Below are positions 1 to 64,000 of a stretch of 64,000 nucleotides of DNA, one piece after another. The notes below the pieces were generated by a model. The model ran no database searches. It saw nothing but the letters and a program-made list of their open reading frames with translations, and was not told where the DNA came from. Source of the stretch: Nafulsella turpanensis ZLM-10 (GTDB taxonomy: Bacteria > Bacteroidota > Bacteroidia > Cytophagales > Cyclobacteriaceae); the NCBI RefSeq assembly GCF_000346615.1, contig NZ_ANNU01000013.1:62001-126000 (forward strand). Reading direction: 5' to 3'. Made by a program: the position numbers and the translations under genes. Numbering within the stretch: the stretch's first letter is position 1; each line of letters starts with the position of its first letter.

Positions 1-1222
1 GCATCAGGTAATTCATCTGCGATTCCATCATATGGATTACCGAATTATGTCCCAGGCCGGTGTTAGGTCCAAGAATAAAGCCCATATTTGGATAGCCTGC
101 CACGGTGGTTCCAAGAAAGGCTTCAGCTCCCTTCTCCTTCCATTCTTCTATTAGAAGGCGGCCTTGTCTTCCTACTATTTTGGTATACAGCTGAATGTCA
201 GCGGCCACAAAACCCGTCGCAAAAATAACTGCATCGAGGAAATGTTCCTGTCCATCCTTTGTGCGTATGCCCTGTTGCGTAAAACGCTCAATGGAGGCTG
301 TAATAAGTTGAACATTGGAGCGGTTAAAAGTGGGGTAGAAATCGTCGGACCGGAGGATGCGCTTACAGCCAATGGTATAATGAGGCTGAAGCTTTTTCCG
401 TACTTCGGGGTCTTTTACTTCCTTCTTCAGCTTTCGTAAGGAGAGCCATGCCATCAGCCGATTGAAATGCGAATAGCCTATAAACCCAAGCCCGCTGAGC
501 TCATTGAGCCAGTAAATAACTTCACGCTGAATTTGCTGTAATAGTGGAAAACGCCTGAACAGCCATTTGCTAAAACCACTGAAATCTTTATCGAAGCGGT
601 GCGCTACCCAGGCCGGAGTCCGCTGCAAAACCAGCAACTGTTTTACCATGGGAGCAATACTGGGTACGATTTGTATGGCACTGGCTCCTGTACCTATAAC
701 GGCTACTCTTTTTCCTTTTAAGTCGTAGCTGCTATCCCAGCGGGCAGAGTGGAAGGTTCGGCCTCTAAACTCCTCCAGGCCTTCGAAGCGGGGAATGTGG
801 GGCCGGTTAAGAGGTCCAAGGCCCAGGAGCAAAACGGCCACTGTATAGCTATTCCCTTTCCGGTCTATTACTTTCCAGTAGCCTTCGCTTTCGAGGAAGC
901 GGACTTCTACCACATCGGTATTCAGGCGCAGGTGCCTGTCAAGTCCGTTGTTAGCCACCACTCGTTTGATATAGGCAAGAATTTCGGGCTGGCTGGCATA
1001 CATTTTACTCCAACCCAGGTTAGGCTCCCCGGCAAAAGAATAGAGGGGTGAGGCCACATCACAGGCACAGCCGGGGTAGATGTTTTCGCGCCATGTGCCT
1101 CCTACTTCAGACGCTCTTTCAAAAATGATGAAGTTATCACGCCCGCTCTTTTTCAGCCTCAGGGCTGCTACCAAACCGGCAAAGCCTGCTCCTACGATGC
1201 CTACCTGAAAATCTGCTTTCAC
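1..1222 (-). CDS. Baeyer-Villiger-type flavin monooxygenase (3' end beyond window)
   Basis: The reading frame is open from a GTG at 1222 to the window edge, about 407 codons without a stop, so the C-terminus is missing. The N-terminus carries a Rossmann FAD motif (GIVGAGFAG), and a second nucleotide-binding motif (VIGTGASAIQ) lies mid-protein. Just before the second motif is FRGRTFHSARWD, which matches the Baeyer-Villiger fingerprint FxGxxxHxxxWD. The family inserts oxygen into ketones using NADPH and FAD in the cytoplasm; the substrate cannot be told from sequence. The GTG start overlaps the stop of the upstream dehydrogenase (GTGA, 4 bp), so the two are translationally coupled and may act in sequence, alcohol to ketone to ester. 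This is family-level inference. Confidence 0.85.
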   Translation of the reverse strand, partial: MKADFQVGIVGAGFAGLVAALRLKKSGRDNFIIFERASEVGGTWRENIYPGCACDVASPLYSFAGEPNLGWSKMYASQPEILAYIKRVVANNGLDRHLRLNTDVVEVRFLESEGYWKVIDRKGNSYTVAVLLLGLGPLNRPHIPRFEGLEEFRGRTFHSARWDSSYDLKGKRVAVIGTGASAIQIVPSIAPMVKQLLVLQRTPAWVAHRFDKDFSGFSKWLFRRFPLLQQIQREVIYWLNELSGLGFIGYSHFNRLMAWLSLRKLKKEVKDPEVRKKLQPHYTIGCKRILRSDDFYPTFNRSNVQLITASIERFTQQGIRTKDGQEHFLDAVIFATGFVAADIQLYTKIVGRQGRLLIEEWKEKGAEAFLGTTVAGYPNMGFILGPNTGLGHNSVIHMMESQMNYLM

Positions 1223-2088
1223 CTTTTTCCTCGCTTTCTCTCCTGATAGGGATCAGTAAAGGTTTTTGCAATCTGCCCCTTCAGTATTTTGGTATAGCGC
1301 ACAGGGAGTAAACGGCTGATAAAGTCAAGTGCTTTACCGTCGGGCCCAATCACAAGTCGTTGCTTTTTCTTCTCTATCGCTTCCAGTATAAGGCGGGCCG
1401 CCTTTTCGGCCGTTGTTGGGGCTGCTCGCTCAAATTGCCGTACTGATTTGCAGTGCATGGCCTCGGTTGCTATAGGCCCCTTAGGAAGGGAAGCTCGAAC
1501 AATGTTAGTTTTAATACCACCTGGGTGTACAACCGTAGTTCTAATGTTAGTGCCGGCTAATTCCATTCGAAGGGTTTCGGTAAAACCCCTCACGGCGAAT
1601 TTGGAGGTACAATAGGCCGACTGGTTGGCGGCACCAGCAAGGCCGAATACACTGGAGAGGTTAACAATATGACCTTCATTCTGCCGGATGAAGTAAGGAT
1701 AAAAAGCTTTGCAGGGATATATCGTTCCCCAAAGGTTAACGTTAAGCAACCATTCAAAGTCTTCCAGCTCAGTATGCTCAAAACTCCCGCTAAATAAACC
1801 TACTCCTGCATTATTTACCAGCACCAGCCGGCGACCCGCTAAAGTGGGAATTATTTTATCAGCAAAAGCAAAAACAGCAGCTTTATCGGCAACATCCAGC
1901 TGGTGGATTTCGATTTCATTCCCTTCCTTTCTCACCAGCGCCTGGGTCTCCTCCAGCTCCGAAAAATTTATATCAACCCCAATTACAGCAGCCCCTCTTT
2001 TTGCTCCCTGGAGCGCCAGTTCCCGTCCAATACCGGAAGCCGCACCTGTTATCAGCATTACAGAATTTGGAAGATAGGAAGTGGACAT
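1219..2088 (-). CDS. short-chain dehydrogenase/reductase (SDR)
   Basis: A 289-residue classical SDR. The cofactor motif TGAASGIG lies at residues 14-21, NNAG at 92-95, a catalytic Ser near 145, and Tyr159/Lys163 form the YxxxK pair. These enzymes oxidise or reduce alcohols and ketones with NAD(P)(H) in the cytoplasm. Asp39, at the end of the second strand, favours NAD(H) but is not decisive. The stop codon overlaps the GTG of the monooxygenase, so the two probably form an operon. The C-terminal tail is basic (ERKRGKR), as in SDRs linked to membrane lipid or ketone metabolism. Substrate unknown. Confidence 0.88.
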   Translation of the reverse strand: MSTSYLPNSVMLITGAASGIGRELALQGAKRGAAVIGVDINFSELEETQALVRKEGNEIEIHQLDVADKAAVFAFADKIIPTLAGRRLVLVNNAGVGLFSGSFEHTELEDFEWLLNVNLWGTIYPCKAFYPYFIRQNEGHIVNLSSVFGLAGAANQSAYCTSKFAVRGFTETLRMELAGTNIRTTVVHPGGIKTNIVRASLPKGPIATEAMHCKSVRQFERAAPTTAEKAARLILEAIEKKKQRLVIGPDGKALDFISRLLPVRYTKILKGQIAKTFTDPYQERKRGKR

Positions 2089-2164
2089 TTTTGAAAGACT
2101 TTATTCGGTTTGGTTGTTTTATTTGATAACCCGCTTTCCAGCAAAATTTTATCCTGCCCTGCGA

Positions 2165-3226
2165 TTAACCCCTAAGCCGGCTTAGTTTTTCTGAATTCAC
2201 AATGGTGATTTTCCCGCTATTGACCTCAATCAGGTTTTCATCCTTAAAATCGCTTAAAGTACGAATGACTGTTTCGGTCGATGCTCCTACAATGTTCGCC
2301 AGGTCTTCCCTGGAGATGGAGAGTTTATACTTCTGCTCTCCTTCTTTTTTATACTGTTTTTCAACCAGCAGCAGTGCTTCTGCCACCCTTTTGCGAACAG
2401 AATGGAAGGCCAGCTTTAATAAACGTTCTTCTTTCTCTGCCAGATTATCGGAGAGTATTTTGATAAACTTATTGGCTACATCGCGATTTTTGTGAATCAG
2501 CGAAAAGAAATCATCCCGTGGAATTACCACCACTTCAGACTCTTCCAGGGCAACGGCCGTTTCGCGATACTGCTGCTCTTCGAGTAAATCGATATAACCA
2601 ATAAAATCGCCGGGCTTATAGAGGTTGGTAATATACTCCCTGCCTTCATTATTCGTCTGGTATCCTTTTATACTTCCTTTGTCCAGGAAGTAGAGAGCAT
2701 TGGGGTAGCTCCCTTCTGAGTAGAGGTACTGCTTTTTCTTCAATACCGATCGTTTCTGGCCACCGCCAATCATTTTGTCAAGGTTTTCCAGTCCACTGGC
2801 TTCCTGCATAAACTGCTTGAGCCCTTCGGCATTTTTCTGAAAATCGGCTTTGAGAATTTCATTCTTCTTCAAGCGCATTTCAATGGCATCTAGCAGTTCT
2901 ATATCATCGAAAGGCTTAACCAGGTAATCATCTGCTCCCAAATTCATTCCCTTCCTAAAGTCCTCTTTTTCTGACTTGGCTGTCAGAAAAATAAAAGGGA
3001 TTCCGGAGGTGGCAGGATTTTTACTTAACATATGCAAAACGCCATAGCCATCGAGCTGAGGCATCATAATATCGCAGATAATCAGATCGGGTTTTTCTGA
3101 TTTAGCTTTATCCATTCCAATTTTTCCATTTTCTGCCTCTATAACCTCATAGTTGGCAAGCGATAAAATTTCGGCTGTGTTCTCCCGGATTTCCTGGTGG
3201 TCTTCTATCAGTAAAATCTTTTTCAT
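2165..3226 (-). CDS. response regulator fused to CRP/FNR-type transcription factor
   Basis: 353 residues in three parts: a receiver domain (1-120, phospho-acceptor Asp52 in CDIMMP, Lys in YLVKPF), a cyclic-nucleotide-binding-type beta-roll (about 140-270) and a CRP-type winged helix (about 285-350). The recognition helix reads ASTETVIRTLSDF; Glu318 and Arg322 match the DNA-contacting Glu and Arg of FNR, but the FNR Ser is replaced by Ile. There are no N-terminal cysteines for an Fe-S cluster, so control is probably by phosphorylation and/or ligand, not direct oxygen sensing. It overlaps the upstream hybrid kinase by 4 bp. It is the only CRP/FNR protein in a window rich in FNR-like palindromes, so it is a candidate master regulator (inference). 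Confidence 0.9.
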   Translation of the reverse strand: MKKILLIEDHQEIRENTAEILSLANYEVIEAENGKIGMDKAKSEKPDLIICDIMMPQLDGYGVLHMLSKNPATSGIPFIFLTAKSEKEDFRKGMNLGADDYLVKPFDDIELLDAIEMRLKKNEILKADFQKNAEGLKQFMQEASGLENLDKMIGGGQKRSVLKKKQYLYSEGSYPNALYFLDKGSIKGYQTNNEGREYITNLYKPGDFIGYIDLLEEQQYRETAVALEESEVVVIPRDDFFSLIHKNRDVANKFIKILSDNLAEKEERLLKLAFHSVRKRVAEALLLVEKQYKKEGEQKYKLSISREDLANIVGASTETVIRTLSDFKDENLIEVNSGKITIVNSEKLSRLRG

Positions 3227-4455
3227 ATTTCGGCTGTTTTTGGGAAAGTGGCTGTTAGTCGGGTTCCTTCACCAAGGCGGCTTTTTAACTCAAGGGTCCC
3301 TCCCATTATATCAATATACCGTTTAACAATGTTTAAACCGAGGCCGGTGCCTTGTATATCCGACACATTGCCTGCCCGGAAGAAAGGAGAAAAAAGGTGG
3401 GCCTGATCTTCTTCAGGAATGCCAATTCCTTTGTCCTCCACTTTTATGCGAATTTCTCCTGCCTCTATGGCAGTGCAAAAATAAATAGGCTCCCCTTCGC
3501 CGGAGTATTTGCTTGCATTCGATAGCAGGTTAAGAAAGATATTGCGCAGCAGTTGTTTGTCCAGCACCACGACAGTTTCTTTGCCGCTATGCTGGAAATC
3601 AATCTTCTGTCTTGCTTTTAAATACCCCTGCATTTCATCTTTTACCTCTGTTGCCAAAGCCGGGAGATCAAAGGAAACCGGCACATTATAAATCTTACCT
3701 TCCTCAATCCGGCTAATGGAAAGGAAATCATTAAGGATTAGGGTAAGGTTGTTAACAGCAGACTTTATGCGCTCTACATGCTTTTGCCTTTTTTCGTCGT
3801 CTTCCGCGCTGTGGTATCGGCTAATAAGAGAGGCCGAGGAGAGGACTGTACTGAGTGGAGTTCGAAATTCATGCGAAGCAGTGGTTACAAACCTTGATTT
3901 CAGTTCGTTCAGCTCTTTCTCTTTTTGTAAGGCTTTCCTTACTTCCTGTTCTGCTTCCAAAAGGCTTTTGTTGGTACGCTCCAGTTTCCGGATGGCCTCG
4001 GCCAATTCGTGCGTCCGCTGCTCCACCCGCTCTTCCAGTTCCGTATTAAGCTTCTGAATTTGGGCAAGGCTTTTGGCATGCTCAATACTGTATCGGATAG
4101 AGCGTTCCAGTTCATAAGGATTAATTGTTCCTTTTACCAGGTAGTCCAGCGCTCCTACACGCATGGCTTTTTCATCTGTTTCTCGATCACTTTGCCCGGT
4201 AAGCAGAATAAATGGAGCAGTGCTGCCAGCCTCAATGGCCTGCTCAATTAACTCCAGTCCGTCCTGAGCGCCAAGGCGAAAATCCACCAGATATACATCA
4301 TGCTTCCGCTCATCAATCATCCTTAGGGCGTCTGAAAAAGAAGCGGTCCAGTCGAGCAGATAATTTCGACCCGGAATATCATTGATGATGTCGCGGGTAA
4401 TGATGAAGTCATCCTCATCGTCATCTATCAGCAGTATTTTTATTTTGTCAGGCAT
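3223..4455 (-). CDS. receiver-histidine kinase hybrid
   Basis: 410 residues: an N-terminal receiver (Asp58 in LVDFR; the usual Lys-Pro is Lys-Gly in YLVKGT), a coiled linker (about 130-185), a HisKA dimerisation domain with His195 in SHEFRTPLS, and a HATPase_c domain with N, G1 (DKGIGIP) and G2 (GTGLGLNIV) boxes. There is no membrane segment, so it should be cytosolic. An N-terminal receiver suggests that an upstream kinase feeds it. Its stop overlaps the start of the receiver-CRP gene (ATGA), so the two are probably co-translated and may be cognate partners (inference). The same-strand block of four signalling genes supports a phosphorelay. Confidence 0.9.
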   Translation of the reverse strand: MPDKIKILLIDDDEDDFIITRDIINDIPGRNYLLDWTASFSDALRMIDERKHDVYLVDFRLGAQDGLELIEQAIEAGSTAPFILLTGQSDRETDEKAMRVGALDYLVKGTINPYELERSIRYSIEHAKSLAQIQKLNTELEERVEQRTHELAEAIRKLERTNKSLLEAEQEVRKALQKEKELNELKSRFVTTASHEFRTPLSTVLSSASLISRYHSAEDDEKRQKHVERIKSAVNNLTLILNDFLSISRIEEGKIYNVPVSFDLPALATEVKDEMQGYLKARQKIDFQHSGKETVVVLDKQLLRNIFLNLLSNASKYSGEGEPIYFCTAIEAGEIRIKVEDKGIGIPEEDQAHLFSPFFRAGNVSDIQGTGLGLNIVKRYIDIMGGTLELKSRLGEGTRLTATFPKTAEI

Positions 4456-4500
4456 GAGTATAATCTGGAGTCATTCGTCATGAGTCTTGGGTATTTTGCT

Positions 4501-4542
4501 CTTCAGTCTCAGCTCTTATGTCTCACCTCTATTGTCTATTAC
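4501..4542. repeat. 7-bp word array after the receiver stop codon
   Basis: Read on the minus strand from the receiver stop codon (4543), the gap consists of near 7-mers: CAATAGA, GGTGAGA, CATAAGA, GCTGAGA, CTGAAGA. The same NNNGAGA words follow stop codons near 24558, 27585 and 40428. Phase is kept for at least five units. Confidence 0.6.
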
Positions 4543-4986
4543 TTAAAACTTTGGGAGTTCCACTATTTCGAACCAGTATTTGCTCAGGGTTTTCATAACA
4601 TCTACCAGGGAAGAAAAGGTAACCGGTTTTGTGATAAAAGAGCTAACGCCAAGGTCATAAGTCCGCAGCACATCTTCTTCGGCCTTGGAGGTGGTAAGCA
4701 CTACAATCGGAATCAGGCGAAGTGTATCGTCGGTCTTTATTTCTTTCAAAGCTTCCCTGCCATCTTTTTTAGGCATGTTTAAATCAAGCAGAATAAGGCC
4801 GGGAGTAGGAAATTGTTGCTTATCGTTAAAGCGGTTACGGTTATGAAGGTAGTCCATTAACTCCTCCCCATTTTCAACGAACTGAATCTGATTTTTAAGC
4901 CGGTTTTCTTCCAGTGCTTCCTGAATCAGCATCCGGTCTTCCGCATCGTCATCAGCGATTAATATCACAATTGGTCTTTTACTCAT
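4543..4986 (-). CDS. single-domain response regulator (Rcp1-like receiver)
   Basis: 147 residues, a receiver domain only, with an acidic pocket (ADDDAEDR), phospho-acceptor Asp68 in LLDLNMP, Thr in VLTTSK and Lys in ITKPV. There is an insertion between strands 2 and 3, as in Rcp1-type receivers that partner phytochrome-like kinases. It has no output domain, so it would act as a phosphate shuttle or by protein contact. It lies 12 bp after the PAS-PAS kinase stop, so co-transcription is very likely, and it is the natural first acceptor for that kinase (inference). Confidence 0.9.
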   Translation of the reverse strand: MSKRPIVILIADDDAEDRMLIQEALEENRLKNQIQFVENGEELMDYLHNRNRFNDKQQFPTPGLILLDLNMPKKDGREALKEIKTDDTLRLIPIVVLTTSKAEEDVLRTYDLGVSSFITKPVTFSSLVDVMKTLSKYWFEIVELPKF

Positions 4987-4998
4987 CTTTCTTTTCGT

Positions 4999-6546
4999 TT
5001 AAGACTCCTGGGGTTGCCTGATGGCCAGGGTTACAATAAAACGCGTACCTACACCCGGCTGGCTTCGGGCGGTAATATCACCCCCATGCCGGATGGCAAT
5101 TTTACGACAAATGGCCAGCCCCACGCCCGAGCCTTCGTACTTCTGGCCTTCCAGGCGCTGGAATATATTAAAAATCTTATCCAGGTATTTTTCATCAAAG
5201 CCAATTCCATTATCTTCTACATAAATTTCGGTAAGCTGGTCACCCGGGGTGGCGGTAAGGTGGGCTTTCCGCTGCAAACTTTTAGCGTAAATATTGATAA
5301 TAGGATTTTCATTTTCCTTTCGAAATTTAATAGCATTGCTGATCAGATTCTGGAACAGCTGGCGCATTTGGGTTGGTTCTGCTTCTATTTCCGGTAAAGG
5401 CGAACGAATAATTTCGGCTTTGCTCTTTTCTATCGCGACTTCCAGGTCCGACAATACTTCTGAAAGGACATTATCGAGTTTTACTTTTACAAAAGGTTTT
5501 GATTTGCTGGTAACCCTTGAAAAAGAAAGCAAATCGTTGATCAGGTTTTGCATGCGGGAGGCAGCATTCAGCATCCTGTCAACATAATCTTTTCCCTGAT
5601 CACTTAAATTTTCATAGTCCTTACCCAGGAGGCGATCACCAAAAGCCTGAATTTTTCGGAGCGGCTCCTGCAGGTCGTGCGAAGATACATAGGCAAAATC
5701 CTGTAACTCCCTGTTACTGCGCTCAAGTTCAGCTGCATAACGGCGGAGCCTTTCTTCATTCATTTTCTGCTCAGTTATATCGTGTACAAAACCGGTATAC
5801 ACTTTTCGACCAGAGAGGTAAACTTCGCTTATACTTAAATAAAAAGGAAACAGGCTCCCATCCTTCCGCATGCCGGTTACTTCTCTTCCAATCCCGATAA
5901 TACGTTTTTCGCCCGTTTCGTGGTAGCGCCCCATATAGCTGTCGTGCAGGCTTCGGTCCGGCTCTGGCATGAGCATGTTAACACTTTTCCCCAACAGCTC
6001 ATGCTCTTCATAACCAAACAGCTTTGCGGCCGAAGGATTCACCATTTCCATAATGCCACGGGTATCGATGGTAATTATTCCATCGACCGCTGCTTTTATG
6101 ATAGAGTTTATTTTATTTTCACTTTCCCGTAGCGCTTCCTCTGCTTGTTTAAGTTCGCTGATATCATGCACAATACCGGTAAAAATTAGCTTATCATGGA
6201 GGCGCACCTCACTGATGCTGAGCAAAAAAGGAAAAACAGAGCCGTCTTTCTTTTTGCCTAGAACTTCCCTTCCCTTTCCAATTATTTTAGCCTCTCCTGT
6301 GCGGAGGTAGTTTCCGATGTAATCATCGTGCCTGCTGCGGTCGGGCTCAGGCATCAGAATTTTTATGTTTTGCCCCAGGATTTCTTCAGGCTGATATCCA
6401 AATATTTTCGCCGCTGCCGGATTTACCGATTCCATTATACCATGAGTATCAATGGTAATAATTCCATCGATAGCTGTGTCAATGATTGCTTTCAGCCTTG
6501 ATTTATCTTCTGTGTTCCAGTCAGGTCTGTAGGGTGGCTCTTCCAA
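4999..6546 (-). CDS. PAS-PAS histidine kinase with FixL-like sensor domains
   Basis: 515 residues, no membrane segment. PAS1 is at about 16-135, PAS2 at about 145-262, a HisKA with His290 in SSHDLQEPLR at 280-350, and HATPase_c to the end (DNGIGFD, GSGVGLAI). Both PAS domains carry the FixL signature MPEPDRS-x-HD..Y, then IIG.GRE, then KDGS.FP. By recalled alignment with Bradyrhizobium FixL, His73 and His201 match the heme-ligating His200, and Arg93 and Arg221 match the oxygen-contacting Arg220. FixL binds heme and senses O2 (known); that these domains bind heme is inference, since some non-heme PAS domains keep the same motif. It is the first gene of the signalling block. Confidence 0.88.
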   Translation of the reverse strand: MEEPPYRPDWNTEDKSRLKAIIDTAIDGIITIDTHGIMESVNPAAAKIFGYQPEEILGQNIKILMPEPDRSRHDDYIGNYLRTGEAKIIGKGREVLGKKKDGSVFPFLLSISEVRLHDKLIFTGIVHDISELKQAEEALRESENKINSIIKAAVDGIITIDTRGIMEMVNPSAAKLFGYEEHELLGKSVNMLMPEPDRSLHDSYMGRYHETGEKRIIGIGREVTGMRKDGSLFPFYLSISEVYLSGRKVYTGFVHDITEQKMNEERLRRYAAELERSNRELQDFAYVSSHDLQEPLRKIQAFGDRLLGKDYENLSDQGKDYVDRMLNAASRMQNLINDLLSFSRVTSKSKPFVKVKLDNVLSEVLSDLEVAIEKSKAEIIRSPLPEIEAEPTQMRQLFQNLISNAIKFRKENENPIINIYAKSLQRKAHLTATPGDQLTEIYVEDNGIGFDEKYLDKIFNIFQRLEGQKYEGSGVGLAICRKIAIRHGGDITARSQPGVGTRFIVTLAIRQPQES

Positions 6547-6584
6547 GTATTTCTGTTTTTACTAAAAATCGTTTTGAAGGTAAT

Positions 6585-6592
6585 CAAATATA
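6585..6592 (-). promoter_or_regulatory. candidate Bacteroidota -7 box TATATTTG
   Basis: On the minus strand TATATTTG fits the TAnnTTTG -7 consensus of Bacteroidota and lies about 40 bp before the kinase start at 6546. No convincing -33 TTG was placed, so support is partial. Confidence 0.35.
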
Positions 6593-6724
6593 CTAAACAA
6601 TCAGTCAAAAGGTAAAAAACCCAGCCAAATCAAGCACCATAAAGTCTTTAAAGGCCCTTGCAGGCAGGCATTTTTCGGCTCAAAGCTTTTTGCCAAAGAT
6701 ATTCCAACTGCTGTAGTTAAATAA

Positions 6725-6736
6725 TGACTTTTATCA
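6725..6736. promoter_or_regulatory. FNR-like half-consensus palindrome TGAC-TTTT-ATCA
   Basis: AATGAC-TTTT-ATCATA differs by one base from the TATGAT-N4-ATCATA sites elsewhere in the window. It lies in the 342-bp divergent gap between the PAS-PAS kinase (minus) and UspA (plus) and could serve either. Apart from this site and the -7 box, I see nothing else in 6547-6888. Confidence 0.45.
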
Positions 6737-6888
6737 TATTCCGGGCTGTTGGCTATCATGCCTGTTCACTCCACATACCTGTATTTTTACATTTCAGGAA
6801 ACAGCCATAACTACCTGAAAGGGAGAGTGCCGGCTACTTTCTAAAAGTAACAAAAGGATATTTACAGCGATAGCTAAAGTTCAGAATA

Positions 6889-7413
6889 ATGAAGAATATT
6901 TTACTGGCCACTGATTTTTCTGCAAATGCACAAATAGCTGCCATTTATGCAGCTGAGTTGGCTTATCGTCTGAAAGGTCGCTTAATCATTTTCCATGCCT
7001 TATCCTTTTCCCCCGAAATGCTGGAGGAAGAAAATGTTGATAAAAAGAAGAGCCCCGAGGGACTGGCCCAACAAAAGCTGGATATTATTGCCCAGGAAAT
7101 ACACAGCCGGTTTGGCATATCGGTGAGCCGGCTGATTAAACCTGGCACTCCGGAAACAGAAATACCTGCCATGGCCCAACACTTAAAGGCGGAGCTAATT
7201 GTTGTTGGGACTCAGGGAGCAAAACAGGAACTGGGTTTTGTGGGTACCGTAGCCGCTACACTCCTCAGGAAAAACGATTTTGCGGTGGTATGTGTACCTC
7301 CGGCTGCTCTCCTGAATTTCACTCAGCAACTGGCCCTTATGGTAGAAAAAGAGCAAAACCTTTGTAATACCACCGGGCTTGGCTTTTTATCAAACCTGCG
7401 GCTTGATTCATAA
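6889..7413 (+). CDS. universal stress protein, UspA family
   Basis: 174 residues: one Usp domain (about 1-145) beginning MKNILLATDFSANA, with a nucleotide-binding-like glycine pattern (VGTQG...GFVGTVAATLL), then a 28-residue tail outside the domain. Usp proteins are cytosolic stress proteins that often bind ATP; the exact role is not predictable. Its position opposite the sensor kinase, across a gap with an FNR-like palindrome, fits the oxygen/FNR control known for several usp genes in denitrifiers (inference). Confidence 0.85.
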   Translation: MKNILLATDFSANAQIAAIYAAELAYRLKGRLIIFHALSFSPEMLEEENVDKKKSPEGLAQQKLDIIAQEIHSRFGISVSRLIKPGTPETEIPAMAQHLKAELIVVGTQGAKQELGFVGTVAATLLRKNDFAVVCVPPAALLNFTQQLALMVEKEQNLCNTTGLGFLSNLRLDS

Positions 7414-7665
7414 TCATTGAACAGCTTTCACCTTTCTTCCCCATCTCCTTCTTTTTCTACTCTCCTGCCAACACTACCTTCTTCTCTGAATACTCGCAAA
7501 AATCACCATAAAAGATCGTTATATTTAAACAATATTAATTTATTGTTAATTATATCCTAAACGACACAATAAAATTTATATGGGAAGACTGGTTCTGCTG
7601 TTGCTTGTTTTTTAAAGATACAGTCCTTTTTGATGTTCTTTTTTCATCTTACTAAAAGTTAATTC

Positions 7666-8532
7666 ATGAAGTACCCGCGGCCCTTTTCACAGGAAAACGA
7701 CCAGCCTCATCTGTTTCTAAGAGTTTCTCCGGTAAAGGTCTTCTATTTTTTGTGTTCCTTCATTTTATTGCTTTTCTCCTTCAGCAGCATTATAGCTTTT
7801 CTTAAATACTACTTACAAAAGAGCACGAACATCGTTCATATCCTGCTCACCTTTTTTTACCTGGATAACGAGAACAATATCCCCACTTATTTTTCCTCTG
7901 TCTTTCTACTGTCGGTAGCGGTTTTGCTGTTTTACATCTCCCTGAATAAATTTAAAATTGCTGATTCATTTAAATATTACTGGCTTCTGTTAAGTGGTAT
8001 TTTCCTCCTCTTATCAATGGATGAGTTTATAGGTGTTCATGAATTAATGATTGAGCCCATGCAGAGAGCCATGGAGGCAACAGGCTTTCTGCACTTTGCC
8101 TGGGTAGTACCGGGAATGATATTTGTAGGGATTCTGAGCATTTTCTTTATACGGTTCCTGCTTGAGCTGAAAGACCGTTTCAGGAACAGGTTTATTTTAG
8201 CCGCATTGCTGTACCTGGGTGGTGCTTTAGGCATTGAAATGATAGGTGGCTACATTAACTTCAATCGGGGCACAGAAAACTTTTTATATGCCATGGTTAC
8301 CAATATTGAAGAGGCACTTGAAATGTTGGGGATTAGCTATTTTATTTACAGCCTGCTCCTGTATACCAGAGAAGAACTAGGGATGAACCTTGTTCTTAAC
8401 ATTATAAAGAAAGAGCAGGCTTCTGGGGAAATTAAACTAAGGGGAAGGTTCTCCGGCTTAAAAGACAGGTTCATTACTCCTGCTCCACCCAGGAAAATAA
8501 CCGTGAAAGAAGAAAACAAAACCTCCTCCTGA
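7666..8532 (+). CDS. polytopic membrane protein, unknown function
   Basis: 288 residues with about six hydrophobic segments (near 24-48, 83-105, 110-130, 147-170, 180-198 and 213-235). The loops contain acidic and His residues (MDEFIGVHEL, NIEEALEMLG). The last 45 residues are basic and soluble (ending KITVKEENKTSS). I do not recognise the family. It stands alone after UspA (252-bp gap with nothing clear) and converges on the outer-membrane protein across a shared hairpin. The ATG at 7666 gives a short positively charged start before segment 1. Confidence 0.7.
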   Translation: MKYPRPFSQENDQPHLFLRVSPVKVFYFLCSFILLLFSFSSIIAFLKYYLQKSTNIVHILLTFFYLDNENNIPTYFSSVFLLSVAVLLFYISLNKFKIADSFKYYWLLLSGIFLLLSMDEFIGVHELMIEPMQRAMEATGFLHFAWVVPGMIFVGILSIFFIRFLLELKDRFRNRFILAALLYLGGALGIEMIGGYINFNRGTENFLYAMVTNIEEALEMLGISYFIYSLLLYTREELGMNLVLNIIKKEQASGEIKLRGRFSGLKDRFITPAPPRKITVKEENKTSS

Positions 8533-8591
8533 GACTTTTGCCGCTCGTTCTGAAAAAGAAGGATAACGCTCTTCTGGCATTATTAAACCAG

Positions 8592-8622
8592 GGAAGCCGC
8601 CTTTTTTTGGGCGGCTTCATTT
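8592..8622. terminator. hairpin between convergent genes
   Basis: GAAGCCGCC (8593-8601) pairs with GGCGGCTTC (8610-8618) around a T-rich loop. It sits between the plus-strand membrane gene and the minus-strand barrel gene, so it may end both. The T-tract after the stem is weak. Confidence 0.6.
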
Positions 8623-8653
8623 CCAAACAAAACCAGCAGGAGATTTTTCTACT

Positions 8654-9961
8654 TTAGAAAGCGATAACTCCCTCGAAGACAAACCCTTTAAATTCTCCGC
8701 CGTGGAAGATGCTGGTTTCGGCGTATCCTTTATACTGCTGGTTTACATACTCTCCTTTCAGTAGGATGTTATCAGTCAGGAACCATCCACCGCCTACCTG
8801 CACTCTGTCAATGGTTACATCATTGCCGGCTACTCCATTAGCAGGAGCCAGCTGCCCGTTGAGCGTGTTGTAGCGGGCACCGATGTAGAGCTGTTCCCTT
8901 TCAAGGAAGCGGTAAATAACTTCACCTGCCAGTTGATTCCAGCGTCTGTCCTCAACTTCAGCAGAAGCTTTTCCTGCAGTCGTTTCATACACTCCGAAGA
9001 ATTCCAGTCCTCCTACTTTTACAAAAGGATTGACCATAATGGAGGTTACTTTATTTGTTAAGCCAGGATTCACTCTTCCTGAGGTAAAGCCGGGGGCTAC
9101 TGTATTCTCCATTACATTGTAATAGCGGGAGCCTGTTCTGTCGCCACCATAGAGGGTGTTTCTTGAATCACTGTTAGCTGTATAGAGAGAGCCTGTTAAG
9201 CGGACACGTACATCATCAGCAACATAGCTGTCATAGCCAATCTTACCCAGGAAGGCTGGGGACTTATCTTCTTTGCTGATTACACTTGGGTTGAGCTCAC
9301 CTGTAGTGATACCTGCCATGGCAAGGAAGCCATTGTTAAAGTAGTACACTTCTCCACCCACCTCTGTGGTAAAGGCATCCATTATCAGGTTGCCCACGAA
9401 AGGGTTGTGCATGGCCGCACCGTTGTCTGTTCTTCTGAAGTGGGCATCACCATAGTTAATCTCCATGTGCCCTGCTTTTATCATCACATTCTCCATTACC
9501 CTGTCAATGAGCGCACTGTTGAGCATGGTAAGTTTCTCTATCTGAAGATAACCTCCTTTTACCCATGCCTCTGAGTGGTGGCGACTGGATAGGTAAGTCA
9601 CCAGGTTCAGGCGAATACCATCTGCTAACTGCGCATCCAGGTTCAGGTTGGCTGTGGCAAGGTTAGCTCCTACTCCTATGTCTGCTAACTTGTTCAGGTC
9701 AGTTCCCTCCACCAGTCGCTCTGCTGCCTTATTCGTATGGCTGATAGCCTGCAACTGCTGGGCAAAACCTACACCAAAACGTACCTTTACCTCATCAAAA
9801 GGAAGAGTGTCTGTTGGAACAGGCTCAAAAACATTCAGGCCTCCTAAGTCATAGGCCCTGAACGAATCAAAGGGCGCCTGCTGGGCAAGTAGTGCTACCG
9901 GAGCAGTCATAAAGACCGCTGTACAAGCTACAAAAGTTGTTTTAAGAATGAAGCGTTTCAT
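8654..9961 (-). CDS. outer-membrane beta-barrel (porin-like) protein
   Basis: 435 residues with a Sec signal peptide (cleavage near LLAQQ, about residue 27), many alternating amphipathic strands (VKVRFGVGFA, IRLNLVTYLSS, IYIGARYN-like segments) and a C-terminal Phe (FVFEGVIAF), the usual barrel end. Probably a channel or surface protein of the outer membrane; no specific family was recognised. It is monocistronic: the YceI remnant starts 28 bp upstream on the same strand. The substrate cannot be named. Confidence 0.7.
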   Translation of the reverse strand: MKRFILKTTFVACTAVFMTAPVALLAQQAPFDSFRAYDLGGLNVFEPVPTDTLPFDEVKVRFGVGFAQQLQAISHTNKAAERLVEGTDLNKLADIGVGANLATANLNLDAQLADGIRLNLVTYLSSRHHSEAWVKGGYLQIEKLTMLNSALIDRVMENVMIKAGHMEINYGDAHFRRTDNGAAMHNPFVGNLIMDAFTTEVGGEVYYFNNGFLAMAGITTGELNPSVISKEDKSPAFLGKIGYDSYVADDVRVRLTGSLYTANSDSRNTLYGGDRTGSRYYNVMENTVAPGFTSGRVNPGLTNKVTSIMVNPFVKVGGLEFFGVYETTAGKASAEVEDRRWNQLAGEVIYRFLEREQLYIGARYNTLNGQLAPANGVAGNDVTIDRVQVGGGWFLTDNILLKGEYVNQQYKGYAETSIFHGGEFKGFVFEGVIAF

Positions 9962-9989
9962 AATAATTAGGATAAGAAGTTGTGCATAT

Positions 9990-10574
9990 TTATAAGATAT
10001 TGGTTTGGCCTAGATAAAGGTCGAAGGAAATGGTAATGTCATCGCCAGTTTTAACAGTGCCGAACATTACTTCCGGAGGAGTTACTCCATAGTCCGTCAT
10101 TTTAATGTCCTTTAAACCCTTTACCTATATGTTTCCTGTTGCATCTGTCCTATACTCCACCAGTATTTTTTCAGGTCGGGTTTTTCCAGCAATGGTTAAA
10201 TTTCCTGATACTTCCAGGGCAGAAGCGCCATTGCGCTGAGCAATTTTATTAAAGTCTTTCATCTGGAAGTGAATGTCTGGATACTTATTAGAATTGAGCG
10301 CTTTATAGGCATTCTTATCCATCACTGCCTTTCCACTCTTAAGGCTTTCTACCGGAACACGGACATTGATTTCTTTAATGTGAAGAATCTCAGTGTCGGC
10401 TATTTCTATATTTGCATTCCCTTTAACTGTTTTAGTATCCATAGTCCAGACATGCAGAGTAGAAGTTCCTGTAATGGAAAGCTTACTGTTGGCTGAGAAC
10501 TGGTAAATATGCTGTGGGCTGTTGTAGGTAAAGGGAAACCATAACAAGCTAAAGATTATTAGTAGGGTCTTCAT
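9990..10574 (-). pseudogene. YceI-family periplasmic protein with in-frame amber codon
   Basis: The visible ORF (10125-10574, 149 residues) has a signal peptide and YceI lipocalin-like strands but stops at a TAG at 10125-10127. Reading on in the same frame to the TAA at 9990-9992 gives 44 more codons that look like the normal YceI C-terminus: VKGLKDIKMTDYGVTPP, then MFGTVKTGDDITISFDL. With the amber read through, the total is about 193 residues, the usual family length. This is either a nonsense mutation, a sequencing error or readthrough. YceI proteins bind isoprenoid-type lipids in the periplasm (known). An FNR-like palindrome lies 120 bp upstream. Confidence 0.75.
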
Positions 10575-10692
10575 GATTTCTAAAGTTTGGTGGTGCTTTT
10601 TTATTTTAATTATAATGTAAAGGTAGACCTGAAAGAGGGTGGAAAATATGAGGGATGATGGGCCGGGTTATGACAGTTGATGGCTTTTTGCC

Positions 10693-10704
10693 TGATCAAA
10701 GTCA
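10693..10704. promoter_or_regulatory. imperfect FNR-like palindrome TGAT-CAAA-GTCA
   Basis: CTGAT-CAAA-GTCAG is one base off the TGAT-N4-ATCA sites of this window. It lies in the 359-bp divergent gap between the YceI gene and ric and could act on either. Confidence 0.4.
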
Positions 10705-10897
10705 GTACTTTCTCCACCGCTAAGCCCAAAGGGCAGAATTGCTATATTAGATAGGGCTAAGTTTATTAGAAGGTGAAAGGATCATTATTCTCTTCGGGCT
10801 GTAGCAGAATTCCTTGCCTTTATTTTGCTGGATTCGAAGTAATTAGAAAATAGTTTAAAAGTATAGAGGCACTCTTTTACTTTTATTTATTTCTTAC

Positions 10898-10905
10898 TAC
10901 ATTTG
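10898..10905 (+). promoter_or_regulatory. candidate -7 box TACATTTG before ric
   Basis: TACATTTG fits TAnnTTTG and lies 29 bp before the ATG of the Ric gene. No clear -33 element was found. Confidence 0.4.
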
Positions 10906-10933
10906 CCATAGTAGAAACTTAAACACCTATACC

Positions 10934-11896
10934 ATGATCGCACAGGAAGAAAATATCCTCGACGTCACCATTTTAGACCCGCGGGAAAAACATCCCACCA
11001 TTTTCAAAAGATTCGAAGAGCTTGCCCCGGGCCAAAGTCTTACCATCCATAACGACCATGACCCTAAACCTCTCTACTACCAGATGCTGGGCGAGCTGGG
11101 CAATATTTTTATTTGGGAGTACCTGGAGGAGGGGCCAGAGTGGTGGAAAGTAGTATTAACAAAAAGGGCGGCCGGGGAAAAAGATGAAACCCTCGGTGAA
11201 ATTGCAGCAAAAGACCTGCGAAAAGCAGCAGTTTTTAAAAAATACGGACTTGACTTCTGCTGTGGTGGAAAGAAAACTGTTAAAGAGGCTTGTGCGGAAA
11301 AAGGCCTTGATGTAACTAAAATCGAGCAGGAATTACAACAAGCAAACGAAAACCCTGCAGCCAGCAGGCCATTACCTTACCAGAGCTGGGAACCTGGCTT
11401 CCTGGCAGACTACATAGTAAATACTCACCACAGCTATGTTAGAAATACGCTGCCGGATATTAGTACTTATGCCGAAAAAGTAGCACGGGTCCATGGCAGG
11501 CAACACCCAGAATTATTTGAAATAAACCAACTGGTAGGAAAGATAAGTGAGGAGTTACTGGACCATATGCCTAAAGAGGAAAATATCCTCTTCCCTTTCA
11601 TTAAAGAACTGGCCCGGGCAAAAAAAGAAAATACTCCTTTAGCAAAACCTGGTTTTGGAACGGTAGAAAACCCCGTTCGGATGATGGAGGCAGAACATGA
11701 TTCAGCAGGACGGGACCTTGAAAAGATAAGAGAGTTGAGCCGGAATTATGCCCTGCCGGAAGATGCCTGCGGCAGCTATAAGCTACTATTTAAAATGCTG
11801 GAAGACTTTGAAAATGATCTCTTCATCCATATTCACCTCGAGAATAACATTCTTTTTCCTAAAGCCCTGGAAATAGAAAAAGAGCTAAGATCATGA
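10934..11896 (+). CDS. ric: iron-sulfur cluster repair di-iron protein Ric with N-terminal DUF2249
   Basis: 320 residues in three parts: DUF2249 (about 8-80, WEYLEEGPEWWKV), an ScdA_N-type motif (about 90-130, FKKYGLDFCCGGKKT) and a hemerythrin-like domain (about 155-315) with the expected His/Glu ligands (THHSYV, HMPKEENILFP, EHDSAGR, HIHLENNILFP). Ric/YtfE/ScdA proteins repair Fe-S clusters damaged by NO or oxidants (known). Family members normally have the ScdA_N and hemerythrin parts; the DUF2249 head is the addition and recurs as a separate gene at 14034 and in the second Ric at 46099. It overlaps the next hemerythrin gene by 4 bp. Confidence 0.9.
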   Translation: MIAQEENILDVTILDPREKHPTIFKRFEELAPGQSLTIHNDHDPKPLYYQMLGELGNIFIWEYLEEGPEWWKVVLTKRAAGEKDETLGEIAAKDLRKAAVFKKYGLDFCCGGKKTVKEACAEKGLDVTKIEQELQQANENPAASRPLPYQSWEPGFLADYIVNTHHSYVRNTLPDISTYAEKVARVHGRQHPELFEINQLVGKISEELLDHMPKEENILFPFIKELARAKKENTPLAKPGFGTVENPVRMMEAEHDSAGRDLEKIRELSRNYALPEDACGSYKLLFKMLEDFENDLFIHIHLENNILFPKALEIEKELRS

Positions 11897-12411
11897 GTAA
11901 AAAAACAAAACCTATCAAAAGAAGCCCTGCATTGGTGGAGTTTTCGAAGGATCATCATTTCGGGCTTTTGCTGGTATGGAAGATTCGGCAGGGACAGCGA
12001 GCAGGCATACCGCCTGTTCGCATTGCTCAGTACGTGACCTATTTTTACGAACAAGACCTGCAGCACCATTTCGCTGATGAAGAAAAATTTCTCTTTCCTA
12101 CTCTCCATGAGCATAACTCTCTTCGACAGCGGGCGGAGAGAGAACATGCTGAAATAAGGGGCCTTGTAAGTAGCATCCGGCATTTTCCTTTTGACCCTGA
12201 GTGGCTCAAAAGCTTTGCCGAGCTGCTGGAGGCACATATCCGGTTTGAAGAGCGAGAACTTTTTAACCAACTACAGACCCTCATGAGTGAAGCGGAGCTT
12301 TTAAAGCTTTTAAAAGAGGTACCAGCCAGACCACACCTTGAGGATGAAAAATGGAGAGACCGTTTTTGGGAGCGAAAGCCAAAAGAGATCACTGCGGAAA
12401 ATCGCAGCTAA
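11893..12411 (+). CDS. hemerythrin-domain protein
   Basis: 172 residues with a hemerythrin-like four-helix bundle (about 15-125). Candidate di-iron ligands are in KDHHFGLLL, HHFADEEKFLFP, EREHAEIRG and EAHIRFEERELF. The ATG overlaps the Ric stop (ATGA), so the pair is translated together. It may hold O2 or NO, or deliver iron for cluster repair (inference from the partner). The basic N-terminus and hydrophilic C-terminal tail lack known motifs. A strong terminator follows 130 bp downstream. Confidence 0.85.
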   Translation: MSKKTKPIKRSPALVEFSKDHHFGLLLVWKIRQGQRAGIPPVRIAQYVTYFYEQDLQHHFADEEKFLFPTLHEHNSLRQRAEREHAEIRGLVSSIRHFPFDPEWLKSFAELLEAHIRFEERELFNQLQTLMSEAELLKLLKEVPARPHLEDEKWRDRFWERKPKEITAENRS

Positions 12412-12539
12412 ACAGGAGGGCTCCCTCACCTGCCTTTGCAATAGCGGCCTTCCGGGTAAAAGCCCAGCTGTAGGAAGCGGGAAAGAAACCATTGCACTTC
12501 TAAAGGTCACTTATTTGCCTTAAATTTCCCTCCTGATCC

Positions 12540-12575
12540 GGGGCTCCTGATATTTCCTGCAGGAGCCCCTTATTT
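12540..12575 (+). terminator. terminator after ric-hemerythrin operon
   Basis: GGGGCTCCTG (12540-12549) pairs perfectly with CAGGAGCCCC (12560-12569), followed by TTATTTAT. It ends the two-gene operon just before the Rrf2 promoter. Confidence 0.8.
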
Positions 12576-12576
12576 A

Positions 12577-12584
12577 TAAATTTG
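12577..12584 (+). promoter_or_regulatory. candidate -7 box TAAATTTG just before the Rrf2 start
   Basis: TAAATTTG ends only 6 bp before the ATG at 12591, so transcription would begin at or very near the start codon, giving a leaderless mRNA. It also covers the alternative TTG codon at 12582, which argues for the ATG. Confidence 0.4.
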
Positions 12585-12590
12585 CAGAAT

Positions 12591-13022
12591 ATGCTAAGCT
12601 ACACCTGTAAGACAGCCATTAAAGCAGTAATCTACCTCGCCTCCGGGATAGAAACCGGCGAAAAGAAATCTATCAAAGATATTGCCGAACATATAAATGC
12701 AAGCGGACATACAGTAAGTAAAATGTTGCAAACGCTTGTAAAGAGAGGTGTTATCAACAGCACCAAAGGACCATCCGGAGGCTTTTACCTAAGCGAAGCT
12801 CAACTCCTCCAACCCATAATTCTAATTGTGGAAGCCATCGATGGACTTGCCGTGTTTAATGAGTGCGGCCTTGGCCTTAGCCAGTGTTCCGAAACCCATC
12901 CCTGCCCTATCCATGAGCAATACAAAAAGCCAAGGGAACTCATGGAAAAGCTGTTTAGGGAAAACAAAATAAAGGACTTATGTCAGCCAGTTAATAATGG
13001 CCTCGCTTACCTGGTGGGTTAA
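12591..13022 (+). CDS. Rrf2-family regulator (NsrR/IscR-like)
   Basis: 143 residues. The N-terminal winged helix begins MLSYTCKTAIKAVIYLASG with recognition-region residues SGHTVSKMLQTLVKRG. Three cysteines in NECGLGLSQCSETHPCPIH lie where NsrR and IscR bind an Fe-S cluster. Such proteins sense NO or Fe-S status (known). The flanking Ric/hemerythrin genes and NO-linked cytochrome suggest an NsrR-like role (inference). The ATG at 12591 is chosen over a TTG at 12582 because family members start MLS/MKL and the TTG lies in a -7-like box. Confidence 0.85.
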   Translation: MLSYTCKTAIKAVIYLASGIETGEKKSIKDIAEHINASGHTVSKMLQTLVKRGVINSTKGPSGGFYLSEAQLLQPIILIVEAIDGLAVFNECGLGLSQCSETHPCPIHEQYKKPRELMEKLFRENKIKDLCQPVNNGLAYLVG

Positions 13023-13073
13023 GCAGTTCTCCTGCAACAAGTAATTGCCCTAAACAGAAAATCCTTCCGGATA

Positions 13074-13085
13074 TGATTATCATCA
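13074..13085. promoter_or_regulatory. FNR-like palindrome TGAT-TATC-ATCA
   Basis: Perfect extended palindrome TATGAT-TATC-ATCATA (13072-13087), centred about 65 bp before the cytochrome c start at 13145. This matches the window-wide consensus. Confidence 0.75.
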
Positions 13086-13144
13086 TAATTATTTTCATGG
13101 CTGTATGCTTATTTAGCATTAAATAACTCTAAACTAATTTAACC

Positions 13145-13663
13145 ATGAAAACAAGATTATGGGCCACTTTGGTGTTGATGCTGGTAGGGTTTAGTGCCCG
13201 TGCCCAGACCCTTTCCGGAAAGGAAATTTTCGCCGGCAACTGCACGGCCTGTCACTCCATTGGTGGAGGAGATATCCTTGGACCAGACCTGGCAGGCGTT
13301 ACGGAAAGAAGGGAGGCAGACTGGATCAAAAGCTTTATCACCAATTCGCAGCAAATGATAGCCGCAGGAGATGAAGTGGCGGCTGAATTATTCAACAAGT
13401 ACAACAAAATTCCTATGCCACCACACAAATTCTCTGATGAGGAGCTTAATAACCTGCTCAGCTATCTGGAAGAAGCAGGCCCGGAAGCTGTAGCTGAAAC
13501 CACTCTTCCAAAGGGAACTCCTGAAATAGCAGAAGCACAAGTGGTAAAAGCCGGTAGCCCCGAAATGCCCATGTCTGTAAAAGTTATTCTGTGCCTATTG
13601 AGTACTGCAGCTGTAATCCTTTCCATTACAGCGATTTACCTGCTCCGGATGCTTAGAAGTTAA
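13145..13663 (+). CDS. membrane-anchored monoheme cytochrome c
   Basis: 172 residues: signal peptide (ARAQT, cleavage about 21), heme motif CTACHS at about 32-37, candidate axial Met in IPMPPHKF, an Ala/Glu-rich linker, and a C-terminal transmembrane segment (about 143-168, VKVILCLLSTAAVILSI). It should sit on the outer face of the inner membrane as an electron carrier. Upstream is a perfect FNR-like palindrome; downstream is a hairpin terminator, so it forms its own unit. It shares GPDLAGVTERREADWI with the two lipoprotein cytochromes at 30277 and 56710. Electron partner unknown. Confidence 0.85.
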   Translation: MKTRLWATLVLMLVGFSARAQTLSGKEIFAGNCTACHSIGGGDILGPDLAGVTERREADWIKSFITNSQQMIAAGDEVAAELFNKYNKIPMPPHKFSDEELNNLLSYLEEAGPEAVAETTLPKGTPEIAEAQVVKAGSPEMPMSVKVILCLLSTAAVILSITAIYLLRMLRS

Positions 13664-13732
13664 AAGCATTCTTTACTCCAAAGAGAAAATGCAATTGTAT
13701 AAAATTAAGTAACTAATAACCGTAAGAGAGTA

Positions 13733-13766
13733 AGAGCTGCCGAAACCTGACAGCTCTTTTTGTTTT
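13733..13766 (+). terminator. terminator after cytochrome c gene
   Basis: AGAGCTG (13733-13739) pairs with CAGCTCT (13751-13757), then TTTTTGTTTTT. The rest of the 370-bp gap 13664-14033 holds no convincing gene; a 33-codon ORF at 13855-13956 is unsupported. Confidence 0.75.
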
Positions 13767-13994
13767 TCCCTCTTATCCGGAAAAGGGGTTCCACGGCCTA
13801 AAATTATCTCTTACCTGAACAAAAAAAGAGAAACCCTCTCCATTTTTATTACAAATGCCAAAACCCAATCCTTTCCAATCAAGATCTAACCCTACCATGG
13901 ACACTCCCAATTCTACATCCCCAGATAAGGAGAAAGAGTATACAAAGCAGAAATAAGTAATGAGGCGGCTACTTCTCCAAAACTGGTAAACAAA

Positions 13995-14026
13995 GAAAAG
14001 GTCGATCCTTTTAGAAGACCGACCCT
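13995..14026 (-). terminator. weak terminator after DUF2249 operon
   Basis: On the minus strand GGTCG (14024-14020) pairs with CGACC (14004-14000), followed by TTTTCTTTG. The stem is short, but its position right after the last gene of the operon fits. Confidence 0.45.
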
Positions 14027-14033
14027 AAAAAAG

Positions 14034-14303
14034 CTATTTTACCGAATTAAACCGCTTCCGAATCCTTACCCTCCACTTTTGTGGCCCTTTTTCAAGGTAT
14101 TCCCAACTAAAAGAATCGCCTCTGTCATCCAGTAACTGGTAATAAAGAATAAAAGGGTTGCTTTCATTAGAAATAACCATACTCTCCCCTTCCTGTAGCC
14201 GATCAAACTCCTGAAGAATCTTCGGCTTCATTGGGAGCTTAATTTTTGTAACAGGGAATAATTTCATACACTTTTCTTTATGAAGTTCTTTAAAAACCAT
14301 CAA
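14034..14303 (-). CDS. stand-alone DUF2249 protein
   Basis: 89 residues, essentially one DUF2249 domain (TKIKLPMKPKILQEFDRL to SFSWEYLEKGPQKWRVRI). It resembles the N-terminal domains of the two Ric proteins here (shared FxWEYLE-GP-xWxV). DUF2249 domains recur with NO/Fe-S genes, but their biochemistry is not settled. It is the last gene of a five-gene minus-strand set (membrane protein, ferredoxin, cupin, globin, DUF2249). Translation may start at 14303 or at the Met 13 codons later (14267), which fits the domain better. Confidence 0.8.
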   Translation of the reverse strand: MMVFKELHKEKCMKLFPVTKIKLPMKPKILQEFDRLQEGESMVISNESNPFILYYQLLDDRGDSFSWEYLEKGPQKWRVRIRKRFNSVK

Positions 14304-14338
14304 AGATTCCCGCCACTAAGCTGTCACGTGAAAAGGTA

Positions 14339-14731
14339 TTATACCAGTTTTGGCCGGTTTTCGAACATACGGAGGAAAAGGTGGGTAGACATGGTTCTTG
14401 CACGGTTCTTTGCAATTTGGGCATTGGTACCGGTAAAGAACTCATCTATAGTAGCAAACCAGATTTGCAGCCATTGCCCGAAATGCTCCATACTTATATT
14501 GTAGTCCATATAACGGTCCACCCGCCGGTGGGCTTCAGGCGGATTGCCCCTGTAAGTCCTGTTCAGCGTAAGATTTGTTTCCCAGAAATCCGTTAGCCGC
14601 TCCAGGTGTTCCGGCCAGTTTTTGATCATGCCATTAAAAATCGGCCCCAGCATTTCATCTTTCCGAATTCTTCCATAAAAAGTGTGAATGAGGAAACTAA
14701 TGTCTTCCCTTGTATTTAGCTCTCTTTTCAT
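14339..14731 (-). CDS. group III truncated hemoglobin
   Basis: 130 residues with group III features: FYGRIRKDEMLGPIFN (helix B/E region), FWETNL, and the proximal His in MEHFGQWLQIW. Truncated globins bind O2 and NO, and group III members are linked to nitrosative stress (known for Campylobacter Ctb). A second copy lies at 48772. It sits 12 bp after the cupin stop and 35 bp before DUF2249 in an operon with an FNR-like site upstream, which supports NO or low-oxygen control (inference). Confidence 0.9.
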   Translation of the reverse strand: MKRELNTREDISFLIHTFYGRIRKDEMLGPIFNGMIKNWPEHLERLTDFWETNLTLNRTYRGNPPEAHRRVDRYMDYNISMEHFGQWLQIWFATIDEFFTGTNAQIAKNRARTMSTHLFLRMFENRPKLV

Positions 14732-14743
14732 AAGGCTATCCTT

Positions 14744-15148
14744 TTACTTTTTGTCCGGGACATTCAGAGGAATAATAGTCAGCAGAAAAGCTGATTCTTC
14801 TAATGCTTCGACACTATGGCGAATAAACGCTTCCAGGCTCAGCATTTCGCCTGCTTCGAGAGTAACAGCTTTATCTTCCGCAAAGAACTTTATTTTTCCC
14901 TCGATACAATGAACAGTTATTGGGCCTGGAGCCTGATGAGGTTTAATTTCTGTACCTGCTTTTAATACATTCAGCAACAGGCGAAGAGCTTCTGATTTAT
15001 GCATTAACCTGGCACTTCGGCCAGTCTTTGCCCAACTATTTTCCTGCTTCAATTCCTGTACCAGGGCCGGAAGAGAAAAGTTAAAGAGTCCATCATGGGA
15101 GGTTCTCGATCCGGCAACCTGATTGTCATTTCTGCTTTCCATATCCAT
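14744..15148 (-). CDS. small cupin-domain protein
   Basis: 134 residues with one cupin barrel (about 45-130): IKPHQAPGPITVHCIEGKI, then GEMLSLEAFIRHSVEALEES. Potential metal ligands (His, Glu, His) are partly present: the first motif has one His, and the second has a His in IRHSVE. Similar small cupins occur with NO-response genes. The N-terminal 40 residues (NFSLPALVQELKQENSW) resemble a short helical segment. It lies mid-operon between ferredoxin and globin. Function unknown; a sensor or small-molecule binder is possible. Confidence 0.7.
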   Translation of the reverse strand: MDMESRNDNQVAGSRTSHDGLFNFSLPALVQELKQENSWAKTGRSARLMHKSEALRLLLNVLKAGTEIKPHQAPGPITVHCIEGKIKFFAEDKAVTLEAGEMLSLEAFIRHSVEALEESAFLLTIIPLNVPDKK

Positions 15149-15208
15149 TTATTTTATATTTAATATTGCTGCTAAGGAGAGCAGAAACATCAGTTTAATT
15201 GAATTTTC

Positions 15209-15526
15209 TTAATAATCCTTCAGTATCCTGAAGCGGAGGTTGTGGAGAGAAGCATCGAGACTCATTTGGCAGGAGAGCCTGCTTTGGGAAGTTTTGTTAG
15301 GAAGTCCCTCAAGCGTATGTGCCTCATAAGGCTCCATCCCTCCCTTTTCTCCTTCTAAAATTTCAATGTGGCAGGTTCCGCACATGGCCTGACCCTTGCA
15401 ATCGCCCCAGTCTTCAAATAATTCATTGTACACAAACTCCATCAGACTGCGGTATTCATGCCCTTCAAACTCCAGCATTTCTTCATCTCCCGACTCATTC
15501 TCCATGTAAATTCTATACTTACTCAT
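15209..15526 (-). CDS. [2Fe-2S] ferredoxin
   Basis: 105 residues. The cluster motif is DCKGQAMCGTCHIEI (C-x5-C-x2-C) with the fourth Cys in RLSCQMS, as in adrenodoxin-type ferredoxins. It should carry single electrons in the cytoplasm. Its place in an operon with a globin and a cupin suggests that it reduces the globin heme or another NO-processing protein (inference). The gap of 60 bp to the cupin gene and 84 bp to the membrane gene is compatible with one transcript. Confidence 0.85.
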   Translation of the reverse strand: MSKYRIYMENESGDEEMLEFEGHEYRSLMEFVYNELFEDWGDCKGQAMCGTCHIEILEGEKGGMEPYEAHTLEGLPNKTSQSRLSCQMSLDASLHNLRFRILKDY

Positions 15527-15610
15527 CTGATCTAATTTCCAAAGCCGGACTATTCGGGTGTAAAAAATAAAGCCAGCCCTGGTATAATAATCAGCAGCTG
15601 GCTCACTGAA

Positions 15611-15898
15611 TTAAATAATATTGATCAGAATAAGGCCCAGGTGAATGAGACTACTGATGATAAAGAGCGGCAACACTATTTTAGAAGACATATCGCCAAG
15701 CAGACTAACCAGGATGGCAAAAGACAAAACTGCCATCAGCGCGAATTGGATAGGATCATTACCATTCACACAGATTAACAGCAGCGTTACAGGCACAATA
15801 ATACAGGTCTGAACCAATAGAATAAAAGCCATCAGGCCCAAACGATTAAAATTTGCCTCTTCGCATTTCGTATTGTACCAGTTCATCAGGTTTTCCAT
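15611..15898 (-). CDS. small membrane protein, unknown function
   Basis: 95 residues with three hydrophobic stretches (about 21-43, 49-67 and 72-94: LMAFILLVQTCIIVPVTLLL; FALMAVLSFAILVSLLG; KIVLPLFIISSLIHLGLILI). No family recognised. It is the first gene of the ferredoxin-cupin-globin-DUF2249 set, 62 bp downstream of a perfect FNR-like palindrome, so expression under low oxygen or NO is likely (inference). Confidence 0.7.
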   Translation of the reverse strand: MENLMNWYNTKCEEANFNRLGLMAFILLVQTCIIVPVTLLLICVNGNDPIQFALMAVLSFAILVSLLGDMSSKIVLPLFIISSLIHLGLILINII

Positions 15899-15959
15899 AA
15901 TAAAATATTTTTAAGTTTTACTATGGAATAAAATTAGCGTCCGGAGACCGGAAAAATTA

Positions 15960-15971
15960 TGATTCAGATCA
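15960..15971. promoter_or_regulatory. FNR-like palindrome TGAT-TCAG-ATCA
   Basis: Perfect extended palindrome TATGAT-TCAG-ATCATA (15958-15973), 62 bp upstream of the membrane protein gene that heads the globin operon. Confidence 0.75.
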
Positions 15972-16046
15972 TATCCAGGCCTGATTCATCTCAGCCGGTT
16001 TTGCTAAACATCTGAGCCTCAAATAGGTTTTATAAACCTGATTTTG

Positions 16047-16955
16047 CTAATGCCGCGCCCCGGCAATAATTCTGAAAATATGCAAAACGGCAGGAAAAAC
16101 CGCATCTACCGATTCAGCAGCTCCTCTGGTAGAACCTGGCAGGGTTATCACTAAAGTATCACCCACCAGCCCTGCTACAGAGCGTGAGAGCATGGCAAAG
16201 GGCGTCCGCTGCTGTCCATAGTCTCTGATGGCTTCCACTATACCAGGAATTTCCCTGTCCAGCATCGGCCGTACTGCCTCGGGTGTAACATCTCTTTTGG
16301 AGAGACCGGTACCTCCGCTGATGAGTACCATATCGCAGCCGCCATTTACCAGCGCCTGCACCTTTTCCTGAATCTGCTCCACCTCATCGGGAATAATGGT
16401 GTAGTCGGCAATAGTTACCTTATGCTGCTCCAGCTTTTCCATCACCGCCTTCCCTGCTTTATCTTCTTTCTTTCCGGCCGAAATGGTATCGGAGCAGACA
16501 ATTACACCCGCCTTCAATCCCTGCCTGAAGTTATCTTTAAAATCCGATTTCCCGCCCTTTTTCTCCAGCAGTCTGATGTTCCGGATTTCGATGCCTTTAT
16601 CGATGGGTTTAAGCATATCGTACATGGTGAGAGCCACCACGGAAGCGGCATGCATGGCCTCCACTTCCACCCCTGTTTTGTAAATGGTATGCACCTCCAC
16701 CTCTACAAAAATTTCCAGCTCTTCTATACGGTAGCGGACAGCGGTATACTCCACCGGCAGCGGATGGCAGTCCGGGATGATATCGCTGGTTCGCTTGGCG
16801 GCAAAGAGTCCTGCGGTTTTGGCCATCTCAAACACATCGCCTTTCGGGACTTTCTTCTGCACGACGGCTTCAATGGTTTCAGGAGTACTTACTTTTACGG
16901 TAGCCTGTGCGATGGCTTTGCGAAGGGTACTGGATTTATGGGTAATGTCGACCAT
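16047..16955 (-). CDS. moaC: bifunctional MoaC-MogA (molybdopterin biosynthesis)
   Basis: 302 residues, a natural fusion. Residues 1-150 are MoaC, which with MoaA makes cyclic pyranopterin monophosphate from GTP (motifs KRTSDIIPDCHPLP, YKTGVEVEAMHAA). Residues 155-302 are MogA/MoaB, which adenylates molybdopterin (SDTISAGKKEDKAG, ISGGTGLSKRDVTPEA, LPGSTRGAAE). It closes the moa/moe cluster, 75 bp after moaE. Fusion puts an early and a late step of one pathway in one chain. Cytoplasmic. Confidence 0.93.
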   Translation of the reverse strand: MVDITHKSSTLRKAIAQATVKVSTPETIEAVVQKKVPKGDVFEMAKTAGLFAAKRTSDIIPDCHPLPVEYTAVRYRIEELEIFVEVEVHTIYKTGVEVEAMHAASVVALTMYDMLKPIDKGIEIRNIRLLEKKGGKSDFKDNFRQGLKAGVIVCSDTISAGKKEDKAGKAVMEKLEQHKVTIADYTIIPDEVEQIQEKVQALVNGGCDMVLISGGTGLSKRDVTPEAVRPMLDREIPGIVEAIRDYGQQRTPFAMLSRSVAGLVGDTLVITLPGSTRGAAESVDAVFPAVLHIFRIIAGARH

Positions 16956-17030
16956 TTATTTTTTACTGGTGGATTAGGTATTTAATTGATGGTAGTTTTT
17001 CAGGCGGAGCAACTTTTAATCCGCGGGGCT

Positions 17031-17474
17031 TCAGGTATTGACTTTCCATACGGAAGTATCATCTTCAAAAAGCTCTTTTCCCCATACCGGCACCTCTTTT
17101 TTAATACGTTCCACAATTTCGTTGCAGGCGTCAATGGCATCGCGACGATGCTTGGAGGAGGTAAATACAAAAAGGCATATTTCGCCAGTCGCTACCCTTC
17201 CGAGGCTATGGTAAATGTGCATGCAGGTGAGCTGATACTTACTGAAGGCATCTTCACGGATAGTATAAATTGCCTCCTCCGCCATTTCGGCATAGGCGGT
17301 GTACTCAATGGCTTTTACTTCTTTTCCTTCAATAATGTCGTTACGCACCTGCCCTAAAAAGATGCTATGGGCGCCTATCTCGGTTTTACTGCTGTGTTTG
17401 GCGATGGCTTCGCCGATAAAAGCAGCAGGAATGGCCCCTTCTCTGAATGAATTTCGCTTTTTCTTTTCTTTCAT
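17031..17474 (-). CDS. moaE: molybdopterin synthase catalytic subunit MoaE
   Basis: 147 residues. MoaE pairs with thiocarboxylated MoaD to put two sulfurs on cyclic pyranopterin monophosphate. Seen: FLGQVRND, ALEYTAY-like EYTAYAEMA, HSLGRVATGE, SSKHRRDAIDAC and the active-site Lys region IKKEVPVWGKE. Its ATG overlaps the stop of the moeB-like gene by 4 bp. The N-terminal 15 residues are basic (MKEKKKRNSF) and beyond the usual domain. Confidence 0.93.
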   Translation of the reverse strand: MKEKKKRNSFREGAIPAAFIGEAIAKHSSKTEIGAHSIFLGQVRNDIIEGKEVKAIEYTAYAEMAEEAIYTIREDAFSKYQLTCMHIYHSLGRVATGEICLFVFTSSKHRRDAIDACNEIVERIKKEVPVWGKELFEDDTSVWKVNT

Positions 17475-18613
17475 GATGACTGTTTTTCCTGTTCTGTTAT
17501 TTCTGATGCAGCTAAAGCATTAACGCCTCCTTTCAGGCTCCACAGCTTTTTCTGAGGATATATTTTCCGCACCAGCTCAACTGCTTTTTTACTGCGGATG
17601 CCCGACTGGCAAATGAAGAGAAGCTGTTCGGCTTCCTGCAGTTCTTCCATCCTCCTGTTCAGCTCCTGTAGCGGAATTCTGCAAACCTTAGGATTTTTCA
17701 GCTTTGGCTGCTCTTCAGGCCGCCTTACATCAATGGCAAGCGTAGCTGATTCCTGCAGGAGCCGCTCAAAGTCCTCCGGCACTATTTCTTCTACCTCCAC
17801 TTCCGGCATTCCGCAAAAACTACCATAGTCCATCTGCTTCAATTCCTCTTCAGTTTTTGGTGCGGTGACTGCTGATTCCGGATTGGGCTGCAACTCAAGT
17901 TCGTAAAATGAATTATTTAAAGCATTAAAGGTGAGCAGGCGGTTATGCAGCGTTTCCCCGATGCCGGTAATCAGTTTAATGGCTTCATTGGCCTGCAGGC
18001 TTCCAATGATTCCCGGCAGCACGCCCAGTACACCGGCTTCCGAACAATTCGGCACTTCCTCCGGCCTAGGCGGTTCGGGGAAGAGGTCGCGATAGGTGAA
18101 TTTCGGCTGCTTGTTTTCTGACCCGGAATAATTAAATACCGCCACCTGTCCTTCGAAGCGAAAGATGGATGCATATATGAGCGGGATATCCAGCAGCACA
18201 CAGGCATCGTTGACGAGATAGCGGGTAGGAAAATTATCGGAACCATCGGCCACGACGGTATAGCCCCTCATCAGCTCCAGTGCATTCTCTGTACTCAAGC
18301 GGGTGGTATAGGCCTGCACTTCCACCTCCGGATTATAAGCCCTTAGTTTTTCAGCTGCCACCTCTGCTTTGGATCTGCCAATGTCGCCTTCGGTGTACAA
18401 TACCTGACGGTGCAGGTTCGACAGCTCCACCCGGTCAAAATCGACAATACCGATATAACCAACGCCTGCCGCAGCCAGGTAGAGCATAGCAGGACAGCTG
18501 AGTCCACCGGCACCTATCATCAGGATTCGGGCCTGCTGCAGCCGTTCCTGCTTTTCCCTTCCGAAGTCCGGCAGTATCATTTGCCGCTGATATCTCTCGA
18601 ATGTATTCATCAT
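17471..18613 (-). CDS. moeB: MoeB/ThiF-type E1-like adenylyltransferase with C-terminal rhodanese
   Basis: 380 residues from Met 18613. Residues 1-245 are the E1-like domain that adenylates the C-terminal Gly of MoaD (MIGAGGLSCPAML; DFDRVELSNLHRQ; catalytic-region Cys in NCSEAGVLG). Residues 285-380 form a rhodanese domain with Cys in FICQSGIRSKKA, so it may both activate and sulfurate MoaD. The zinc-site cysteines of E. coli MoeB are not seen (FTYRDLF where CxxC is usual). A longer reading frame to 18928 only adds codons from an upstream inverted-repeat element, so the MMNTFERYQRQM start is chosen. Confidence 0.88.
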   Translation of the reverse strand: MMNTFERYQRQMILPDFGREKQERLQQARILMIGAGGLSCPAMLYLAAAGVGYIGIVDFDRVELSNLHRQVLYTEGDIGRSKAEVAAEKLRAYNPEVEVQAYTTRLSTENALELMRGYTVVADGSDNFPTRYLVNDACVLLDIPLIYASIFRFEGQVAVFNYSGSENKQPKFTYRDLFPEPPRPEEVPNCSEAGVLGVLPGIIGSLQANEAIKLITGIGETLHNRLLTFNALNNSFYELELQPNPESAVTAPKTEEELKQMDYGSFCGMPEVEVEEIVPEDFERLLQESATLAIDVRRPEEQPKLKNPKVCRIPLQELNRRMEELQEAEQLLFICQSGIRSKKAVELVRKIYPQKKLWSLKGGVNALAASEITEQEKQSS

Positions 18614-18664
18614 TTCATCTTTACGTGAATTATTGGATAAACTGATATTCAATAAGGACGGCCT

Positions 18665-18840
18665 TGATGAAAAAGCGTGAAGAATTTCAGGTAATGGAGC
18701 GGTTAAAAAACCTCCACTGTTTGAGCCGCAGGCGAGTTTGGAGGTTTTCAGCGGAATGAACTGAAATTTAGCTTTTTCATCACAGCCTTGACCTTTTGAC
18801 GGTCCGCCGCTGCGGTACTTTTGCGTCAAGGCAAAAGTAC
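18665..18840. repeat. nested inverted-repeat element upstream of moeB
   Basis: Three nested arms share a centre: TGATGAAAAAGC (18665-18676) with GCTTTTTCATCA (18771-18782), AATTTCAG (18683-18690) with CTGAAATT (18761-18768), and AAAACCTCCA (18707-18716) with TGGAGGTTTT (18739-18748). A separate hairpin follows: GTACTTTTGC (18815-18824) with GCAAAAGTAC (18831-18840). It fills most of the 329-bp gap between moaD and moeB. It is probably a dispersed noncoding element; only one copy is in this window. Confidence 0.7.
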
Positions 18841-18942
18841 AAAGAAAATGGAGGAGAAGCCTGAAATGCTTTAAATCGCATTCAGCCCAGTAGGTGCTGC
18901 TTTCGCGTGAAACCAACCCATAACTCACGTTATCTTAAAAAA

Positions 18943-19176
18943 TCAACCACCGGAATATGGGGGAAGGAGTGCCACTTCTGCGTCATTTTCTAAACCCACT
19001 TCAGCATTGGCCAGCTTCTTATTGACGGCCAACTGGTATTTCATCGTTTGCAGGGCAGGAAATTCCTGTTCCAGCTTTTTTCGCAAAGCAGTGGTATCGG
19101 CAATGTCCTGCCACTTCCATTCTTTTTGACCTGTTACATCGGCTATTTTTCCGAAGGCCAGTATTTTTACTTCCAT
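18943..19176 (-). CDS. moaD: MoaD, molybdopterin synthase sulfur carrier
   Basis: 77 residues, a ubiquitin-like fold with the essential C-terminal Gly-Gly (LLPPYSGG). The Gly is adenylated by MoeB and turned into a thiocarboxylate, which MoaE uses. It overlaps mobA by 10 bp and precedes moeB by 329 bp, a gap that holds the inverted-repeat element. Confidence 0.92.
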   Translation of the reverse strand: MEVKILAFGKIADVTGQKEWKWQDIADTTALRKKLEQEFPALQTMKYQLAVNKKLANAEVGLENDAEVALLPPYSGG

Positions 19177-19766
19177 TGCTGTATCTCTTTTTTTGCCTCT
19201 TCAAATTCTTCAGGCGTATTTACATTTTTAAACAGGTACCGGAAATCCAATCCGCTTTCCTCCATCGGTAGCATTTGGCAATCAAATTCCTTCATTAAAC
19301 TCCGAAGTTGCAGCCTCCCTGCTTTTAGAGCTGCTTCCATACTTGCCAGGCAACTTTTAGCATAGATGCCACAGAGCGGCTGTATGCGTCCTTCTGTAAG
19401 AGGGAGTGTGACGTCCGCGTCTCCGGCTTTTTCCATCAGGTAACGGACAGCTTCCCGACTAATAAAGGGCATATCGCAGCTTACCATAAAGTTATAAGGC
19501 GAGGGGCTATGCTTTAGTGCGGTGCAGATACCGCCTAGTGGCCCCTGTCCTTTTTCCTCGTCTTCCAGCACCTGATACCCCAGCTCCATATAAGCCGGGT
19601 CGTTGGCGATGAGAATAACCTCCCTTACACAGGGTTCCAGCGCTTCAATTACATAATCCACCATCCGCTTTTTGCCCAGCATAAGCAGTCCTTTGTCCTG
19701 CCCCATGCGGGAGCTCTGACCTCCGGCCAGCACAAAAGCGGTGATGTTTTCCTTTGCCACACTCAT
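19167..19766 (-). CDS. mobA: molybdenum cofactor guanylyltransferase MobA
   Basis: 199 residues. N-terminal nucleotide-binding motif VLAGGQSSRMGQDKGLL, then the Asp-rich metal site (MVSCDMPFIS). MobA attaches GMP to Mo-molybdopterin, giving the bis-MGD cofactor used by the DMSO-reductase family. This fits the Nas-type molybdoenzyme encoded 6 kb upstream. It overlaps the TSUP gene by 4 bp. Cytoplasmic. Confidence 0.93.
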   Translation of the reverse strand: MSVAKENITAFVLAGGQSSRMGQDKGLLMLGKKRMVDYVIEALEPCVREVILIANDPAYMELGYQVLEDEEKGQGPLGGICTALKHSPSPYNFMVSCDMPFISREAVRYLMEKAGDADVTLPLTEGRIQPLCGIYAKSCLASMEAALKAGRLQLRSLMKEFDCQMLPMEESGLDFRYLFKNVNTPEEFEEAKKEIQQWK

Positions 19767-20497
19767 GCAAAAAGCAGTTTAAAACAGGCGATAACCAGCA
19801 CCAGTGCCAGCATCCGCTTCAGGAAGGTACCACTGAAATAATTGGCACCAAAATAAGAGCCTAAAGTACCTCCACCCAGGGCGACCGCTACCAGCCACAC
19901 GATGTCCTGCCCCAGCTCCATCCCCATCATTACATTGCCCAGCAGTCCGGCGACAGAGTTAACGGTAATGAATAAAGCACTAATGCCGGCTGCTTCCTTC
20001 ATATCGGCCCATGCCAGCAGCAGAAGAACCGGCGTAAGAATGATACCGCCACCAATGCCAATGAGCCCGGAAAGAAAGCCAATAACGGCCCCTATGAGCA
20101 GGCTCAGCCATAGTTTTATTTCTCTTTTCTTTCCCTCTTCCTGCGGCCAGAATCCTGCAAAACGTATGATGGGTAAAATCAATATCACGCCTAAAATTCG
20201 TTTATAAATAGTTGGGTCAAGTACCACCATCCCTCCAAGAAAAGCCGCCGGCATCGATACCACCACCAGCATCAGGAAGAGCTTCCAGTTGAACTTGCCC
20301 TTGCGGAAGTACTGGTAAAAGGCCATCAGGGACACGAAGATGTTCAGGATGAGAGCCGAGGGTCTCAAAAGCACCGTCGGCACATTAAACAGGGCCATTA
20401 AGGCCAGATAGCCACTGGCCCCTCCATGCCCTACTGCTGCATATAAAAAAGCAACGACAAACAAGAGGACGTAAAAAATGAGAGAGAGCTCCGCCAT
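19763..20497 (-). CDS. TSUP (TauE/SafE) family membrane transporter
   Basis: 244 residues with about seven or eight membrane segments and the family-typical paired motifs (GHGGASGYLALM; GIGGGIILTPVLLLL). TSUP proteins export or import sulfite, sulfonates and related anions. Set inside the molybdenum cofactor operon with 4-bp overlap to mobA, it might move sulfur compounds for cofactor sulfuration, or sulfate-like molybdate (inference, weak). No dedicated modABC transporter is visible in the window. Confidence 0.8.
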   Translation of the reverse strand: MAELSLIFYVLLFVVAFLYAAVGHGGASGYLALMALFNVPTVLLRPSALILNIFVSLMAFYQYFRKGKFNWKLFLMLVVVSMPAAFLGGMVVLDPTIYKRILGVILILPIIRFAGFWPQEEGKKREIKLWLSLLIGAVIGFLSGLIGIGGGIILTPVLLLLAWADMKEAAGISALFITVNSVAGLLGNVMMGMELGQDIVWLVAVALGGGTLGSYFGANYFSGTFLKRMLALVLVIACFKLLFA

Positions 20498-20560
20498 TTA
20501 TCGGGCCATACTGTTTTTTGTGTTAAAACTGGTTTTAAATTCCTGAAACTCCTCCATCAG

Positions 20561-20839
20561 CTACTCAAAACTTCCGAGCAGCTTTTTTCCTTCAGCAGTC
20601 AGCCTGGCACCGCCTCCTTTCTTTCCTCCCGTACTTTTCTCTACCAGCGGATTGGCTGCCGCTTCGTTCATGGCCTTTACCATGCCCCATGCCCTTCGGT
20701 ACGACATTTCCATCTGGCGGGCGGCCTCGGCAATGGAGCCGGTCTCTTCTATCTGCCTGAGGAGTGTGGCCCTGCCTTTGCCGAGCATCAGGCCCTCTTC
20801 ACCCTGCAGCCATAAATTTCCTTTTACTTCCATTCCCAT
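20561..20839 (-). CDS. ModE-like winged-helix DNA-binding protein
   Basis: 92 residues, only the N-terminal LysR-type winged helix of ModE: LRQIEETGSIAEAARQMEMSYRRAWGMVKAMNE, with a Gly-rich wing (STGGKKGGGARLT). The molybdate-binding MOP domains of full ModE are absent, so it is the short form. It probably controls molybdenum genes around it. It ends 63 bp before TSUP and starts 4 bp after moeA. Confidence 0.85.
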   Translation of the reverse strand: MGMEVKGNLWLQGEEGLMLGKGRATLLRQIEETGSIAEAARQMEMSYRRAWGMVKAMNEAAANPLVEKSTGGKKGGGARLTAEGKKLLGSFE

Positions 20840-20843
20840 TCTG

Positions 20844-22040
20844 TTAAAAAGCCCCGTCCTCCAGCGGATATACCTTTACCATTTCACCTTTTGCGAAATG
20901 CTCTTTCCCTTCCTCCAGCTCTACCAGGCAATCACTTTCTGCAAAGGCATTAAGCTTGTAGGATTCCTGCCCCTGCAATACTGTCACCTCCTCTCCTTCC
21001 ATTTTCCCTTTCATGAAATGCGTGAGCCCCTGCCTTTTCTGCACATTGGCCGACAACTTTAAAAGGCCTTCAGCTTCAAATGTATTTTTCATCCCTTTCA
21101 TCTGTCGGATGGCCGGCTTAACATACTGGTAAAAGCAGCTCAGCACCGCCCCCGGATTCCCCGGCAGGCCAAACACGAGGGTATTTCGCTTGCGACCGCA
21201 ATACAGCGGCTTGCCTGGTTTCTGCTTTACCTTGTAGAATATCTTCTCCACACCTGCTCTTTCCAAAGCCTGATGTACATAGTCATAGTCACCGACTGAG
21301 ATACCCCCAGTTATCAGAAGCAGCTCGCATTTCTCCAGATATTGGGCAATGGCATTAAAAGTTTCCTCCGCCTCATCGTCGATAGAAGAGAGGAGTGGAG
21401 ACTTAATACCCATCTCTGCCAAGGCTGCCTGCAGGGCAAAGGAATTGCTTTCATAAATCTGGCCAGGCTGCAGCGGATTCCCCGGCTTTACCAGCTCTTT
21501 GCCGCTTACAATTACCGCAATTTTGGGAGCGGTATATACTGAAACCTCCTTTAGTCCGAGACTAGCCAGCAGGCCAATCATGCCGGCTTTTAAACGAGTG
21601 CCGGCTTTTAATACCTTTTCCCCCATGGCAGTCTGGGTCCCTTTCCGCCGGACATTCCCCCCTTTTTTTAGTCCATTATCGAGCACCTGCAGGAGCTGGT
21701 TATTTACTTCGGTTTTCTCCTGCATCACCACGGAATCGGCTCCTTCAGGGATAGGAGCACCGGTAAAAATCCGGGCTGCTTCGCCCCTTTTCAGCACAGG
21801 AAGCCGGGTGTCGCCGGCCTGTATGGTGTAGCTTATTTTGAGAGGCTTCTCCGTCTGGAAATCCGCAAAGGCAAAGGCGTAACCATCCATCGCTGAATTG
21901 TCGAATGAGGGTACCTCCATGGGAGCTTCAATGTCAGATGCCAGCACATGGTTCACCGCCTCCTCCAGCGGCAGCACTACCGGACAAGGGGCTGGAATAT
22001 GCTTACTCAGTAACTTTTTAGCTTCGTCAACAGGAATCAT
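20844..22040 (-). CDS. moeA: molybdopterin molybdotransferase MoeA
   Basis: 398 residues. MoeA inserts molybdate into adenylated molybdopterin. Family marks: FDNSAMDGYAFAFAD, IFTGAPIPEGADSVV, RKGTQTAMGEKVLKAGT and TGGISVGDYDYVHQAL, then FGLPGNPGAVLSCF. Length is normal. It sits between moaA (54 bp gap) and the ModE-like gene (4 bp gap) in the same operon. Confidence 0.94.
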   Translation of the reverse strand: MIPVDEAKKLLSKHIPAPCPVVLPLEEAVNHVLASDIEAPMEVPSFDNSAMDGYAFAFADFQTEKPLKISYTIQAGDTRLPVLKRGEAARIFTGAPIPEGADSVVMQEKTEVNNQLLQVLDNGLKKGGNVRRKGTQTAMGEKVLKAGTRLKAGMIGLLASLGLKEVSVYTAPKIAVIVSGKELVKPGNPLQPGQIYESNSFALQAALAEMGIKSPLLSSIDDEAEETFNAIAQYLEKCELLLITGGISVGDYDYVHQALERAGVEKIFYKVKQKPGKPLYCGRKRNTLVFGLPGNPGAVLSCFYQYVKPAIRQMKGMKNTFEAEGLLKLSANVQKRQGLTHFMKGKMEGEEVTVLQGQESYKLNAFAESDCLVELEEGKEHFAKGEMVKVYPLEDGAF

Positions 22041-22094
22041 CTGGTGTTTGAAAAATTCGATATGTTTAAAATGTCATAACGGGAAGCAAAAAAA

Positions 22095-23114
22095 TCAGCC
22101 CCCGATTTTTATCATGCTGCGGTTATCGATGCTGGCACCATCTGTTTTCTCATAGGTTTCGCTGAATTGGCCGCCCATTTTAGCATGTTTGTTCCACATA
22201 CACATTTTAATGACCGGCACAATATCTTCTCCCCGGCGGAGTGTACCAAGGATATCTGCCTCATCTCTGGAGAAAAGGCAGTTTTTCATTTTACCATCTG
22301 CCGTAAGCCGCATGCGGTTGCAATCGCCGCAGAAGGGTTCGCTCATGGTGGTAATAAAGGCAAAGGTACCTACGGCATCGAGCAGCTTAAATTTTTTGGC
22401 GGTAGCATGCTTTTCATCTTTTAGTTTAATGAAAGATACCTCCTGCTCCACCCTGTCCAGCACCTGCCGTGCGGTGATGACATTTTCATTTTCCCAGCGG
22501 TTGCCATCGAAAGGCATAAATTCAATGAAGCGAACATACAGCGGGAGTTCGCGCGTAAGCTGGATAAAGTCCATCACTTCCTCATCATTCACCCCTTTCA
22601 TCAGCACCACATTCAGTTTTACGTGAATGCCTTCCTCTACCAGCAGCAGAATATTTTCCCATACTTTTTCGAGGCGGTCGCGGCGGGTAATTTTTTTGAA
22701 TTTATCGCGCTGCAGGGTATCGATACTCAGGTTAAGGGAGCGGATACCTGCTTTTTTGAAAACAGGAAGGAATCTATCTACCAGCACGCCATTGGTGGTA
22801 ATAGACAGTTCCACCGGTAATTTCCCCAGCTGCCCGATAATCTGCGGAGCCTCTTTTCTTACCAGTGGCTCCCCACCTGTGAGGCGAATTTTCTTCACAC
22901 CCAACTTCACAAAAGTCCTGGCAATCTGCTCTATCTCATCGGGCTGCATTAAGTGAGCATTGGGCATGCAGCTGATATTCTCTTCCGGCATACAGTAGGT
23001 ACACCTGAAATTGCAGCTATCGGTAAGGGAGAGCCGCAGGTAATCGTGCACCCGCTGGTGTTGGTCTGTTATCATACAATTTTCTAAAAGTTCGTGCTCT
23101 TCGTCCCGAATCAA
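22095..23114 (-). CDS. moaA: GTP 3',8-cyclase MoaA
   Basis: 339 residues, radical SAM. The SAM cluster motif C-x3-C-x2-C is at 34-41 (SCNFRCTYC), and a second cluster sits at the C-terminus (FCGDCNRMR...NCLF). The chain ends in Gly-Gly (MIKIGG), needed for activity in the family. It starts molybdopterin synthesis from GTP. The start at 23114 adds about 13 residues before the more usual Met at 23075; either is possible. Confidence 0.94.
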   Translation of the reverse strand: MIRDEEHELLENCMITDQHQRVHDYLRLSLTDSCNFRCTYCMPEENISCMPNAHLMQPDEIEQIARTFVKLGVKKIRLTGGEPLVRKEAPQIIGQLGKLPVELSITTNGVLVDRFLPVFKKAGIRSLNLSIDTLQRDKFKKITRRDRLEKVWENILLLVEEGIHVKLNVVLMKGVNDEEVMDFIQLTRELPLYVRFIEFMPFDGNRWENENVITARQVLDRVEQEVSFIKLKDEKHATAKKFKLLDAVGTFAFITTMSEPFCGDCNRMRLTADGKMKNCLFSRDEADILGTLRRGEDIVPVIKMCMWNKHAKMGGQFSETYEKTDGASIDNRSMIKIGG

Positions 23115-23138
23115 CTGTTCCGGCAGCTGTTGGTTCCC

Positions 23139-23450
23139 TTACTTGTACTTATTCTCCTCATGCATCCTTTGCTCCTTCTCCGGCACCTGCAATTTATTAT
23201 GGACAACACGGGAATCGGGCAGGTATTTTAGGAGCCACAATCCTGTTATAAAAAGAATAACGGAACCGATAAAAGCAGCCAGTGCCAGCTCCTGGTTAGC
23301 ATCCAATGCATTATTGAGTGCACTATACAACAACCATATCTGGATACTCAAAATGCCAATCAGCAGCATAATGATGCCTAGCATTATGGTATTCGTTTTA
23401 TTTGGGTGGACATCTCCCTGTCCTTCCCTGAATTTCCCTATATCGCTCAT
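23139..23450 (-). CDS. small two-helix membrane protein in nitrate/molybdenum cluster
   Basis: 103 residues with two membrane helices (about 22-42 IMLGIIMLLIGILSIQIWLL and 57-76 ALAAFIGSVILFITGLWLL). The C-terminal tail is charged. The Met at 23450 (MSDIGKFREGQ) is chosen because the longer frame to 23522 translates an 8-bp repeat array into HSIIHSFYHSV. It sits 24 bp before moaA and may be a small subunit or assembly factor of the nitrate reductase complex (inference). Family not recognised. Confidence 0.65.
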   Translation of the reverse strand: MSDIGKFREGQGDVHPNKTNTIMLGIIMLLIGILSIQIWLLYSALNNALDANQELALAAFIGSVILFITGLWLLKYLPDSRVVHNKLQVPEKEQRMHEENKYK

Positions 23451-23453
23451 GTT

Positions 23454-23506
23454 AGAATAAATGACTGAATGATAGAATGAGTGAATAATAGAATGATTGA
23501 ATAGAA
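23454..23506. repeat. 8-bp word array before the small membrane gene
   Basis: In-phase degenerate octamers: AATGACTG, AATGATAG, AATGAGTG, AATAATAG, AATGATTG. It runs up to the start codon at 23450 and creates a false N-terminal extension if translated. Confidence 0.65.
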
Positions 23507-23637
23507 GTCTGCTGAGGCTCATCTTCCTTCTGTTTTTCTATGCATCCTTATTAAATAGAAACATCTTCTTATGGTTTAATTAGCCCAGATGATTCCCTAT
23601 TACTAATAAAATATGGTGCCTTTCAGCCTTTCATTTC

Positions 23638-23665
23638 TAATTCATAATTTTTAATTCATAATTAT
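23638..23665. repeat. 7-bp word array after the Rieske gene
   Basis: Four in-phase heptamers, TAATTCA, TAATTTT, TAATTCA, TAATTAT, lie 9 bp past the Rieske stop. The same words recur before ccoG (37623-37657) and at 47484-47520. Confidence 0.6.
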
Positions 23666-23673
23666 GCAAAGCC

Positions 23674-24195
23674 CTAAGTGGTTACCTGGTCTCTGAAAGA
23701 AGTAACATACACCTTCCCATCCCGCACTACTACTCTCAGCTGGGGAAGGTCGCGCGGTGGTGGCCCTTGTAGCACCTCTCCGGTATCAGCACTAAACCAG
23801 CCGTTGTGGCAGGGACATTCAATTTTCTTAACCTCATCGCGGTATACTACGGCACAGGAAAGGTGGGTACATTTCTGTTCGAAAGCCCGCCACTCATCCT
23901 CTTCCAGGTGAATAAGGATATACGGAATTTCCTTGGTGCCTTTGATAGCGAACATGGTCATACCGCCCACCGGGACTTCAGAGGCATTGCAGACAAAATG
24001 CTCGCCTTCAATTTCCTTATCTGGGTAGGCAAAGGAATTGATGAGCACATAGCCATTGCCCAATGCCAGTCCGCCCGATAGCAGGCAGAGAAACTTGGCA
24101 AATTCGCGACGCGAAATATGGGTGGCTTCATCCTGACGGATAGGAAAATCACGCTTCCAGTTTGGCGGATTTTCGTCTTTTGGTGAGTAGGCCAT
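23674..24195 (-). CDS. Rieske [2Fe-2S] protein of the nitrate reductase cluster
   Basis: 173 residues. A cytosolic N-terminus, one membrane segment (about 31-52) and a Rieske domain with C-T-H (CTHLSC) and C-P-C-H (CPCHNGWF) motifs at about 111-134. The segment is preceded by SRREFAKFL, which resembles a Tat signal-anchor (Ser-Arg-Arg), so export of the folded cluster is likely. It would pass electrons from quinol or a b-type subunit. It lies just downstream of the four-cluster ferredoxin, but the gap (363 bp) holds the compound repeat structure. Confidence 0.88.
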   Translation of the reverse strand: MAYSPKDENPPNWKRDFPIRQDEATHISRREFAKFLCLLSGGLALGNGYVLINSFAYPDKEIEGEHFVCNASEVPVGGMTMFAIKGTKEIPYILIHLEEDEWRAFEQKCTHLSCAVVYRDEVKKIECPCHNGWFSADTGEVLQGPPPRDLPQLRVVVRDGKVYVTSFRDQVTT

Positions 24196-24300
24196 GGTTT
24201 AGTTGTTCGTTTTTCGTTGTTGGTTGTTCGTTATTTTTTGCGGCTGGTGGTTAGTGCCTGGTGCTGTTTGGTTTGTGGACTGATAATCCCCAATGGTCAT
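24196..24300. repeat. start-side word arrays, locus A (before Rieske gene)
   Basis: Next to the Rieske start codon: GTTGTTC, GTTTTTC, GTTGTTG, GTTGTTC, then CTGGTGG, TTAGTGC, CTGGTGC. In gene sense these are GAACAAC-type heptamers. Equivalent arrays precede ccoI, hemN and nosY. Confidence 0.65.
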
Positions 24301-24436
24301 TGTCATTGCGAGCAAAGCGAAGCAATCTCAGGCACATCAGTAGAATCATTTTCTGCTCCTTAGTGCTTTCTTTCACTTTGAAAGAGATTGCCGCACTCCG
24401 CAAAGCTCCGTTCGGGCCGCGTAGGCCGCAATGACA
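24301..24436. repeat. TGTCATTGCG inverted-repeat element, copy A
   Basis: 136 bp bounded by TGTCATTGCG and CGCAATGACA (10 bp perfect inverted termini), with subterminal AGCAATCTC and GAGATTGC. No ORF. Copies B, C and D share the ends, the inner GCAATCT boxes and GC-rich CCGCGTAGGC stretches. Confidence 0.85.
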
Positions 24437-24558
24437 GCATTCTGTGAGCTCTTCCTGTCCTGGTTCCTGGCTCTTGATTCTTTGCTCCTGAATCTGATAC
24501 TACCGTCTTTAGTCCATTGTCTCACGTCTCAAATCTCCTGTCTCCCATCTAAAATCTC
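24437..24558. repeat. stop-side word arrays, locus A (after ferredoxin gene)
   Basis: On the plus strand: CTGGTTC, CTGGCTC, TTGATTC, TTTGCTC, CTGAATC, then TCTCACG, TCTCAAA, TCTCCTG, TCTCCCA, TCTAAAA. The last array is in 7-bp phase from 24520 into the stop codon of the ferredoxin gene (24559). Confidence 0.65.
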
Positions 24559-25137
24559 CTAGTGCACCCGCAGCTCCGTACTGCCATTTGGCATCATTAC
24601 ATACACTTTAGTATTAACTGTCTGGTTTCCGAACTTGAATGTATTGACAGGCGTGCTGTGGGGACGCTTTTTTTGAATTTCTTCTCTTGGGCCGAAGTAA
24701 AGGGCACCACTTGGGCATACGGTGGCACACATTGGCTTTTTGCCGATACTGGTGCGGTCGTAGCAGAGGTTGCACTTCATCATGAGCTCAGCCGCTTCCA
24801 TTTTCTTCGGTACCCCGAACGGACAGGCCATTACGCAGTTGGAGCAGCCAATACAGAGGGATGTGTTGGCTGAGTGCACTACTCCATTGCTGTCTTTGGC
24901 AATGGCATCGGCCGGACAAACATTGGCACAGGCAGGGTCTTCGCAGTGCATACATACCTGCACGGTCGTTTGCACGGAATGGGCTCTGTCGACATAGTTT
25001 ACATGTATCATAGGCTCCTCTCCATTCGTTTCGCACTCGGCACAGGCGGCCTCGCAGGCACGACAGCCAATACAGCGCTGCATGTCCACAAAAAACTCCA
25101 TTTCCTGGTTAAAATTCTTTACTGGTTCTGATGCCAT
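24559..25137 (-). CDS. four-cluster [4Fe-4S] ferredoxin subunit of molybdoenzyme
   Basis: 192 residues with four Cys groups: [35 protein letters not shown] and CNLCYDRTS...CATVC. This is the electron-transfer subunit type seen beside DMSO-reductase-family enzymes (NarH/NrfC/HycB class). It starts 31 bp after the catalytic gene's stop. It should pass electrons between the membrane/Rieske parts and the molybdoenzyme. No signal peptide. Confidence 0.9.
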
Positions 25138-25168
25138 AAGTCTGTTTTTACAAATTCAAAAAAATATT

Positions 25169-27381
25169 TTATGCACTCTGGTATGCTTTCGATTCTGATG
25201 ATGGTGGTGCCTGTACTCCCGTAGGAATTAACTGGCAGGCACATACCTTAAATTCAGGCATTTTCGAAATAGGGTCCAGCGTACCAATCGTAAGCTGATT
25301 GGCTGATTTCGGTCCCGCCCAGTGGTAAGGAATAAAAACGGTATCTTTCCGGATGGTTGTGACCACCTGGGCAGGGAATTCGGCCTCCCCTCGTCGGGTT
25401 TTGACTTTTACGATTTCCCTGTCTTTTATTCCATATTGCTGTGCCAGGCTTGGGTGTATCTCTAATAGTGGCTCCGGGTACGGGTCTACCAAACGGCCAA
25501 TGCGCCGGGTTTGGGTACCACTCAGGTACTGGGAAACCACCCGTCCGGTCGTTAAAACAACAGGATAATCTTTATCAGTCGGTTCACTTGGCGGACGGTA
25601 AGGGGCCGGATTAAAGTGGGCTTTTCCATCTGCCGTGGCAAACTTTCGGTCTTCCCAGAGCCGGGGGGTACCCGGGTGATCAAGCGAAGGACAAGGCCAG
25701 AAAACTCCGTAGTTCTTGACAATTTTTTCGTAGGTGATACCGAAATAATCCGCAGTCCCGCCTTTGGAAGCAACCCTCAATTCATTGAAAATATCCTCGC
25801 TCTTTTTATAAGGGAATTTATCGCCGGCACCCAGGCGATGTGCCAGTTCAATAATGATAGAGGCATCCGTACGGGCATCGCCAGGCGGTGTCACTACCGG
25901 ATTTATTTTTACGACACGCCCTTCAGCAGTTGTACCCGTGCCTTCTTCTTCCTCATGCAGGGCGCCTGCCAGCACTACATCGGCATGGCGGGCAGTATCA
26001 TTCAGGAAGAAGTCGATGGCGACATAATATTCCAGTTTTTCCAAGGCCTCCCTTACCATATTATTGTTAGGCAGGGAAACAATCGGGTTAAAGCAGATAG
26101 ATAGTAAGCCCTTGATTTCGCCACGGTGGATGGCCTCCACCAGCTCATAAGCCGACAAGCCCTTACCCGGCATTTCCTTCTCATCTATACCCCAAACGTC
26201 CGCAATATACTTACGGTGCTCAGGATTCGTGATATCGCGGTTGCCCGGCAGCTGGTCGCACTTATGTCCGTGCTCACGGCCTCCCTGTCCGTTCCCCTGT
26301 CCTGTAATGGTGCCATACAATAAGGCTTTCCAAGACGGCCGGTTGCCAGCACCAGGTTGATGCAACCCAGCACGTTTTCAACTCCTTTGGAGTGCTGTTC
26401 AATACCCCGGGCGTGCAGCATAAAACTGGTATCGGTTTTTCCCCACATTTCAGCTGCCTTCCTGATACTTTCTGCTGGAATGCCAGTGATTTCTTCGGCC
26501 CACTCCAGGCTGTGGTTTTTCACTGAGGCAATGGTTTCATCAAAGCCGCTGGTGTGGTTATCGATAAAATCGTGGTCAAGCCAGTTATTTTCCACCAGGT
26601 GGTTTAGCATGGCACCATACAAAGCCGAATCGGTTCCGGGCTTTATTGGCAGGTGCAGGTCGGCGGTACGGGCAACTGGGGTAACCCGTGGGTCGACAAC
26701 AATAATTTTCGCTCCATTATCGCGTGCTTCCCAGATGTAGTGAATAAGCGTTGGAAAGGTCTCGCTGACATTTGAGCCGCAAATCATTATGACTTTAGCA
26801 TGCTTCAGGTCAGCCCAGCTGTTGGAGATACGGTCAAGGCCAAATGCTTTTTTATTCCCGCCACCGGCACTCACCATGCAAAGGCGGCCGTTATAATCTA
26901 GGTTAGCAGTTTTAAGAGCTACACGGGCGAATTTACCCATAAGGTAACTCTGCTCGTTGGTGAGCGAAACGCCCGAAAGCACTGCAAAAGCATCATTCCC
27001 GTAAGTGCTTTGAATACGCTTCATTTCCGAAACAGTCCTACTCATGGCAGTTTCCCAGTCTATCGGTCGAAAGCCCACTCCCTCCACTCTTTCAATGGGA
27101 GACATCAGGCGGTCGGGGTGGTTATTTTGCAGGTAGCGGGCTACTCCCTTAGGGCACATCCGGCCTTCATTGAAGGGGAACTCCATCCAGGGTTCAAAGC
27201 CTACAATTTTATTGTCTTTGGCCTTTAGTTGAATGCCGCACTGCATACCACAAAAGCAACAGTGGGTCTTCACCATCTTATCGGGCTCGGCATGCCCCTC
27301 AAAACCACCTTTGGGCGTATATGCTTTGTGGGGGCCGTATTGTTCTACAATTTTATCAACAGAAGTGGGCAGTTTTGCCAT
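25169..27381 (-). pseudogene. Nas-type nitrate reductase catalytic subunit, split by a frameshift
   Basis: Two overlapping ORFs, 26185-27381 (N-terminal part) and 25169-26365 (C-terminal part), each 398 codons, together match one molybdopterin oxidoreductase. The N-terminal part has a [4Fe-4S] site (Cys41, 44, 48, 76) and the Mo-ligand region NGRLCMVSAGG (Cys168). Its true sequence ends near ATGRLGKP; the family motif [16 protein letters not shown] then continues in the second frame. The shift is at about 26310-26330 (net -1). The C-terminal part includes the molydopterin-binding end ([11 protein letters not shown]). Nitrate is the likely substrate from the Cys ligand, cofactor genes and neighbours. 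Mutation or sequencing error cannot be separated here. Confidence 0.85.
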
Positions 27382-27389
27382 TTTTATAG

Positions 27390-27585
27390 TCGTTAGTCTT
27401 GAGTCCTTAGTCTTAAGCCCCTGATTGTTGCGTGCCGGTTATTTTTATTATTAAGTAGTCAGTATCAAGCATTAAGAGGTTTGTGCCATGCGCTTACATC
27501 TATTGTCCACCTTCCGACAGCTAGGTGGTCTAAAGTCAACCTGTCTCAAATCTCAAATCTCACGTCTCCTGTCTCCCATCTCCCG
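27390..27585. repeat. word arrays between membrane subunit and catalytic gene
   Basis: Near the catalytic start: TTAGTCT, TGAGTCC, TTAGTCT, TAAGCCC. Next to the membrane-subunit stop are six in-phase heptamers: TCTCAAA, TCTCAAA, TCTCACG, TCTCCTG, TCTCCCA, TCTCCCG (27544-27585), ending exactly at the stop codon. Unlike loci A-D there is no TGTCATTGCG element. Confidence 0.65.
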
Positions 27586-28641
27586 CTAACCGAAAAACTG
27601 CCCCTGCTGCTCACGTGCGGCAAACTGGGCTTTGGCAAGGGCGGCTCGTTTTCCTTCAGGGCTGTAATCAAGGTGGCTTCCGCCTCCCTCGAGGTCAAAG
27701 TTAAAATCGAGCTCTTTCGTTACCTTTTTCAGGTCATTCACATGAAGTTGAGTGGCAAACTCATGGCCGGTATGCGGACAAACCGCCATCCCTAAACGGG
27801 CACCTTCTTTCCGGTACACATTAGTACCCAGCTGTGCCGGTCGCTGAAATATATGAAAGAACTTTCCGAAGGGAATCCATACCAGGAACAGGATGACAGT
27901 TATGGCATGTGTAACAGACATAAACTCGAAGGTTTTGCCCTGCATAAAGGAGTAGTCGAAGGTTAAGCCCAAACCGGTAACTGAAATGGCCTGCAGTAAT
28001 ATGAGCGGCATCCAGTCGTCCTGAAAGGTTTGGGTTGCAATCAGTCCTCCGTTTTTTATGCGGCGACGCATCATTAAAACAGCACCAACGATGACTAAAA
28101 GGGAGCACCAGTTAAGGATATGGAAAGCATTGAAGGCAATAAAGCCTCCCAACTCAAATTCTGCCACATGAAAGCCAAACACATGGGCCTCGTAAATATC
28201 CAAGGTTCCGGGTTGTAGGGTAAAGTGAATCCAGCCGAAGGTTAGGGGAATAGTAACCATAAAAGCCAGCATACAGCCGGTAGCCAGCAGAAAGTGGCCC
28301 CACCAGCGGCTCCTTCCACGTGGGTAGATAAAGCGCTGGAACATGATATTCTTGACAAACTGCTGAATTACAAAGCCTAAGTAAGGGAAGAATCGCTTAC
28401 TGAACACAAACTTCCAGGTCCGCCGCCAGTAGAGCCGTGTTGGTGGCCGCTGTAGCCATACAGAATAGCGGTACATGATACCAAACACCGCAAAGATAGT
28501 TCCGAAGAGATAAGCAATCAGTGCCGCATCGAAGTTCTGCAGGTCGCGGGAGCCAACATATACCAGAGCTATTGCCAATAGCATGGCAATGGTGGCGTTT
28601 ATTAAAGCTTTTCTGTTTAAGGAATAAAAGATTCTAAACAT
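27586..28641 (-). CDS. membrane subunit, putative quinol-oxidising b-type protein
   Basis: 351 residues with about six membrane segments (near 14-30, 38-55, 120-140, 170-195, 213-240 and 255-275). Several His lie in or beside the segments (GWIHFTL, AFHILNW, THAITVI), possible heme ligands. The last 75 residues are soluble. It heads the nitrate reductase set (membrane, catalytic, ferredoxin, Rieske), where NarI or an NrfD-type subunit would be expected, but the sequence is not classic NarI. The role of anchoring the complex and taking electrons from menaquinol is inferred from context. Confidence 0.6.
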   Translation of the reverse strand: MFRIFYSLNRKALINATIAMLLAIALVYVGSRDLQNFDAALIAYLFGTIFAVFGIMYRYSVWLQRPPTRLYWRRTWKFVFSKRFFPYLGFVIQQFVKNIMFQRFIYPRGRSRWWGHFLLATGCMLAFMVTIPLTFGWIHFTLQPGTLDIYEAHVFGFHVAEFELGGFIAFNAFHILNWCSLLVIVGAVLMMRRRIKNGGLIATQTFQDDWMPLILLQAISVTGLGLTFDYSFMQGKTFEFMSVTHAITVILFLVWIPFGKFFHIFQRPAQLGTNVYRKEGARLGMAVCPHTGHEFATQLHVNDLKKVTKELDFNFDLEGGGSHLDYSPEGKRAALAKAQFAAREQQGQFFG

Positions 28642-28926
28642 AGAAGAGATGGTTTAAAATTCCACTCATGTACTACCTCATGAAATCGGCCACAACACAA
28701 CAGAAAAGATACAGCAATATAAAATCGGCCCTAAAGCCTCCTTGTATCTCTTTTAAGTCAGTTGTCCTAATCTTCTCAATACAATACAAAATTCAAAACA
28801 TTATAAAAACGTATCAACACTCTATATACCCGTTCTATTTAGAGAACAGATGCATTCTTTACTAAATGAAGTTCAAATTTACCTATCTGGCAGATCTAAA
28901 AGGATGACAATCCTCAGTAATTGAAA

Positions 28927-28938
28927 TGATAATTATCA
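28927..28938. promoter_or_regulatory. FNR-like palindrome TGAT-AATT-ATCA
   Basis: AATGAT-AATT-ATCATG lies in the 505-bp divergent gap (28642-29146), 286 bp from the nitrate reductase membrane gene and 209 bp from the SLAC1-type gene. I see no gene in the gap. Confidence 0.65.
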
Positions 28939-29029
28939 TGTTTGCTCCTGAAGTCTGCACTTCTTCCTGAAAATGCACCGCTCCTTCTCCGTCAGCCCCT
29001 GCTCCTGCCTTTCGTTTCTGGACATTTAT

Positions 29030-29041
29030 TGAGTAATATCA
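29030..29041. promoter_or_regulatory. weak FNR-like site TGAG-TAAT-ATCA
   Basis: TTGAG-TAAT-ATCAA is one base off TTGAT-N4-ATCAA and lies 106 bp before the SLAC1-type gene. It is weaker than the neighbouring site. Confidence 0.3.
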
Positions 29042-29146
29042 ATTCTTTTACTGAGTACCATCATTTATTATCCGGGCACAGGCTCCTTATTTTGCAAAAA
29101 CAAACTTGTTTACCCTTTACCCTGACAGCCAGCAACAAAAAATAAA

Positions 29147-30199
29147 ATGACGATTGTAGCCACCCTGAAAGAAGAAGCAAAGAGCCTTTTTCCCGCCTAC
29201 TTTGCCCTTGTAATGTCCACCGGAATTGTCTCGATTGCCGCTCATTTACTGGACTTCCCTTCTATTAGTAATGGGCTTTTCTGGCTCAATAATGCACTCT
29301 ACTTCTTTCTGTTGGGAATGCTCCTCTCACGGCTACTCTTTTATTTCCCTTCTTTTCTCGAAGATTTTAATTCACATGCAAAAGGGGCCGGCTTTTTTAC
29401 ACTGGTGGCCGGAACCTGTATATTAGGAACCCAGTATGTTCTCCTGAAAGGCTGGTTTATGCCAGCCATGGGACTCTGGTACTTCGGGCTTATTCTTTGG
29501 CTGGTCCTGATTTATGCCTTTTTCGTCATGATTATTGTGAAGAGAGAAAAGCCATCGCTGGAAAAGGGTATTAATGGAATCTGGCTGGTCATAGTGGTCG
29601 CTACACAGGCCGTTTCTGTTCTCGGAACTTTACTCTCTGAGCACCTGCCCTTCCCCACCGAAAGGGTCATTTTTCTTACCCTCTCCGGTTACCTGCTCGG
29701 CTGTATGCTCTACATCATCCTCATTACCCTTATTTTCTACCGCCTTGCATTTTACCCTATGCGGGCAGAAGAATTTGCACCTCCTTTTTGGATTAATATG
29801 GGAGCGGTCGCCATCAGCACCTTATCAGGAGCCACACTCATCCTGTTTATCAATGAAAATACAGGCTTTCTCGATTTTATTCCATTCCTGAAGGGCTTCA
29901 GCCTGTTTTTCTGGGCTACCGGCAGCTGGTGGATTCCCATTATCGTTATTCTGGGCATCTGGCGACACATTTATAACCACATCCCCCTCTTTTATCACCC
30001 CCAGTATTGGGGCATGGTATTCCCCCTTGGTATGTATACCGTCTGTACCTGGCGACTGGCTCAAGCCTTTGACCTTGACTACCTGAAGTTGATTCCCACC
30101 TACTTTATTTACCTGGCTTTTACTGCATGGGTACTTACCTTTCTGGGGCTGCTTTATAATTTTTTTCGGCTTTTATCTGGAAAAAAGATGCCTGCCTGA
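29147..30199 (+). CDS. TDT/SLAC1-family anion channel-like protein
   Basis: 350 residues with about ten membrane segments; it begins LFPAYFALVMSTGIVSIAAHLL, the signature of the tellurite-resistance/dicarboxylate transporter family (TehA, plant SLAC1). SLAC1 passes nitrate and chloride (known). Here it is divergent from the nitrate reductase operon and no NarK or NrtABC is seen, so it is a candidate nitrate (or nitrite) channel (inference). A cytochrome c gene follows 77 bp downstream. Other family members carry malate or sulfite. Confidence 0.85.
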   Translation: MTIVATLKEEAKSLFPAYFALVMSTGIVSIAAHLLDFPSISNGLFWLNNALYFFLLGMLLSRLLFYFPSFLEDFNSHAKGAGFFTLVAGTCILGTQYVLLKGWFMPAMGLWYFGLILWLVLIYAFFVMIIVKREKPSLEKGINGIWLVIVVATQAVSVLGTLLSEHLPFPTERVIFLTLSGYLLGCMLYIILITLIFYRLAFYPMRAEEFAPPFWINMGAVAISTLSGATLILFINENTGFLDFIPFLKGFSLFFWATGSWWIPIIVILGIWRHIYNHIPLFYHPQYWGMVFPLGMYTVCTWRLAQAFDLDYLKLIPTYFIYLAFTAWVLTFLGLLYNFFRLLSGKKMPA

Positions 30200-30276
30200 T
30201 GCTGCCAAAGCCAACTCATCGTTAAGGCCTTCGTAAAAAGGGTGTACGATAGTTTAAAACTTTAACTTTTTTATCT

Positions 30277-30798
30277 ATGCATTTACCGATACTAAAAAAG
30301 TACGGCACCATTTTTTTCCTGAGCCTGTTCCCGTTCGCATTTACCGCCTGCGGTGGCGGAACTGAAGAAGGTGAGGTTACAGAGGAGACCGGAGTGGAAG
30401 AAGTCGGAATTTCCGCAGAAGAAGCCCTGGCAAATCCCATGGAAGTGAAAGGCGTTGGCCCTATACATGAACTTACCCTGGAAGCAGCCATTAACCAGGA
30501 ACTTGCCACGGAAGGCGAGGCTATTTTTAGCCAGTACTGCACCCCCTGCCACAAAATTGAGGAACGCTATATCGGACCAGCAATTGGTGATGTTACTACC
30601 CGCCGGAGCCCGGAATGGATTATGAATATGATTCTGAACCCTGAGCAGATGGTAAAGGAAGACCCCATTGCCAAGCAACTGCTGGCCGAGTATATGTCGC
30701 CCATGGCCGACCAGAATTTAACAGAAGAGCAGGCCAGAGCCATCCTTGAATATTTCCGCACCCTCAGCGAAACTAATAACGGGGAAGCCGAATCTTAA
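30277..30798 (+). CDS. monoheme cytochrome c lipoprotein
   Basis: 173 residues. Signal peptide with lipobox FTACG (Cys near 25), an acidic linker and a heme motif CTPCHK with the conserved stretch EERYIGPA and candidate axial Met in YMSPMADQN. It should sit as a lipoprotein in the periplasm. The last 75 residues are close to identical to the cytochrome next to nosZ (56710), sharing EWIMNMILNPEQMVKED and LEYFRTL, so the two are recent duplicates. It could feed the nitrate or terminal oxidase chain (inference). Confidence 0.85.
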   Translation: MHLPILKKYGTIFFLSLFPFAFTACGGGTEEGEVTEETGVEEVGISAEEALANPMEVKGVGPIHELTLEAAINQELATEGEAIFSQYCTPCHKIEERYIGPAIGDVTTRRSPEWIMNMILNPEQMVKEDPIAKQLLAEYMSPMADQNLTEEQARAILEYFRTLSETNNGEAES

Positions 30799-30816
30799 AA
30801 ATATTTTCAGAAACAG

Positions 30817-30860
30817 AAAAGGCTGTGCCGCCTGAGTGAGCGACACAGCCTTCTTTATTT
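30817..30860 (+). terminator. terminator after cytochrome c lipoprotein
   Basis: AAGGCTGTG (30819-30827) pairs with CACAGCCTT (30844-30852), followed by CTTTATTTAT. It separates this unit from the convergent ccoI. Confidence 0.75.
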
Positions 30861-30941
30861 ATACATGGCTGACTGATTTTCCTCTCTTCTGAGGGGGTCA
30901 GACTGAACATTTTCTCCTTTATCTGCTGCACCAACCTTTTA

Positions 30942-33389
30942 TCAGGCAGCCTTATTCATCGCAGGCACTGAGCCTGCCGCCACCTCTGCCCGGCTGTACT
31001 TTTGCTTTTCCAGCTTCCGGGCCATTAGCTGCACTCCCAGCGTTACAAAGCCCACTATGGTAACGGAGCTTAGCGGCATTAAAATGGCACAGACAATGGG
31101 ACTAAGCTGGGCACTTACCGCGAAACTTAAGCCGATGATGTTGTAGAGAAATGAAAGCAGGAAAGCGATATTAATGATTTTCCGGCTCCCTTTTGCCAGC
31201 TGCATCGACTTCAGAATTTTATCGAAACTCTTCGCATCGAGGATAGCATCGCAGGCAGGTGAAAAGTGGTAAATATCGTCGCTCACGCTAATACCTACAT
31301 TACTTTCCTGCAGGGCACCGGCATCGTTCAGTCCATCGCCAATCATCAGCACTTTTCTTCCTTTTTCCTTCAGCTTTCGGATATAGCTAAGCTTACCCAT
31401 CGGCTGCTGGTTAAAATGAAGTTCATCGAATAAGGGCTGCAGCTTGGTCCGCTCGCGGTCATTATCGCCACTCAGCAGGTGCAGCTGGTACTGATGCTCT
31501 CTTAATTCTGCCTGCAGGTCGGCCAATCCTTCGCGGTACTGGCTGTTAAACTGGTAAAAACCTAAAGACTGCCCATCGCGGCTTACATACACCCTGGTAG
31601 CTCCCCTATCGGCTGCTTCTACATGGGTTCCGGTAAATGCCGCAGAACCCAGTCGATACTCCTGCCCGTTTACTTTTCCACTCAGGCCGGCACCTGCTTC
31701 CTCTTTAAAATCTTCTACTGCTAAAACAGGTACCATTTCTCCTAAGCTGGCGTAAATAGACTGGCTCAAAGGGTGGGTGGAGTTTCGGGTGAGCGAGCGA
31801 ACAGCCAGCAACATATTATAATCGGTAGTGCCGGTAAACTGCAGGCTGCCTTTACTTTTGTGTGTAATAGTTCCTGTCTTATCAAAAACAAGGGTATCAA
31901 TATTCGCGAGGGCTTCCACGGCCTCTGCATTTTTGAGATACAGCCCCCAGCGGCCAAGCACCCGAAGGGTATTGCCCAGGGCAAAAGGAATAACGAGTGC
32001 CAGGGCACAGGGGCAGGCCACAATAAGCACGGCGGTGAGGGCATTCCACATCTTGCCCGGGTCGACAAAAAACCAGAAGGCAAGGGTGGCCAGGCTCAGT
32101 ATTAAGATAAACCAGGTAAAGCGTTTGCTGAGTCCCTGCACCATGGCCGACAGCTGGAATTTATTTCCCTTTCTGAACACTTCCTGGTTCCAGAGCTGGG
32201 TGAGGTAGCTGCTCTCCACCGGCTTCTGAATACTTACTTCCAGCATGCCACCGATTTGTCTACCGCCTGCATATAAGAAGTCGCCACTTTGCTTATTTAC
32301 CGGCTCCGATTCGCCAGTTACAAAAGCATAATCAATTTTTCCTTCTCCTTTCAGCAAAATAGAGTCGGCAGGAATCAGCTCCTGGTTTCGCACCAGAATA
32401 CGGTCACCCGTTTGCAGTTCCTTCAGCAGTACGGTTTCCTCTTTTCCCTCTTTAATTCGGGTGGCGGCCAGGGGGAAATAGCTGTTATAATCGCGTTCGA
32501 AGCTCAATGCCTCGTAGGTTTTGCTCTGGTACCATTTGCCAATGAGCAGAAAGAAGACAAGGCCAGCCAGACTATCCATATAGCCTGCACCTGTCTGGCT
32601 CAGCATTTCGTATAAGCTGCGGCCGAAAATGGTGAGTATGCCAAGGGAAATGGTTAGGTCGAGGCTCAGGTATTTATAGCGGATGCCCCGCCAGGCTGAA
32701 ATGTAAAAGTCCTTTGCAGAATACAGCACCACCGGCAGCACCAGCAGCATGTTCAGGTAAGCAAAAAACTGCTTGTAAGACTCCTCTACCAGCGACTTGC
32801 TATCGAGGTATTCGGGCAGGCTCAACATCATGATATTACCAAAGCAAAAGCCCGCTACCCCCAGCTGAATGTAAAAGCTGCGGCTAGTATTTTTCTTCTT
32901 CTCCTTCCCGCTTTCCAGCTTAATATCCGGAGCATAGCCCAGGCGACTGAGCAGCTCTGCCAGCTGACGAAGGCTCAGTCCTTTTTCCGACCAACTCAGG
33001 CTTACCTCCTTTTTCAGAAAATTAACGGTAGAAGAATAAACATTCCCATCCAGGCGGTTCAGGTTCTCGAGCAGCCAGATACAGGAACTACAATGGATGG
33101 CAGGAATATAAAAAGTAGTCTTACTAATTCGACCATCGGTAAACTGAATCAGCGATTTCCTTATCTCCTCCAGTTCCAGGAAAGCCCATTTTTCGGCATT
33201 CTCCTCCCCTCTTTTAGAGCCGGGCGCTTTTTCCATCTCGTAGTAGCCGGCCAGGTCATTCCCTTTCAGGATATCATACACCGTATGGCAGCCCTGGCAG
33301 CAAAATGAATGTTGGTCGGCTATAATGGGCGTTTCAGGACAGTCTTCCCCGCAATGGTAACAGCTTTGTTTTTCGAGTATTTTGGACAT
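30942..33389 (-). CDS. ccoI: CcoI/FixI copper-exporting P-type ATPase
   Basis: 815 residues. N-terminal Cys-rich metal-binding part (CYHCGEDC, CCQGC), an HMA domain with HCSSC, about eight membrane helices, the CPC copper site (Cys459 in VACPCALAL), the phosphorylated Asp503 in DKTGT and the hinge GDGLND. CcoI loads copper for cbb3 oxidase assembly. A longer frame to 33530 exists but its first 47 residues come from the 7-bp word array; MSKILEKQSCYHCG fits the family. It is transcribed away from ccoS. Confidence 0.92.
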   Translation of the reverse strand: MSKILEKQSCYHCGEDCPETPIIADQHSFCCQGCHTVYDILKGNDLAGYYEMEKAPGSKRGEENAEKWAFLELEEIRKSLIQFTDGRISKTTFYIPAIHCSSCIWLLENLNRLDGNVYSSTVNFLKKEVSLSWSEKGLSLRQLAELLSRLGYAPDIKLESGKEKKKNTSRSFYIQLGVAGFCFGNIMMLSLPEYLDSKSLVEESYKQFFAYLNMLLVLPVVLYSAKDFYISAWRGIRYKYLSLDLTISLGILTIFGRSLYEMLSQTGAGYMDSLAGLVFFLLIGKWYQSKTYEALSFERDYNSYFPLAATRIKEGKEETVLLKELQTGDRILVRNQELIPADSILLKGEGKIDYAFVTGESEPVNKQSGDFLYAGGRQIGGMLEVSIQKPVESSYLTQLWNQEVFRKGNKFQLSAMVQGLSKRFTWFILILSLATLAFWFFVDPGKMWNALTAVLIVACPCALALVIPFALGNTLRVLGRWGLYLKNAEAVEALANIDTLVFDKTGTITHKSKGSLQFTGTTDYNMLLAVRSLTRNSTHPLSQSIYASLGEMVPVLAVEDFKEEAGAGLSGKVNGQEYRLGSAAFTGTHVEAADRGATRVYVSRDGQSLGFYQFNSQYREGLADLQAELREHQYQLHLLSGDNDRERTKLQPLFDELHFNQQPMGKLSYIRKLKEKGRKVLMIGDGLNDAGALQESNVGISVSDDIYHFSPACDAILDAKSFDKILKSMQLAKGSRKIINIAFLLSFLYNIIGLSFAVSAQLSPIVCAILMPLSSVTIVGFVTLGVQLMARKLEKQKYSRAEVAAGSVPAMNKAA

Positions 33390-33511
33390 TAATTCGTTGG
33401 TCGTTGGTCGTTGCTGGTTGTTCGGTATTAGTGACTGGTGGTTTGTGGGTATTAAGTAGACAGTAGTAAGTATTAAGAATCTGGAATATGAGCCGACTTT
33501 TAGATGGTTAC
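33390..33511. repeat. start-side word arrays, locus B (before ccoI)
   Basis: Beside the ccoI start: GTTGGTC, GTTGGTC, GTTGCTG, GTTGTTC, then ATTAGTG, ACTGGTG, GTTTGTG, then TATTAAG, TAGACAG, TAGTAAG, TATTAAG, all in 7-bp phase. It is the longest set of the start-side words. Confidence 0.7.
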
Positions 33512-33654
33512 TGTCATTGCGAGGAGGCACGACGAAGCAATCTGTTGCAGGTTGTTACTATTTATCTTCCCCTTTACAGCCCCTTTTAGGTTGCTTCACT
33601 CCGCCGCGCCGCGTAGGCTAGGGCTACCTTCGGGCCGCGTAGGCCGCAATGACA
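33512..33654. repeat. TGTCATTGCG inverted-repeat element, copy B
   Basis: 143 bp from TGTCATTGCG to CGCAATGACA with inner GAAGCAATCT and TTGCTTCACT boxes and two near copies of CCGCGTAGGC. No ORF. Confidence 0.85.
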
Positions 33655-33712
33655 GCATTCTATAAGCTTCTCCTGTCCTGCTTACTGGCTTATGGTTCCT
33701 GATTAAGAAACC
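33655..33712. repeat. distal word array, locus B
   Basis: CTGCTTA, CTGGCTT, ATGGTTC, CTGATTA follow the element in 7-bp phase, after the shared junction GCATTCTATAAGCTTCTCCT. The remaining 33713-33950 holds nothing convincing; a 61-codon ORF at 33768-33953 has no support. Confidence 0.55.
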
Positions 33713-33950
33713 CATCCCACACCTATCCATCCAGCCTCAAAAATCCTTACAAAATCGGCGGATAACCATGAGGGCGGTCAGCAGGAAAGATGATTTTTAT
33801 CAGGAAGTGGAAAGTAACTGCCTTTGCAGCTCTGGTGGAGCCATTTTTCTTTCTGAAGTCAGCTTCTCTCAGACTTTGCTCTCCCACTCCGCACATCGGC
33901 CCTGCCCTCTCGAATTATTATTAAAAGCTGATGAAGGTCACCTTTCCTTG

Positions 33951-33962
33951 TGATTTCAATCA
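33951..33962. promoter_or_regulatory. FNR-like palindrome TGAT-TTCA-ATCA
   Basis: TGTGAT-TTCA-ATCATA, centred about 57 bp before the ccoS start, at the head of the cbb3 oxidase operon. cbb3 operons are classic FNR/FixK targets. Confidence 0.7.
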
Positions 33963-34013
33963 TATTCACCCCCTCTTTTTTAGCCCAATTTTGTGATACT
34001 GAATGAAAGAACT

Positions 34014-34220
34014 ATGAGTGCATTATTTATTCTTATCGCCATTAGTCTGCTGGTTGCCCTGGGTTTTCTGGCTGCCTTTTTATGGGCCACCCGCTCCGGG
34101 CAATACGACGATGACTATACCCCGGCTGTCCGCATGCTGTTCGATGAAGGACTAAGAAAGCCGGATGCAGGAAGCAGAAATCAGGAGAATGAAAAAGAAA
34201 ATAGGAATACCACGATTTAA
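34014..34220 (+). CDS. ccoS: cbb3 oxidase assembly protein CcoS
   Basis: 68 residues from the ATG at 34014. One membrane helix (about 2-24, ALFILIAISLLVALGFLAAF) then WATRSGQYDDDYTPAVRMLFDE, the CcoS pattern. CcoS is needed for copper and heme insertion into cbb3 oxidase (known). The frame's earlier ATG at 33993 would add seven residues. It heads the cco operon, 55 bp before ccoNO. Confidence 0.9.
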   Translation: MSALFILIAISLLVALGFLAAFLWATRSGQYDDDYTPAVRMLFDEGLRKPDAGSRNQENEKENRNTTI

Positions 34221-34275
34221 AATAGAACCCATAAATCAACCAATAAACCAATTTAAGCAAATCATTGAATAACTT

Positions 34276-36483
34276 ATGAGTACGCAAGGAGCAATTCTGG
34301 AGAGACCCGACCACTACAGCGGAAAGCTGGAGCTCGACCGTTTCTCTTACGACAACAACATTGTGCGGCTGTTTGCCACCGCCACCATGGTATGGGGGGC
34401 AATTGGCATGCTGGTTGGCCTGCTGGCAGCCCTTGAGCTGGTATTCCCCGGCCTCAATGGCGGAATCGAATACATTACCTTCGGCCGTATCCGCCCACTG
34501 CATACCAATGCCGTAATCTTTGCCTTTGTGGGCAACGGTATCTTTACAGGGGTATATTACTCGCTGCAAAGGCTCTGCAAAACCCGCATGTACAGCGATG
34601 CCCTGAGTAATATTAATTTCTGGGGATGGCAGCTCATCATCCTTTCTGCCGTAATAACCCTACCGCTGGGCTATACTTCCTCAAAAGAGTATGCCGAGCT
34701 GGAATGGCCTATTGACATTGCCATTACCATTATGTGGGTGGTATTCGGTTACAATATGTTTGCTACCATTCTGCAACGCCGTACCCGTCACCTGTATGTG
34801 GCCATCTGGTTTTACATTGGTACCTTTGTAACCGTAGCCGTTCTGCATGTGGTGAACTCTTTTGAGCTGCCTATCAGCTTTATGAAGAGCTACAGCTTTT
34901 ATGCCGGTGTACAGGATGCTTTAGTACAGTGGTGGTATGGCCACAATGCGGTTGCATTTTTCCTTACCACTCCTTACCTGGGCCTGATGTACTACTTTGT
35001 ACCAAAGGCAGCCAACCGCCCGGTGTATTCTTATAAACTTTCCATTATCCACTTCTGGGCTCTTATTTTTCTTTACATCTGGGCCGGCCCGCACCACCTG
35101 CTCTACAATGCCCTGCCTGACTGGGCACAGTCGCTCGGTGTAGTGTTTAGCGTGATGCTCCTTGCCCCCAGCTGGGGTGGTATGCTCAATGGCCTTTTAA
35201 CCCTCCGTGGTGTATGGGACAGGGTTCGTGAAGAGCCTGTTCTGAAATTCTTTGTAGTGGCCCTTACCGCTTATGGGATGGCTACTTTCGAAGGCCCCAT
35301 GCTTTCACTCAAAAACGTAAACGCTATCAGCCACTTTACTGACTGGACCATTGCCCACGTACACGTAGGTGGCCTTGGCTGGAATGGTATGCTCACCTTT
35401 GGGATGCTCTACTGGCTGATGCCAAAAATGTACCAGACCAAACTGTTCTCTACCAAGCTGGCGAATACCCACTTCTGGATTGCTACCCTGGGTATACTGT
35501 TCTACGCCCTTCCGCTTTACTGGGCCGGCTTTACCCAAAGCTTAATGTGGAAAGAGTTTACGCAGGAAGGCATGCTGGCCTACCCTAACTTCCTCGAAAC
35601 CGTTACCCAACTCAAGCCAATGTATGCAGCCCGTGCCTTTGGTGGCGGTATGTATATTGTGGGTGTGCTCATTATGGCCTATAACCTGGTAATGACTGCC
35701 AAACAGGGCAGCTTCCTAAAAAACGAACCAGCCGAAGCCGCTCCGCTGAAAGATGTGTACGAAAAACCACAGGGCGAGCACTGGCACCGCTGGATTGAAC
35801 GCCGCCCCGTTCAGCTGATGGTAGGTAGCTTAATCGTAATCCTGATTGGCGGGATGGTGGAAATGATTCCGACCTTCCTGGTAGAATCCAACGTACCAAC
35901 CATCGCGAGTGTGAAACCATATACATCGCTCGAATTGCACGGTCGCGACCTCTACATAAAGGAAGGCTGTAATAACTGCCACTCTCAAATGGTGAGGCCG
36001 TTCCGCAGCGAAACCGAACGGTATGGCGAGTATGCCAAAGCCGGGGAGTTTGTATACGACCACCCCTTCCTCTGGGGCTCCAAACGTACCGGTCCTGACC
36101 TGCTCCGCTTAGGTGGCAAGTACCCCGACAGCTGGCACTACCACCACATGCTCGACCCAGAATCTATGTCGCCAGGTTCTATCATGCCTGCTTACCCCTG
36201 GATGTTCGAGAATGAGATTGAAGTGGAAACCACTGAAGCCAAAATCTCCGCCATGCGTAGCCTTGGAGTGCCTTATCCTGAAGGGTATGAAGAAGAGGCA
36301 GTTGCCGACATGAAACTGCAGGCCGAGGAAATTACCGCTAACCTGGCAGAGAGTGGCATACAGGTAAGCAGCGATAAAGAAATCATAGCCCTAATTGCCT
36401 ACCTGCAACGCCTCGGCACCGACATTAAAGCCGATGCGGATAAGGAAGTGAAGCCCTACGAAATAGTACCTGAAAATAAGTAG
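34276..36483 (+). CDS. ccoNO: fused cbb3 oxidase subunits CcoN-CcoO
   Basis: 735 residues. Residues 1-480 are CcoN: His76 (PLHTNAV), Cu-site His223 (YGHNAV), His273/274 (AGPHHLL) and His361/363 (AHVHVGG). After a linker comes CcoO: one membrane helix (about 515-535) and a heme c motif at 565 (CNNCH) with candidate axial Met (GSIMPAYPWM). The enzyme reduces O2 to water with high affinity in the inner membrane. In most bacteria the two are separate; fusion is common in Bacteroidota. Confidence 0.95.
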   Translation: MSTQGAILERPDHYSGKLELDRFSYDNNIVRLFATATMVWGAIGMLVGLLAALELVFPGLNGGIEYITFGRIRPLHTNAVIFAFVGNGIFTGVYYSLQRLCKTRMYSDALSNINFWGWQLIILSAVITLPLGYTSSKEYAELEWPIDIAITIMWVVFGYNMFATILQRRTRHLYVAIWFYIGTFVTVAVLHVVNSFELPISFMKSYSFYAGVQDALVQWWYGHNAVAFFLTTPYLGLMYYFVPKAANRPVYSYKLSIIHFWALIFLYIWAGPHHLLYNALPDWAQSLGVVFSVMLLAPSWGGMLNGLLTLRGVWDRVREEPVLKFFVVALTAYGMATFEGPMLSLKNVNAISHFTDWTIAHVHVGGLGWNGMLTFGMLYWLMPKMYQTKLFSTKLANTHFWIATLGILFYALPLYWAGFTQSLMWKEFTQEGMLAYPNFLETVTQLKPMYAARAFGGGMYIVGVLIMAYNLVMTAKQGSFLKNEPAEAAPLKDVYEKPQGEHWHRWIERRPVQLMVGSLIVILIGGMVEMIPTFLVESNVPTIASVKPYTSLELHGRDLYIKEGCNNCHSQMVRPFRSETERYGEYAKAGEFVYDHPFLWGSKRTGPDLLRLGGKYPDSWHYHHMLDPESMSPGSIMPAYPWMFENEIEVETTEAKISAMRSLGVPYPEGYEEEAVADMKLQAEEITANLAESGIQVSSDKEIIALIAYLQRLGTDIKADADKEVKPYEIVPENK

Positions 36484-36488
36484 AAAAA

Positions 36489-36680
36489 ATGCTCAAGTTC
36501 ATCAAACATCATATGGAAACCATCATGGGGATAGAAATCTTCCCCATGATTTCCCTGCTCATCTTTTTCATCTTCTTCACGGTACTCATTCTGTGGGTAT
36601 ACCGCTCCGACAAGGGCTATAATGCCCGCATGGCACAGCTTCCGTTGGAAGAAGAGGATGATGCTCAGCTGTTTAATTAA
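36489..36680 (+). CDS. ccoQ: CcoQ-like small cbb3 oxidase subunit
   Basis: 63 residues with one membrane helix (about 17-40, EIFPMISLLIFFIFFTVLIL) and a short cytosolic tail (VYRSDKGYNARMAQLP). It matches the CcoQ/FixQ pattern, including the Y-R motif after the helix. It begins 6 bp after ccoNO and ends 7 bp before ccoP, so it is in the operon. Confidence 0.82.
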   Translation: MLKFIKHHMETIMGIEIFPMISLLIFFIFFTVLILWVYRSDKGYNARMAQLPLEEEDDAQLFN

Positions 36681-36687
36681 ACGAATC

Positions 36688-37578
36688 ATGAAAAAGTTAA
36701 TCTGTAAAAGAACGATAAAAATGGGCATGGCAGCAAGCATCCTTCTGCTCATGGCTCCGCTTGCAGCAAAGGCACAGGAAGCAGCTGCTACAGAAACTGC
36801 CCCTTCCTTTTCTGACAGTGAGCTGATGATGGGTCTGGCCATTTTCCTTGCCGCCGCTCTCGTCCTGGCTGCACTCGGGCTCCTGTTTGCCACCATTGCC
36901 CTAAAGGGAATATTATCCGGCTCTCCTCAGGCTCAGACTGAAACCGCTGAACAAGCAGGCTCAAAGAGCCTGTGGCAGCAGCTGAAAAGCAGCCTGATGG
37001 ATTCAGAATCACCTGAGCAGGAAGAAGAAAGGATGACCGACCACGAGTACGATGGCATTCGCGAGTTGGATAACAGTCTGCCGCCCTGGTGGAAGGCTCT
37101 CTTCTACGCCACTATTGTATTCTCGGTAGTATATATGGCTGCTTACCATGTATTTGGCTGGGGTGCCCTGCAGGACGAAGAATATCAGCAGGAAGTGGCC
37201 GCTGCCAAACTGGAAATAGAAGCTTATATGGCTGCCAAAGGGGGTGCCCTTACGGAAGAAAATGTGGAAGTGGTAACCGATGCTGCCCTGCTGTCGGAAG
37301 GTGAACAAATCTTCGCCGCCAACTGTGCCGCCTGCCACGGAAGTGAACTGCAGGGTACCGTAGGCCCGAACCTGGTGGATGAGTACTGGCTGCATGGCGG
37401 AAGTGTGGGCGATATCTTCAAAACCATCCGCGATGGTGTTCCCAGCAAAGGTATGATTAGCTGGAAAGCCCAGCTCTCCCCGGAGCAAATCCAGAACGTC
37501 AGCAGCTTTATCATCAGCAAAGCCGGCAGCAATCCACCCAACGCCAAAGAGCCACAGGGGGAAGTTTTTAAACGATAA
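36688..37578 (+). CDS. ccoP: monoheme CcoP, cbb3 oxidase cytochrome c subunit
   Basis: 296 residues. N-terminal signal/anchor and a second helix (about 45-70), the conserved CcoP N-terminal motif DHEYDGIRELDNSLPPWW, a further helix (about 138-158) and one heme motif CAACH at about 211. Classic CcoP has two hemes; this one has one. Electron entry to CcoO is its job. The ATG at 36688 is chosen, since the longer frame from 36622 overlaps ccoQ. An additional N-terminal helix looks Bacteroidota-specific. Confidence 0.9.
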   Translation: MKKLICKRTIKMGMAASILLLMAPLAAKAQEAAATETAPSFSDSELMMGLAIFLAAALVLAALGLLFATIALKGILSGSPQAQTETAEQAGSKSLWQQLKSSLMDSESPEQEEERMTDHEYDGIRELDNSLPPWWKALFYATIVFSVVYMAAYHVFGWGALQDEEYQQEVAAAKLEIEAYMAAKGGALTEENVEVVTDAALLSEGEQIFAANCAACHGSELQGTVGPNLVDEYWLHGGSVGDIFKTIRDGVPSKGMISWKAQLSPEQIQNVSSFIISKAGSNPPNAKEPQGEVFKR

Positions 37579-37658
37579 TGCAGAATTAAGAATGAAGAAA
37601 GAGGGAATCACATGGTGCTCGTAATTCATCATTCTTAATTTTTAATTCATCATTCACT
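37579..37658. repeat. word arrays between ccoP and ccoG
   Basis: After the ccoP stop: GAATTAA, GAATGAA, GAAAGAG. Before ccoG: AATTCAT, CATTCTT, AATTTTT, AATTCAT, CATTCAC (37623-37657), then ATG at 37659. No inverted-repeat element lies between them. Confidence 0.6.
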
Positions 37659-39071
37659 ATGAATAGTACCGCAGCAGAGATAAGTTTCCGAGATAAGGTA
37701 TCGACGGTTGATAAAGCCGGAAAGCGGGTGTGGGTATATCCGAAGAAGCCGAAAGGAAAATTTACCAACTGGCGGATGGTGGTGAATGCCATCTTTCTGA
37801 CCATTCTGTTTACAGGCCCCTTTATCCGCATCAACGGGCTTCCGCTGCTCATGCTCAACGTGGTGGAACGGAAATTCGTTATTTTCGGCCAAATCTTCTG
37901 GCCGCAGGATTTCTATATTTTCGTGGTAGCCACCCTGGCCGCAGTAGTAGGTATCGCCCTTTTTACGGTAGTATACGGCCGGGTGTTCTGCGGCTGGATA
38001 TGTCCGCAAACCGTTTTTATGGAAGGTGTTTTCCGCCCGATTGAATACTGGATTGAAGGCGACTGGACTGCACAGAAAAAGCTCGACAAGCAGGAGTGGA
38101 ACCGGGAAAAAGTATTGAAGAAAGGAAGCAAACATTTTATCTTCTTCCTGATTTCTTTCATCATTGCCAATACCTTCCTGGCCTACATTATCGGCAGCGA
38201 AGCACTTATCGGAATTATCACTGACCCGCCTGCTGTCCATATAGCTGGTCTTATTTCCATCCTGCTCTTTACCGGTGCATTCTATTGGGTATTTGCCTTC
38301 TTCCGCGAACAGGTATGTACCACAGTCTGTCCTTACGGCCGCCTGCAGGGTGTACTGCTCGACCGGGAATCGGTGGTGGTAACCTATGACTATAAACGAG
38401 GTGAAAACAGGGGTAAAATCCGCCGTGGAGAAGACCGTGCGGCTGCCGCAAAAGGCGACTGTGTGGACTGCAGCCTGTGTGTAAACGTTTGCCCCACCGG
38501 CATCGACATACGCAACGGAACCCAGCTGGAGTGCATAAATTGTACTGCCTGTATCGATGCCTGCGACAGTATCATGGCAAATGTTGGTCTTCCGAAAGGC
38601 CTCATCCGCTACGATTCCGAAGCCAATGTGGCTGAAGGCAAAAAAGGCTTCCGCTGGACCAGTCGAAGCATTGCCTTTACGGCCATTCTGGTGGGAATTT
38701 GCTCGCTGCTGGCCTTCCTCCTCTTCGTCCGTCCGCAGGTCGATGCCACCGTGCTCCGCACCCCCGGCATGATGTACCAGGAGCAGCCCGACGGCAGCTT
38801 CAGCAATCTCTACAACTTCAAAATTATCAATAAAACAGACCAGGAGATGGAGCTCAGCCTCCGGATGGAAAGCGATAAGGGAGAAGTTAAAATTGTAGGT
38901 AAGGAAAGGGCCTTGATACTTCCCCGCCAGGGAGTGGCAGAAGGTGCTCTCTTCCTGATGCTACACAAGGAAGAACTGCAGGGCATATCGCAGGAGCTGG
39001 AAATTGGGATTTACCACAACGGCAAGCTCCTTAAAACAGTCGATACCAAATTTATCGGGCCTGCACTCTAA
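37659..39071 (+). CDS. ccoG: cbb3 oxidase accessory protein CcoG (FixG)
   Basis: 470 residues. About five membrane helices, then two [4Fe-4S] motifs (CVDCSLCVNVCP and CINCTACIDACD) near 265-305, and a C-terminal Ig-like periplasmic domain (about 350-470). CcoG reduces Cu(II) for CcoI during oxidase assembly (known). The motif VFCGWICPQTVF and CPYGRLQG are typical. Operon member; the gap to ccoP holds 7-bp words. Confidence 0.94.
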   Translation: MNSTAAEISFRDKVSTVDKAGKRVWVYPKKPKGKFTNWRMVVNAIFLTILFTGPFIRINGLPLLMLNVVERKFVIFGQIFWPQDFYIFVVATLAAVVGIALFTVVYGRVFCGWICPQTVFMEGVFRPIEYWIEGDWTAQKKLDKQEWNREKVLKKGSKHFIFFLISFIIANTFLAYIIGSEALIGIITDPPAVHIAGLISILLFTGAFYWVFAFFREQVCTTVCPYGRLQGVLLDRESVVVTYDYKRGENRGKIRRGEDRAAAAKGDCVDCSLCVNVCPTGIDIRNGTQLECINCTACIDACDSIMANVGLPKGLIRYDSEANVAEGKKGFRWTSRSIAFTAILVGICSLLAFLLFVRPQVDATVLRTPGMMYQEQPDGSFSNLYNFKIINKTDQEMELSLRMESDKGEVKIVGKERALILPRQGVAEGALFLMLHKEELQGISQELEIGIYHNGKLLKTVDTKFIGPAL

Positions 39072-39098
39072 ACGTTCCTAAAATTATTCAGCCAAAGA

Positions 39099-39132
39099 AA
39101 AAGGTCCGGCCAAATGGTTGGGCCTTTCTTGC
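39099..39132 (+). terminator. hairpin after ccoG
   Basis: AAAGGTCC (39100-39107) pairs with GGGCCTTT (39120-39127) around CGGCCAAATGGT, followed by CTTGCTT. It may partly separate ccoG from ccoH. Confidence 0.55.
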
Positions 39133-39250
39133 TTCCCGAAAAAAACTGACAACAATCAGCTTTCCACTTGATACCCGTCATTCGCCCCCTCCTCTTTTCC
39201 ACCCATTTTTGTAAGGTAAATAAAAGAGAAATTGAGGCTGATTTTCTCAA

Positions 39251-39291
39251 TACCCACTACTCAATACTCAATACTCAATACTCAATATATG
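39251..39291. repeat. 7-bp array running into the ccoH start codon
   Basis: CTACTCA, ATACTCA, ATACTCA, ATACTCA, ATATATG in strict 7-bp phase (39257-39291). The last word contains the ATG of ccoH. The same CTACTCA/ATACTCA words occur after nosF (51472-51495). Confidence 0.75.
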
Positions 39292-39720
39292 AACTGGGGA
39301 CACGGAATTGCCATTTTCTTTGCCTGCTTTGTAGGCTTTATTCTGTTGCTGGTGGTGAAAAGCTTTCAGCAGAATATCGATTTGGTAACGGAAAATTATT
39401 ACCAGCAGGAGCTGGAATATCAGCATCAGATTGAAAAAATTAAGAATGCAGAAGCACTCGAAATAGGAGTACGCATCAGCAATAAAGAAGGGCAACTGGG
39501 CCTGCACTTTCCTCCTATCGGCAAGCCGGTGAGTGGAGAGGTACAGATATTCCGTCCCTCCGATGCCCGCTTCGATACCCTCAGCACGATTAAGCCCGAT
39601 GAGGATAACAGTCACTACATCTCTACCAAAGAGCTGCCGGCCGGATTTTACCGCATCAAAATCAACTGGCAGGCAGGCGGTACCGAATACTATACCGAAG
39701 AAGCCCTTCACCTCCGCTAA
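39289..39720 (+). CDS. ccoH: CcoH/FixH-family protein
   Basis: 143 residues: one N-terminal helix (about 5-25, GIAIFFACFVGFILLLVV) followed by a coiled segment and a periplasmic FixH domain (about 60-143). CcoH helps assemble or stabilise cbb3 oxidase. The frame upstream of ATG 39289 only translates the 7-bp array (QYSILNTQY), so MNWGHGI is the start, which matches the usual FixH beginning. Confidence 0.9.
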   Translation: MNWGHGIAIFFACFVGFILLLVVKSFQQNIDLVTENYYQQELEYQHQIEKIKNAEALEIGVRISNKEGQLGLHFPPIGKPVSGEVQIFRPSDARFDTLSTIKPDEDNSHYISTKELPAGFYRIKINWQAGGTEYYTEEALHLR

Positions 39721-39722
39721 GC

Positions 39723-40427
39723 ATGGCACTCTGGACAGCATTCACATTGGGTTTTCTGGGTAGCTTCCACTGCGTGGGTATGTGTGGTCCCATTGCCCTT
39801 GCTTTACCCAACACCGGAAAAGGAAAAGTCCGCTTCCTCAGCAACCGCCTCACCTATAATATCGGCCGCATTACCACCTATGCTGCTATCGGTTTCCTCT
39901 TCGGTCTTCTCGGGAAAGGTTTTGCTTTTGCCGGGCTGCAGAAAGGATTATCCATTAGCTTAGGCCTGCTCGTAATCATTGCCGCCCTGTTTCCTTTGGC
40001 CATTTCCCCTGCTTTAAATCCAGCCGGAAAATTGGGAACACTGGTAAGCTGGCTGAAGCAGAAAATGCAGCTGCAGTTCCGTCGCAGGAGCTATGCATCC
40101 GTCTATACCATTGGTCTCCTGAACGGCCTGCTCCCCTGCGGATTAATCTACCTGGCTGCCGCTGCTGCAGTGACCAGCGAAACCCCTCTGGAAGGGGCTC
40201 TGTATATGGCTGCTTTCGGTGCCGGAACCCTTCCCGCCATGCTGGTCGTAGTCTTTGCCGGAAACTTCCTGAATCTACACTGGCGGAATGCCATACGCCG
40301 AATTTTGCCTGTAGCCGGTGTCCTTACAGGACTTCTGCTGATTGTCCGCGGCCTGGAGCTGGACATCCCCTTCAGCCCTGTACTGGAGCTGGTGGAGGAA
40401 GGCATGACCATGTGTGGGTTGAAGTGA
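39723..40427 (+). CDS. TauE/SafE-family membrane protein of the cco operon
   Basis: 234 residues with about six membrane helices; GSFHCVGMCGPIALALP carries a Cys-x3-Cys pair. This family (UreH-like) often closes cco operons and is thought to assist copper or cytochrome maturation (known for gene context, not proven). It begins 2 bp after ccoH. The gap to hemN (332 bp) holds compound repeat locus C. Confidence 0.82.
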   Translation: MALWTAFTLGFLGSFHCVGMCGPIALALPNTGKGKVRFLSNRLTYNIGRITTYAAIGFLFGLLGKGFAFAGLQKGLSISLGLLVIIAALFPLAISPALNPAGKLGTLVSWLKQKMQLQFRRRSYASVYTIGLLNGLLPCGLIYLAAAAAVTSETPLEGALYMAAFGAGTLPAMLVVVFAGNFLNLHWRNAIRRILPVAGVLTGLLLIVRGLELDIPFSPVLELVEEGMTMCGLK

Positions 40428-40537
40428 GGCTTATAGACAGGAGATTTGAGACTTGAAACAATAGACAATAGATTCTGGAATTGGAGACATGAATCAAGAA
40501 TCAGGAGTCAAGAAACAAGATGGAGCCCATTAAAGAC
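40428..40537. repeat. stop-side word arrays, locus C (after TauE/SafE gene)
   Basis: After the stop codon: CAGGAGA, TTTGAGA, CTTGAAA, CAATAGA, CAATAGA, later TTGGAGA, CATGAAT, CAAGAAT, CAGGAGT, CAAGAAA. The words CAGGAGA and TTTGAGA also follow the ferredoxin and membrane-subunit stops when read in gene sense. Confidence 0.65.
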
Positions 40538-40662
40538 TGTCATTGCGAACGTAGCCTTAGCGGAGTGAAGCAATCTCTTTCGATTCGAAGAGGAACAACA
40601 AAGAGGAAAGTACCAATGTGTAGGAGATTGCTTCAGGCTCCTACGTCGCCTTCGCAATGACA
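40538..40662. repeat. TGTCATTGCG inverted-repeat element, copy C
   Basis: 125 bp, TGTCATTGCG to CGCAATGACA, with inner GAAGCAATCTC and GAGATTGCTTC. It is the shortest of the four and the most symmetric. Confidence 0.85.
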
Positions 40663-40759
40663 ATAGCCATGAAAGTATTCTGAAAATCGATTAGGTAAAT
40701 CAATCCTTGCTCAGCCCGGACGACGAACGAACAACCAACAACGACCAACAAGCACTAAA
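40663..40759. repeat. start-side word array, locus C (before hemN)
   Basis: GACGAAC, GAACAAC, CAACAAC, GACCAAC, AAGCAC run to within 6 bp of the hemN ATG. Same words as before the Rieske, ccoI and nosY genes in gene sense. Confidence 0.65.
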
Positions 40760-42124
40760 ATGAACACCAACTTAGTCAGAAAATATAATGTACCGGGTCC
40801 ACGCTACACCAGCTACCCGACAGTACCCTACTGGAATGAAGTTCCTCCTACTGAAGAAGAATGGAAGCAGCATGTAAAAAATGCTTTTCAGGTGGCAGAT
40901 AACTCCGGCGAAGGGCTGAGCCTTTATCTGCACCTGCCTTTCTGCGAAAAGCTTTGCACCTACTGCGGTTGCAACAAACGCATTACCATGAACCATAAGG
41001 TAGAAGACCCTTATATTACCAACCTGCTACAGGAATGGAATTTGTACCTGCAGCTGTTTGGAAAAAAACCGCTAATCAAAGAGGTACACCTCGGTGGCGG
41101 TACGCCTACCTTTTTCTCCCCTGCTAACCTCCAGAAGTTAATGGATGGCTTATTTGAAGGAGCCATTGTGGCACCCGATGCGGAAATGAGCTTCGAAGGC
41201 CATCCGAACAATACTACCCGGAACCACCTGCAAACACTTTACAACATTGGTTTCCGACGTGTTAGCTTTGGGATACAGGATTTCGACCCCGAGGTGCAGC
41301 GGGTGATTAACCGCATTCAGCCGCTCGAAAATGTGGAAAGGGTTACCCGCGAAGCCCGTGAAATCGGCTACGACTCAATCAATTACGACCTTATTTACGG
41401 ACTGCCGAAGCAAACCCTGGCCAGCATTATTCGCACCATTGAAATAGCCAACTCATTACGTCCCGACCGCATTGCGTTTTACAGCTATGCCCACGTGCCA
41501 TGGACAAGCCCGGGCCAGCGTGGTTATTCGGAAGCCGACCTCCCCCGTGATGAGGAAAAGCGAGCATTGTATGAGGAAGGAAAGAAAATGTTCGAAGCTG
41601 CAGGTTATGTGGAGATAGGCATGGACCACTTTGCCCTCAAAACCGACAAGCTTTATGCTGCTTCCCAAAAAGCACAGCTGCACCGCAACTTTATGGGCTA
41701 CAGCAGCAGCGGCACCCGTTTTGTACTCGGACTCGGAGCTTCGGCCATCAGCGATACCTGGACGGCTTTCGGGCAGAACCTGAAAAAGGTGGAAACCTAC
41801 CGGGCAGCAGTAGAATCCGGCCGCTTCCCAATTTTCCGTGGACACCTGCTTAACCGGGAGGACCTGGTGCTCCGCCAGCATATCTTAAACCTGATGTGCC
41901 GCTTCCAGACCAACTGGAAAGAAGAGGAAGGCAAAACCTTTGCCCTTGTAGAAGCCAAAGACCGGCTGAAGGAACTGGCACAGGACCAGTTATTAGTTCT
42001 GGAAGAAGACAGTGTGCAGGTAAGGGAATCCGGCAAACCCTTTATCCGCAACATTTGTATGGCACTCGACGCCCGGCTATGGCGAAATAAGCCTGAAACT
42101 CAGATTTTCAGCAGCACGATTTGA
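40760..42124 (+). CDS. hemN: oxygen-independent coproporphyrinogen III dehydrogenase HemN
   Basis: 454 residues, radical SAM. Cluster cysteines 62, 66, 69 plus Cys71 (FCEKLCTYCGC), then HLGGGTPTFF and the C-terminal HemN domain. It makes protoporphyrinogen IX for heme without O2, needed for cytochromes and globins under anoxia. It follows the cco operon and has the compound repeat locus C as its leader. A decayed copy of its last 60 codons lies at 45159. Confidence 0.95.
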   Translation: MNTNLVRKYNVPGPRYTSYPTVPYWNEVPPTEEEWKQHVKNAFQVADNSGEGLSLYLHLPFCEKLCTYCGCNKRITMNHKVEDPYITNLLQEWNLYLQLFGKKPLIKEVHLGGGTPTFFSPANLQKLMDGLFEGAIVAPDAEMSFEGHPNNTTRNHLQTLYNIGFRRVSFGIQDFDPEVQRVINRIQPLENVERVTREAREIGYDSINYDLIYGLPKQTLASIIRTIEIANSLRPDRIAFYSYAHVPWTSPGQRGYSEADLPRDEEKRALYEEGKKMFEAAGYVEIGMDHFALKTDKLYAASQKAQLHRNFMGYSSSGTRFVLGLGASAISDTWTAFGQNLKKVETYRAAVESGRFPIFRGHLLNREDLVLRQHILNLMCRFQTNWKEEEGKTFALVEAKDRLKELAQDQLLVLEEDSVQVRESGKPFIRNICMALDARLWRNKPETQIFSSTI

Positions 42125-42287
42125 GAAGAAAGATTGCTCAAAATCTCCGTTTTTCCGGCCCTTATTTCCAAAGAAGCTAATAAAGATACTGATATTAAAC
42201 ATGAGTCATCCTCTTGCTGCTACCCAAAAAACTTGTTGCTTTAGGAAATTTTGCCATATACCCAACTTTTTAAAAACTGAAAGGTAT

Positions 42288-42340
42288 AGAAAAAAGTAAA
42301 GGCTGCTCCTTTTCAATAGAACAGCCTTTACTTTTTTCTA
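42288..42340. terminator. strong bidirectional terminator
   Basis: AGAAAAAAGTAAAGGCTG (42288-42305) pairs perfectly, 18 bp, with CAGCCTTTACTTTTTTCT (42322-42339). It serves hemN (plus) and the fibre-like gene (minus). Confidence 0.85.
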
Positions 42341-42347
42341 AACATAT

Positions 42348-43445
42348 TTATTTAATTACCAATACTTTAAAAGTACCCGATCCAAGGTTTTTCTGTGTAG
42401 CATTTCCATTAAATATAGCTACCTCAATTTGGTTATTATTTCTTACATAACCAGACATCAAACAACCTTGTAGTGGATTAGAAAAAGAGGCTACCACAAA
42501 GTCTCCAAGTGCTACACCTTCTAAAGTTACTTGTACAACAAAGTTTGTTCCTGCCGCAATTGTTCCTACAGTTACAGCACTTGTTTCTTGAGTATTTACA
42601 CCTTTTACACCTGAAGATATTACCAGATTTCTATTTGCATCCTCTTCAATAATAATTCCGGTTCCCTGAGTTAAAGTTAATAGCTTCGGGTCCGCTCCGG
42701 TAACACCAACAGGAATCTGGAGATCAGTTGCTGCAGGAAGTGCTCTTACGGGAGTATTCCCACCCCCTAATAGAATACCACTATTTGTTAAAGTAGCAGC
42801 TCCGGTACCACCATTTGCTACTGGCAATACGTTGGTAACTTTAGCAGTAAGATCTACTGTACCATTGGCAATGTCCGCATTTACAATGGATTCATCTTTG
42901 ATATCCTCAGAAAGGATTACTTCATTTTTAATATCTTCAGAAAGAATCTCCTCATCCAGAATTTTAGCCGTAGTAATCGCATTATCGGCTATATCATCCG
43001 TGTAGAAAGAGTATGGAACTGCCATAAACTGCTGCAGACTTACCAGCTTATAATCTCCGTCATTTTTTATTGAAATCTCTACTTTTAAGAACTGGTTAGC
43101 CTCAATCCATGGAAGCTCCATCAGAGTAGCGTATTGTCCAGCTCCGGTAAGCTCGCCTTGGCCAATTACCAGCGAAAATAAACCATGCTGATCAGTTAAA
43201 GTAGTATGAGTTTCCTGATAAAGTACCGGTCCGGAATCTCCACTCAAAATAGAGAAGCGCACCCCGATAGTCTTGTTATAAAGAGGTTTACCCTCAATGT
43301 CCATCCCAACAATTTCCTTCCCCTGGTCATCAATTGCCACGGCCTGGAAATGAATTCCTTTTAAATCCCCTATTTGCTGAGCCAGTACACTAGGGCCTGC
43401 AAAAAGCACAAACATTATCGTAAAGAGGCTGTATAACTTTTTCAT
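42348..43445 (-). CDS. secreted fibre/adhesin-like protein
   Basis: 365 residues: signal peptide (VLAQQ, about 23), a beta-rich N-terminal domain (24-150), a repeat-like stretch with two EEILSEDIKNE-type units (about 165-195), and VLPVANGGTGAATLTNSGILLG, a motif seen in phage tail fibres and Bacteroidota surface proteins. The end resembles a small beta domain (GSGTFKVLVIK). It may be a trimeric surface fibre. Third gene of a minus-strand set with the barrel and T9SS proteins. Function unknown. Confidence 0.6.
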   Translation of the reverse strand: MKKLYSLFTIMFVLFAGPSVLAQQIGDLKGIHFQAVAIDDQGKEIVGMDIEGKPLYNKTIGVRFSILSGDSGPVLYQETHTTLTDQHGLFSLVIGQGELTGAGQYATLMELPWIEANQFLKVEISIKNDGDYKLVSLQQFMAVPYSFYTDDIADNAITTAKILDEEILSEDIKNEVILSEDIKDESIVNADIANGTVDLTAKVTNVLPVANGGTGAATLTNSGILLGGGNTPVRALPAATDLQIPVGVTGADPKLLTLTQGTGIIIEEDANRNLVISSGVKGVNTQETSAVTVGTIAAGTNFVVQVTLEGVALGDFVVASFSNPLQGCLMSGYVRNNNQIEVAIFNGNATQKNLGSGTFKVLVIK

Positions 43446-43472
43446 CCTATAAAATTTCTGTGTATCTAATAT

Positions 43473-44126
43473 TTATTTTGTAATGGTAAAGGCCAGTCCT
43501 AATGTTAAAGCAAATGCCCTATTGTAGCCTTGCTGAACTGCGTCCGCTCCTTCCACTGGCTTGGCTTCAATGTTTTGCAGGCCCATTAGGTAACTAAATT
43601 CGGTATAAACCGAAATATATTCGGAAAGGCTCAACTCCACACCCGGATTCACCACCACACCATAATCTCTCCGCTGAAGCTCTCCTGCCTTAATGAGGTC
43701 ATGGTTAGAAGTCCCCTGAACCTGGTTTCCTTTAAGCAAATAAGCATAGTAGGCTGAAACGATCAGGTAAGGACTAAAGCGGCCAGGATTGTAGCGGTAA
43801 CCAGCTCCTAATTTCGCATCAGCATACTGCAGGTCCCAGAGGTAGTTGGCATCATCATAGACCATTGTAGCGCCGGCATTCCGCATACCTACATTTGCCC
43901 GAGCTATAAAACCTCCTTCAGTAGCATACTGGTAGCCCAGGCTGTAAGCACCAGTATAAGTAGGGTTATACTCGCTGTCTGCCTCACCCTCGCTGTTAAT
44001 AAATTTAAAATTAGAAGAAAGCTGAGAAGCATCCAGCGTCAGGCTGGACTGTGCCATGGTTGTAGTTGCGGACATTAAGCCGAACATAAAGAGTAAAACT
44101 TTTAATTTCATATCAGAAAATTTCAT
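43473..44126 (-). CDS. outer-membrane beta-barrel protein
   Basis: 217 residues: signal peptide (TTTMAQSS, about 26), alternating strands (AYSLGYQYATEGGFIARANVGM; SPYLIVSAYYAYLL; ALTLGLAFTITK) and an OmpA/OmpX-like length. The barrel probably has eight strands. It lies 27 bp before the fibre-like gene and just after the T9SS-tailed protein, so the three likely work together at the surface. Confidence 0.7.
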   Translation of the reverse strand: MKFSDMKLKVLLFMFGLMSATTTMAQSSLTLDASQLSSNFKFINSEGEADSEYNPTYTGAYSLGYQYATEGGFIARANVGMRNAGATMVYDDANYLWDLQYADAKLGAGYRYNPGRFSPYLIVSAYYAYLLKGNQVQGTSNHDLIKAGELQRRDYGVVVNPGVELSLSEYISVYTEFSYLMGLQNIEAKPVEGADAVQQGYNRAFALTLGLAFTITK

Positions 44127-44133
44127 ACGTTCT

Positions 44134-44670
44134 TTATTTTGAGATAATTAATCTTGACGAGTAGTTCAGGTTTTCTTCTGTACTTACCGTAATCAGGTAA
44201 AGTCCACTTTGCCAGTTATGAACATCAATAGACTGACTGCGGAATTCTGACAGGTGCAGGTTGATTATTACCCGGCCCTTACTGTCGATTACCTTTAATA
44301 ATCCACTGGAAATAACCTCTGCAGCTTCAAGGATAATGGAAGAAGTAGCAGGGTTAGGGTACACCTGTAGAGATAAGCTGTGTGGCAGTAACTTCTGCTT
44401 TATTACAGACTGTTGGGCGGATACTGTTGGCTGCTGGAATCCGGGCCGGAAACCTACGCCATTGGCATAGTAAGTTGTGGTGGCATAAGGCTGCCCAATG
44501 GTTTGCTTCACTAACAAGCCATCTTCTGCCATATTCACCCCCATCATGCCTATGCTTTGCCGCTGAATGGATTGTGCCTTCACTTGCGTGAAGCACGTTA
44601 GCATCAGGAATGCAAAACAGAAAGACAGGCGGATAAGCGAGCTATAGTCTTTTGTACATTGTTTTATCAT
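44134..44670 (-). CDS. T9SS type A sorting-domain protein
   Basis: 178 residues: signal peptide (TQVKAQS, about 34), a short middle region and a C-terminal sorting domain (about 100-178): LQVYPNPATSSIILE, then GRVIINLHLSE and WQSGLYLITVST. The domain directs export by the type IX secretion system (known), which is specific to Bacteroidota. The Met at 44670 is chosen over 44781, since it begins a typical signal peptide. The cargo part is very small, so the protein may be a structural or carrier piece. Confidence 0.8.
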   Translation of the reverse strand: MIKQCTKDYSSLIRLSFCFAFLMLTCFTQVKAQSIQRQSIGMMGVNMAEDGLLVKQTIGQPYATTTYYANGVGFRPGFQQPTVSAQQSVIKQKLLPHSLSLQVYPNPATSSIILEAAEVISSGLLKVIDSKGRVIINLHLSEFRSQSIDVHNWQSGLYLITVSTEENLNYSSRLIISK

Positions 44671-45158
44671 AGTTACTTTTTCTTTTAGTTTCAATTTCGA
44701 GCAGCTCTGATACAGCTCTAAATGACTGCCGCTAAAATATTTTGAGAAGCAGCATTTCGGTAGAGATACCTTTACGTTCATGGGATACCTGAATATGGTG
44801 CGATAATTCTTTCCAAGTTTGTTTAGTTTTTTTTCAAATCCACCTGTAAGACTTCAATTATCGTCTTACGGTTGGAATATATTTTTTTGGTAGAATTTTA
44901 CGAAGCGGATTGAGATGTAAGCAAAAAGAAAAAGTATAAAAGCACAAAAGAGATTATGGACTTTCAATCTCCGCTTTTCTTAAAAAAAAGAAGAATTAGC
45001 CTTCATTAGACCCACTTTTGCCTGGAATTTATCGGGAGTTTGGGATTAATTACAAGTGTAATATTACATTCTGTTAGAGGGGAAATCTATGAGCAAAAAA
45101 GAGGCTTAGGTAAGTTAACATATCCAACTTTCCAGTTTCATCAGAAGCCATAACACCT

Positions 45159-45341
45159 GTAAAGGTAGAAGCCGGCGATCGCCAGAAGAAACGATAACTG
45201 GACCACCTGATGGTTTTAGCGGAGGAAAAAGAGTTGATTCAGGAGCAGGATAATGTCTTTATCCAGAATAAAAGTATGGCACCCGATTCCTGGCTATGGC
45301 GAAATAAGCCGGAAACGCAGATATTCAGCAGTATCATTTAA
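45159..45341 (+). pseudogene. decayed C-terminal fragment of a second hemN
   Basis: The frame 45159-45341 reads VKVEAGDRQKKR, stop, then LDHLMVLAEEKELIQEQD and MAPDSWLWRNKPETQIFSSII before TAA. It aligns with the last 60 residues of HemN (VEAKDRLKEL, LLVLEEDS, DARLWRNKPETQIFSSTI), with an internal stop at 45195. No start or upstream part remains. The gap 44671-45464 holds nothing else I can name. Confidence 0.8.
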
Positions 45342-45464
45342 AAAATCATCCTTCATCTTTCCTGCAAAAGTATTCCTCAGTAAAGGAACGGTCTACCGAG
45401 GCTGGAACTTAACTGATTGGTGCCTTTTATTATTCTTAACCTCTCCTCTCCGGAAAAGAATGCA

Positions 45465-45983
45465 TCACTCATCGTAACTTAACTTACCCTCCACCACACG
45501 GGCGGCACTGGTAAAAGGGTGCTCCTGTATTTTTACCGGCGACATAATATGGTTGACGGTATACCCTTTCGACTTGAGCAAATCAGAAATGAGGCTTCTG
45601 TGGCAACGCCACCACAGCACTTCGGAACACATCATGGCCGTTGGTTTTTCTGCGGTAACTTCCACCAACTGCTCCAGCCCTTCCTGGAAATAATCGGTGG
45701 CCATATAGTCGGCATCGCCCTTAAAGGCTTTATTACGCCAGATGCTGTTGCGGCCATTATTCTCCGGTCTTCGCCGGCCACCCAGCTCCGGGAAATGCCG
45801 GTAGGCGATGCCATTTTCCGGCAGGGACTGCTCCATGGCTCCTTTCAGGAATTGTGGGTGTTTTCGGGAGCCTGGAAAACGCCGCACATCGGCCAGCAGC
45901 TCAATCCCGTGGGTGTGCAATAGCTCCAGAAATTCATTCAGCAGTTTGGTCGAGTGGCCGATGGTCCATATCTGTTTTTCCAT
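45465..45983 (-). CDS. DUF488-family protein
   Basis: 172 residues from the Met at 45983: IWTIGHSTKLLNEFLELL, ADVRRFPGSRKHPQF, then the Cys-rich-end motif MCSEVLWWRCHRSLISDLL. DUF488 proteins are small cytosolic proteins of unknown activity. The longer frame to 46178 runs through the terminator of the upstream gene, so it is rejected. It is not obviously linked to its neighbours. Confidence 0.85.
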   Translation of the reverse strand: MEKQIWTIGHSTKLLNEFLELLHTHGIELLADVRRFPGSRKHPQFLKGAMEQSLPENGIAYRHFPELGGRRRPENNGRNSIWRNKAFKGDADYMATDYFQEGLEQLVEVTAEKPTAMMCSEVLWWRCHRSLISDLLKSKGYTVNHIMSPVKIQEHPFTSAARVVEGKLSYDE

Positions 45984-46029
45984 ACTATCTGAACCGCTAA
46001 AAGCTTTTAGTGTTAGGCAGGGCAGGATA

Positions 46030-46064
46030 TAAAAAAAGAGGCTGCCACGTACACGGCAACCTCT
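46030..46064 (-). terminator. terminator after second ric
   Basis: On the minus strand AGAGGTTGCC pairs with GGCAGCCTCT (one G-T wobble) around the loop, then TTTTTTT. It lies between the ric stop (46099) and the DUF488 start. Confidence 0.8.
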
Positions 46065-46098
46065 TTCGAACCAATCTAAACCTAAACCAATTAGGGTC

Positions 46099-47013
46099 TT
46101 ATACCAACATCCCCTCCTTAATTTTCGGAAAGAGGATGTTATTCTCGAGGTGAATGTGCTGATGCAGGTCATCCTCAAATTCTTTCAGAAATTTATACGT
46201 CAGCTCGAAGGACGCACAGGCACCTGCAGGAAGTTCATAGTTATTGGTTAGCTCCCGGATTTCAGCCATCAGGTCTCCTACTTCACGATGCTCGTTTTCC
46301 AATTCTTCTTTCAATCCGGCACCACCATCTGGCAGCATACCGCTTTCTTCGTATTGCTTAATCAGCGGGAAGTAATCAGACTCCTCCTTCTCAAGGTGGC
46401 TCATTAGTTCTTTATTGAGCTCAAAGAAGGTACGGTTCAGCTCAACCAGGAATGCATGGTCGGTATGGTGCACTTTAGTTACCTTATTGACCAATTGTGC
46501 AATTAAAGGTGCGTTTTTCCTTATATAGTTATGGTGGTTATTCTCGATAAAATCGCATATCGTACTCAGCTTCCAGTCCTGGAAGCGCAGTGGGTAATTC
46601 CCCTGAGTTTCGCTCTGGCGGATTTCGGCCAGCACCTCTTCGCCATCAAGTCCTTTGGCAGCACAGGCTTCCATAAAGCTAACATTCCCCCGGCAGCAAT
46701 AATCGATTTTATATTTCTTGAAAACAGCTACTGATGGCGGATACTGCAACACTACTTCACGTACAGTTTTGTTAAAGCGAGGTTTGAGGGAAATTTTAAT
46801 TTTCCACACATCATCCTCCCCTTCCTGCAGGTACTCCCAGCTGAATACATCAGGATAAATCTGGTTCAGCTGGTAAAAGAGTGGCTTGGGGTCGTGGTCG
46901 TTTACGAGAATGATGTCTTCTCCTTCAGCAATATTTTCGAGGGTTTCAAATATATGCTGGTGCTTGCCCTGTGGCGGGAGCATGCGAACGTCGAGTATGC
47001 TTTCTTTTCTCAT
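46099..47013 (-). CDS. ric: second Ric (iron-sulfur cluster repair) with DUF2249
   Basis: 304 residues from Met 47013. DUF2249 (about 5-75), ScdA_N motif (FKKYKIDYCCRGN, about 105), and a hemerythrin domain (about 140-300: NNHHNYIR, HLEKEESDYFPL, ENEHREVGDL, HIHLENNILFP). It repeats the architecture of the copy at 10934. An FNR-like palindrome lies 104 bp upstream. Two copies suggest separate control or different damage (O2 versus NO). Confidence 0.9.
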   Translation of the reverse strand: MRKESILDVRMLPPQGKHQHIFETLENIAEGEDIILVNDHDPKPLFYQLNQIYPDVFSWEYLQEGEDDVWKIKISLKPRFNKTVREVVLQYPPSVAVFKKYKIDYCCRGNVSFMEACAAKGLDGEEVLAEIRQSETQGNYPLRFQDWKLSTICDFIENNHHNYIRKNAPLIAQLVNKVTKVHHTDHAFLVELNRTFFELNKELMSHLEKEESDYFPLIKQYEESGMLPDGGAGLKEELENEHREVGDLMAEIRELTNNYELPAGACASFELTYKFLKEFEDDLHQHIHLENNILFPKIKEGMLV

Positions 47014-47116
47014 CGGATTATTTTTTAGCAGTTGGGATGGCACGACTATCAGTCTCTGTACCGCCAGAACCTTTAATCTATACTGCTAAATTAAGCTCCT
47101 CTCCCGCCCTCTCTTA

Positions 47117-47128
47117 TGATTCAAATCA
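47117..47128. promoter_or_regulatory. FNR-like palindrome TGAT-TCAA-ATCA
   Basis: TATGAT-TCAA-ATCAGT, 104 bp upstream of the second ric on the same strand. Very close to the consensus. Confidence 0.65.
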
Positions 47129-47180
47129 GTTAAAGAATTTTTTTGAAAGAATTCTCTGAAGTGAATTCGCTTTCCTCCTG

Positions 47181-47323
47181 TTTGTCATGCCCTTTGTGCA
47201 CCTGAGGAGCTTGAAAAAGAACGAATAGTCGGAATAAGCGAATGAGCTAAGGCCTTAACCCTCATCTTCTTCCCGGCTCTTCTTCATAAGAAGCAAATCA
47301 GATTCCCTGCGGGAATGACAAAG
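47181..47323. repeat. inverted-terminus element, family 2 (TTTGTCAT...ATGACAAA)
   Basis: 143 bp with ends TTTGTCATGCCC and GGGAATGACAAA (8 bp perfect at the tip, TTTGTCAT/ATGACAAA). It resembles but is distinct from the TGTCATTGCG copies. No ORF. Confidence 0.55.
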
Positions 47324-47483
47324 GGGGCTTTTTCTGCCAAGTCTGTACGCCTTCTGTTTTACAGCCAATTCTATACTTTTTAGTAACTAAAAGCTGGCGT
47401 ATCATTAACAGTCCAAATATGAGTTTAATGAACAAAGAAGCCGGAAATACCCCATGCAGGAATGACAGGCATGACTTTTCCCT

Positions 47484-47520
47484 TATCATTCATCATTCTT
47501 AATTTTTAATTCTTCATTTG
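47484..47520. repeat. 7-bp word array after the oxidase-like membrane gene
   Basis: CATTCAT, CATTCTT, AATTTTT, AATTCTT, CATTTGG in phase, ending 11 bp from the stop at 47531. Same words as before ccoG. Confidence 0.6.
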
Positions 47521-47530
47521 GCAAAGCCAC

Positions 47531-48766
47531 TTACCCTTTCACCAGCTCCCTAAGCTGCTCTTTTTGCTCCAGCTGCGGGATTCCATTCCATAGCAGCGAA
47601 AGCGGGATAAAGATGCTGACGCCAAACATCAGCTCGTGGTAATAAGGAATAAGGGGGCCTGAAACCATTAACAGCAGCGGCTGGGCTACCATCAGGAGCT
47701 GACTTCCCACGAAGGCCAGCAGGAAGAGTTTTCCCTGTGTGGGTTTTAACTGGTAGAGCTTATATTTCCCAAACCAGGCAAAGAGGAACACACTCACAAA
47801 ACCGAGGAAAATAATGTGCAGGTAGAAGATAAGGAAATTCCGAACCACAAAAGCCATATCGGCCACGAAAGGAATACTGCCGGCGGCCTGCATTCCCATT
47901 TTAAAAACAAAGCAACCAAAGGCGAACAGCAACAGCGAATAATGCCAGCCTGACATGATTTGGCGAATGCGGGATTGCAGGCCTCTCAGCGAAATGAAGA
48001 GGTATAACAGTCCGGCCAGCTGGAGTATATTAGCCAATACGGCAGCTGCAAATACCCACCATTCAGGCTGTGTCCAGAGAGTCGAACCGGCATAGGCAGG
48101 AATACAGCCCAGCAGCATCAGGATAAAGAAACTGCGGGCTGCTTTTTGGTTGTAGGCTATTCCTTCTCTTTCAAGCATTCGGAAGAAGAGGGCGAAAATG
48201 GCGAAAGTAAACCAGCCATCGTACTGGAAGTGCAGGTAGAAGTAAATGGAGAGCTGGGTAAAATCGTGCCCCATATTATTGGCCATGCCGTAACCCAGGG
48301 CAAAAGGCCCGAAAGATGACAGCAGCAGGAAGAAGATTCCGGCCAGGGCAAACTGCAGGCTCAATGGTTTTTTCTCCGGAAAGATTTTATTTTTATCCCT
48401 GACAAAGAACACCGCCAGCACAACCGAAAATACGATGTGCAGGGTAGAAAAGGTAATGGAAACCGCCCCATAGCCCTGAACAGGAAAGCTGAAAAGCATC
48501 CCCAGCACGCTCAGCTGAAAAGCCAGAAAAAGCTGATGGTATTTCTTTCCGCCCTCATAATCTTTGGGAATAAAAGAATACAGCAAGGCCACGAAAAGGG
48601 CATTGAATATCCAGCCCATAAAGGCCACATGCGAATGGGCATGCAGCAGGTTTTTAAAGTCAATGCCTGCAATGGGGTTGAACATCAGGAAACGCAGGAA
48701 GCCTCCCAAAATGGTGGCTACCAGTAAAAATCCTACCGCTATTTTTATCCAGCTCCTGCGGTACAT
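47531..48766 (-). CDS. polytopic membrane protein, possible heme-copper-oxidase-like
   Basis: 411 residues with about twelve membrane helices. His clusters resemble oxidase metal sites: HAHSHVAFMGW (about 43-53), YLHFQYDGW (about 180-188) and FYLHIIFLGF (about 315-324). The first parallels HTNAVIFAFVG of CcoN. It lies between a globin, an NnrS-like gene and Ric, so a role in NO or O2 handling is likely (inference). I do not recognise a named family. It begins 5 bp after the globin stop. Confidence 0.55.
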   Translation of the reverse strand: MYRRSWIKIAVGFLLVATILGGFLRFLMFNPIAGIDFKNLLHAHSHVAFMGWIFNALFVALLYSFIPKDYEGGKKYHQLFLAFQLSVLGMLFSFPVQGYGAVSITFSTLHIVFSVVLAVFFVRDKNKIFPEKKPLSLQFALAGIFFLLLSSFGPFALGYGMANNMGHDFTQLSIYFYLHFQYDGWFTFAIFALFFRMLEREGIAYNQKAARSFFILMLLGCIPAYAGSTLWTQPEWWVFAAAVLANILQLAGLLYLFISLRGLQSRIRQIMSGWHYSLLLFAFGCFVFKMGMQAAGSIPFVADMAFVVRNFLIFYLHIIFLGFVSVFLFAWFGKYKLYQLKPTQGKLFLLAFVGSQLLMVAQPLLLMVSGPLIPYYHELMFGVSIFIPLSLLWNGIPQLEQKEQLRELVKG

Positions 48767-48771
48767 ATGAC

Positions 48772-49152
48772 TTAAATTTCTGCTTGCATCCTGCCGAGCA
48801 TATCCATTTTAAAACGGAATACGCCGGCAATATTGGTGGCTTTCACCCTTGCCTCCTCTGCCTTTTCCCCCACAAAGCGTTCATCAAGGGTTTCATTGAA
48901 CAGGCGTACCCAGCGGTCGAAGTGCTTTACCATTAAAGGCAGCGGTATATGCTGGTCGAAAGGCTTTCCTTTGTAGCTCTGGGTGCCGAACAGCAGCGAA
49001 TCCCAAAAATTGTACATCTTGGGCAGGTGCAGCTCCCACTTAACACCTGCAATTTCATTGAAGACGGGAGAGAGCAGCTCGTCTTTATTTACTTTATCGT
49101 AAAAGGCATCGACGAGCTCAATAATCTCCGCCCTTCCTTTTATTTCTTTCAT
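48772..49152 (-). CDS. second group III truncated hemoglobin
   Basis: 126 residues: FYDKVNKDELLSPVFN, NFWDSLLFG, proximal His in VKHFDRWVRLF. It resembles the globin at 14339 in length and motifs. It lies directly before the oxidase-like membrane gene, with an FNR-like palindrome 107 bp upstream. It probably binds NO or O2 under microoxic conditions. Confidence 0.88.
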   Translation of the reverse strand: MKEIKGRAEIIELVDAFYDKVNKDELLSPVFNEIAGVKWELHLPKMYNFWDSLLFGTQSYKGKPFDQHIPLPLMVKHFDRWVRLFNETLDERFVGEKAEEARVKATNIAGVFRFKMDMLGRMQAEI

Positions 49153-49259
49153 GATTCTAATAATTGTTTTGGAGATTTTGCCAGAAAATTATACTCCAGG
49201 CTGCTTTACCGGCAGACTTTCACTATCCTAAAAATAAGTGAGCGGAGTTTAGAATTTTA

Positions 49260-49271
49260 TGATATATATCA
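49260..49271. promoter_or_regulatory. FNR-like palindrome TGAT-ATAT-ATCA
   Basis: TATGAT-ATAT-ATCAGC, upstream of the globin and overlapping the last codon of the NnrS-like gene. It could activate the globin-membrane protein pair. Confidence 0.6.
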
Positions 49272-50360
49272 GCTAAAAAGGGAATTTACCTCAGCTTTCA
49301 ACAGCCTTGCCTTTCGCATTCGAAGTACCTGGTAACCGATGGTAATGAAGTAGGCGACAATGAAAATTCCATTCAGGATACCTCCCCAGTATTTGAGTGG
49401 ATAAAAGCCGTGGATACTCCCACACATCCGCACCAGCAGGCTCAGGTGCAGCAGCCCTCCCCATACATACAAGCCGGGACTAAAGGGGTGGAAAGGCAGT
49501 TTGGCAATTCCGGGCAGAATGACAGGGCCGTGGGCGAATATCATGCTGAAGGTGAAGCCTATGAAAAAGGTATGCACCAGCACATCATAAGCCACTTGGG
49601 CAAAAACCGAAAGCATCATGGCAATGCCCGACAGTCCCAGCCAGATATACCCCATCCCCAGCATAACAGCCGAAAAGCGGTGCAGCCCTTTCCGCTTCAG
49701 GCTTTTGCGAATCATATCGAAACGCAGCAGCCAGAGGGCAGTCAGCAGCATGGCCGCTCCTGCCACCCCTTGCCCCCAGCCATGGTAAGAGGTTCCGGCC
49801 GCGATGACAAATATTCCCAGCAGGGCCAGCAACATCCCTTTTTGCCATTTCCTGATGGGCAGAAACTTGCTCAGCTCCAGGCGTTCGCCGGTAATGGTGA
49901 GGAGCAGAAAACTAATCCACCAGGGCAGGGCTTGCGGATAGAAGTGATACTTCCAGGCCAGTATGTTGCCAATGAGCCAGCAGGCAGCACCGGCCAGCAT
50001 CACGTAAAAATACAGCTCTTTGTATCGGTGAATAATATCGAGGTAGAGGTAGCAGAGTCCGGCACTCCCTGCCACGAGGGCCAGCAGGGCAAAATCAGCA
50101 AAGCCGAACAGGAAGAGCGGCAGGCTCAGGGCATTTACCAGCGGCACCAGGAGAAACCATTTATTCTTCGCCACCACTGCTCTTTCGAGGGCAATGAGGG
50201 TACCCAGGAAGCTCCCTACCATCAAAGCCCCATGCTCCCCCGCCAGTCCGGTCGAAAATCCTGTCCAGCCAAGGTGGTTATAGCCGGCAAAGATGCCGGT
50301 CAGCACCGACAGTACCACCAGCAGGGCGGTTAAAATGGTGGAGAGCGCAGACTTTTTCAT
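49269..50360 (-). CDS. NnrS-like membrane protein
   Basis: 363 residues with about twelve membrane helices. Motifs LLTITGERLELSKF and HTFFIGFTFSMIFAHGP recall the NnrS family, heme-copper membrane proteins that relieve NO stress (known). It is 2 bp after nosY, so it may be co-transcribed with the nos genes, or its own unit. Distant homology keeps the call at moderate confidence. Confidence 0.7.
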   Translation of the reverse strand: MKKSALSTILTALLVVLSVLTGIFAGYNHLGWTGFSTGLAGEHGALMVGSFLGTLIALERAVVAKNKWFLLVPLVNALSLPLFLFGFADFALLALVAGSAGLCYLYLDIIHRYKELYFYVMLAGAACWLIGNILAWKYHFYPQALPWWISFLLLTITGERLELSKFLPIRKWQKGMLLALLGIFVIAAGTSYHGWGQGVAGAAMLLTALWLLRFDMIRKSLKRKGLHRFSAVMLGMGYIWLGLSGIAMMLSVFAQVAYDVLVHTFFIGFTFSMIFAHGPVILPGIAKLPFHPFSPGLYVWGGLLHLSLLVRMCGSIHGFYPLKYWGGILNGIFIVAYFITIGYQVLRMRKARLLKAEVNSLFS

Positions 50361-50362
50361 CT

Positions 50363-51145
50363 TTAGAAATCTTTTTTAGCCAGGGAACGGAACAGGAAGC
50401 CAAGCGGAGCCACCACCCACAGCAGGGCACAGCCAATTGAAAGGAGAATACCGGTGCTTTGTCCGAGGAATTTATTAAACACGGCTCCACTAAAGCCGAA
50501 GAGGGCAGAAACATCCAGCTTCAGCATCATGCTGATACGCAGCAGGTCGATAGGGTTGAGCAGCGTAAGGGCCAGTGATAATTTTTCGAGCGGATAATCC
50601 TGGAAGACAATCAGAATTAGCAGGAAAATACCATCGTACATAAGGGCGGTAAACAACCAAAGCAACAGGGACAGGCCGAAGCCTTTAGTTTTATTTTCAT
50701 TCCTGAGGGCAATGAGGAAAGCAATGGCTGAAAAGATAAAGGTGAGCAGTACCCCAATGAAAATTAAGAGCATGAAATTCCAGATTTCGCCGGATACCAG
50801 TATGCCATAGCTCAGGAAAGGCACGCCCATTCCAATAAGGAAGCTGAGTGAAAGTGAAGTAGCCAGCCCGAGGTATAGTCCCCATAGCACACTACTTCTT
50901 TTCAGCGGCTGGGCCAGCAGCAGCTCCATAAAATCGCGGGAGTTGTAGAAGTAAATTACTCCGAACATAATGGCGGTAAGCGGTGCGAGGAACAGCACGA
51001 TGTTCATCAGACTGATGATGGACTTCGACAAATCCATGTTAAGGTACAGCAGGCCAAAGGTAGCGGCCAGGTAAAAGAGCAGGGATATGACAGACCAGCG
51101 GCTTTTCAGCAGGTCGTAAAAGCTATATTTGAATATTTTTATCAT
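50363..51145 (-). CDS. nosY: NosY, ABC transporter permease
   Basis: 260 residues with six membrane helices (ABC-2 type). Pairs with NosF and works with NosD to mature the CuZ site of NosZ. It is separated from nosF by 358 bp holding compound repeat locus D, unlike the usual close packing of nosF and nosY. It ends 2 bp before the NnrS-like gene. Confidence 0.85.
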   Translation of the reverse strand: MIKIFKYSFYDLLKSRWSVISLLFYLAATFGLLYLNMDLSKSIISLMNIVLFLAPLTAIMFGVIYFYNSRDFMELLLAQPLKRSSVLWGLYLGLATSLSLSFLIGMGVPFLSYGILVSGEIWNFMLLIFIGVLLTFIFSAIAFLIALRNENKTKGFGLSLLLWLFTALMYDGIFLLILIVFQDYPLEKLSLALTLLNPIDLLRISMMLKLDVSALFGFSGAVFNKFLGQSTGILLSIGCALLWVVAPLGFLFRSLAKKDF

Positions 51146-51261
51146 GGTAGTAGTTCGTTGATGGTTGGTCGTTGCTGGTTGTTCGTGGCTGGTTTTTAGT
51201 ACTAAGTACTAAGTACTAAGTATCAAGATTTTGGCACACAAGCGGGTATTCTCATGGTTAT
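51146..51261. repeat. start-side word arrays, locus D (before nosY)
   Basis: Next to the nosY start: GGTTGGTC, GTTGCTG, GTTGTTC, then TACTAAG, TACTAAG, TACTAAG, TATCAAG in perfect 7-bp phase. Same words as locus B, more regular. Confidence 0.7.
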
Positions 51262-51410
51262 TGTCATTGCGAGGAGGCCATTAGGCCGACGTGGCAATCT
51301 TTAGCCTATTTGTACTATCATTTTCTGCTCTTTTTAAATTTACAGCTTCCTATTTAGAGATTGCTTCACTCCGCCGCGCCGCGTAGGCTATGGCTAAGTT
51401 CGCAATGACA
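51262..51410. repeat. TGTCATTGCG inverted-repeat element, copy D
   Basis: 149 bp, TGTCATTGCG to CGCAATGACA, with inner GGCAATCTTTAG and GAGATTGCTTC. Shares ATCATTTTCTGCTC with copy A and CTCCGCCGCGCCGCGTAGGC with copy B. Confidence 0.85.
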
Positions 51411-51503
51411 GCGTTTTATTGGCTCCTTCTGTCCTGGCTCCTGACTGTTGATTCCTCGCTCTCTTCTATCTCACTACTCAATACTCACTACTCAATACTA
51501 ATT
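51411..51503. repeat. stop-side word arrays, locus D (after nosF)
   Basis: CTGGCTC, CTGACTG, TTGATTC, CTCGCTC, then CTACTCA, ATACTCA, CTACTCA, ATACTAA, ending near the nosF stop at 51504. Confidence 0.65.
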
Positions 51504-52244
51504 TCAAGCTATTTTAAGCCGGAGTGCGGCCTCGGGGGCCGCTTCGCTCTTTAGCAGGATTTTGGCGATGCTTCTTTCCAGTTTGTGTTCGCCGGTTTTT
51601 TCTTCCATTTCTTCGAGGGTGCCCTGGAAGTAGATTTTCCCTTCCAGAATAAAGATGAGCTCATCGGTCAGCTCCTCTACCAGCTCGAGTATGTGGGTGG
51701 TGATGAGGATGGTTTTGCCACGGGCTTTCTCTTCCAGAATCAGTTCTTTCAGGCGTATCATGGAAACCGGGTCGAGACCAATGGTGGGCTCATCCAGGAT
51801 AATCAGGGGAGCATCGAACATAAAGGCCAGCACGATATTAACCTTCTGCCGGGTACCACCAGAGAGGCGGGAAAGGCTGGTATCGAAGTGCTTTTTCAGG
51901 TCGAACAGCTCGAAGAGATGCTCCTCTCTTCCCTCCTGTCCGCGTACGTCTTTTATCATGTGGATGAGCTCCCTTATTTTCAGGTTTTCGGGGAAACGGC
52001 TCATCTGGGGCAGGTAAGCGATATCGCGGCGGTAGTCCCAGCCCTTGCGGATGTTTTGTCCGTTAATGGTGATTTCGCCTTTTTCCAGCGTGTTTAGTCC
52101 GAGTACACATTTAATGAGCGTGGTTTTGCCGGAGCCGTTGGGGCCGAGTATGGAAGTAATGGCTCCCTGGCGGGCGGTAAAATCGATGCCCTGCAGTACG
52201 TGGTTCGACTTGAACGATTTATGGATGTTGCTGACACTTATCAT
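51504..52244 (-). CDS. nosF: NosF, ABC transporter ATPase
   Basis: 246 residues. Walker A GPNGSGKTT, signature LSGGTRQ, Walker B LIILDEPT, H-loop THIL. It powers the NosFY transporter in NosZ maturation. Its start overlaps the nosD stop by 4 bp. Confidence 0.9.
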   Translation of the reverse strand: MISVSNIHKSFKSNHVLQGIDFTARQGAITSILGPNGSGKTTLIKCVLGLNTLEKGEITINGQNIRKGWDYRRDIAYLPQMSRFPENLKIRELIHMIKDVRGQEGREEHLFELFDLKKHFDTSLSRLSGGTRQKVNIVLAFMFDAPLIILDEPTIGLDPVSMIRLKELILEEKARGKTILITTHILELVEELTDELIFILEGKIYFQGTLEEMEEKTGEHKLERSIAKILLKSEAAPEAALRLKIA

Positions 52245-53488
52245 AATACTGGCTTCATTAATGGTTGGTCGTCGAGCAGAGTGGCCGGCGTGAGCGAGGG
52301 CACTATCTTTTCGGCATAATTCAGTACATCTATAAAGAAACTCCTAAGGAGCAGTGCCGAAGCATCGACCTCGGAAACCACATAGGAGAAGAGTTTTACC
52401 GGGCGGTAAGGGACATCGCCTTTACCATCGCGGTCGAGGTCGTAACCGCTGTATTCGCTCCAGTAGTTCTGGCTGTACACATTATGGTTTTCGCGGGCAT
52501 TGGTGCTGATGTCGAAGGTATTCGACATAAAGTTGTTTTTCTTAAAGACATTATCCATACTGCTGCCCGACATCCGAAGAGCCCAGCCATTACGGCTGAA
52601 GGTATTAGAGAAAACATGGCAGCGGGTAATACTTTCTGCATAAATTCCCACGGTATTCTGGTCGAAGGTATTGTTTTCGATTTTGCTGTCGTAGATTTCC
52701 TTCAACAATAAACCATAGGAAGCAGTACCCCAGTTGTGGAGGAATTTGTTATGCTCCATTATAATCTCGCGGGAGAACATAACGGCCACTCCAGCCCCGT
52801 TTTCTTCAAAGGTATTTCGGATATATTGATTATGGTCGGAGAACATAAAGTGCAGTCCGTAGCGTACATTGCCACGACTGATGTTATTTTCAATCCGGCT
52901 GTTATTGACAAACTCGAGGTAGATACCATCGCGGTGATTGAAAGCCTGATTTCCGACGATTGTAGCCGTATCGCTGTACCAGAGGTGGATGGCATTGCCG
53001 GAATTGGCTTCCATTTCAGCCTCTCCGTATATTTTATTATTCAGGATACGGTTATTGTGGCTTTCTTCCAGGTATATTCCGAAGAAAGTATTTTTAATTA
53101 CATTATCTTTTATAGTGCAAAGACGGCTCTTGCTTATATTTATGGCTGCCCGGTCTTCCATATAACTCATACCGGTGTTCTGTAGCGTAAGGCCCTGCAC
53201 CACTACTCCATCGGCAGTAATAGTTATTATCTCATGCTGTCCCTGCCCGTCAAGTACAGCTCCTTTCTCTCCCCTTATCAGGAGCTTTTTATTTACCTGA
53301 ATGGTAGACTCCCTATAAACACCTTCTTTTATGGTGATGGTATCTCCGGCCTCCGCTTTGTCGATAGCCTGCTGGATGGAAGTACCTTTTCCAGCCTGCT
53401 GACTTACCGTCCATACCTTCGCCTCTGCCAGCAGGCTGCTGCACAGGAAGGTAAAGGTAAGTCCGATATGTTTTATTGAGGGTATCAT
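52241..53488 (-). CDS. nosD: NosD, periplasmic NosZ maturation factor
   Basis: 415 residues: signal peptide (SLLAEAKVW, about 24) and a right-handed beta-helix of repeats such as NNRILNNKIYGE and NSRIENNISRGN. NosD helps insert the sulfide/copper CuZ center. It overlaps nosF (4 bp) and the NosL fusion (4 bp), so the three are translated together. Confidence 0.92.
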   Translation of the reverse strand: MIPSIKHIGLTFTFLCSSLLAEAKVWTVSQQAGKGTSIQQAIDKAEAGDTITIKEGVYRESTIQVNKKLLIRGEKGAVLDGQGQHEIITITADGVVVQGLTLQNTGMSYMEDRAAINISKSRLCTIKDNVIKNTFFGIYLEESHNNRILNNKIYGEAEMEANSGNAIHLWYSDTATIVGNQAFNHRDGIYLEFVNNSRIENNISRGNVRYGLHFMFSDHNQYIRNTFEENGAGVAVMFSREIIMEHNKFLHNWGTASYGLLLKEIYDSKIENNTFDQNTVGIYAESITRCHVFSNTFSRNGWALRMSGSSMDNVFKKNNFMSNTFDISTNARENHNVYSQNYWSEYSGYDLDRDGKGDVPYRPVKLFSYVVSEVDASALLLRSFFIDVLNYAEKIVPSLTPATLLDDQPLMKPVL

Positions 53489-54555
53489 CTTTTGCTTACT
53501 CTGTGAGCAGAAAGGCCGGAAAATGCTTCTCTCAACTCGTTCCAGTTATATACTTTCTTTTCAGCGGCTTCCACCTCCTTGGCGGCTGCGGTATTGGTAA
53601 AGGCAGTTAAGTTCATGCCCATTGGGCTGGGCAGGGAAGAGCTTTCTATAATAGTTATGGTAGCGGCATCGGTTAATATACCGGGCTGGTCGAAGCTGTT
53701 CAGCAGGTAGCTTTTTACTTCAGTTTCCGGCACACTTCCTTCTTCGGCAAAGTGGAGCATGCATTCAATGGCATCGAATTTATAGGCCTTTCCTTTTTTA
53801 GTCAGGATTTCGGCACCATATCGCTGGTCTACGATGGTCATCTGGCAGGAGTGGCAGTTTTCTTCGCCATATACAATGGGCTGTGGCTCTACAGAGCAGG
53901 AAGCCAGCAGGAATAGGCCTGCAATGGCAGCGAAGCCAAGAGCATTTTTGCTGTGATTTTTTTCTCTTTTTTCAGCAGCAGCGGCATTTTGTTTTTGCTG
54001 CAGCAGGGCCGCAGCCAATCCAACAAGGGTGGCAAGGGCAAGGAATAAACTTCCCCAGTTGGGCCAGGAGCTTGCATCGAAGTTCAGCAGCATTTTACTG
54101 CCAATCAGCGGTGGCTGATATACCATACCGGGTATTTTAATGGGGGCATTAGGGTCAAGGTTGTGGCCGTAGTCGTATTCCCAGAGGTAGAAGTCATAAA
54201 TTCCAAGGGCACCGAGTACCATTAAAGTAACTGTCCAGCCCCAGAAAGCAGCGGGTTTCTTAACCCAGGCAGCAATTAATCCGAAGGCAATCATGGCCAT
54301 AACGATGTAGGGAAAGTACTGCAGCTCAGGAATGGATTCAGGTTCAATTTTCTGCATGCCAATGTAGTGGTTCAGGATATTGACATTTTGCAGCGTATAG
54401 GGCGTATCGCCGGTCATTTGGTTAATCCAGATGTACATATTAATGCCATCGGGATACTGAGGAGCAAAGAGGGTGATTTTCCAGAGAGGGAAAAAGAACA
54501 CGCCGATTAGCAAAAGAGCGGCAGTGAACATTAATACTTGTGGTAAATTTTTCAT
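53485..54555 (-). CDS. nosL: membrane-domain-NosL fusion
   Basis: 356 residues from Met 54555. Residues 1-200 are a membrane domain with four helices (about 6-27, 82-98, 104-124, 168-186) and no family that I recognise. A second signal-like helix with lipobox LLASC (Cys220) follows, then a NosL copper-binding domain (CHSCQM at 234-239, ECMLHF). NosL delivers copper to NosZ (known). Normally NosL is a free lipoprotein; here the lipobox is internal. Overlaps nosD by 4 bp. The longer frame to 54609 adds 18 residues without support. Confidence 0.8.
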   Translation of the reverse strand: MKNLPQVLMFTAALLLIGVFFFPLWKITLFAPQYPDGINMYIWINQMTGDTPYTLQNVNILNHYIGMQKIEPESIPELQYFPYIVMAMIAFGLIAAWVKKPAAFWGWTVTLMVLGALGIYDFYLWEYDYGHNLDPNAPIKIPGMVYQPPLIGSKMLLNFDASSWPNWGSLFLALATLVGLAAALLQQKQNAAAAEKREKNHSKNALGFAAIAGLFLLASCSVEPQPIVYGEENCHSCQMTIVDQRYGAEILTKKGKAYKFDAIECMLHFAEEGSVPETEVKSYLLNSFDQPGILTDAATITIIESSSLPSPMGMNLTAFTNTAAAKEVEAAEKKVYNWNELREAFSGLSAHRVSKR

Positions 54556-54655
54556 CTGATGTATTTGTTTATAAGTCAGATGGAATATCCTGTAGCTATC
54601 TTGGTCCAAAAGGATCCGTTTCCGTCAGGATATTTCATGGCTTAGATGGTTAAAG

Positions 54656-54686
54656 AAAAAGGGCCTGCCCTCCACAGGCCCTTTTT
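54656..54686 (-). terminator. strong terminator after nosZ
   Basis: AAAAAGGGCCTG pairs with CAGGCCCTTTTT around a 6-nt loop, with a T-run on the minus strand. It lies between nosZ and the NosL fusion, so nosLDF may use read-through or another promoter. Confidence 0.85.
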
Positions 54687-54701
54687 ACTGTTTTATATTT
54701 A

Positions 54702-56675
54702 TTACAGAGCTACGTTACCGGTTCCCCATTTCATTTCAGGATTAGAACCTTTAGGAGATACTCTTGCATACCCCTGCATTTCCTGGTGAAGTGCAGAACA
54801 AAAGTCGGTGCAGTAGAAAGGATACACACCCGGCTTTTTAGGTTCCCATACCAGCGTTCTGGTCTGGCCTGGCATTATCAGCAACTCTGCTGTATTCATA
54901 CCCAGTACTGCAAATCCATGTGGTAAATCCCAGTCCTGCTCAACGTTGGTTACGTGGAAGTAAACCTTGTCTCCTACTTTAATACCTTCGAGGTTGTCAG
55001 GTGCAAAGTGGCTGCGGATGGAGGTCATATATACGTGTACCTCGTTTCCTTTACGCTCCATTCTGGCATCTTTCTCCATCTTGGTTACGTGAGGGTGCTG
55101 GTTATGCTCAAGGCTGAAGGTTTTCTTGGATTTCGGCTTCAGGATTTCAGCAGGCATGGCCTGTGCATAGTGTGGCTCACCGATAGTTGGGAAGTCAAGC
55201 AGCAGTTCAATCTTATCGCCGGATATATCGTACAGCTGGGCAGACTGTGTTAACTCAGGGCCGGTTGGCAGGTAGCGGTCTTTTGTAATCTTGTTCAGGG
55301 CTACCATGTACTTGCCCCAAGGTCTCTTCGAGTCACCACCAGGAATCATTAAGTGGCCAATTGAATAGAAGGTGGGTGTTCTGTCAAGAATTTCCTTGGT
55401 TTCCACATTCCACTTCACGATTTCAGAAGAGATGAAGAAGGAAGAGTAAGCATTACCTTTACCGTCAAACTCAGTATGCAAAGGTCCAAGGCCTGGCTGT
55501 TTTACCACGCCATCGAGTACAGATTCGAACTTGAGTACAGGAACTCCACCAATTTCGCCTTCGAACTCTTTGTTCTCAATGGCTTTCAGCATTTTAGAGA
55601 AAGAGTGCACAGTTAAGTCGGCAGAAAGCTTACCGTTACCTACAATGTACTCACCGGTCGGGTCAACGTCCACACCGTGTGGTGATTTAGGCGTTGGCAG
55701 GTAGTACATCAGGCCTGGGAGTTCGGTTGGGTCGAGGGCAATTACCCCATTTCTTTCGAAAGACTCCGCCATCTGTTTTTCTTCGTTGTAGATGTTGTGG
55801 AGATATTTGGCCGCCAGCTCTTTGCCTTTGCCCTGCTTCAGGTATTCTTCGGCTTTTTTCCAGTTAACTGCTACAATAAAGTCTTTATCATTTTTAGAAG
55901 AGTTAATCTCCTTAAGGGTTCCGGCCTGCTCAGTATTGTAAGAGGTAAAGAACACCCAGCCATGCGATTTGCCTTTGCCAGCATGTGCAAGGTCATAGTC
56001 ATAACCTGGTACTAAAATCTGGAATCGGATATCCATCTGGCCACTTTCCTTATCTACACCAATAAAAGAAAGTGTGCCTGTGAATTCTTCTTTTACATCC
56101 CCCAGCGATACATCTTCGTTAGGTAGCGGAATACTGAAACGGGTACCGGCTACAATGTACTCAGAGTTTTCGGTGGTAAAAGGAGAACAGTGGTTACCAC
56201 TGGTATTAGGGATTTCAATAATCTCAGCGGTTTCAAAAGTAGTCAGGTCAATACGGGCAATACGAGGAGTATTGTTTCCATTGATGAATAACCACTTACC
56301 ATCTGGCTGACCATCGGTTTGTGAAAATTCAGGGTGGTGAGCATCGTCCCATGGCACATATCCATAAGAAGTTTTAAGCATGTCTTTGGTTTCTTCATTG
56401 TAGCCGTAGCCTTTTTCAGGGTCCTGAGAGAACACAGGAATTACCCTAAACAAACGACCGGAAGGAAGACCATACACACTTACCTGTCCGCTAAAACCGC
56501 CAGACATGAAGGCATAATACTCATCGTGCTCGCCGGGAGCAACATACACTTTAGAAGCAACATCACCTCCTAGGAGACTGGCTTCTTTTACCTCAGCATC
56601 TTTAGGTCCGCAGGCAGCCAGGCCGGCTAAGCCTAAAAGGAAGAGGGCACTCGATTTCAGGATATTCGTTTTCAT
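54702..56675 (-). CDS. nosZ: nitrous oxide reductase NosZ, clade II
   Basis: 657 residues. Lipoprotein-like Sec signal (LAAC, Cys22), no Tat motif, typical of clade II. CuZ-region His pair DDAHHPE (113, 114) and further His; CuA site CTDFCSALHQEM (Cys622, Cys626, His630, Met633). It reduces N2O to N2 in the periplasm, using copper. It is co-oriented with the cytochrome c upstream (34 bp) and followed by a terminator. No nosR, as expected for clade II. Confidence 0.96.
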   Translation of the reverse strand: MKTNILKSSALFLLGLAGLAACGPKDAEVKEASLLGGDVASKVYVAPGEHDEYYAFMSGGFSGQVSVYGLPSGRLFRVIPVFSQDPEKGYGYNEETKDMLKTSYGYVPWDDAHHPEFSQTDGQPDGKWLFINGNNTPRIARIDLTTFETAEIIEIPNTSGNHCSPFTTENSEYIVAGTRFSIPLPNEDVSLGDVKEEFTGTLSFIGVDKESGQMDIRFQILVPGYDYDLAHAGKGKSHGWVFFTSYNTEQAGTLKEINSSKNDKDFIVAVNWKKAEEYLKQGKGKELAAKYLHNIYNEEKQMAESFERNGVIALDPTELPGLMYYLPTPKSPHGVDVDPTGEYIVGNGKLSADLTVHSFSKMLKAIENKEFEGEIGGVPVLKFESVLDGVVKQPGLGPLHTEFDGKGNAYSSFFISSEIVKWNVETKEILDRTPTFYSIGHLMIPGGDSKRPWGKYMVALNKITKDRYLPTGPELTQSAQLYDISGDKIELLLDFPTIGEPHYAQAMPAEILKPKSKKTFSLEHNQHPHVTKMEKDARMERKGNEVHVYMTSIRSHFAPDNLEGIKVGDKVYFHVTNVEQDWDLPHGFAVLGMNTAELLIMPGQTRTLVWEPKKPGVYPFYCTDFCSALHQEMQGYARVSPKGSNPEMKWGTGNVAL

Positions 56676-56709
56676 GGTTCAGTATATACTCAATAAGTTA
56701 TTAGAGTCA

Positions 56710-57201
56710 TTAGTTAAGGGTGCGGAAGTACTCCAGTACCTTGCGAGCTTCATCCTCTGTCAGGTTCTGGTTGGCCATTGGAGCCATATATTCCGCGAGA
56801 AGTTGTTTGGCGATAGGGTCTTCCTTCACCATTTGCTCAGGATTCAGAATCATGTTCATAATCCATTCAGCAGTGCGACGCTCTGTTACGCCTTTAAGTG
56901 CAGGGCCGATATAACGTTCTTCAATTTTGTGGCAGGCAGAGCATTTGCTTTCGAAAATGGTTTTGCCTTCACCCACCATGGCTTCGTCAATCGCAGCAAG
57001 GTGCACTTCAGTTACCGGGCCTATGCCTTTGTTTTGCATTGGGTCAGTAGGAGCAGCGGCTTTGGCAACAGCTGCGGGAGCTGCAGCTTCCTGTTCAACA
57101 GCAGCTTCTTCGCTGCCACCTCCGCAGGAAGCCATAAACATTCCCATTACACCGACCAGTAGGAGCATCATCAGGTAGCTTTTATTTTTCAGAATCTTCA
57201 T
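56710..57201 (-). CDS. cytochrome c lipoprotein next to nosZ
   Basis: 163 residues from Met 57201. Lipobox MASCG, acidic Ala-rich linker, heme motif CSACHK at about 81, and a C-terminal half nearly the same as the cytochrome at 30277. Probable electron donor to NosZ (inference from adjacency). Two FNR-like palindromes lie 76-110 bp upstream. The extra 20 codons up to 57261 are excluded, since they precede a typical signal peptide. Confidence 0.88.
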   Translation of the reverse strand: MKILKNKSYLMMLLLVGVMGMFMASCGGGSEEAAVEQEAAAPAAVAKAAAPTDPMQNKGIGPVTEVHLAAIDEAMVGEGKTIFESKCSACHKIEERYIGPALKGVTERRTAEWIMNMILNPEQMVKEDPIAKQLLAEYMAPMANQNLTEDEARKVLEYFRTLN

Positions 57202-57276
57202 TTTACTTGAGTTTTTGAGGTTTGGTTTTTGTTTTTCTGATACCCCAAAAGTAGAGTACAAACTGAGGGTGAAATA

Positions 57277-57288
57277 TGACTGGGGTCA
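57277..57288. promoter_or_regulatory. palindrome TGAC-TGGG-GTCA (promoter-proximal nos site)
   Basis: Perfect TATGAC-TGGG-GTCATA, of the TTGAC/GTCAA type associated with Dnr/NnrR-class regulators. It lies 76 bp upstream of the nos cytochrome start. Confidence 0.65.
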
Positions 57289-57299
57289 TACCAAACAGA

Positions 57300-57311
57300 T
57301 GATTGTTATCA
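57300..57311. promoter_or_regulatory. FNR-like palindrome TGAT-TGTT-ATCA (distal nos site)
   Basis: GATGAT-TGTT-ATCATG, centre 23 bp from the proximal site. Tandem sites suggest that two dimers may bind. Confidence 0.65.
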
Positions 57312-57376
57312 TGATTTCCGGAAAACCGACAATATTTCTCCAGGCTATGTCTGATGAATACTTCACACGCATTTTT

Positions 57377-57467
57377 TGTCATTCCGACGATAGGAGGAAT
57401 CTTTCTTATTAAGATGCCTCAGTGGATTATCAGCCTTGGAAAGATGCCTCCTTAGGTCGGCATGACA
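57377..57467. repeat. inverted-terminus element, family 3 (TGTCATTCCGAC...GTCGGCATGACA)
   Basis: 91 bp with ends TGTCATTCCGAC and GTCGGCATGACA and inner GGAGGAATCTTTC and AAAGATGCCTCC. It lies between the nos promoter and the small ORFs, with no ORF of its own. Confidence 0.65.
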
Positions 57468-57482
57468 TCTAATTTTGATTCA

Positions 57483-57668
57483 TCAGACACAGCCTGGAAC
57501 AATATTTACTATTTGGCTGGCAATTTCTTTTCTCTCCTCCATTACTTTCTCTCTTTGTAGCTCAGCTGAAATTTCCGCTGCATTTATAAACTTTCCTTCT
57601 CCTGGCAGCTCAGCCTGCTTCGAAGCAGTACTTTTAATAGTAGTCTTATATTTTCCGCTAGTCTTCAT
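57483..57668 (-). CDS. possible small charged protein (61 aa)
   Basis: 61 residues, Lys/Glu rich, no membrane segment (MKTSGKYKTTIKSTASK, then INAAEISAELQREKVMEERK). The ATG overlaps the stop of a 33-codon ORF upstream (ATGA), a mark of real coupled genes. No family recognised. The plus-strand ORF in the same place looks like a shadow. Confidence 0.35.
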   Translation of the reverse strand: MKTSGKYKTTIKSTASKQAELPGEGKFINAAEISAELQREKVMEERKEIASQIVNIVPGCV

Positions 57669-57766
57669 TTTACACTTCGGTTTTTCAGGTCTCTCATTCT
57701 GCGGAAGGTTCCCTCCTTTCTTATACCGGCCAGTTTCTTCTGCCTGGCAATAAACTCTTCCTTCAT
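57665..57766 (-). CDS. possible tiny protein (33 aa)
   Basis: 33 codons from ATG 57766, too short for the usual cutoffs: MKEEFIARQKKLAGIRKEG, then FRRMRDLKNRSVK. Basic and helical-looking. Its stop overlaps the next ATG by 4 bp. May be a remnant of a longer gene. Confidence 0.3.
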   Translation of the reverse strand: MKEEFIARQKKLAGIRKEGTFRRMRDLKNRSVK

Positions 57767-57855
57767 CCGCTATAACTCTCTGCTAAATAACGATTTAACT
57801 ATCAAAAGTATAGGGAAGCCGGGCGGGTAAACAGGTAAATAATCAGCCTCCGGCA

Positions 57856-57867
57856 TGATTCTAATCA
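57856..57867. promoter_or_regulatory. FNR-like palindrome TGAT-TCTA-ATCA
   Basis: CATGAT-TCTA-ATCATA, 71 bp upstream of the small Cys-rich protein gene. It suggests that the copper-type genes belong to the same regulon. Confidence 0.65.
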
Positions 57868-57937
57868 TAAATTTACCCCTGCAGGCCACCTACCTTCGCA
57901 GTATCAGAAGTCCGGAGTTTGGAGCTGAAAGCAGAAA

Positions 57938-58360
57938 ATGGAAAGATTGCAAACAGGGAGGTATATAAAAGGAATGGCAGCCCTGCTGCTCATTAGCAGC
58001 TTGTTTTTGCATGCCTCCTGCCGGCTGGGAGTGCTGGCCTGGTTTTACCTCAACCGCAGCTATATTGCAGCCGAGCTTTGCATTAACCGTTTCGAACCAG
58101 CCTCCGACTGTGCCGGAAGCTGCCAGCTCGACAATACATTAGCTCAACTCGACCATGAGCAGGAAAGCCTTCCGGACTACCTGCTGCAGGTACAGGAAAT
58201 ACTTCTTTATTACCGCGACAGCACCTCCTTTACGCTCACAAGATATCCGCAGCCGGGAACTCCCCGGCAATATTCGTGTGCTTCGATAATGATGGATAAT
58301 AGAAATAGTGAGGACATTTTTAAGCCACCGCGGCTATCAGCATTTTCCCTCTTGGCCTGA
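57938..58360 (+). CDS. small secreted Cys-containing protein
   Basis: 140 residues with a hydrophobic N-terminus (about 12-30, ALLLISSLFLHASC) and cysteines in CINRFEP...DCAGSCQL. Similar short proteins occur in Bacteroidota next to copper or heavy-metal outer-membrane proteins. Function unknown. It precedes the Met/His-rich barrel by 46 bp with an FNR-like site upstream. Confidence 0.65.
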   Translation: MERLQTGRYIKGMAALLLISSLFLHASCRLGVLAWFYLNRSYIAAELCINRFEPASDCAGSCQLDNTLAQLDHEQESLPDYLLQVQEILLYYRDSTSFTLTRYPQPGTPRQYSCASIMMDNRNSEDIFKPPRLSAFSLLA

Positions 58361-58406
58361 GCACAGGCTCCTTACTTATTTCCATTTATCCCTTATCATA
58401 TTAATC

Positions 58407-59429
58407 ATGAAAAATTTAATTGCCACTATAGTATGTTTCCTCCTGCTCCTTCCGGCCATCAGCATGGCCCAGCAGGAAGTGTGCCTGCATTCCGATGCAG
58501 GAAGTATTACTCCCGCCGGTGTAATGGGTAGTCATACCCACCACAAAGGTTCCTGGATGTTCTCCTACCAGTTTATGCAGATGCACATGCAGGGGAATCT
58601 TTCCGGTGCCGATGTCATTGAGTCCGGCTACATTCTTGACCATTACATGATGGCCCCTCAAAGCATGGATATGCAAATGCACATGCTCGGTGCCATGAAC
58701 GCCATTAGCGATAAACTCACCCTTATGGGCATGCTCCCCTACCTGCGTAACCAGATGCAGATGGTGGACCGCATGGGCATGACTTCAGCCATGCACAGCA
58801 GCCAGTTGGGAGATATCAGCCTGAGTGCCCTCTACAGCCTCCGCAAAACGCACCAAAGCAGCCTGCAGCTCAACGTAGGATTAGGTTTCCCTACCGGCAG
58901 TATCGATGAAAGTGCCAGCATTCAACACGGCCATATGCATCATGAGATGGAAATGTGCCTGCCCTACCTGATGCAAACCGGCTCCGGCACCCTCAGCCTG
59001 CTACCTGCCCTGACTTATATGGGAGTTAAAAAAACGTTCTCCTATGGACTACAGGCTTCCGGCAAACTACCATTGGGAGATAATAAGCGGGATTACCGTC
59101 CGGGCACCCAACTCACCCTCAACAGCTGGGCAGGTTTTCAGCAAAATAAATGGCTGGGCTATTCCTTAAGGCTGGAAGCCATGGAAGGTCTGAAGCTCCG
59201 GGGGCAGAATGCGGAACTCGACCCTATGATGTCGCCTGCGGCAGATGCAATGAACTCCGGTGGCCGCAAGCTCAGCACCTACCTGGGAGCTGCCCTTAAG
59301 ATTCCAAAAGGAAGCCTGAAAGGCAACCGGCTGGCATTAGAGTATGGAATCCCTCTTTACCAGCAGGTAAACGGTATACAAATGCAGGACCGCGGCAGCC
59401 TCATTGCCAGCTGGCAGTACAGCTTTTAA
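58407..59429 (+). CDS. Met/His-rich outer-membrane protein, probable copper handling
   Basis: 340 residues from Met 58407: signal peptide (ISMAQQ, about 22), then clusters FMQMHMQGN, MDMQMHMLGAM, MQMVDRMGMTSAMH and HGHMHHEMEM, which suit Cu(I)/Cu(II). Alternating strands and an aromatic end (SWQYSF) suggest a beta-barrel. It may take up or export copper for nosZ and cbb3 oxidase (inference). The longer frame to 58308 overlaps the upstream gene. Confidence 0.7.
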   Translation: MKNLIATIVCFLLLLPAISMAQQEVCLHSDAGSITPAGVMGSHTHHKGSWMFSYQFMQMHMQGNLSGADVIESGYILDHYMMAPQSMDMQMHMLGAMNAISDKLTLMGMLPYLRNQMQMVDRMGMTSAMHSSQLGDISLSALYSLRKTHQSSLQLNVGLGFPTGSIDESASIQHGHMHHEMEMCLPYLMQTGSGTLSLLPALTYMGVKKTFSYGLQASGKLPLGDNKRDYRPGTQLTLNSWAGFQQNKWLGYSLRLEAMEGLKLRGQNAELDPMMSPAADAMNSGGRKLSTYLGAALKIPKGSLKGNRLALEYGIPLYQQVNGIQMQDRGSLIASWQYSF

Positions 59430-59435
59430 TTTTCA

Positions 59436-59475
59436 GAACCGGTAGCGGGCTTCACTCCTGCTACCGGTTCCTTGT
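59436..59475 (+). terminator. terminator after the Met/His-rich gene
   Basis: GAACCGGTAGC (59436-59446) pairs with GCTACCGGTTC (59460-59470), then CTTGTTT. Confidence 0.75.
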
Positions 59476-59497
59476 TTAATAAACCCTCCTTGACGAA

Positions 59498-60451
59498 ATG
59501 ATTACGACAGAAAAGAAGAAGAACAGGTCAGCCCTGCAGCAGGAAATTAAAGAGCTTGCCCGGCAGAAAAATGCCCTCATTCTGGCCCACTACTACCAGT
59601 ACCCCGAAATACAGGAAATTGCCGATTTTGTGGGCGACTCTCTCGACTTATCGCGGAAAGCAAAGGCAGCCGACAAGGAAATTATTGTGTTTGCAGGGGT
59701 GAAATTTATGGCCGAAACCGCCAAAATCCTGAACCCCAACCGTAAGGTACTCCTCCCCGACCTGGCCGCCGGCTGCTCCCTTGCTGATAACTGTCCGCCC
59801 GATAAGTTCGCCGAATTTGTAGCTGCCCATCCCGGCCATACCGTAGTCACCTACATCAACTGCTCGGCAGAAATTAAAGCAATGAGCGACATTATCTGCA
59901 CCTCTTCCAATGCTGTTAATATCGTTGCAAGTCTTCCTGCCGATAAGCCCATCATATTTGCCCCCGATGCCAACCTTGGCCGCTACGTCATGAAGCAGAC
60001 CGGCGGCCAGCTGGTGCTCTGGAACGGGGCCTGCGTGGTGCACGAAGCTTTCTCCATCGAAAAACTGGTGAAGCTCATGACCGACCACCCTACCGCCAGG
60101 CTGGTGGCTCACCCCGAGTCAGAAACCCACATCCTGGATATTGCGGATTTTGTAGGCTCCACCCGCAAAATGATTGACTTCATTAAATCCGGTAAAAACG
60201 ATACTTACATTGTAGCAACTGAAGCGGGTATTTTACACCAGATGCAGCTGGAAGCCCCCGGAAAAACCCTGCTGGCGGCCCCATCACATGAAGACAACAG
60301 CTGTGCCTGCAGCGAATGTGCCTTTATGAAAGTGAATACCCTGGAGAAGCTGTACCGTAGCCTCCTGAATGAAACACCGGCCATTGAGCTTAGCCCTGAG
60401 CTGATAAAAAAAGCTGTTTTACCACTTGAAAAAATGCTTCAGTTCACATGA
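59498..60451 (+). CDS. nadA: quinolinate synthase NadA
   Basis: 317 residues. Cluster cysteines in [16 protein letters not shown] and CSECAFM; substrate motifs AHYYQ and GDSLDLS. NadA makes quinolinate from iminoaspartate and DHAP for NAD synthesis, using an O2-sensitive [4Fe-4S] cluster. It overlaps nadB by 4 bp. Confidence 0.95.
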
Positions 60452-62013
60452 AAAGCCTGCAAACCGATGTACTCATTGTAGGCTCCGGACTGGCAGGCAG
60501 CCTGCTTGCCCTGGAGCTCGCTGACAAAAGACCCGAGCTAAACATCCTCCTGCTGAATAAAAAGGAAAAACAGCAAAGTTCTTCCTTTTTAGCACAGGGT
60601 GGCATTGCCGCCGCACTGCCCGGTACAGACGACAGCATTAAGCAGCACCTGCTCGATACCATGGAAGTAGGGGACTGGCACAACAACAAAGCAGTTGCCG
60701 CCTATATTATTTCGCAGGCCCCTAAAGCTATCCAGACTCTTGAACATTGGGGAGTCCGTTTCGACCAGCAGCCGGATGGCACGCCTGCCCTTGCACTCGA
60801 AGGCGGCCACAGCACCCATCGCGTACTGCACTACAAAGATAGCACCGGAAGGCATATTGTAGAAAAGCTGCACCTGGCCCTGCAGCAGTACCCTTCTGTT
60901 TCCCTGATGGAAGATGTGCAGGTGCTGGAGCTACTGCAGGAAAAAGTGGGGCAGCCTGTCTCGGGTGCTCTGGCCTGGGATGAGCGACAACAGGAGCCAG
61001 TACAGCTAAAAGCAGGAGTAGTAGTATTAGCCACAGGCGGACTGGGCAGCTTATTTTCCTACTCCACCAATCCGGCCACAGCCAGCGGCGAAGGTATCTA
61101 CCTGGCAGCCAGAGCCGGTTCCAGAGTAAAGGATTTGGCCTTTATCCAGTTTCACCCCACGGCTCTCTGGCAGCCCTCCGGCAGCAGGCTTCCACTCATT
61201 TCCGAAGCCGTTCGGGGAGCAGGTGCTGTGCTGAAAAATGAAAAAGGCATCCGTTTTATGGAAGGCCGGCACCCGCTACGCGACCTGGCTCCCCGCGATG
61301 TCGTAGCCCGGAACATTGAGAAGGAAATCTCCCGCCAGCAGAATCCTTATGTATACCTGGATGCTACCCGGCTTGCAAATGCTGAATGGAAGCAACATTT
61401 TCCCGGCATCTTCGACCTTTGCAGGCAGGCGGGAATTGACCCTCGCTACGATTTTATTCCCGTAGTACCGGCTGCTCATTATTCCTGCGGCGGCGTGGCC
61501 ACCTCTGTAAAAGGAGAAACAGGGGTAGATGGCCTTTTTGTGATTGGCGAATCGGCCTGTACCGGATTGCATGGTGCCAACCGACTGGCTTCTAACAGCC
61601 TGCTGGAAGCTACGGTAATGGCCATTGAACTGGGGCAACTGCTTGCGGCAAGCCATGTCCCTGCAGACAGAAAAAGGGAGCCATTCACCATAGAACCGGC
61701 TCATTTTAGCGATAAAGAAACTGAAGAGAAGGAAGCCCGCCTGATGGAACAGCTCAGGAGCCTCCTGCAAACCCATTGCGGCATCCTAAAAACCACCGAA
61801 AGGCTGCTGAATGCACAGGAACAGCTGCGGGAATGGAAGGACATTGTACACCTCCGGCTCCCCCAGAACAGCCTCTCAGCCATACGCCTTAACATGGCCA
61901 TCCAGGTAGCCCGCCTGCTGATAGCTTCTTCACTGGACCAGACAGAGAACCGGGGCGTATTCTTTAACCATGACTTCGAAAAAGAAGCTGCTCCTTCCCT
62001 ACTTCCAGCCTAA
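60448..62013 (+). CDS. nadB: L-aspartate oxidase NadB
   Basis: 521 residues. FAD motif [45 protein letters not shown] and HYSCGGVAT. It oxidises L-aspartate to iminoaspartate, using fumarate or O2, and feeds NadA. It can use fumarate without oxygen, suiting the anaerobic theme. Normal length. Confidence 0.95.
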
Positions 62014-62035
62014 AAATCCAAGACATTAGAACGTA

Positions 62036-62073
62036 AAAAAGCCGCCCCTCCTAAGCAGGACTGGCGGCTTTTA
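62036..62073. terminator. bidirectional terminator
   Basis: AAAAAGCCGCC pairs with GGCGGCTTTT, between nadB (plus) and the ribonucleotide reductase (minus). T-runs on both strands. Confidence 0.8.
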
Positions 62074-62092
62074 CTTTATCAATCCATTTTAG

Positions 62093-64000
62093 TTAGCTGC
62101 ACTTGCCATCCCCACAGCTTTTGCACTTCAGGCAACCTTCTTCGAAAATAAGGCCATCCGGGTCACCGCATTTTGGGCATTGCCGGTCCACTGCCTTTGT
62201 TCCATCCGGGATAAATTGCTTGAGGGCACGGCTCACACCATTTTTCCAGGTGTTGATGTTATCTTTATACAAATTGAGGTTCGATACCAGGTCTACCACG
62301 TAAGGCAGCGGCATACCATGGCGGAGCACCCCAGATATCAGCTTGGCATAATTCCAGTACTCCTGGTTAAAGGAGCGGGAAAGCCCTTCGACAATGACGG
62401 TGTACCCATCCTTATCGGTATACTGAAAATCGTAACGGGAATTCCCCTCGCTGTCTTTTATGCGTCTGATACTGCCCCGGTTCACATATGCCGGAATAGC
62501 AAAAGCATCTTCGGCACGGCCGGTAAAAATCTCATAGGGCTTTCCATTGAGGCAGCCCACGAAGGCCAGCCATTTTTCATAATCGTTCTGGAAACGAATA
62601 ACTTCTGCCTCCAATACCTGCGGCCGCACGGGGGCCTTAGTTTCTACAATCTCATTTTTCTCCTCCTCTTTATCTTCTGCCGAAAGTAGTACCCCGTTCC
62701 TGGAGCCATCGCGGTATACGGTAATGCCCTTCAGGCCCTTTCGCCACGATTCGAGGTATATCTCCCCTACCGTTTCTTCGCTTACATCGGCCGGAAGGTT
62801 GATGGTGGAACTGATGCTGTGGGTAACATATTTCTGCACCACTGCCTGCATTTCCACCCGCTTCATCCAGTCGATTTCACCGGCTGTAGCACCCAAATAT
62901 GGACTAAGGTTTACATCTTCCTGTCCGCTTATTTCCATCCATTTTTTTAGTTTTGGGTGGTAGACGTTAAACTCCTGCCAGCTGTCGCCCTGCTCATCAG
63001 TAAAATCGACCCGCACCTTGGGGTCTGTCGCATTTACTTTTCGGCGGCGTTTGTAGGAAAGCATGAACACCGGCTCAATGCCCGAAGAAGTTTGTGACAG
63101 CATGCTAACGGTTCCTGTAGGTGCCACCGTACTGATGGATATATTCCGGCGGCCATGCTGCAGCATCCGCTCCCACACTCCGGGTAATTCGTAGTGGAGC
63201 ATCTGGACAAATTCTGACTGTTTCTCTACCTCGGGGTCAAAGCCTTCGAAGCTGCCCCGCTCTATGGCCATATCAATGGAGCTGTCGAACTCTGCGGTAC
63301 ATTTTACTTTCATTATTTTTTCCACCTCCGCAATGGCTTCCGCTGAATCAAACTTTAAATTAAGGGCGGCCAGGGTATCGGCCAGGGCCGTAAAGCCGAG
63401 GCCGGTGCGTCGACCTTTTTTGCCGGTATTGTAGAGCAGTTGCCATGTTTCACGCTCTACTCTCCTGATATGCTCGGGTTCGCAGTCATTGTCTATTTTG
63501 GCTATAATCCGCTCAATGGCCTCCAGCTCCAGGTCTACCAGGTCGTCCATGAGCCGCTGGGCTTCATAGGTAATCTCATAAAACTTTTTAAGGTTAAAGG
63601 AAGCCTCGGGTGTAAAGGGTTTATCGACAAAGCTGTAAAGATTAATAGCTATCAGGCGGCAGCTGTCCCCCCCCTGCATGGCGATTTCTGAACAGGGATT
63701 GGTCGACACATTTTTAAAGCCGGGGTACAGGCTGGAAGTGGAATACTTATGCTGCCGGTCCCAGAAAATCAGTCCAGGTTCTGCAGTTTTATGGGCACAG
63801 CTGATGATGGTATTCCATAAATCCCGGGCCTTTACGGTTTTGTTGTACTGCTGGTCGGCCGATTCGAGCGGCCAGCGGTGCGTATACTCTTCGTCACGCT
63901 CCACCTTCTCCATAAACTCATCCGACAGCCGTACCGATATGTTGGCACCGGTAACTTTGGAGAGGTTCTGCTTGATTTTTATAAAATCCTCCACATCGGG
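62093..64000 (-). CDS. nrdJ: adenosylcobalamin-dependent ribonucleotide reductase, class II (5' end beyond window)
   Basis: The frame is open through the window edge; 635 codons are visible. Seen: GANISVRLSDEFM, the active-site region GRRTGLGFTALADTLAALN, NLPADVSEETVGEIYLESW and a C-terminal zinc-type Cys end (CPKCGDPDGLIFEEGCLKCKSCGDGKC). It reduces ribonucleotides without oxygen, using B12. The GTG at 63994 is not the start, since homologous residues (PDV) continue upstream. Confidence 0.9.
   Translation of the reverse strand, partial: PDVEDFIKIKQNLSKVTGANISVRLSDEFMEKVERDEEYTHRWPLESADQQYNKTVKARDLWNTIISCAHKTAEPGLIFWDRQHKYSTSSLYPGFKNVSTNPCSEIAMQGGDSCRLIAINLYSFVDKPFTPEASFNLKKFYEITYEAQRLMDDLVDLELEAIERIIAKIDNDCEPEHIRRVERETWQLLYNTGKKGRRTGLGFTALADTLAALNLKFDSAEAIAEVEKIMKVKCTAEFDSSIDMAIERGSFEGFDPEVEKQSEFVQMLHYELPGVWERMLQHGRRNISISTVAPTGTVSMLSQTSSGIEPVFMLSYKRRRKVNATDPKVRVDFTDEQGDSWQEFNVYHPKLKKWMEISGQEDVNLSPYLGATAGEIDWMKRVEMQAVVQKYVTHSISSTINLPADVSEETVGEIYLESWRKGLKGITVYRDGSRNGVLLSAEDKEEEKNEIVETKAPVRPQVLEAEVIRFQNDYEKWLAFVGCLNGKPYEIFTGRAEDAFAIPAYVNRGSIRRIKDSEGNSRYDFQYTDKDGYTVIVEGLSRSFNQEYWNYAKLISGVLRHGMPLPYVVDLVSNLNLYKDNINTWKNGVSRALKQFIPDGTKAVDRQCPKCGDPDGLIFEEGCLKCKSCGDGKCS

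Follow-up and report, generated by a model that had tools for sequence, protein, structure and literature searches.

Four compound intergenic structures, at loci A–D of the stretch of DNA analysed here (the window, 64,000 nt on contig 13 of genome G000; 4.80 Mb, 109 contigs, 99.85% complete), are on balance probably copies of a non-autonomous, dispersed and polar repeat, built from a central pair of hairpins, two boxes and two unlike heptad arms. The unit keeps a constant internal order and polarity, is dispersed, stands in mixed orientation to genes and is present in gaps that are closed or otherwise filled in relatives. A preliminary description of this DNA had proposed one inherited or inserted unit with a role as a 5' leader; the first half of that proposal is supported in the form of an insertion or replacement between genes, and the second is not supported by the comparison of copies given below.

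Anatomy of the unit in the window

Loci A–D each hold a copy of one polar unit of ~320–360 bp, which in element sense reads left arm (RRGANNN)n, box AGCYNNTAAACYGC, hairpin pair, box RTNNCCATTGGRGA and right arm (NRCNANN)n. At its centre, two TGTC-tagged REP-like hairpins stand inverted (head-to-head) on either side of an asymmetric, polar core, and both boxes are conserved and 14 bp long. In good copies the RRGANNN words of the left arm are first of GAGACAT type and then of AGGAGCC type, a TGTCATTGCGA...AAGCAATCT hairpin leads into the polar core (CTTTCGANTTGAAAGGGAGTGTCAAAG...) and on to an inverted hairpin ending CGCAATGACA, and the right arm passes from TACTTAG through CAGCCACTA to AACNANC words. 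The parts of the four units are as follows.

24196..24286, minus strand: unit A, right heptad arm (AACNANC type), a few nt 5' of the ATG of a Rieske-like gene
24287..24300, minus strand: unit A, 3' box (ATGACCATTGGGGA)
24301..24436, minus strand: unit A, inverted pair of TGTC-tagged REP-like hairpins with polar core
24437..24450, minus strand: unit A, 5' box (AGCTCACAGAATGC)
24451..24558, minus strand: unit A, left heptad arm (GAGAYNN, then AGGANCC), beginning at the stop codon of the upstream gene
33390..33497, minus strand: unit B, right heptad arm, adjoining the start of a P-type ATPase (ccoI-like) gene
33498..33511, minus strand: unit B, 3' box (GTAACCATCTAAAA)
33512..33654, minus strand: unit B, REP-like inverted pair with core
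33655..33668, minus strand: unit B, 5' box (AGCTTATAGAATGC)
33669..33712, minus strand: unit B, short left arm (AGGANCC-type words only)
40428..40523, plus strand: unit C, left heptad arm, 3' of the stop codon of 39723–40427
40524..40537, plus strand: unit C, 5' box (AGCCCATTAAAGAC)
40538..40662, plus strand: unit C, REP-like inverted pair with core
40663..40676, plus strand: unit C, 3' box (ATAGCCATGAAAGT)
40677..40759, plus strand: unit C, right heptad arm, reaching the hemN ATG
51146..51247, minus strand: unit D, right heptad arm, ten heptads from TACTTAG to the nosY ATG in a single phase (by eye)
51248..51261, minus strand: unit D, 3' box (ATAACCATGAGAAT)
51262..51410, minus strand: unit D, REP-like inverted pair with core
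51411..51424, minus strand: unit D, 5' box (AGCCAATAAAACGC)
51425..51503, minus strand: unit D, left heptad arm (TATTGAG/TAGTGAG, then AGGANCC), 3' of the nosF stop

The repetition of a compound structure at four loci, as first described, is real: TGTCATTGCG...CGCAATGACA pairs lie at 24301–24436, 33512–33654, 40538–40662 and 51262–51410, and single-end matches with one mismatch permitted number 11 in the window against 3.3 expected, a count reached in 0 of 100 shuffles. The flanking words, their order and the junctions are likewise common to the loci, with the 5' junction pattern holding in 14 of 22 copies (1.4% of random intergenic sites) and the 3' pattern in 15 of 20 (3.2%), both patterns having been drawn up post hoc from inspected copies. 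The flanks are degenerate heptad arrays and not the plain low-complexity sequence that had been considered for them. Not every copy is complete: unit B lacks the GAGAC-type part of its left flank, and copies without recognisable arms exist, e.g. C20:78849 and C21:77.

On both strands the central element of A–D is predicted to form a long hairpin (z −2.0 to −4.4, and −2.9 to −5.3 on the reverse strand; 60 shuffles each). Taken whole, unit D also folds below its shuffles (z −3.9), and units A–C do not (z 0.5, −0.9 and −1.3). No Rfam family was matched at gathering score in the window. Elsewhere in the window, a TGTCATTCCCGCAGGG stretch at 47014–47530 is possibly a further type of REP-like repeat.

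The genes beside A–D are functionally related (respiration). NCBIfam matches support the hemN, NosD, cbb3 and P-type ATPase families, and those of the Rieske-like gene are weak (best 2.5e-13). The nosF product matches ABC ATPases in general and that of nosY matches nothing, so both names rest on gene order and on 46–60% identity to such pairs elsewhere; the best named relatives of nosF are from Bacteroidota, the first being a Roseivirga MAG (58% identity).

Dispersal, orientation and insertion between genes

The search of the whole genome for the end pair that the preliminary description had suggested returned eight exact full-length pairs and 34 single TGTCATTGCG sites. A profile built from 12 copies, searched against 864 kb of contiguous stretches and the loci around known sites, located 29 places, 26 of them at E<=1e-3. 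Two of these 26 copies are without a called neighbour; of the other 24, 11 run with both neighbours (forward), 8 run against both (reverse), 3 lie between converging genes and 2 between diverging ones. Forward and reverse copies do not differ significantly in number (p=0.65), and some of these orientations may be wrong because a longest-ORF rule was used to call the neighbours. The constant polarity towards the downstream gene that had been described is therefore a local property of the window. Random orientation and an absence of shared flanking words had been named together as outcomes that would speak against a common unit, and only the first was found.

Mixed orientation also bears on the reading of the unit as a 5' leader with a regulatory role common to respiration genes, which we regard as very improbable. 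The right arms of A, C and D do end within ~10 nt of a start codon, that of B faces a ccoI-like start, and the relatedness of the window genes would suit such a role. Against this stand the 24 oriented copies, the three between convergent genes in particular, and the position of unit D, which splits nosF from nosY, genes that overlap in most relatives read. Moreover, TAnnTTTG, which we take to be the Bacteroidetes −7 consensus, is absent from A–D on either strand. If the four apparent leaders are copies of a dispersed element, then nosY, hemN, ccoI and the Rieske-like gene need not have a control system in common on its account.

Orientation to genes is mixed, and orientation within the unit is not. 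Among the 26 copies at E<=1e-3, 7 have left-type arrays in the 5' flank and none has them in the reverse arrangement; 15 have right-type arrays in the 3' flank and one has a reverse match, which falls within the left arm (TAGTGAG) of C19:104574. A search for AACNANC arrays had supplied four of the copies, two on C5 and two on C30; without them the counts are 11 of 22 for right-type and 6 of 22 for left-type arrays. Arm type thus follows core orientation in copies of the element.

Comparison with relatives shows what such gaps look like without the unit. Here nosF and nosY are 358 bp apart, with the whole of unit D between them. In relatives (55 with a nosF match, the best 30 loci compared, the window's own among them), the two genes overlap in 23 of 29 and are separated by 14 nt or less in 27 of 29, the largest gaps being 52 nt (G001, of the same genus) and 104 nt. 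In a named collection (72 nosF loci fetched; 60 examined, with the 12 weakest left out; both genes placed in 58), the gap is at most 5 nt in 57 of 58 (median −8, i.e. overlapping) and 66 nt in the remaining one. The two large gaps among the relatives, L285 in G001 (52 nt) and L292 in G139 (104 nt), are AT-rich, seemingly partly palindromic and without the element.

The element is missing from all seven orthologous gaps read in G001. Sizes in G000 and G001, respectively, are 358 and 52 bp at locus D, ~351 and 92 bp at locus C and ~528 and 420 bp at locus B, and 317/87, 411/109, 389/53 and 217/99 bp at the other four. When window positions 22300–42200 were compared with G001 by BLAST, none of the 40 matches listed covered an element of A–C, several lay over the heptad arms of A and C, and none held orthologous genes for locus A. 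Among 58 relatives the exact pair was found in only one other genome, of a different family and with an unlike interior. Of 395 Bacteroidota genomes, a pattern of 3' end plus box matched this one alone, and here just two of the copies, and is too strict to exclude the element elsewhere; one match in a viral contig was put down to chance, neither a second end nor heptads being seen in its surroundings. In the searches of relatives and the G001 comparison, the exact pair turned up almost exclusively in this lineage, and the arm words are common to relatives.

No target-site duplication was evident when junctions were compared by eye, and Y1_Tnp (PF01797) had no match at E<=0.01 in G000, a control search being positive in 6 of 14 genomes. 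The copies differ a lot, and there is accordingly no sign of recent movement. A candidate for an old promoter stretch kept beside the unit at C19:104456 was rejected as not significant (score 25, against a maximum of 30 in 200 shuffles).

We suggest that the element would have spread as a whole unit: gaps filled by arm words without hairpins occur here and in relatives, so gap fillings may have replaced one another by recombination or strand switching between arms, the alternative being a transposase that was lost or acts in trans. Those same hairpin-free arms, found in this genome and in relatives where the exact pair was not, are what one would expect if the hairpin pair alone were mobile and had inserted one-way into gaps already bearing unlike arms, and such insertion could also produce the coupling of arm to core. 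At C19:111424–111670, in addition, a heptad stretch is common to G001, whose gap is without the element (local score 55, maximum 45 in 200 shuffles). We nevertheless think mobility of the hairpins alone rather unlikely, given that arm type tracks the core beyond mere strand composition, that copies share conserved boxes lying outside the hairpins, and that the G001 gaps at C8:46153 and C10:69254 carry different heptad words with no significant alignment (17 and 29, against at most 32 and 42 in shuffles). As for the effect of the dispersed unit, a transcribed REP pair would fold into a stable inter-cistronic hairpin, and would be expected to act as is thought for REP/BIME, in protecting mRNA 3' ends or reducing read-through, and not as a gene-specific leader.

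Heptad arms within and beyond the unit

Period 7 is enriched in intergenic DNA at large: lag 7 stands out in 40 of 514 regions, lag 14 in 34 and lag 21 in 25, and any other lag between 2 and 24 in 2–15. Of 59 genomes, 16 have three-unit GAGAY arrays, G000 among them. They reach 30–74 matches in G000, G001, G002 and G027, where a backwards control gave 0; the remaining genomes have few matches, and the control yields as many. AACNANC arrays occur in 14 of 59 genomes from several families, and their backwards control matches about equally often; we attribute this to a shift of phase that lets the reversed pattern match the very same arrays, which makes the control uninformative.

Across seven genomes from two families, AACNANC arrays have their 3' end nearer the gap edge in 62 of 67 cases (median distance 10 nt) and GAGAY arrays their 5' end in 60 of 62 (median 11 nt), 4 of 71 and 7 of 69 arrays, respectively, having been dropped as lying in a called ORF or without a neighbour; the arrays were chosen by pattern, in G000 only partly so. 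A strict grammar of the arms in gene sense was rejected. When arrays no more than 40 nt from a called gene (150 aa or longer) are counted, 21 AACNANC arrays point toward a start and 27 toward a stop (p=0.47), and 35 GAGAYNN arrays follow a stop and 13 a start (p=0.002). The rule that holds for the arms is polarity to the gap edge.

Within arrays, every base occurs at position 4 of AACNANC and GAGAYNN varies at positions 5–7, and the fixed letters hardly change, a contrast that is partly circular because arrays were chosen by those letters. Distinct units number 74 among 408 and 80 among 338. Other vocabularies were seen: three co-directional gaps in G033 (L091, L092 and L094) carry GTTNGTT heptads after the stop and AACNANC before the next start, together forming a hairpin, and the gap at window positions 37579–37658 is an AT-rich heptad gap (TTAATTC/TTCATCA words) whose layout is kept in the same-genus genome.

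Change between species was followed in the parts of G000 and G001 that were compared, which have 64 neighbouring gene pairs in common, 53 of them with a gap of at least 40 nt in at least one genome and with flanking proteins of 75% mean identity. Alignment-gap positions set aside, arrays taken from G000 (G002 for one pair) match the sister at 176 of 210 constant and 82 of 137 variable positions. For arrays taken from G001 (G107 for one pair) the figures are 113 of 136 and 248 of 338, several segments there spanning both arms and blurring the two classes. At one gene end common to G002 and G107, the array is present in the former and absent in the latter. The convergent gap L109, opposite C10:64941–65036, has arrays at both edges in the same phase in both species; the TCTC letters of its right arm are the same in both and those in between are mostly different (by eye), and long hairpins form in both species at this one locus (predicted z −7.9 and −7.5). 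Four gaps between convergent genes in relatives (L109, L110, L305 and L137) consist almost entirely of GAGAY/RTCTC heptads and fold into interrupted stems of ~30–40 base pairs.

All 15 heptad gaps picked for folding had z of −3.4 or lower. In an unchosen survey, values below −4 were reached by 14 of the 43 heptad gaps and by 41 of the 380 others (p=0.0003), with 21 gaps of intermediate lag-7 score left out, 5 of which were below −4; the idea that every heptad gap is a hairpin was dropped, as 29 of the 43 did not reach this value. The 43 heptad gaps comprise 34 co-directional, 7 convergent and 2 divergent, and the 380 others 246, 75 and 59. With regard to a possible role of heptad hairpins as terminators, convergent gaps are thus not in excess (7 of 43 against 75 of 380), and divergent gaps are fewer among heptad gaps (p=0.065).

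Selection, biased repair and plain slippage are all candidates for what keeps the arms. Slippage acts too: (CTCAATA)n stands in ~six units directly 5' of the ATG of a small gene at window positions 39246–39287, having grown from the one unit present in the same-genus genome. That the arms are ordinary products of slippage, simple sequence repeats since decayed, is a possibility we hold to be less likely than not. It accords with PMC4679880, in whose introduction heptanucleotide repeats are the commonest class in most genomes bearing long 5–11 nt repeats, and with position 7 of GAGAYNN, which matches the neighbouring unit at 0.62 against 0.36 expected. Positions 5 and 6 of the same word are near independent of the neighbour (0.39 and 0.29 against 0.34 and 0.29). 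For position 4 of AACNANC the match to the neighbour (0.46 against 0.27 expected) is lost when units are shuffled within the array (0.49), and so reflects the array and not the neighbour. The placement of arrays at gap edges with fixed polarity also argues against slippage, as does the more frequent match between species at constant positions (176 of 210 against 82 of 137), an excess that homogenised repeats could likewise give.

More speculatively, and in our judgement improbable as it stands, the arms could be a lineage-wide, degenerate 7-nt mark of gene edges, with the fixed part kept, the free part scrambled and the phase held by the edge, some gaps keeping a long heptad hairpin as its letters are rewritten, and the REP unit of this genome riding as a mobile passenger. 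Such a mark would call for a reader with a 7-nt pitch, whether an RNA- or DNA-binding protein or a step of replication or repair. Whatever keeps them, degenerate heptads locked to gene edges make up part of the intergenic DNA in this Bacteroidota order, and they may confuse the prediction of promoters and terminators.

Comparison with known repeats

Literature on heptanucleotide repeats, REP dimers and the arm and element strings yielded nothing closer than PMC3733652, PMC6006769, PMC3116915 and PMC4679880; there was no paper for four arm strings, and for short element strings the matches listed were off subject. The closest precedent of the unit is the CGTC-tagged REP group described in PMC3733652. 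The TGTCATTGCG ends, at 34 sites genome-wide, carry the terminal tag in its TGTC variant and a stem opening with AT, and are paired as inverted dimers with tags outside; the group is also mostly intergenic, includes Bacteroidetes among its phyla and has no dedicated transposase, and in H. neapolitanus its dimers lie within constant palindromic flanks. Members have, in the same account, a stem of 8–9 bp, a loop of 4–5 nt and a CCA-like tail, with exceptions permitted, whereas the hairpins here are longer, with a perfect stem of ATTGC/GCAAT only, a variable interior and a tail of CT (by eye). The core here is polar, moreover, and the flanks are heptad arrays in place of a short palindrome. We call the element REP-like, and not a member of the CGTC/TGTC-REP group, because the stem, loop and tail differ.

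With REPIN/BIME mobilised by RAYT (PMC6006769, PMC3116915), the unit shares two inverted REP-like ends and one long hairpin, and differs in that G000 holds no Y1 transposase match that could represent a cognate enzyme. Its 10-bp TGTCATTGCG ends are terminal inverted repeats, as MITEs have.

The arms invite comparison of another kind. Cyanobacterial STRR and long simple sequence repeats are, like the arms, heptanucleotide tandem repeats, mostly in exact copies; we know of no gene-edge polarity in them. The TAACTGA heptamer repeats of PMC4679880 are intergenic 7-nt tandem units, often just 5' of start codons and present in some Bacteroidetes. There one exact heptamer was followed, whereas the units here have the intergenic period of seven without (near-)exact copies of one unit, being degenerate, of several types and found at both start and stop edges. 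The arms therefore resemble known heptamer repeats in period only, and their edge polarity and division into fixed and free letters may be new.
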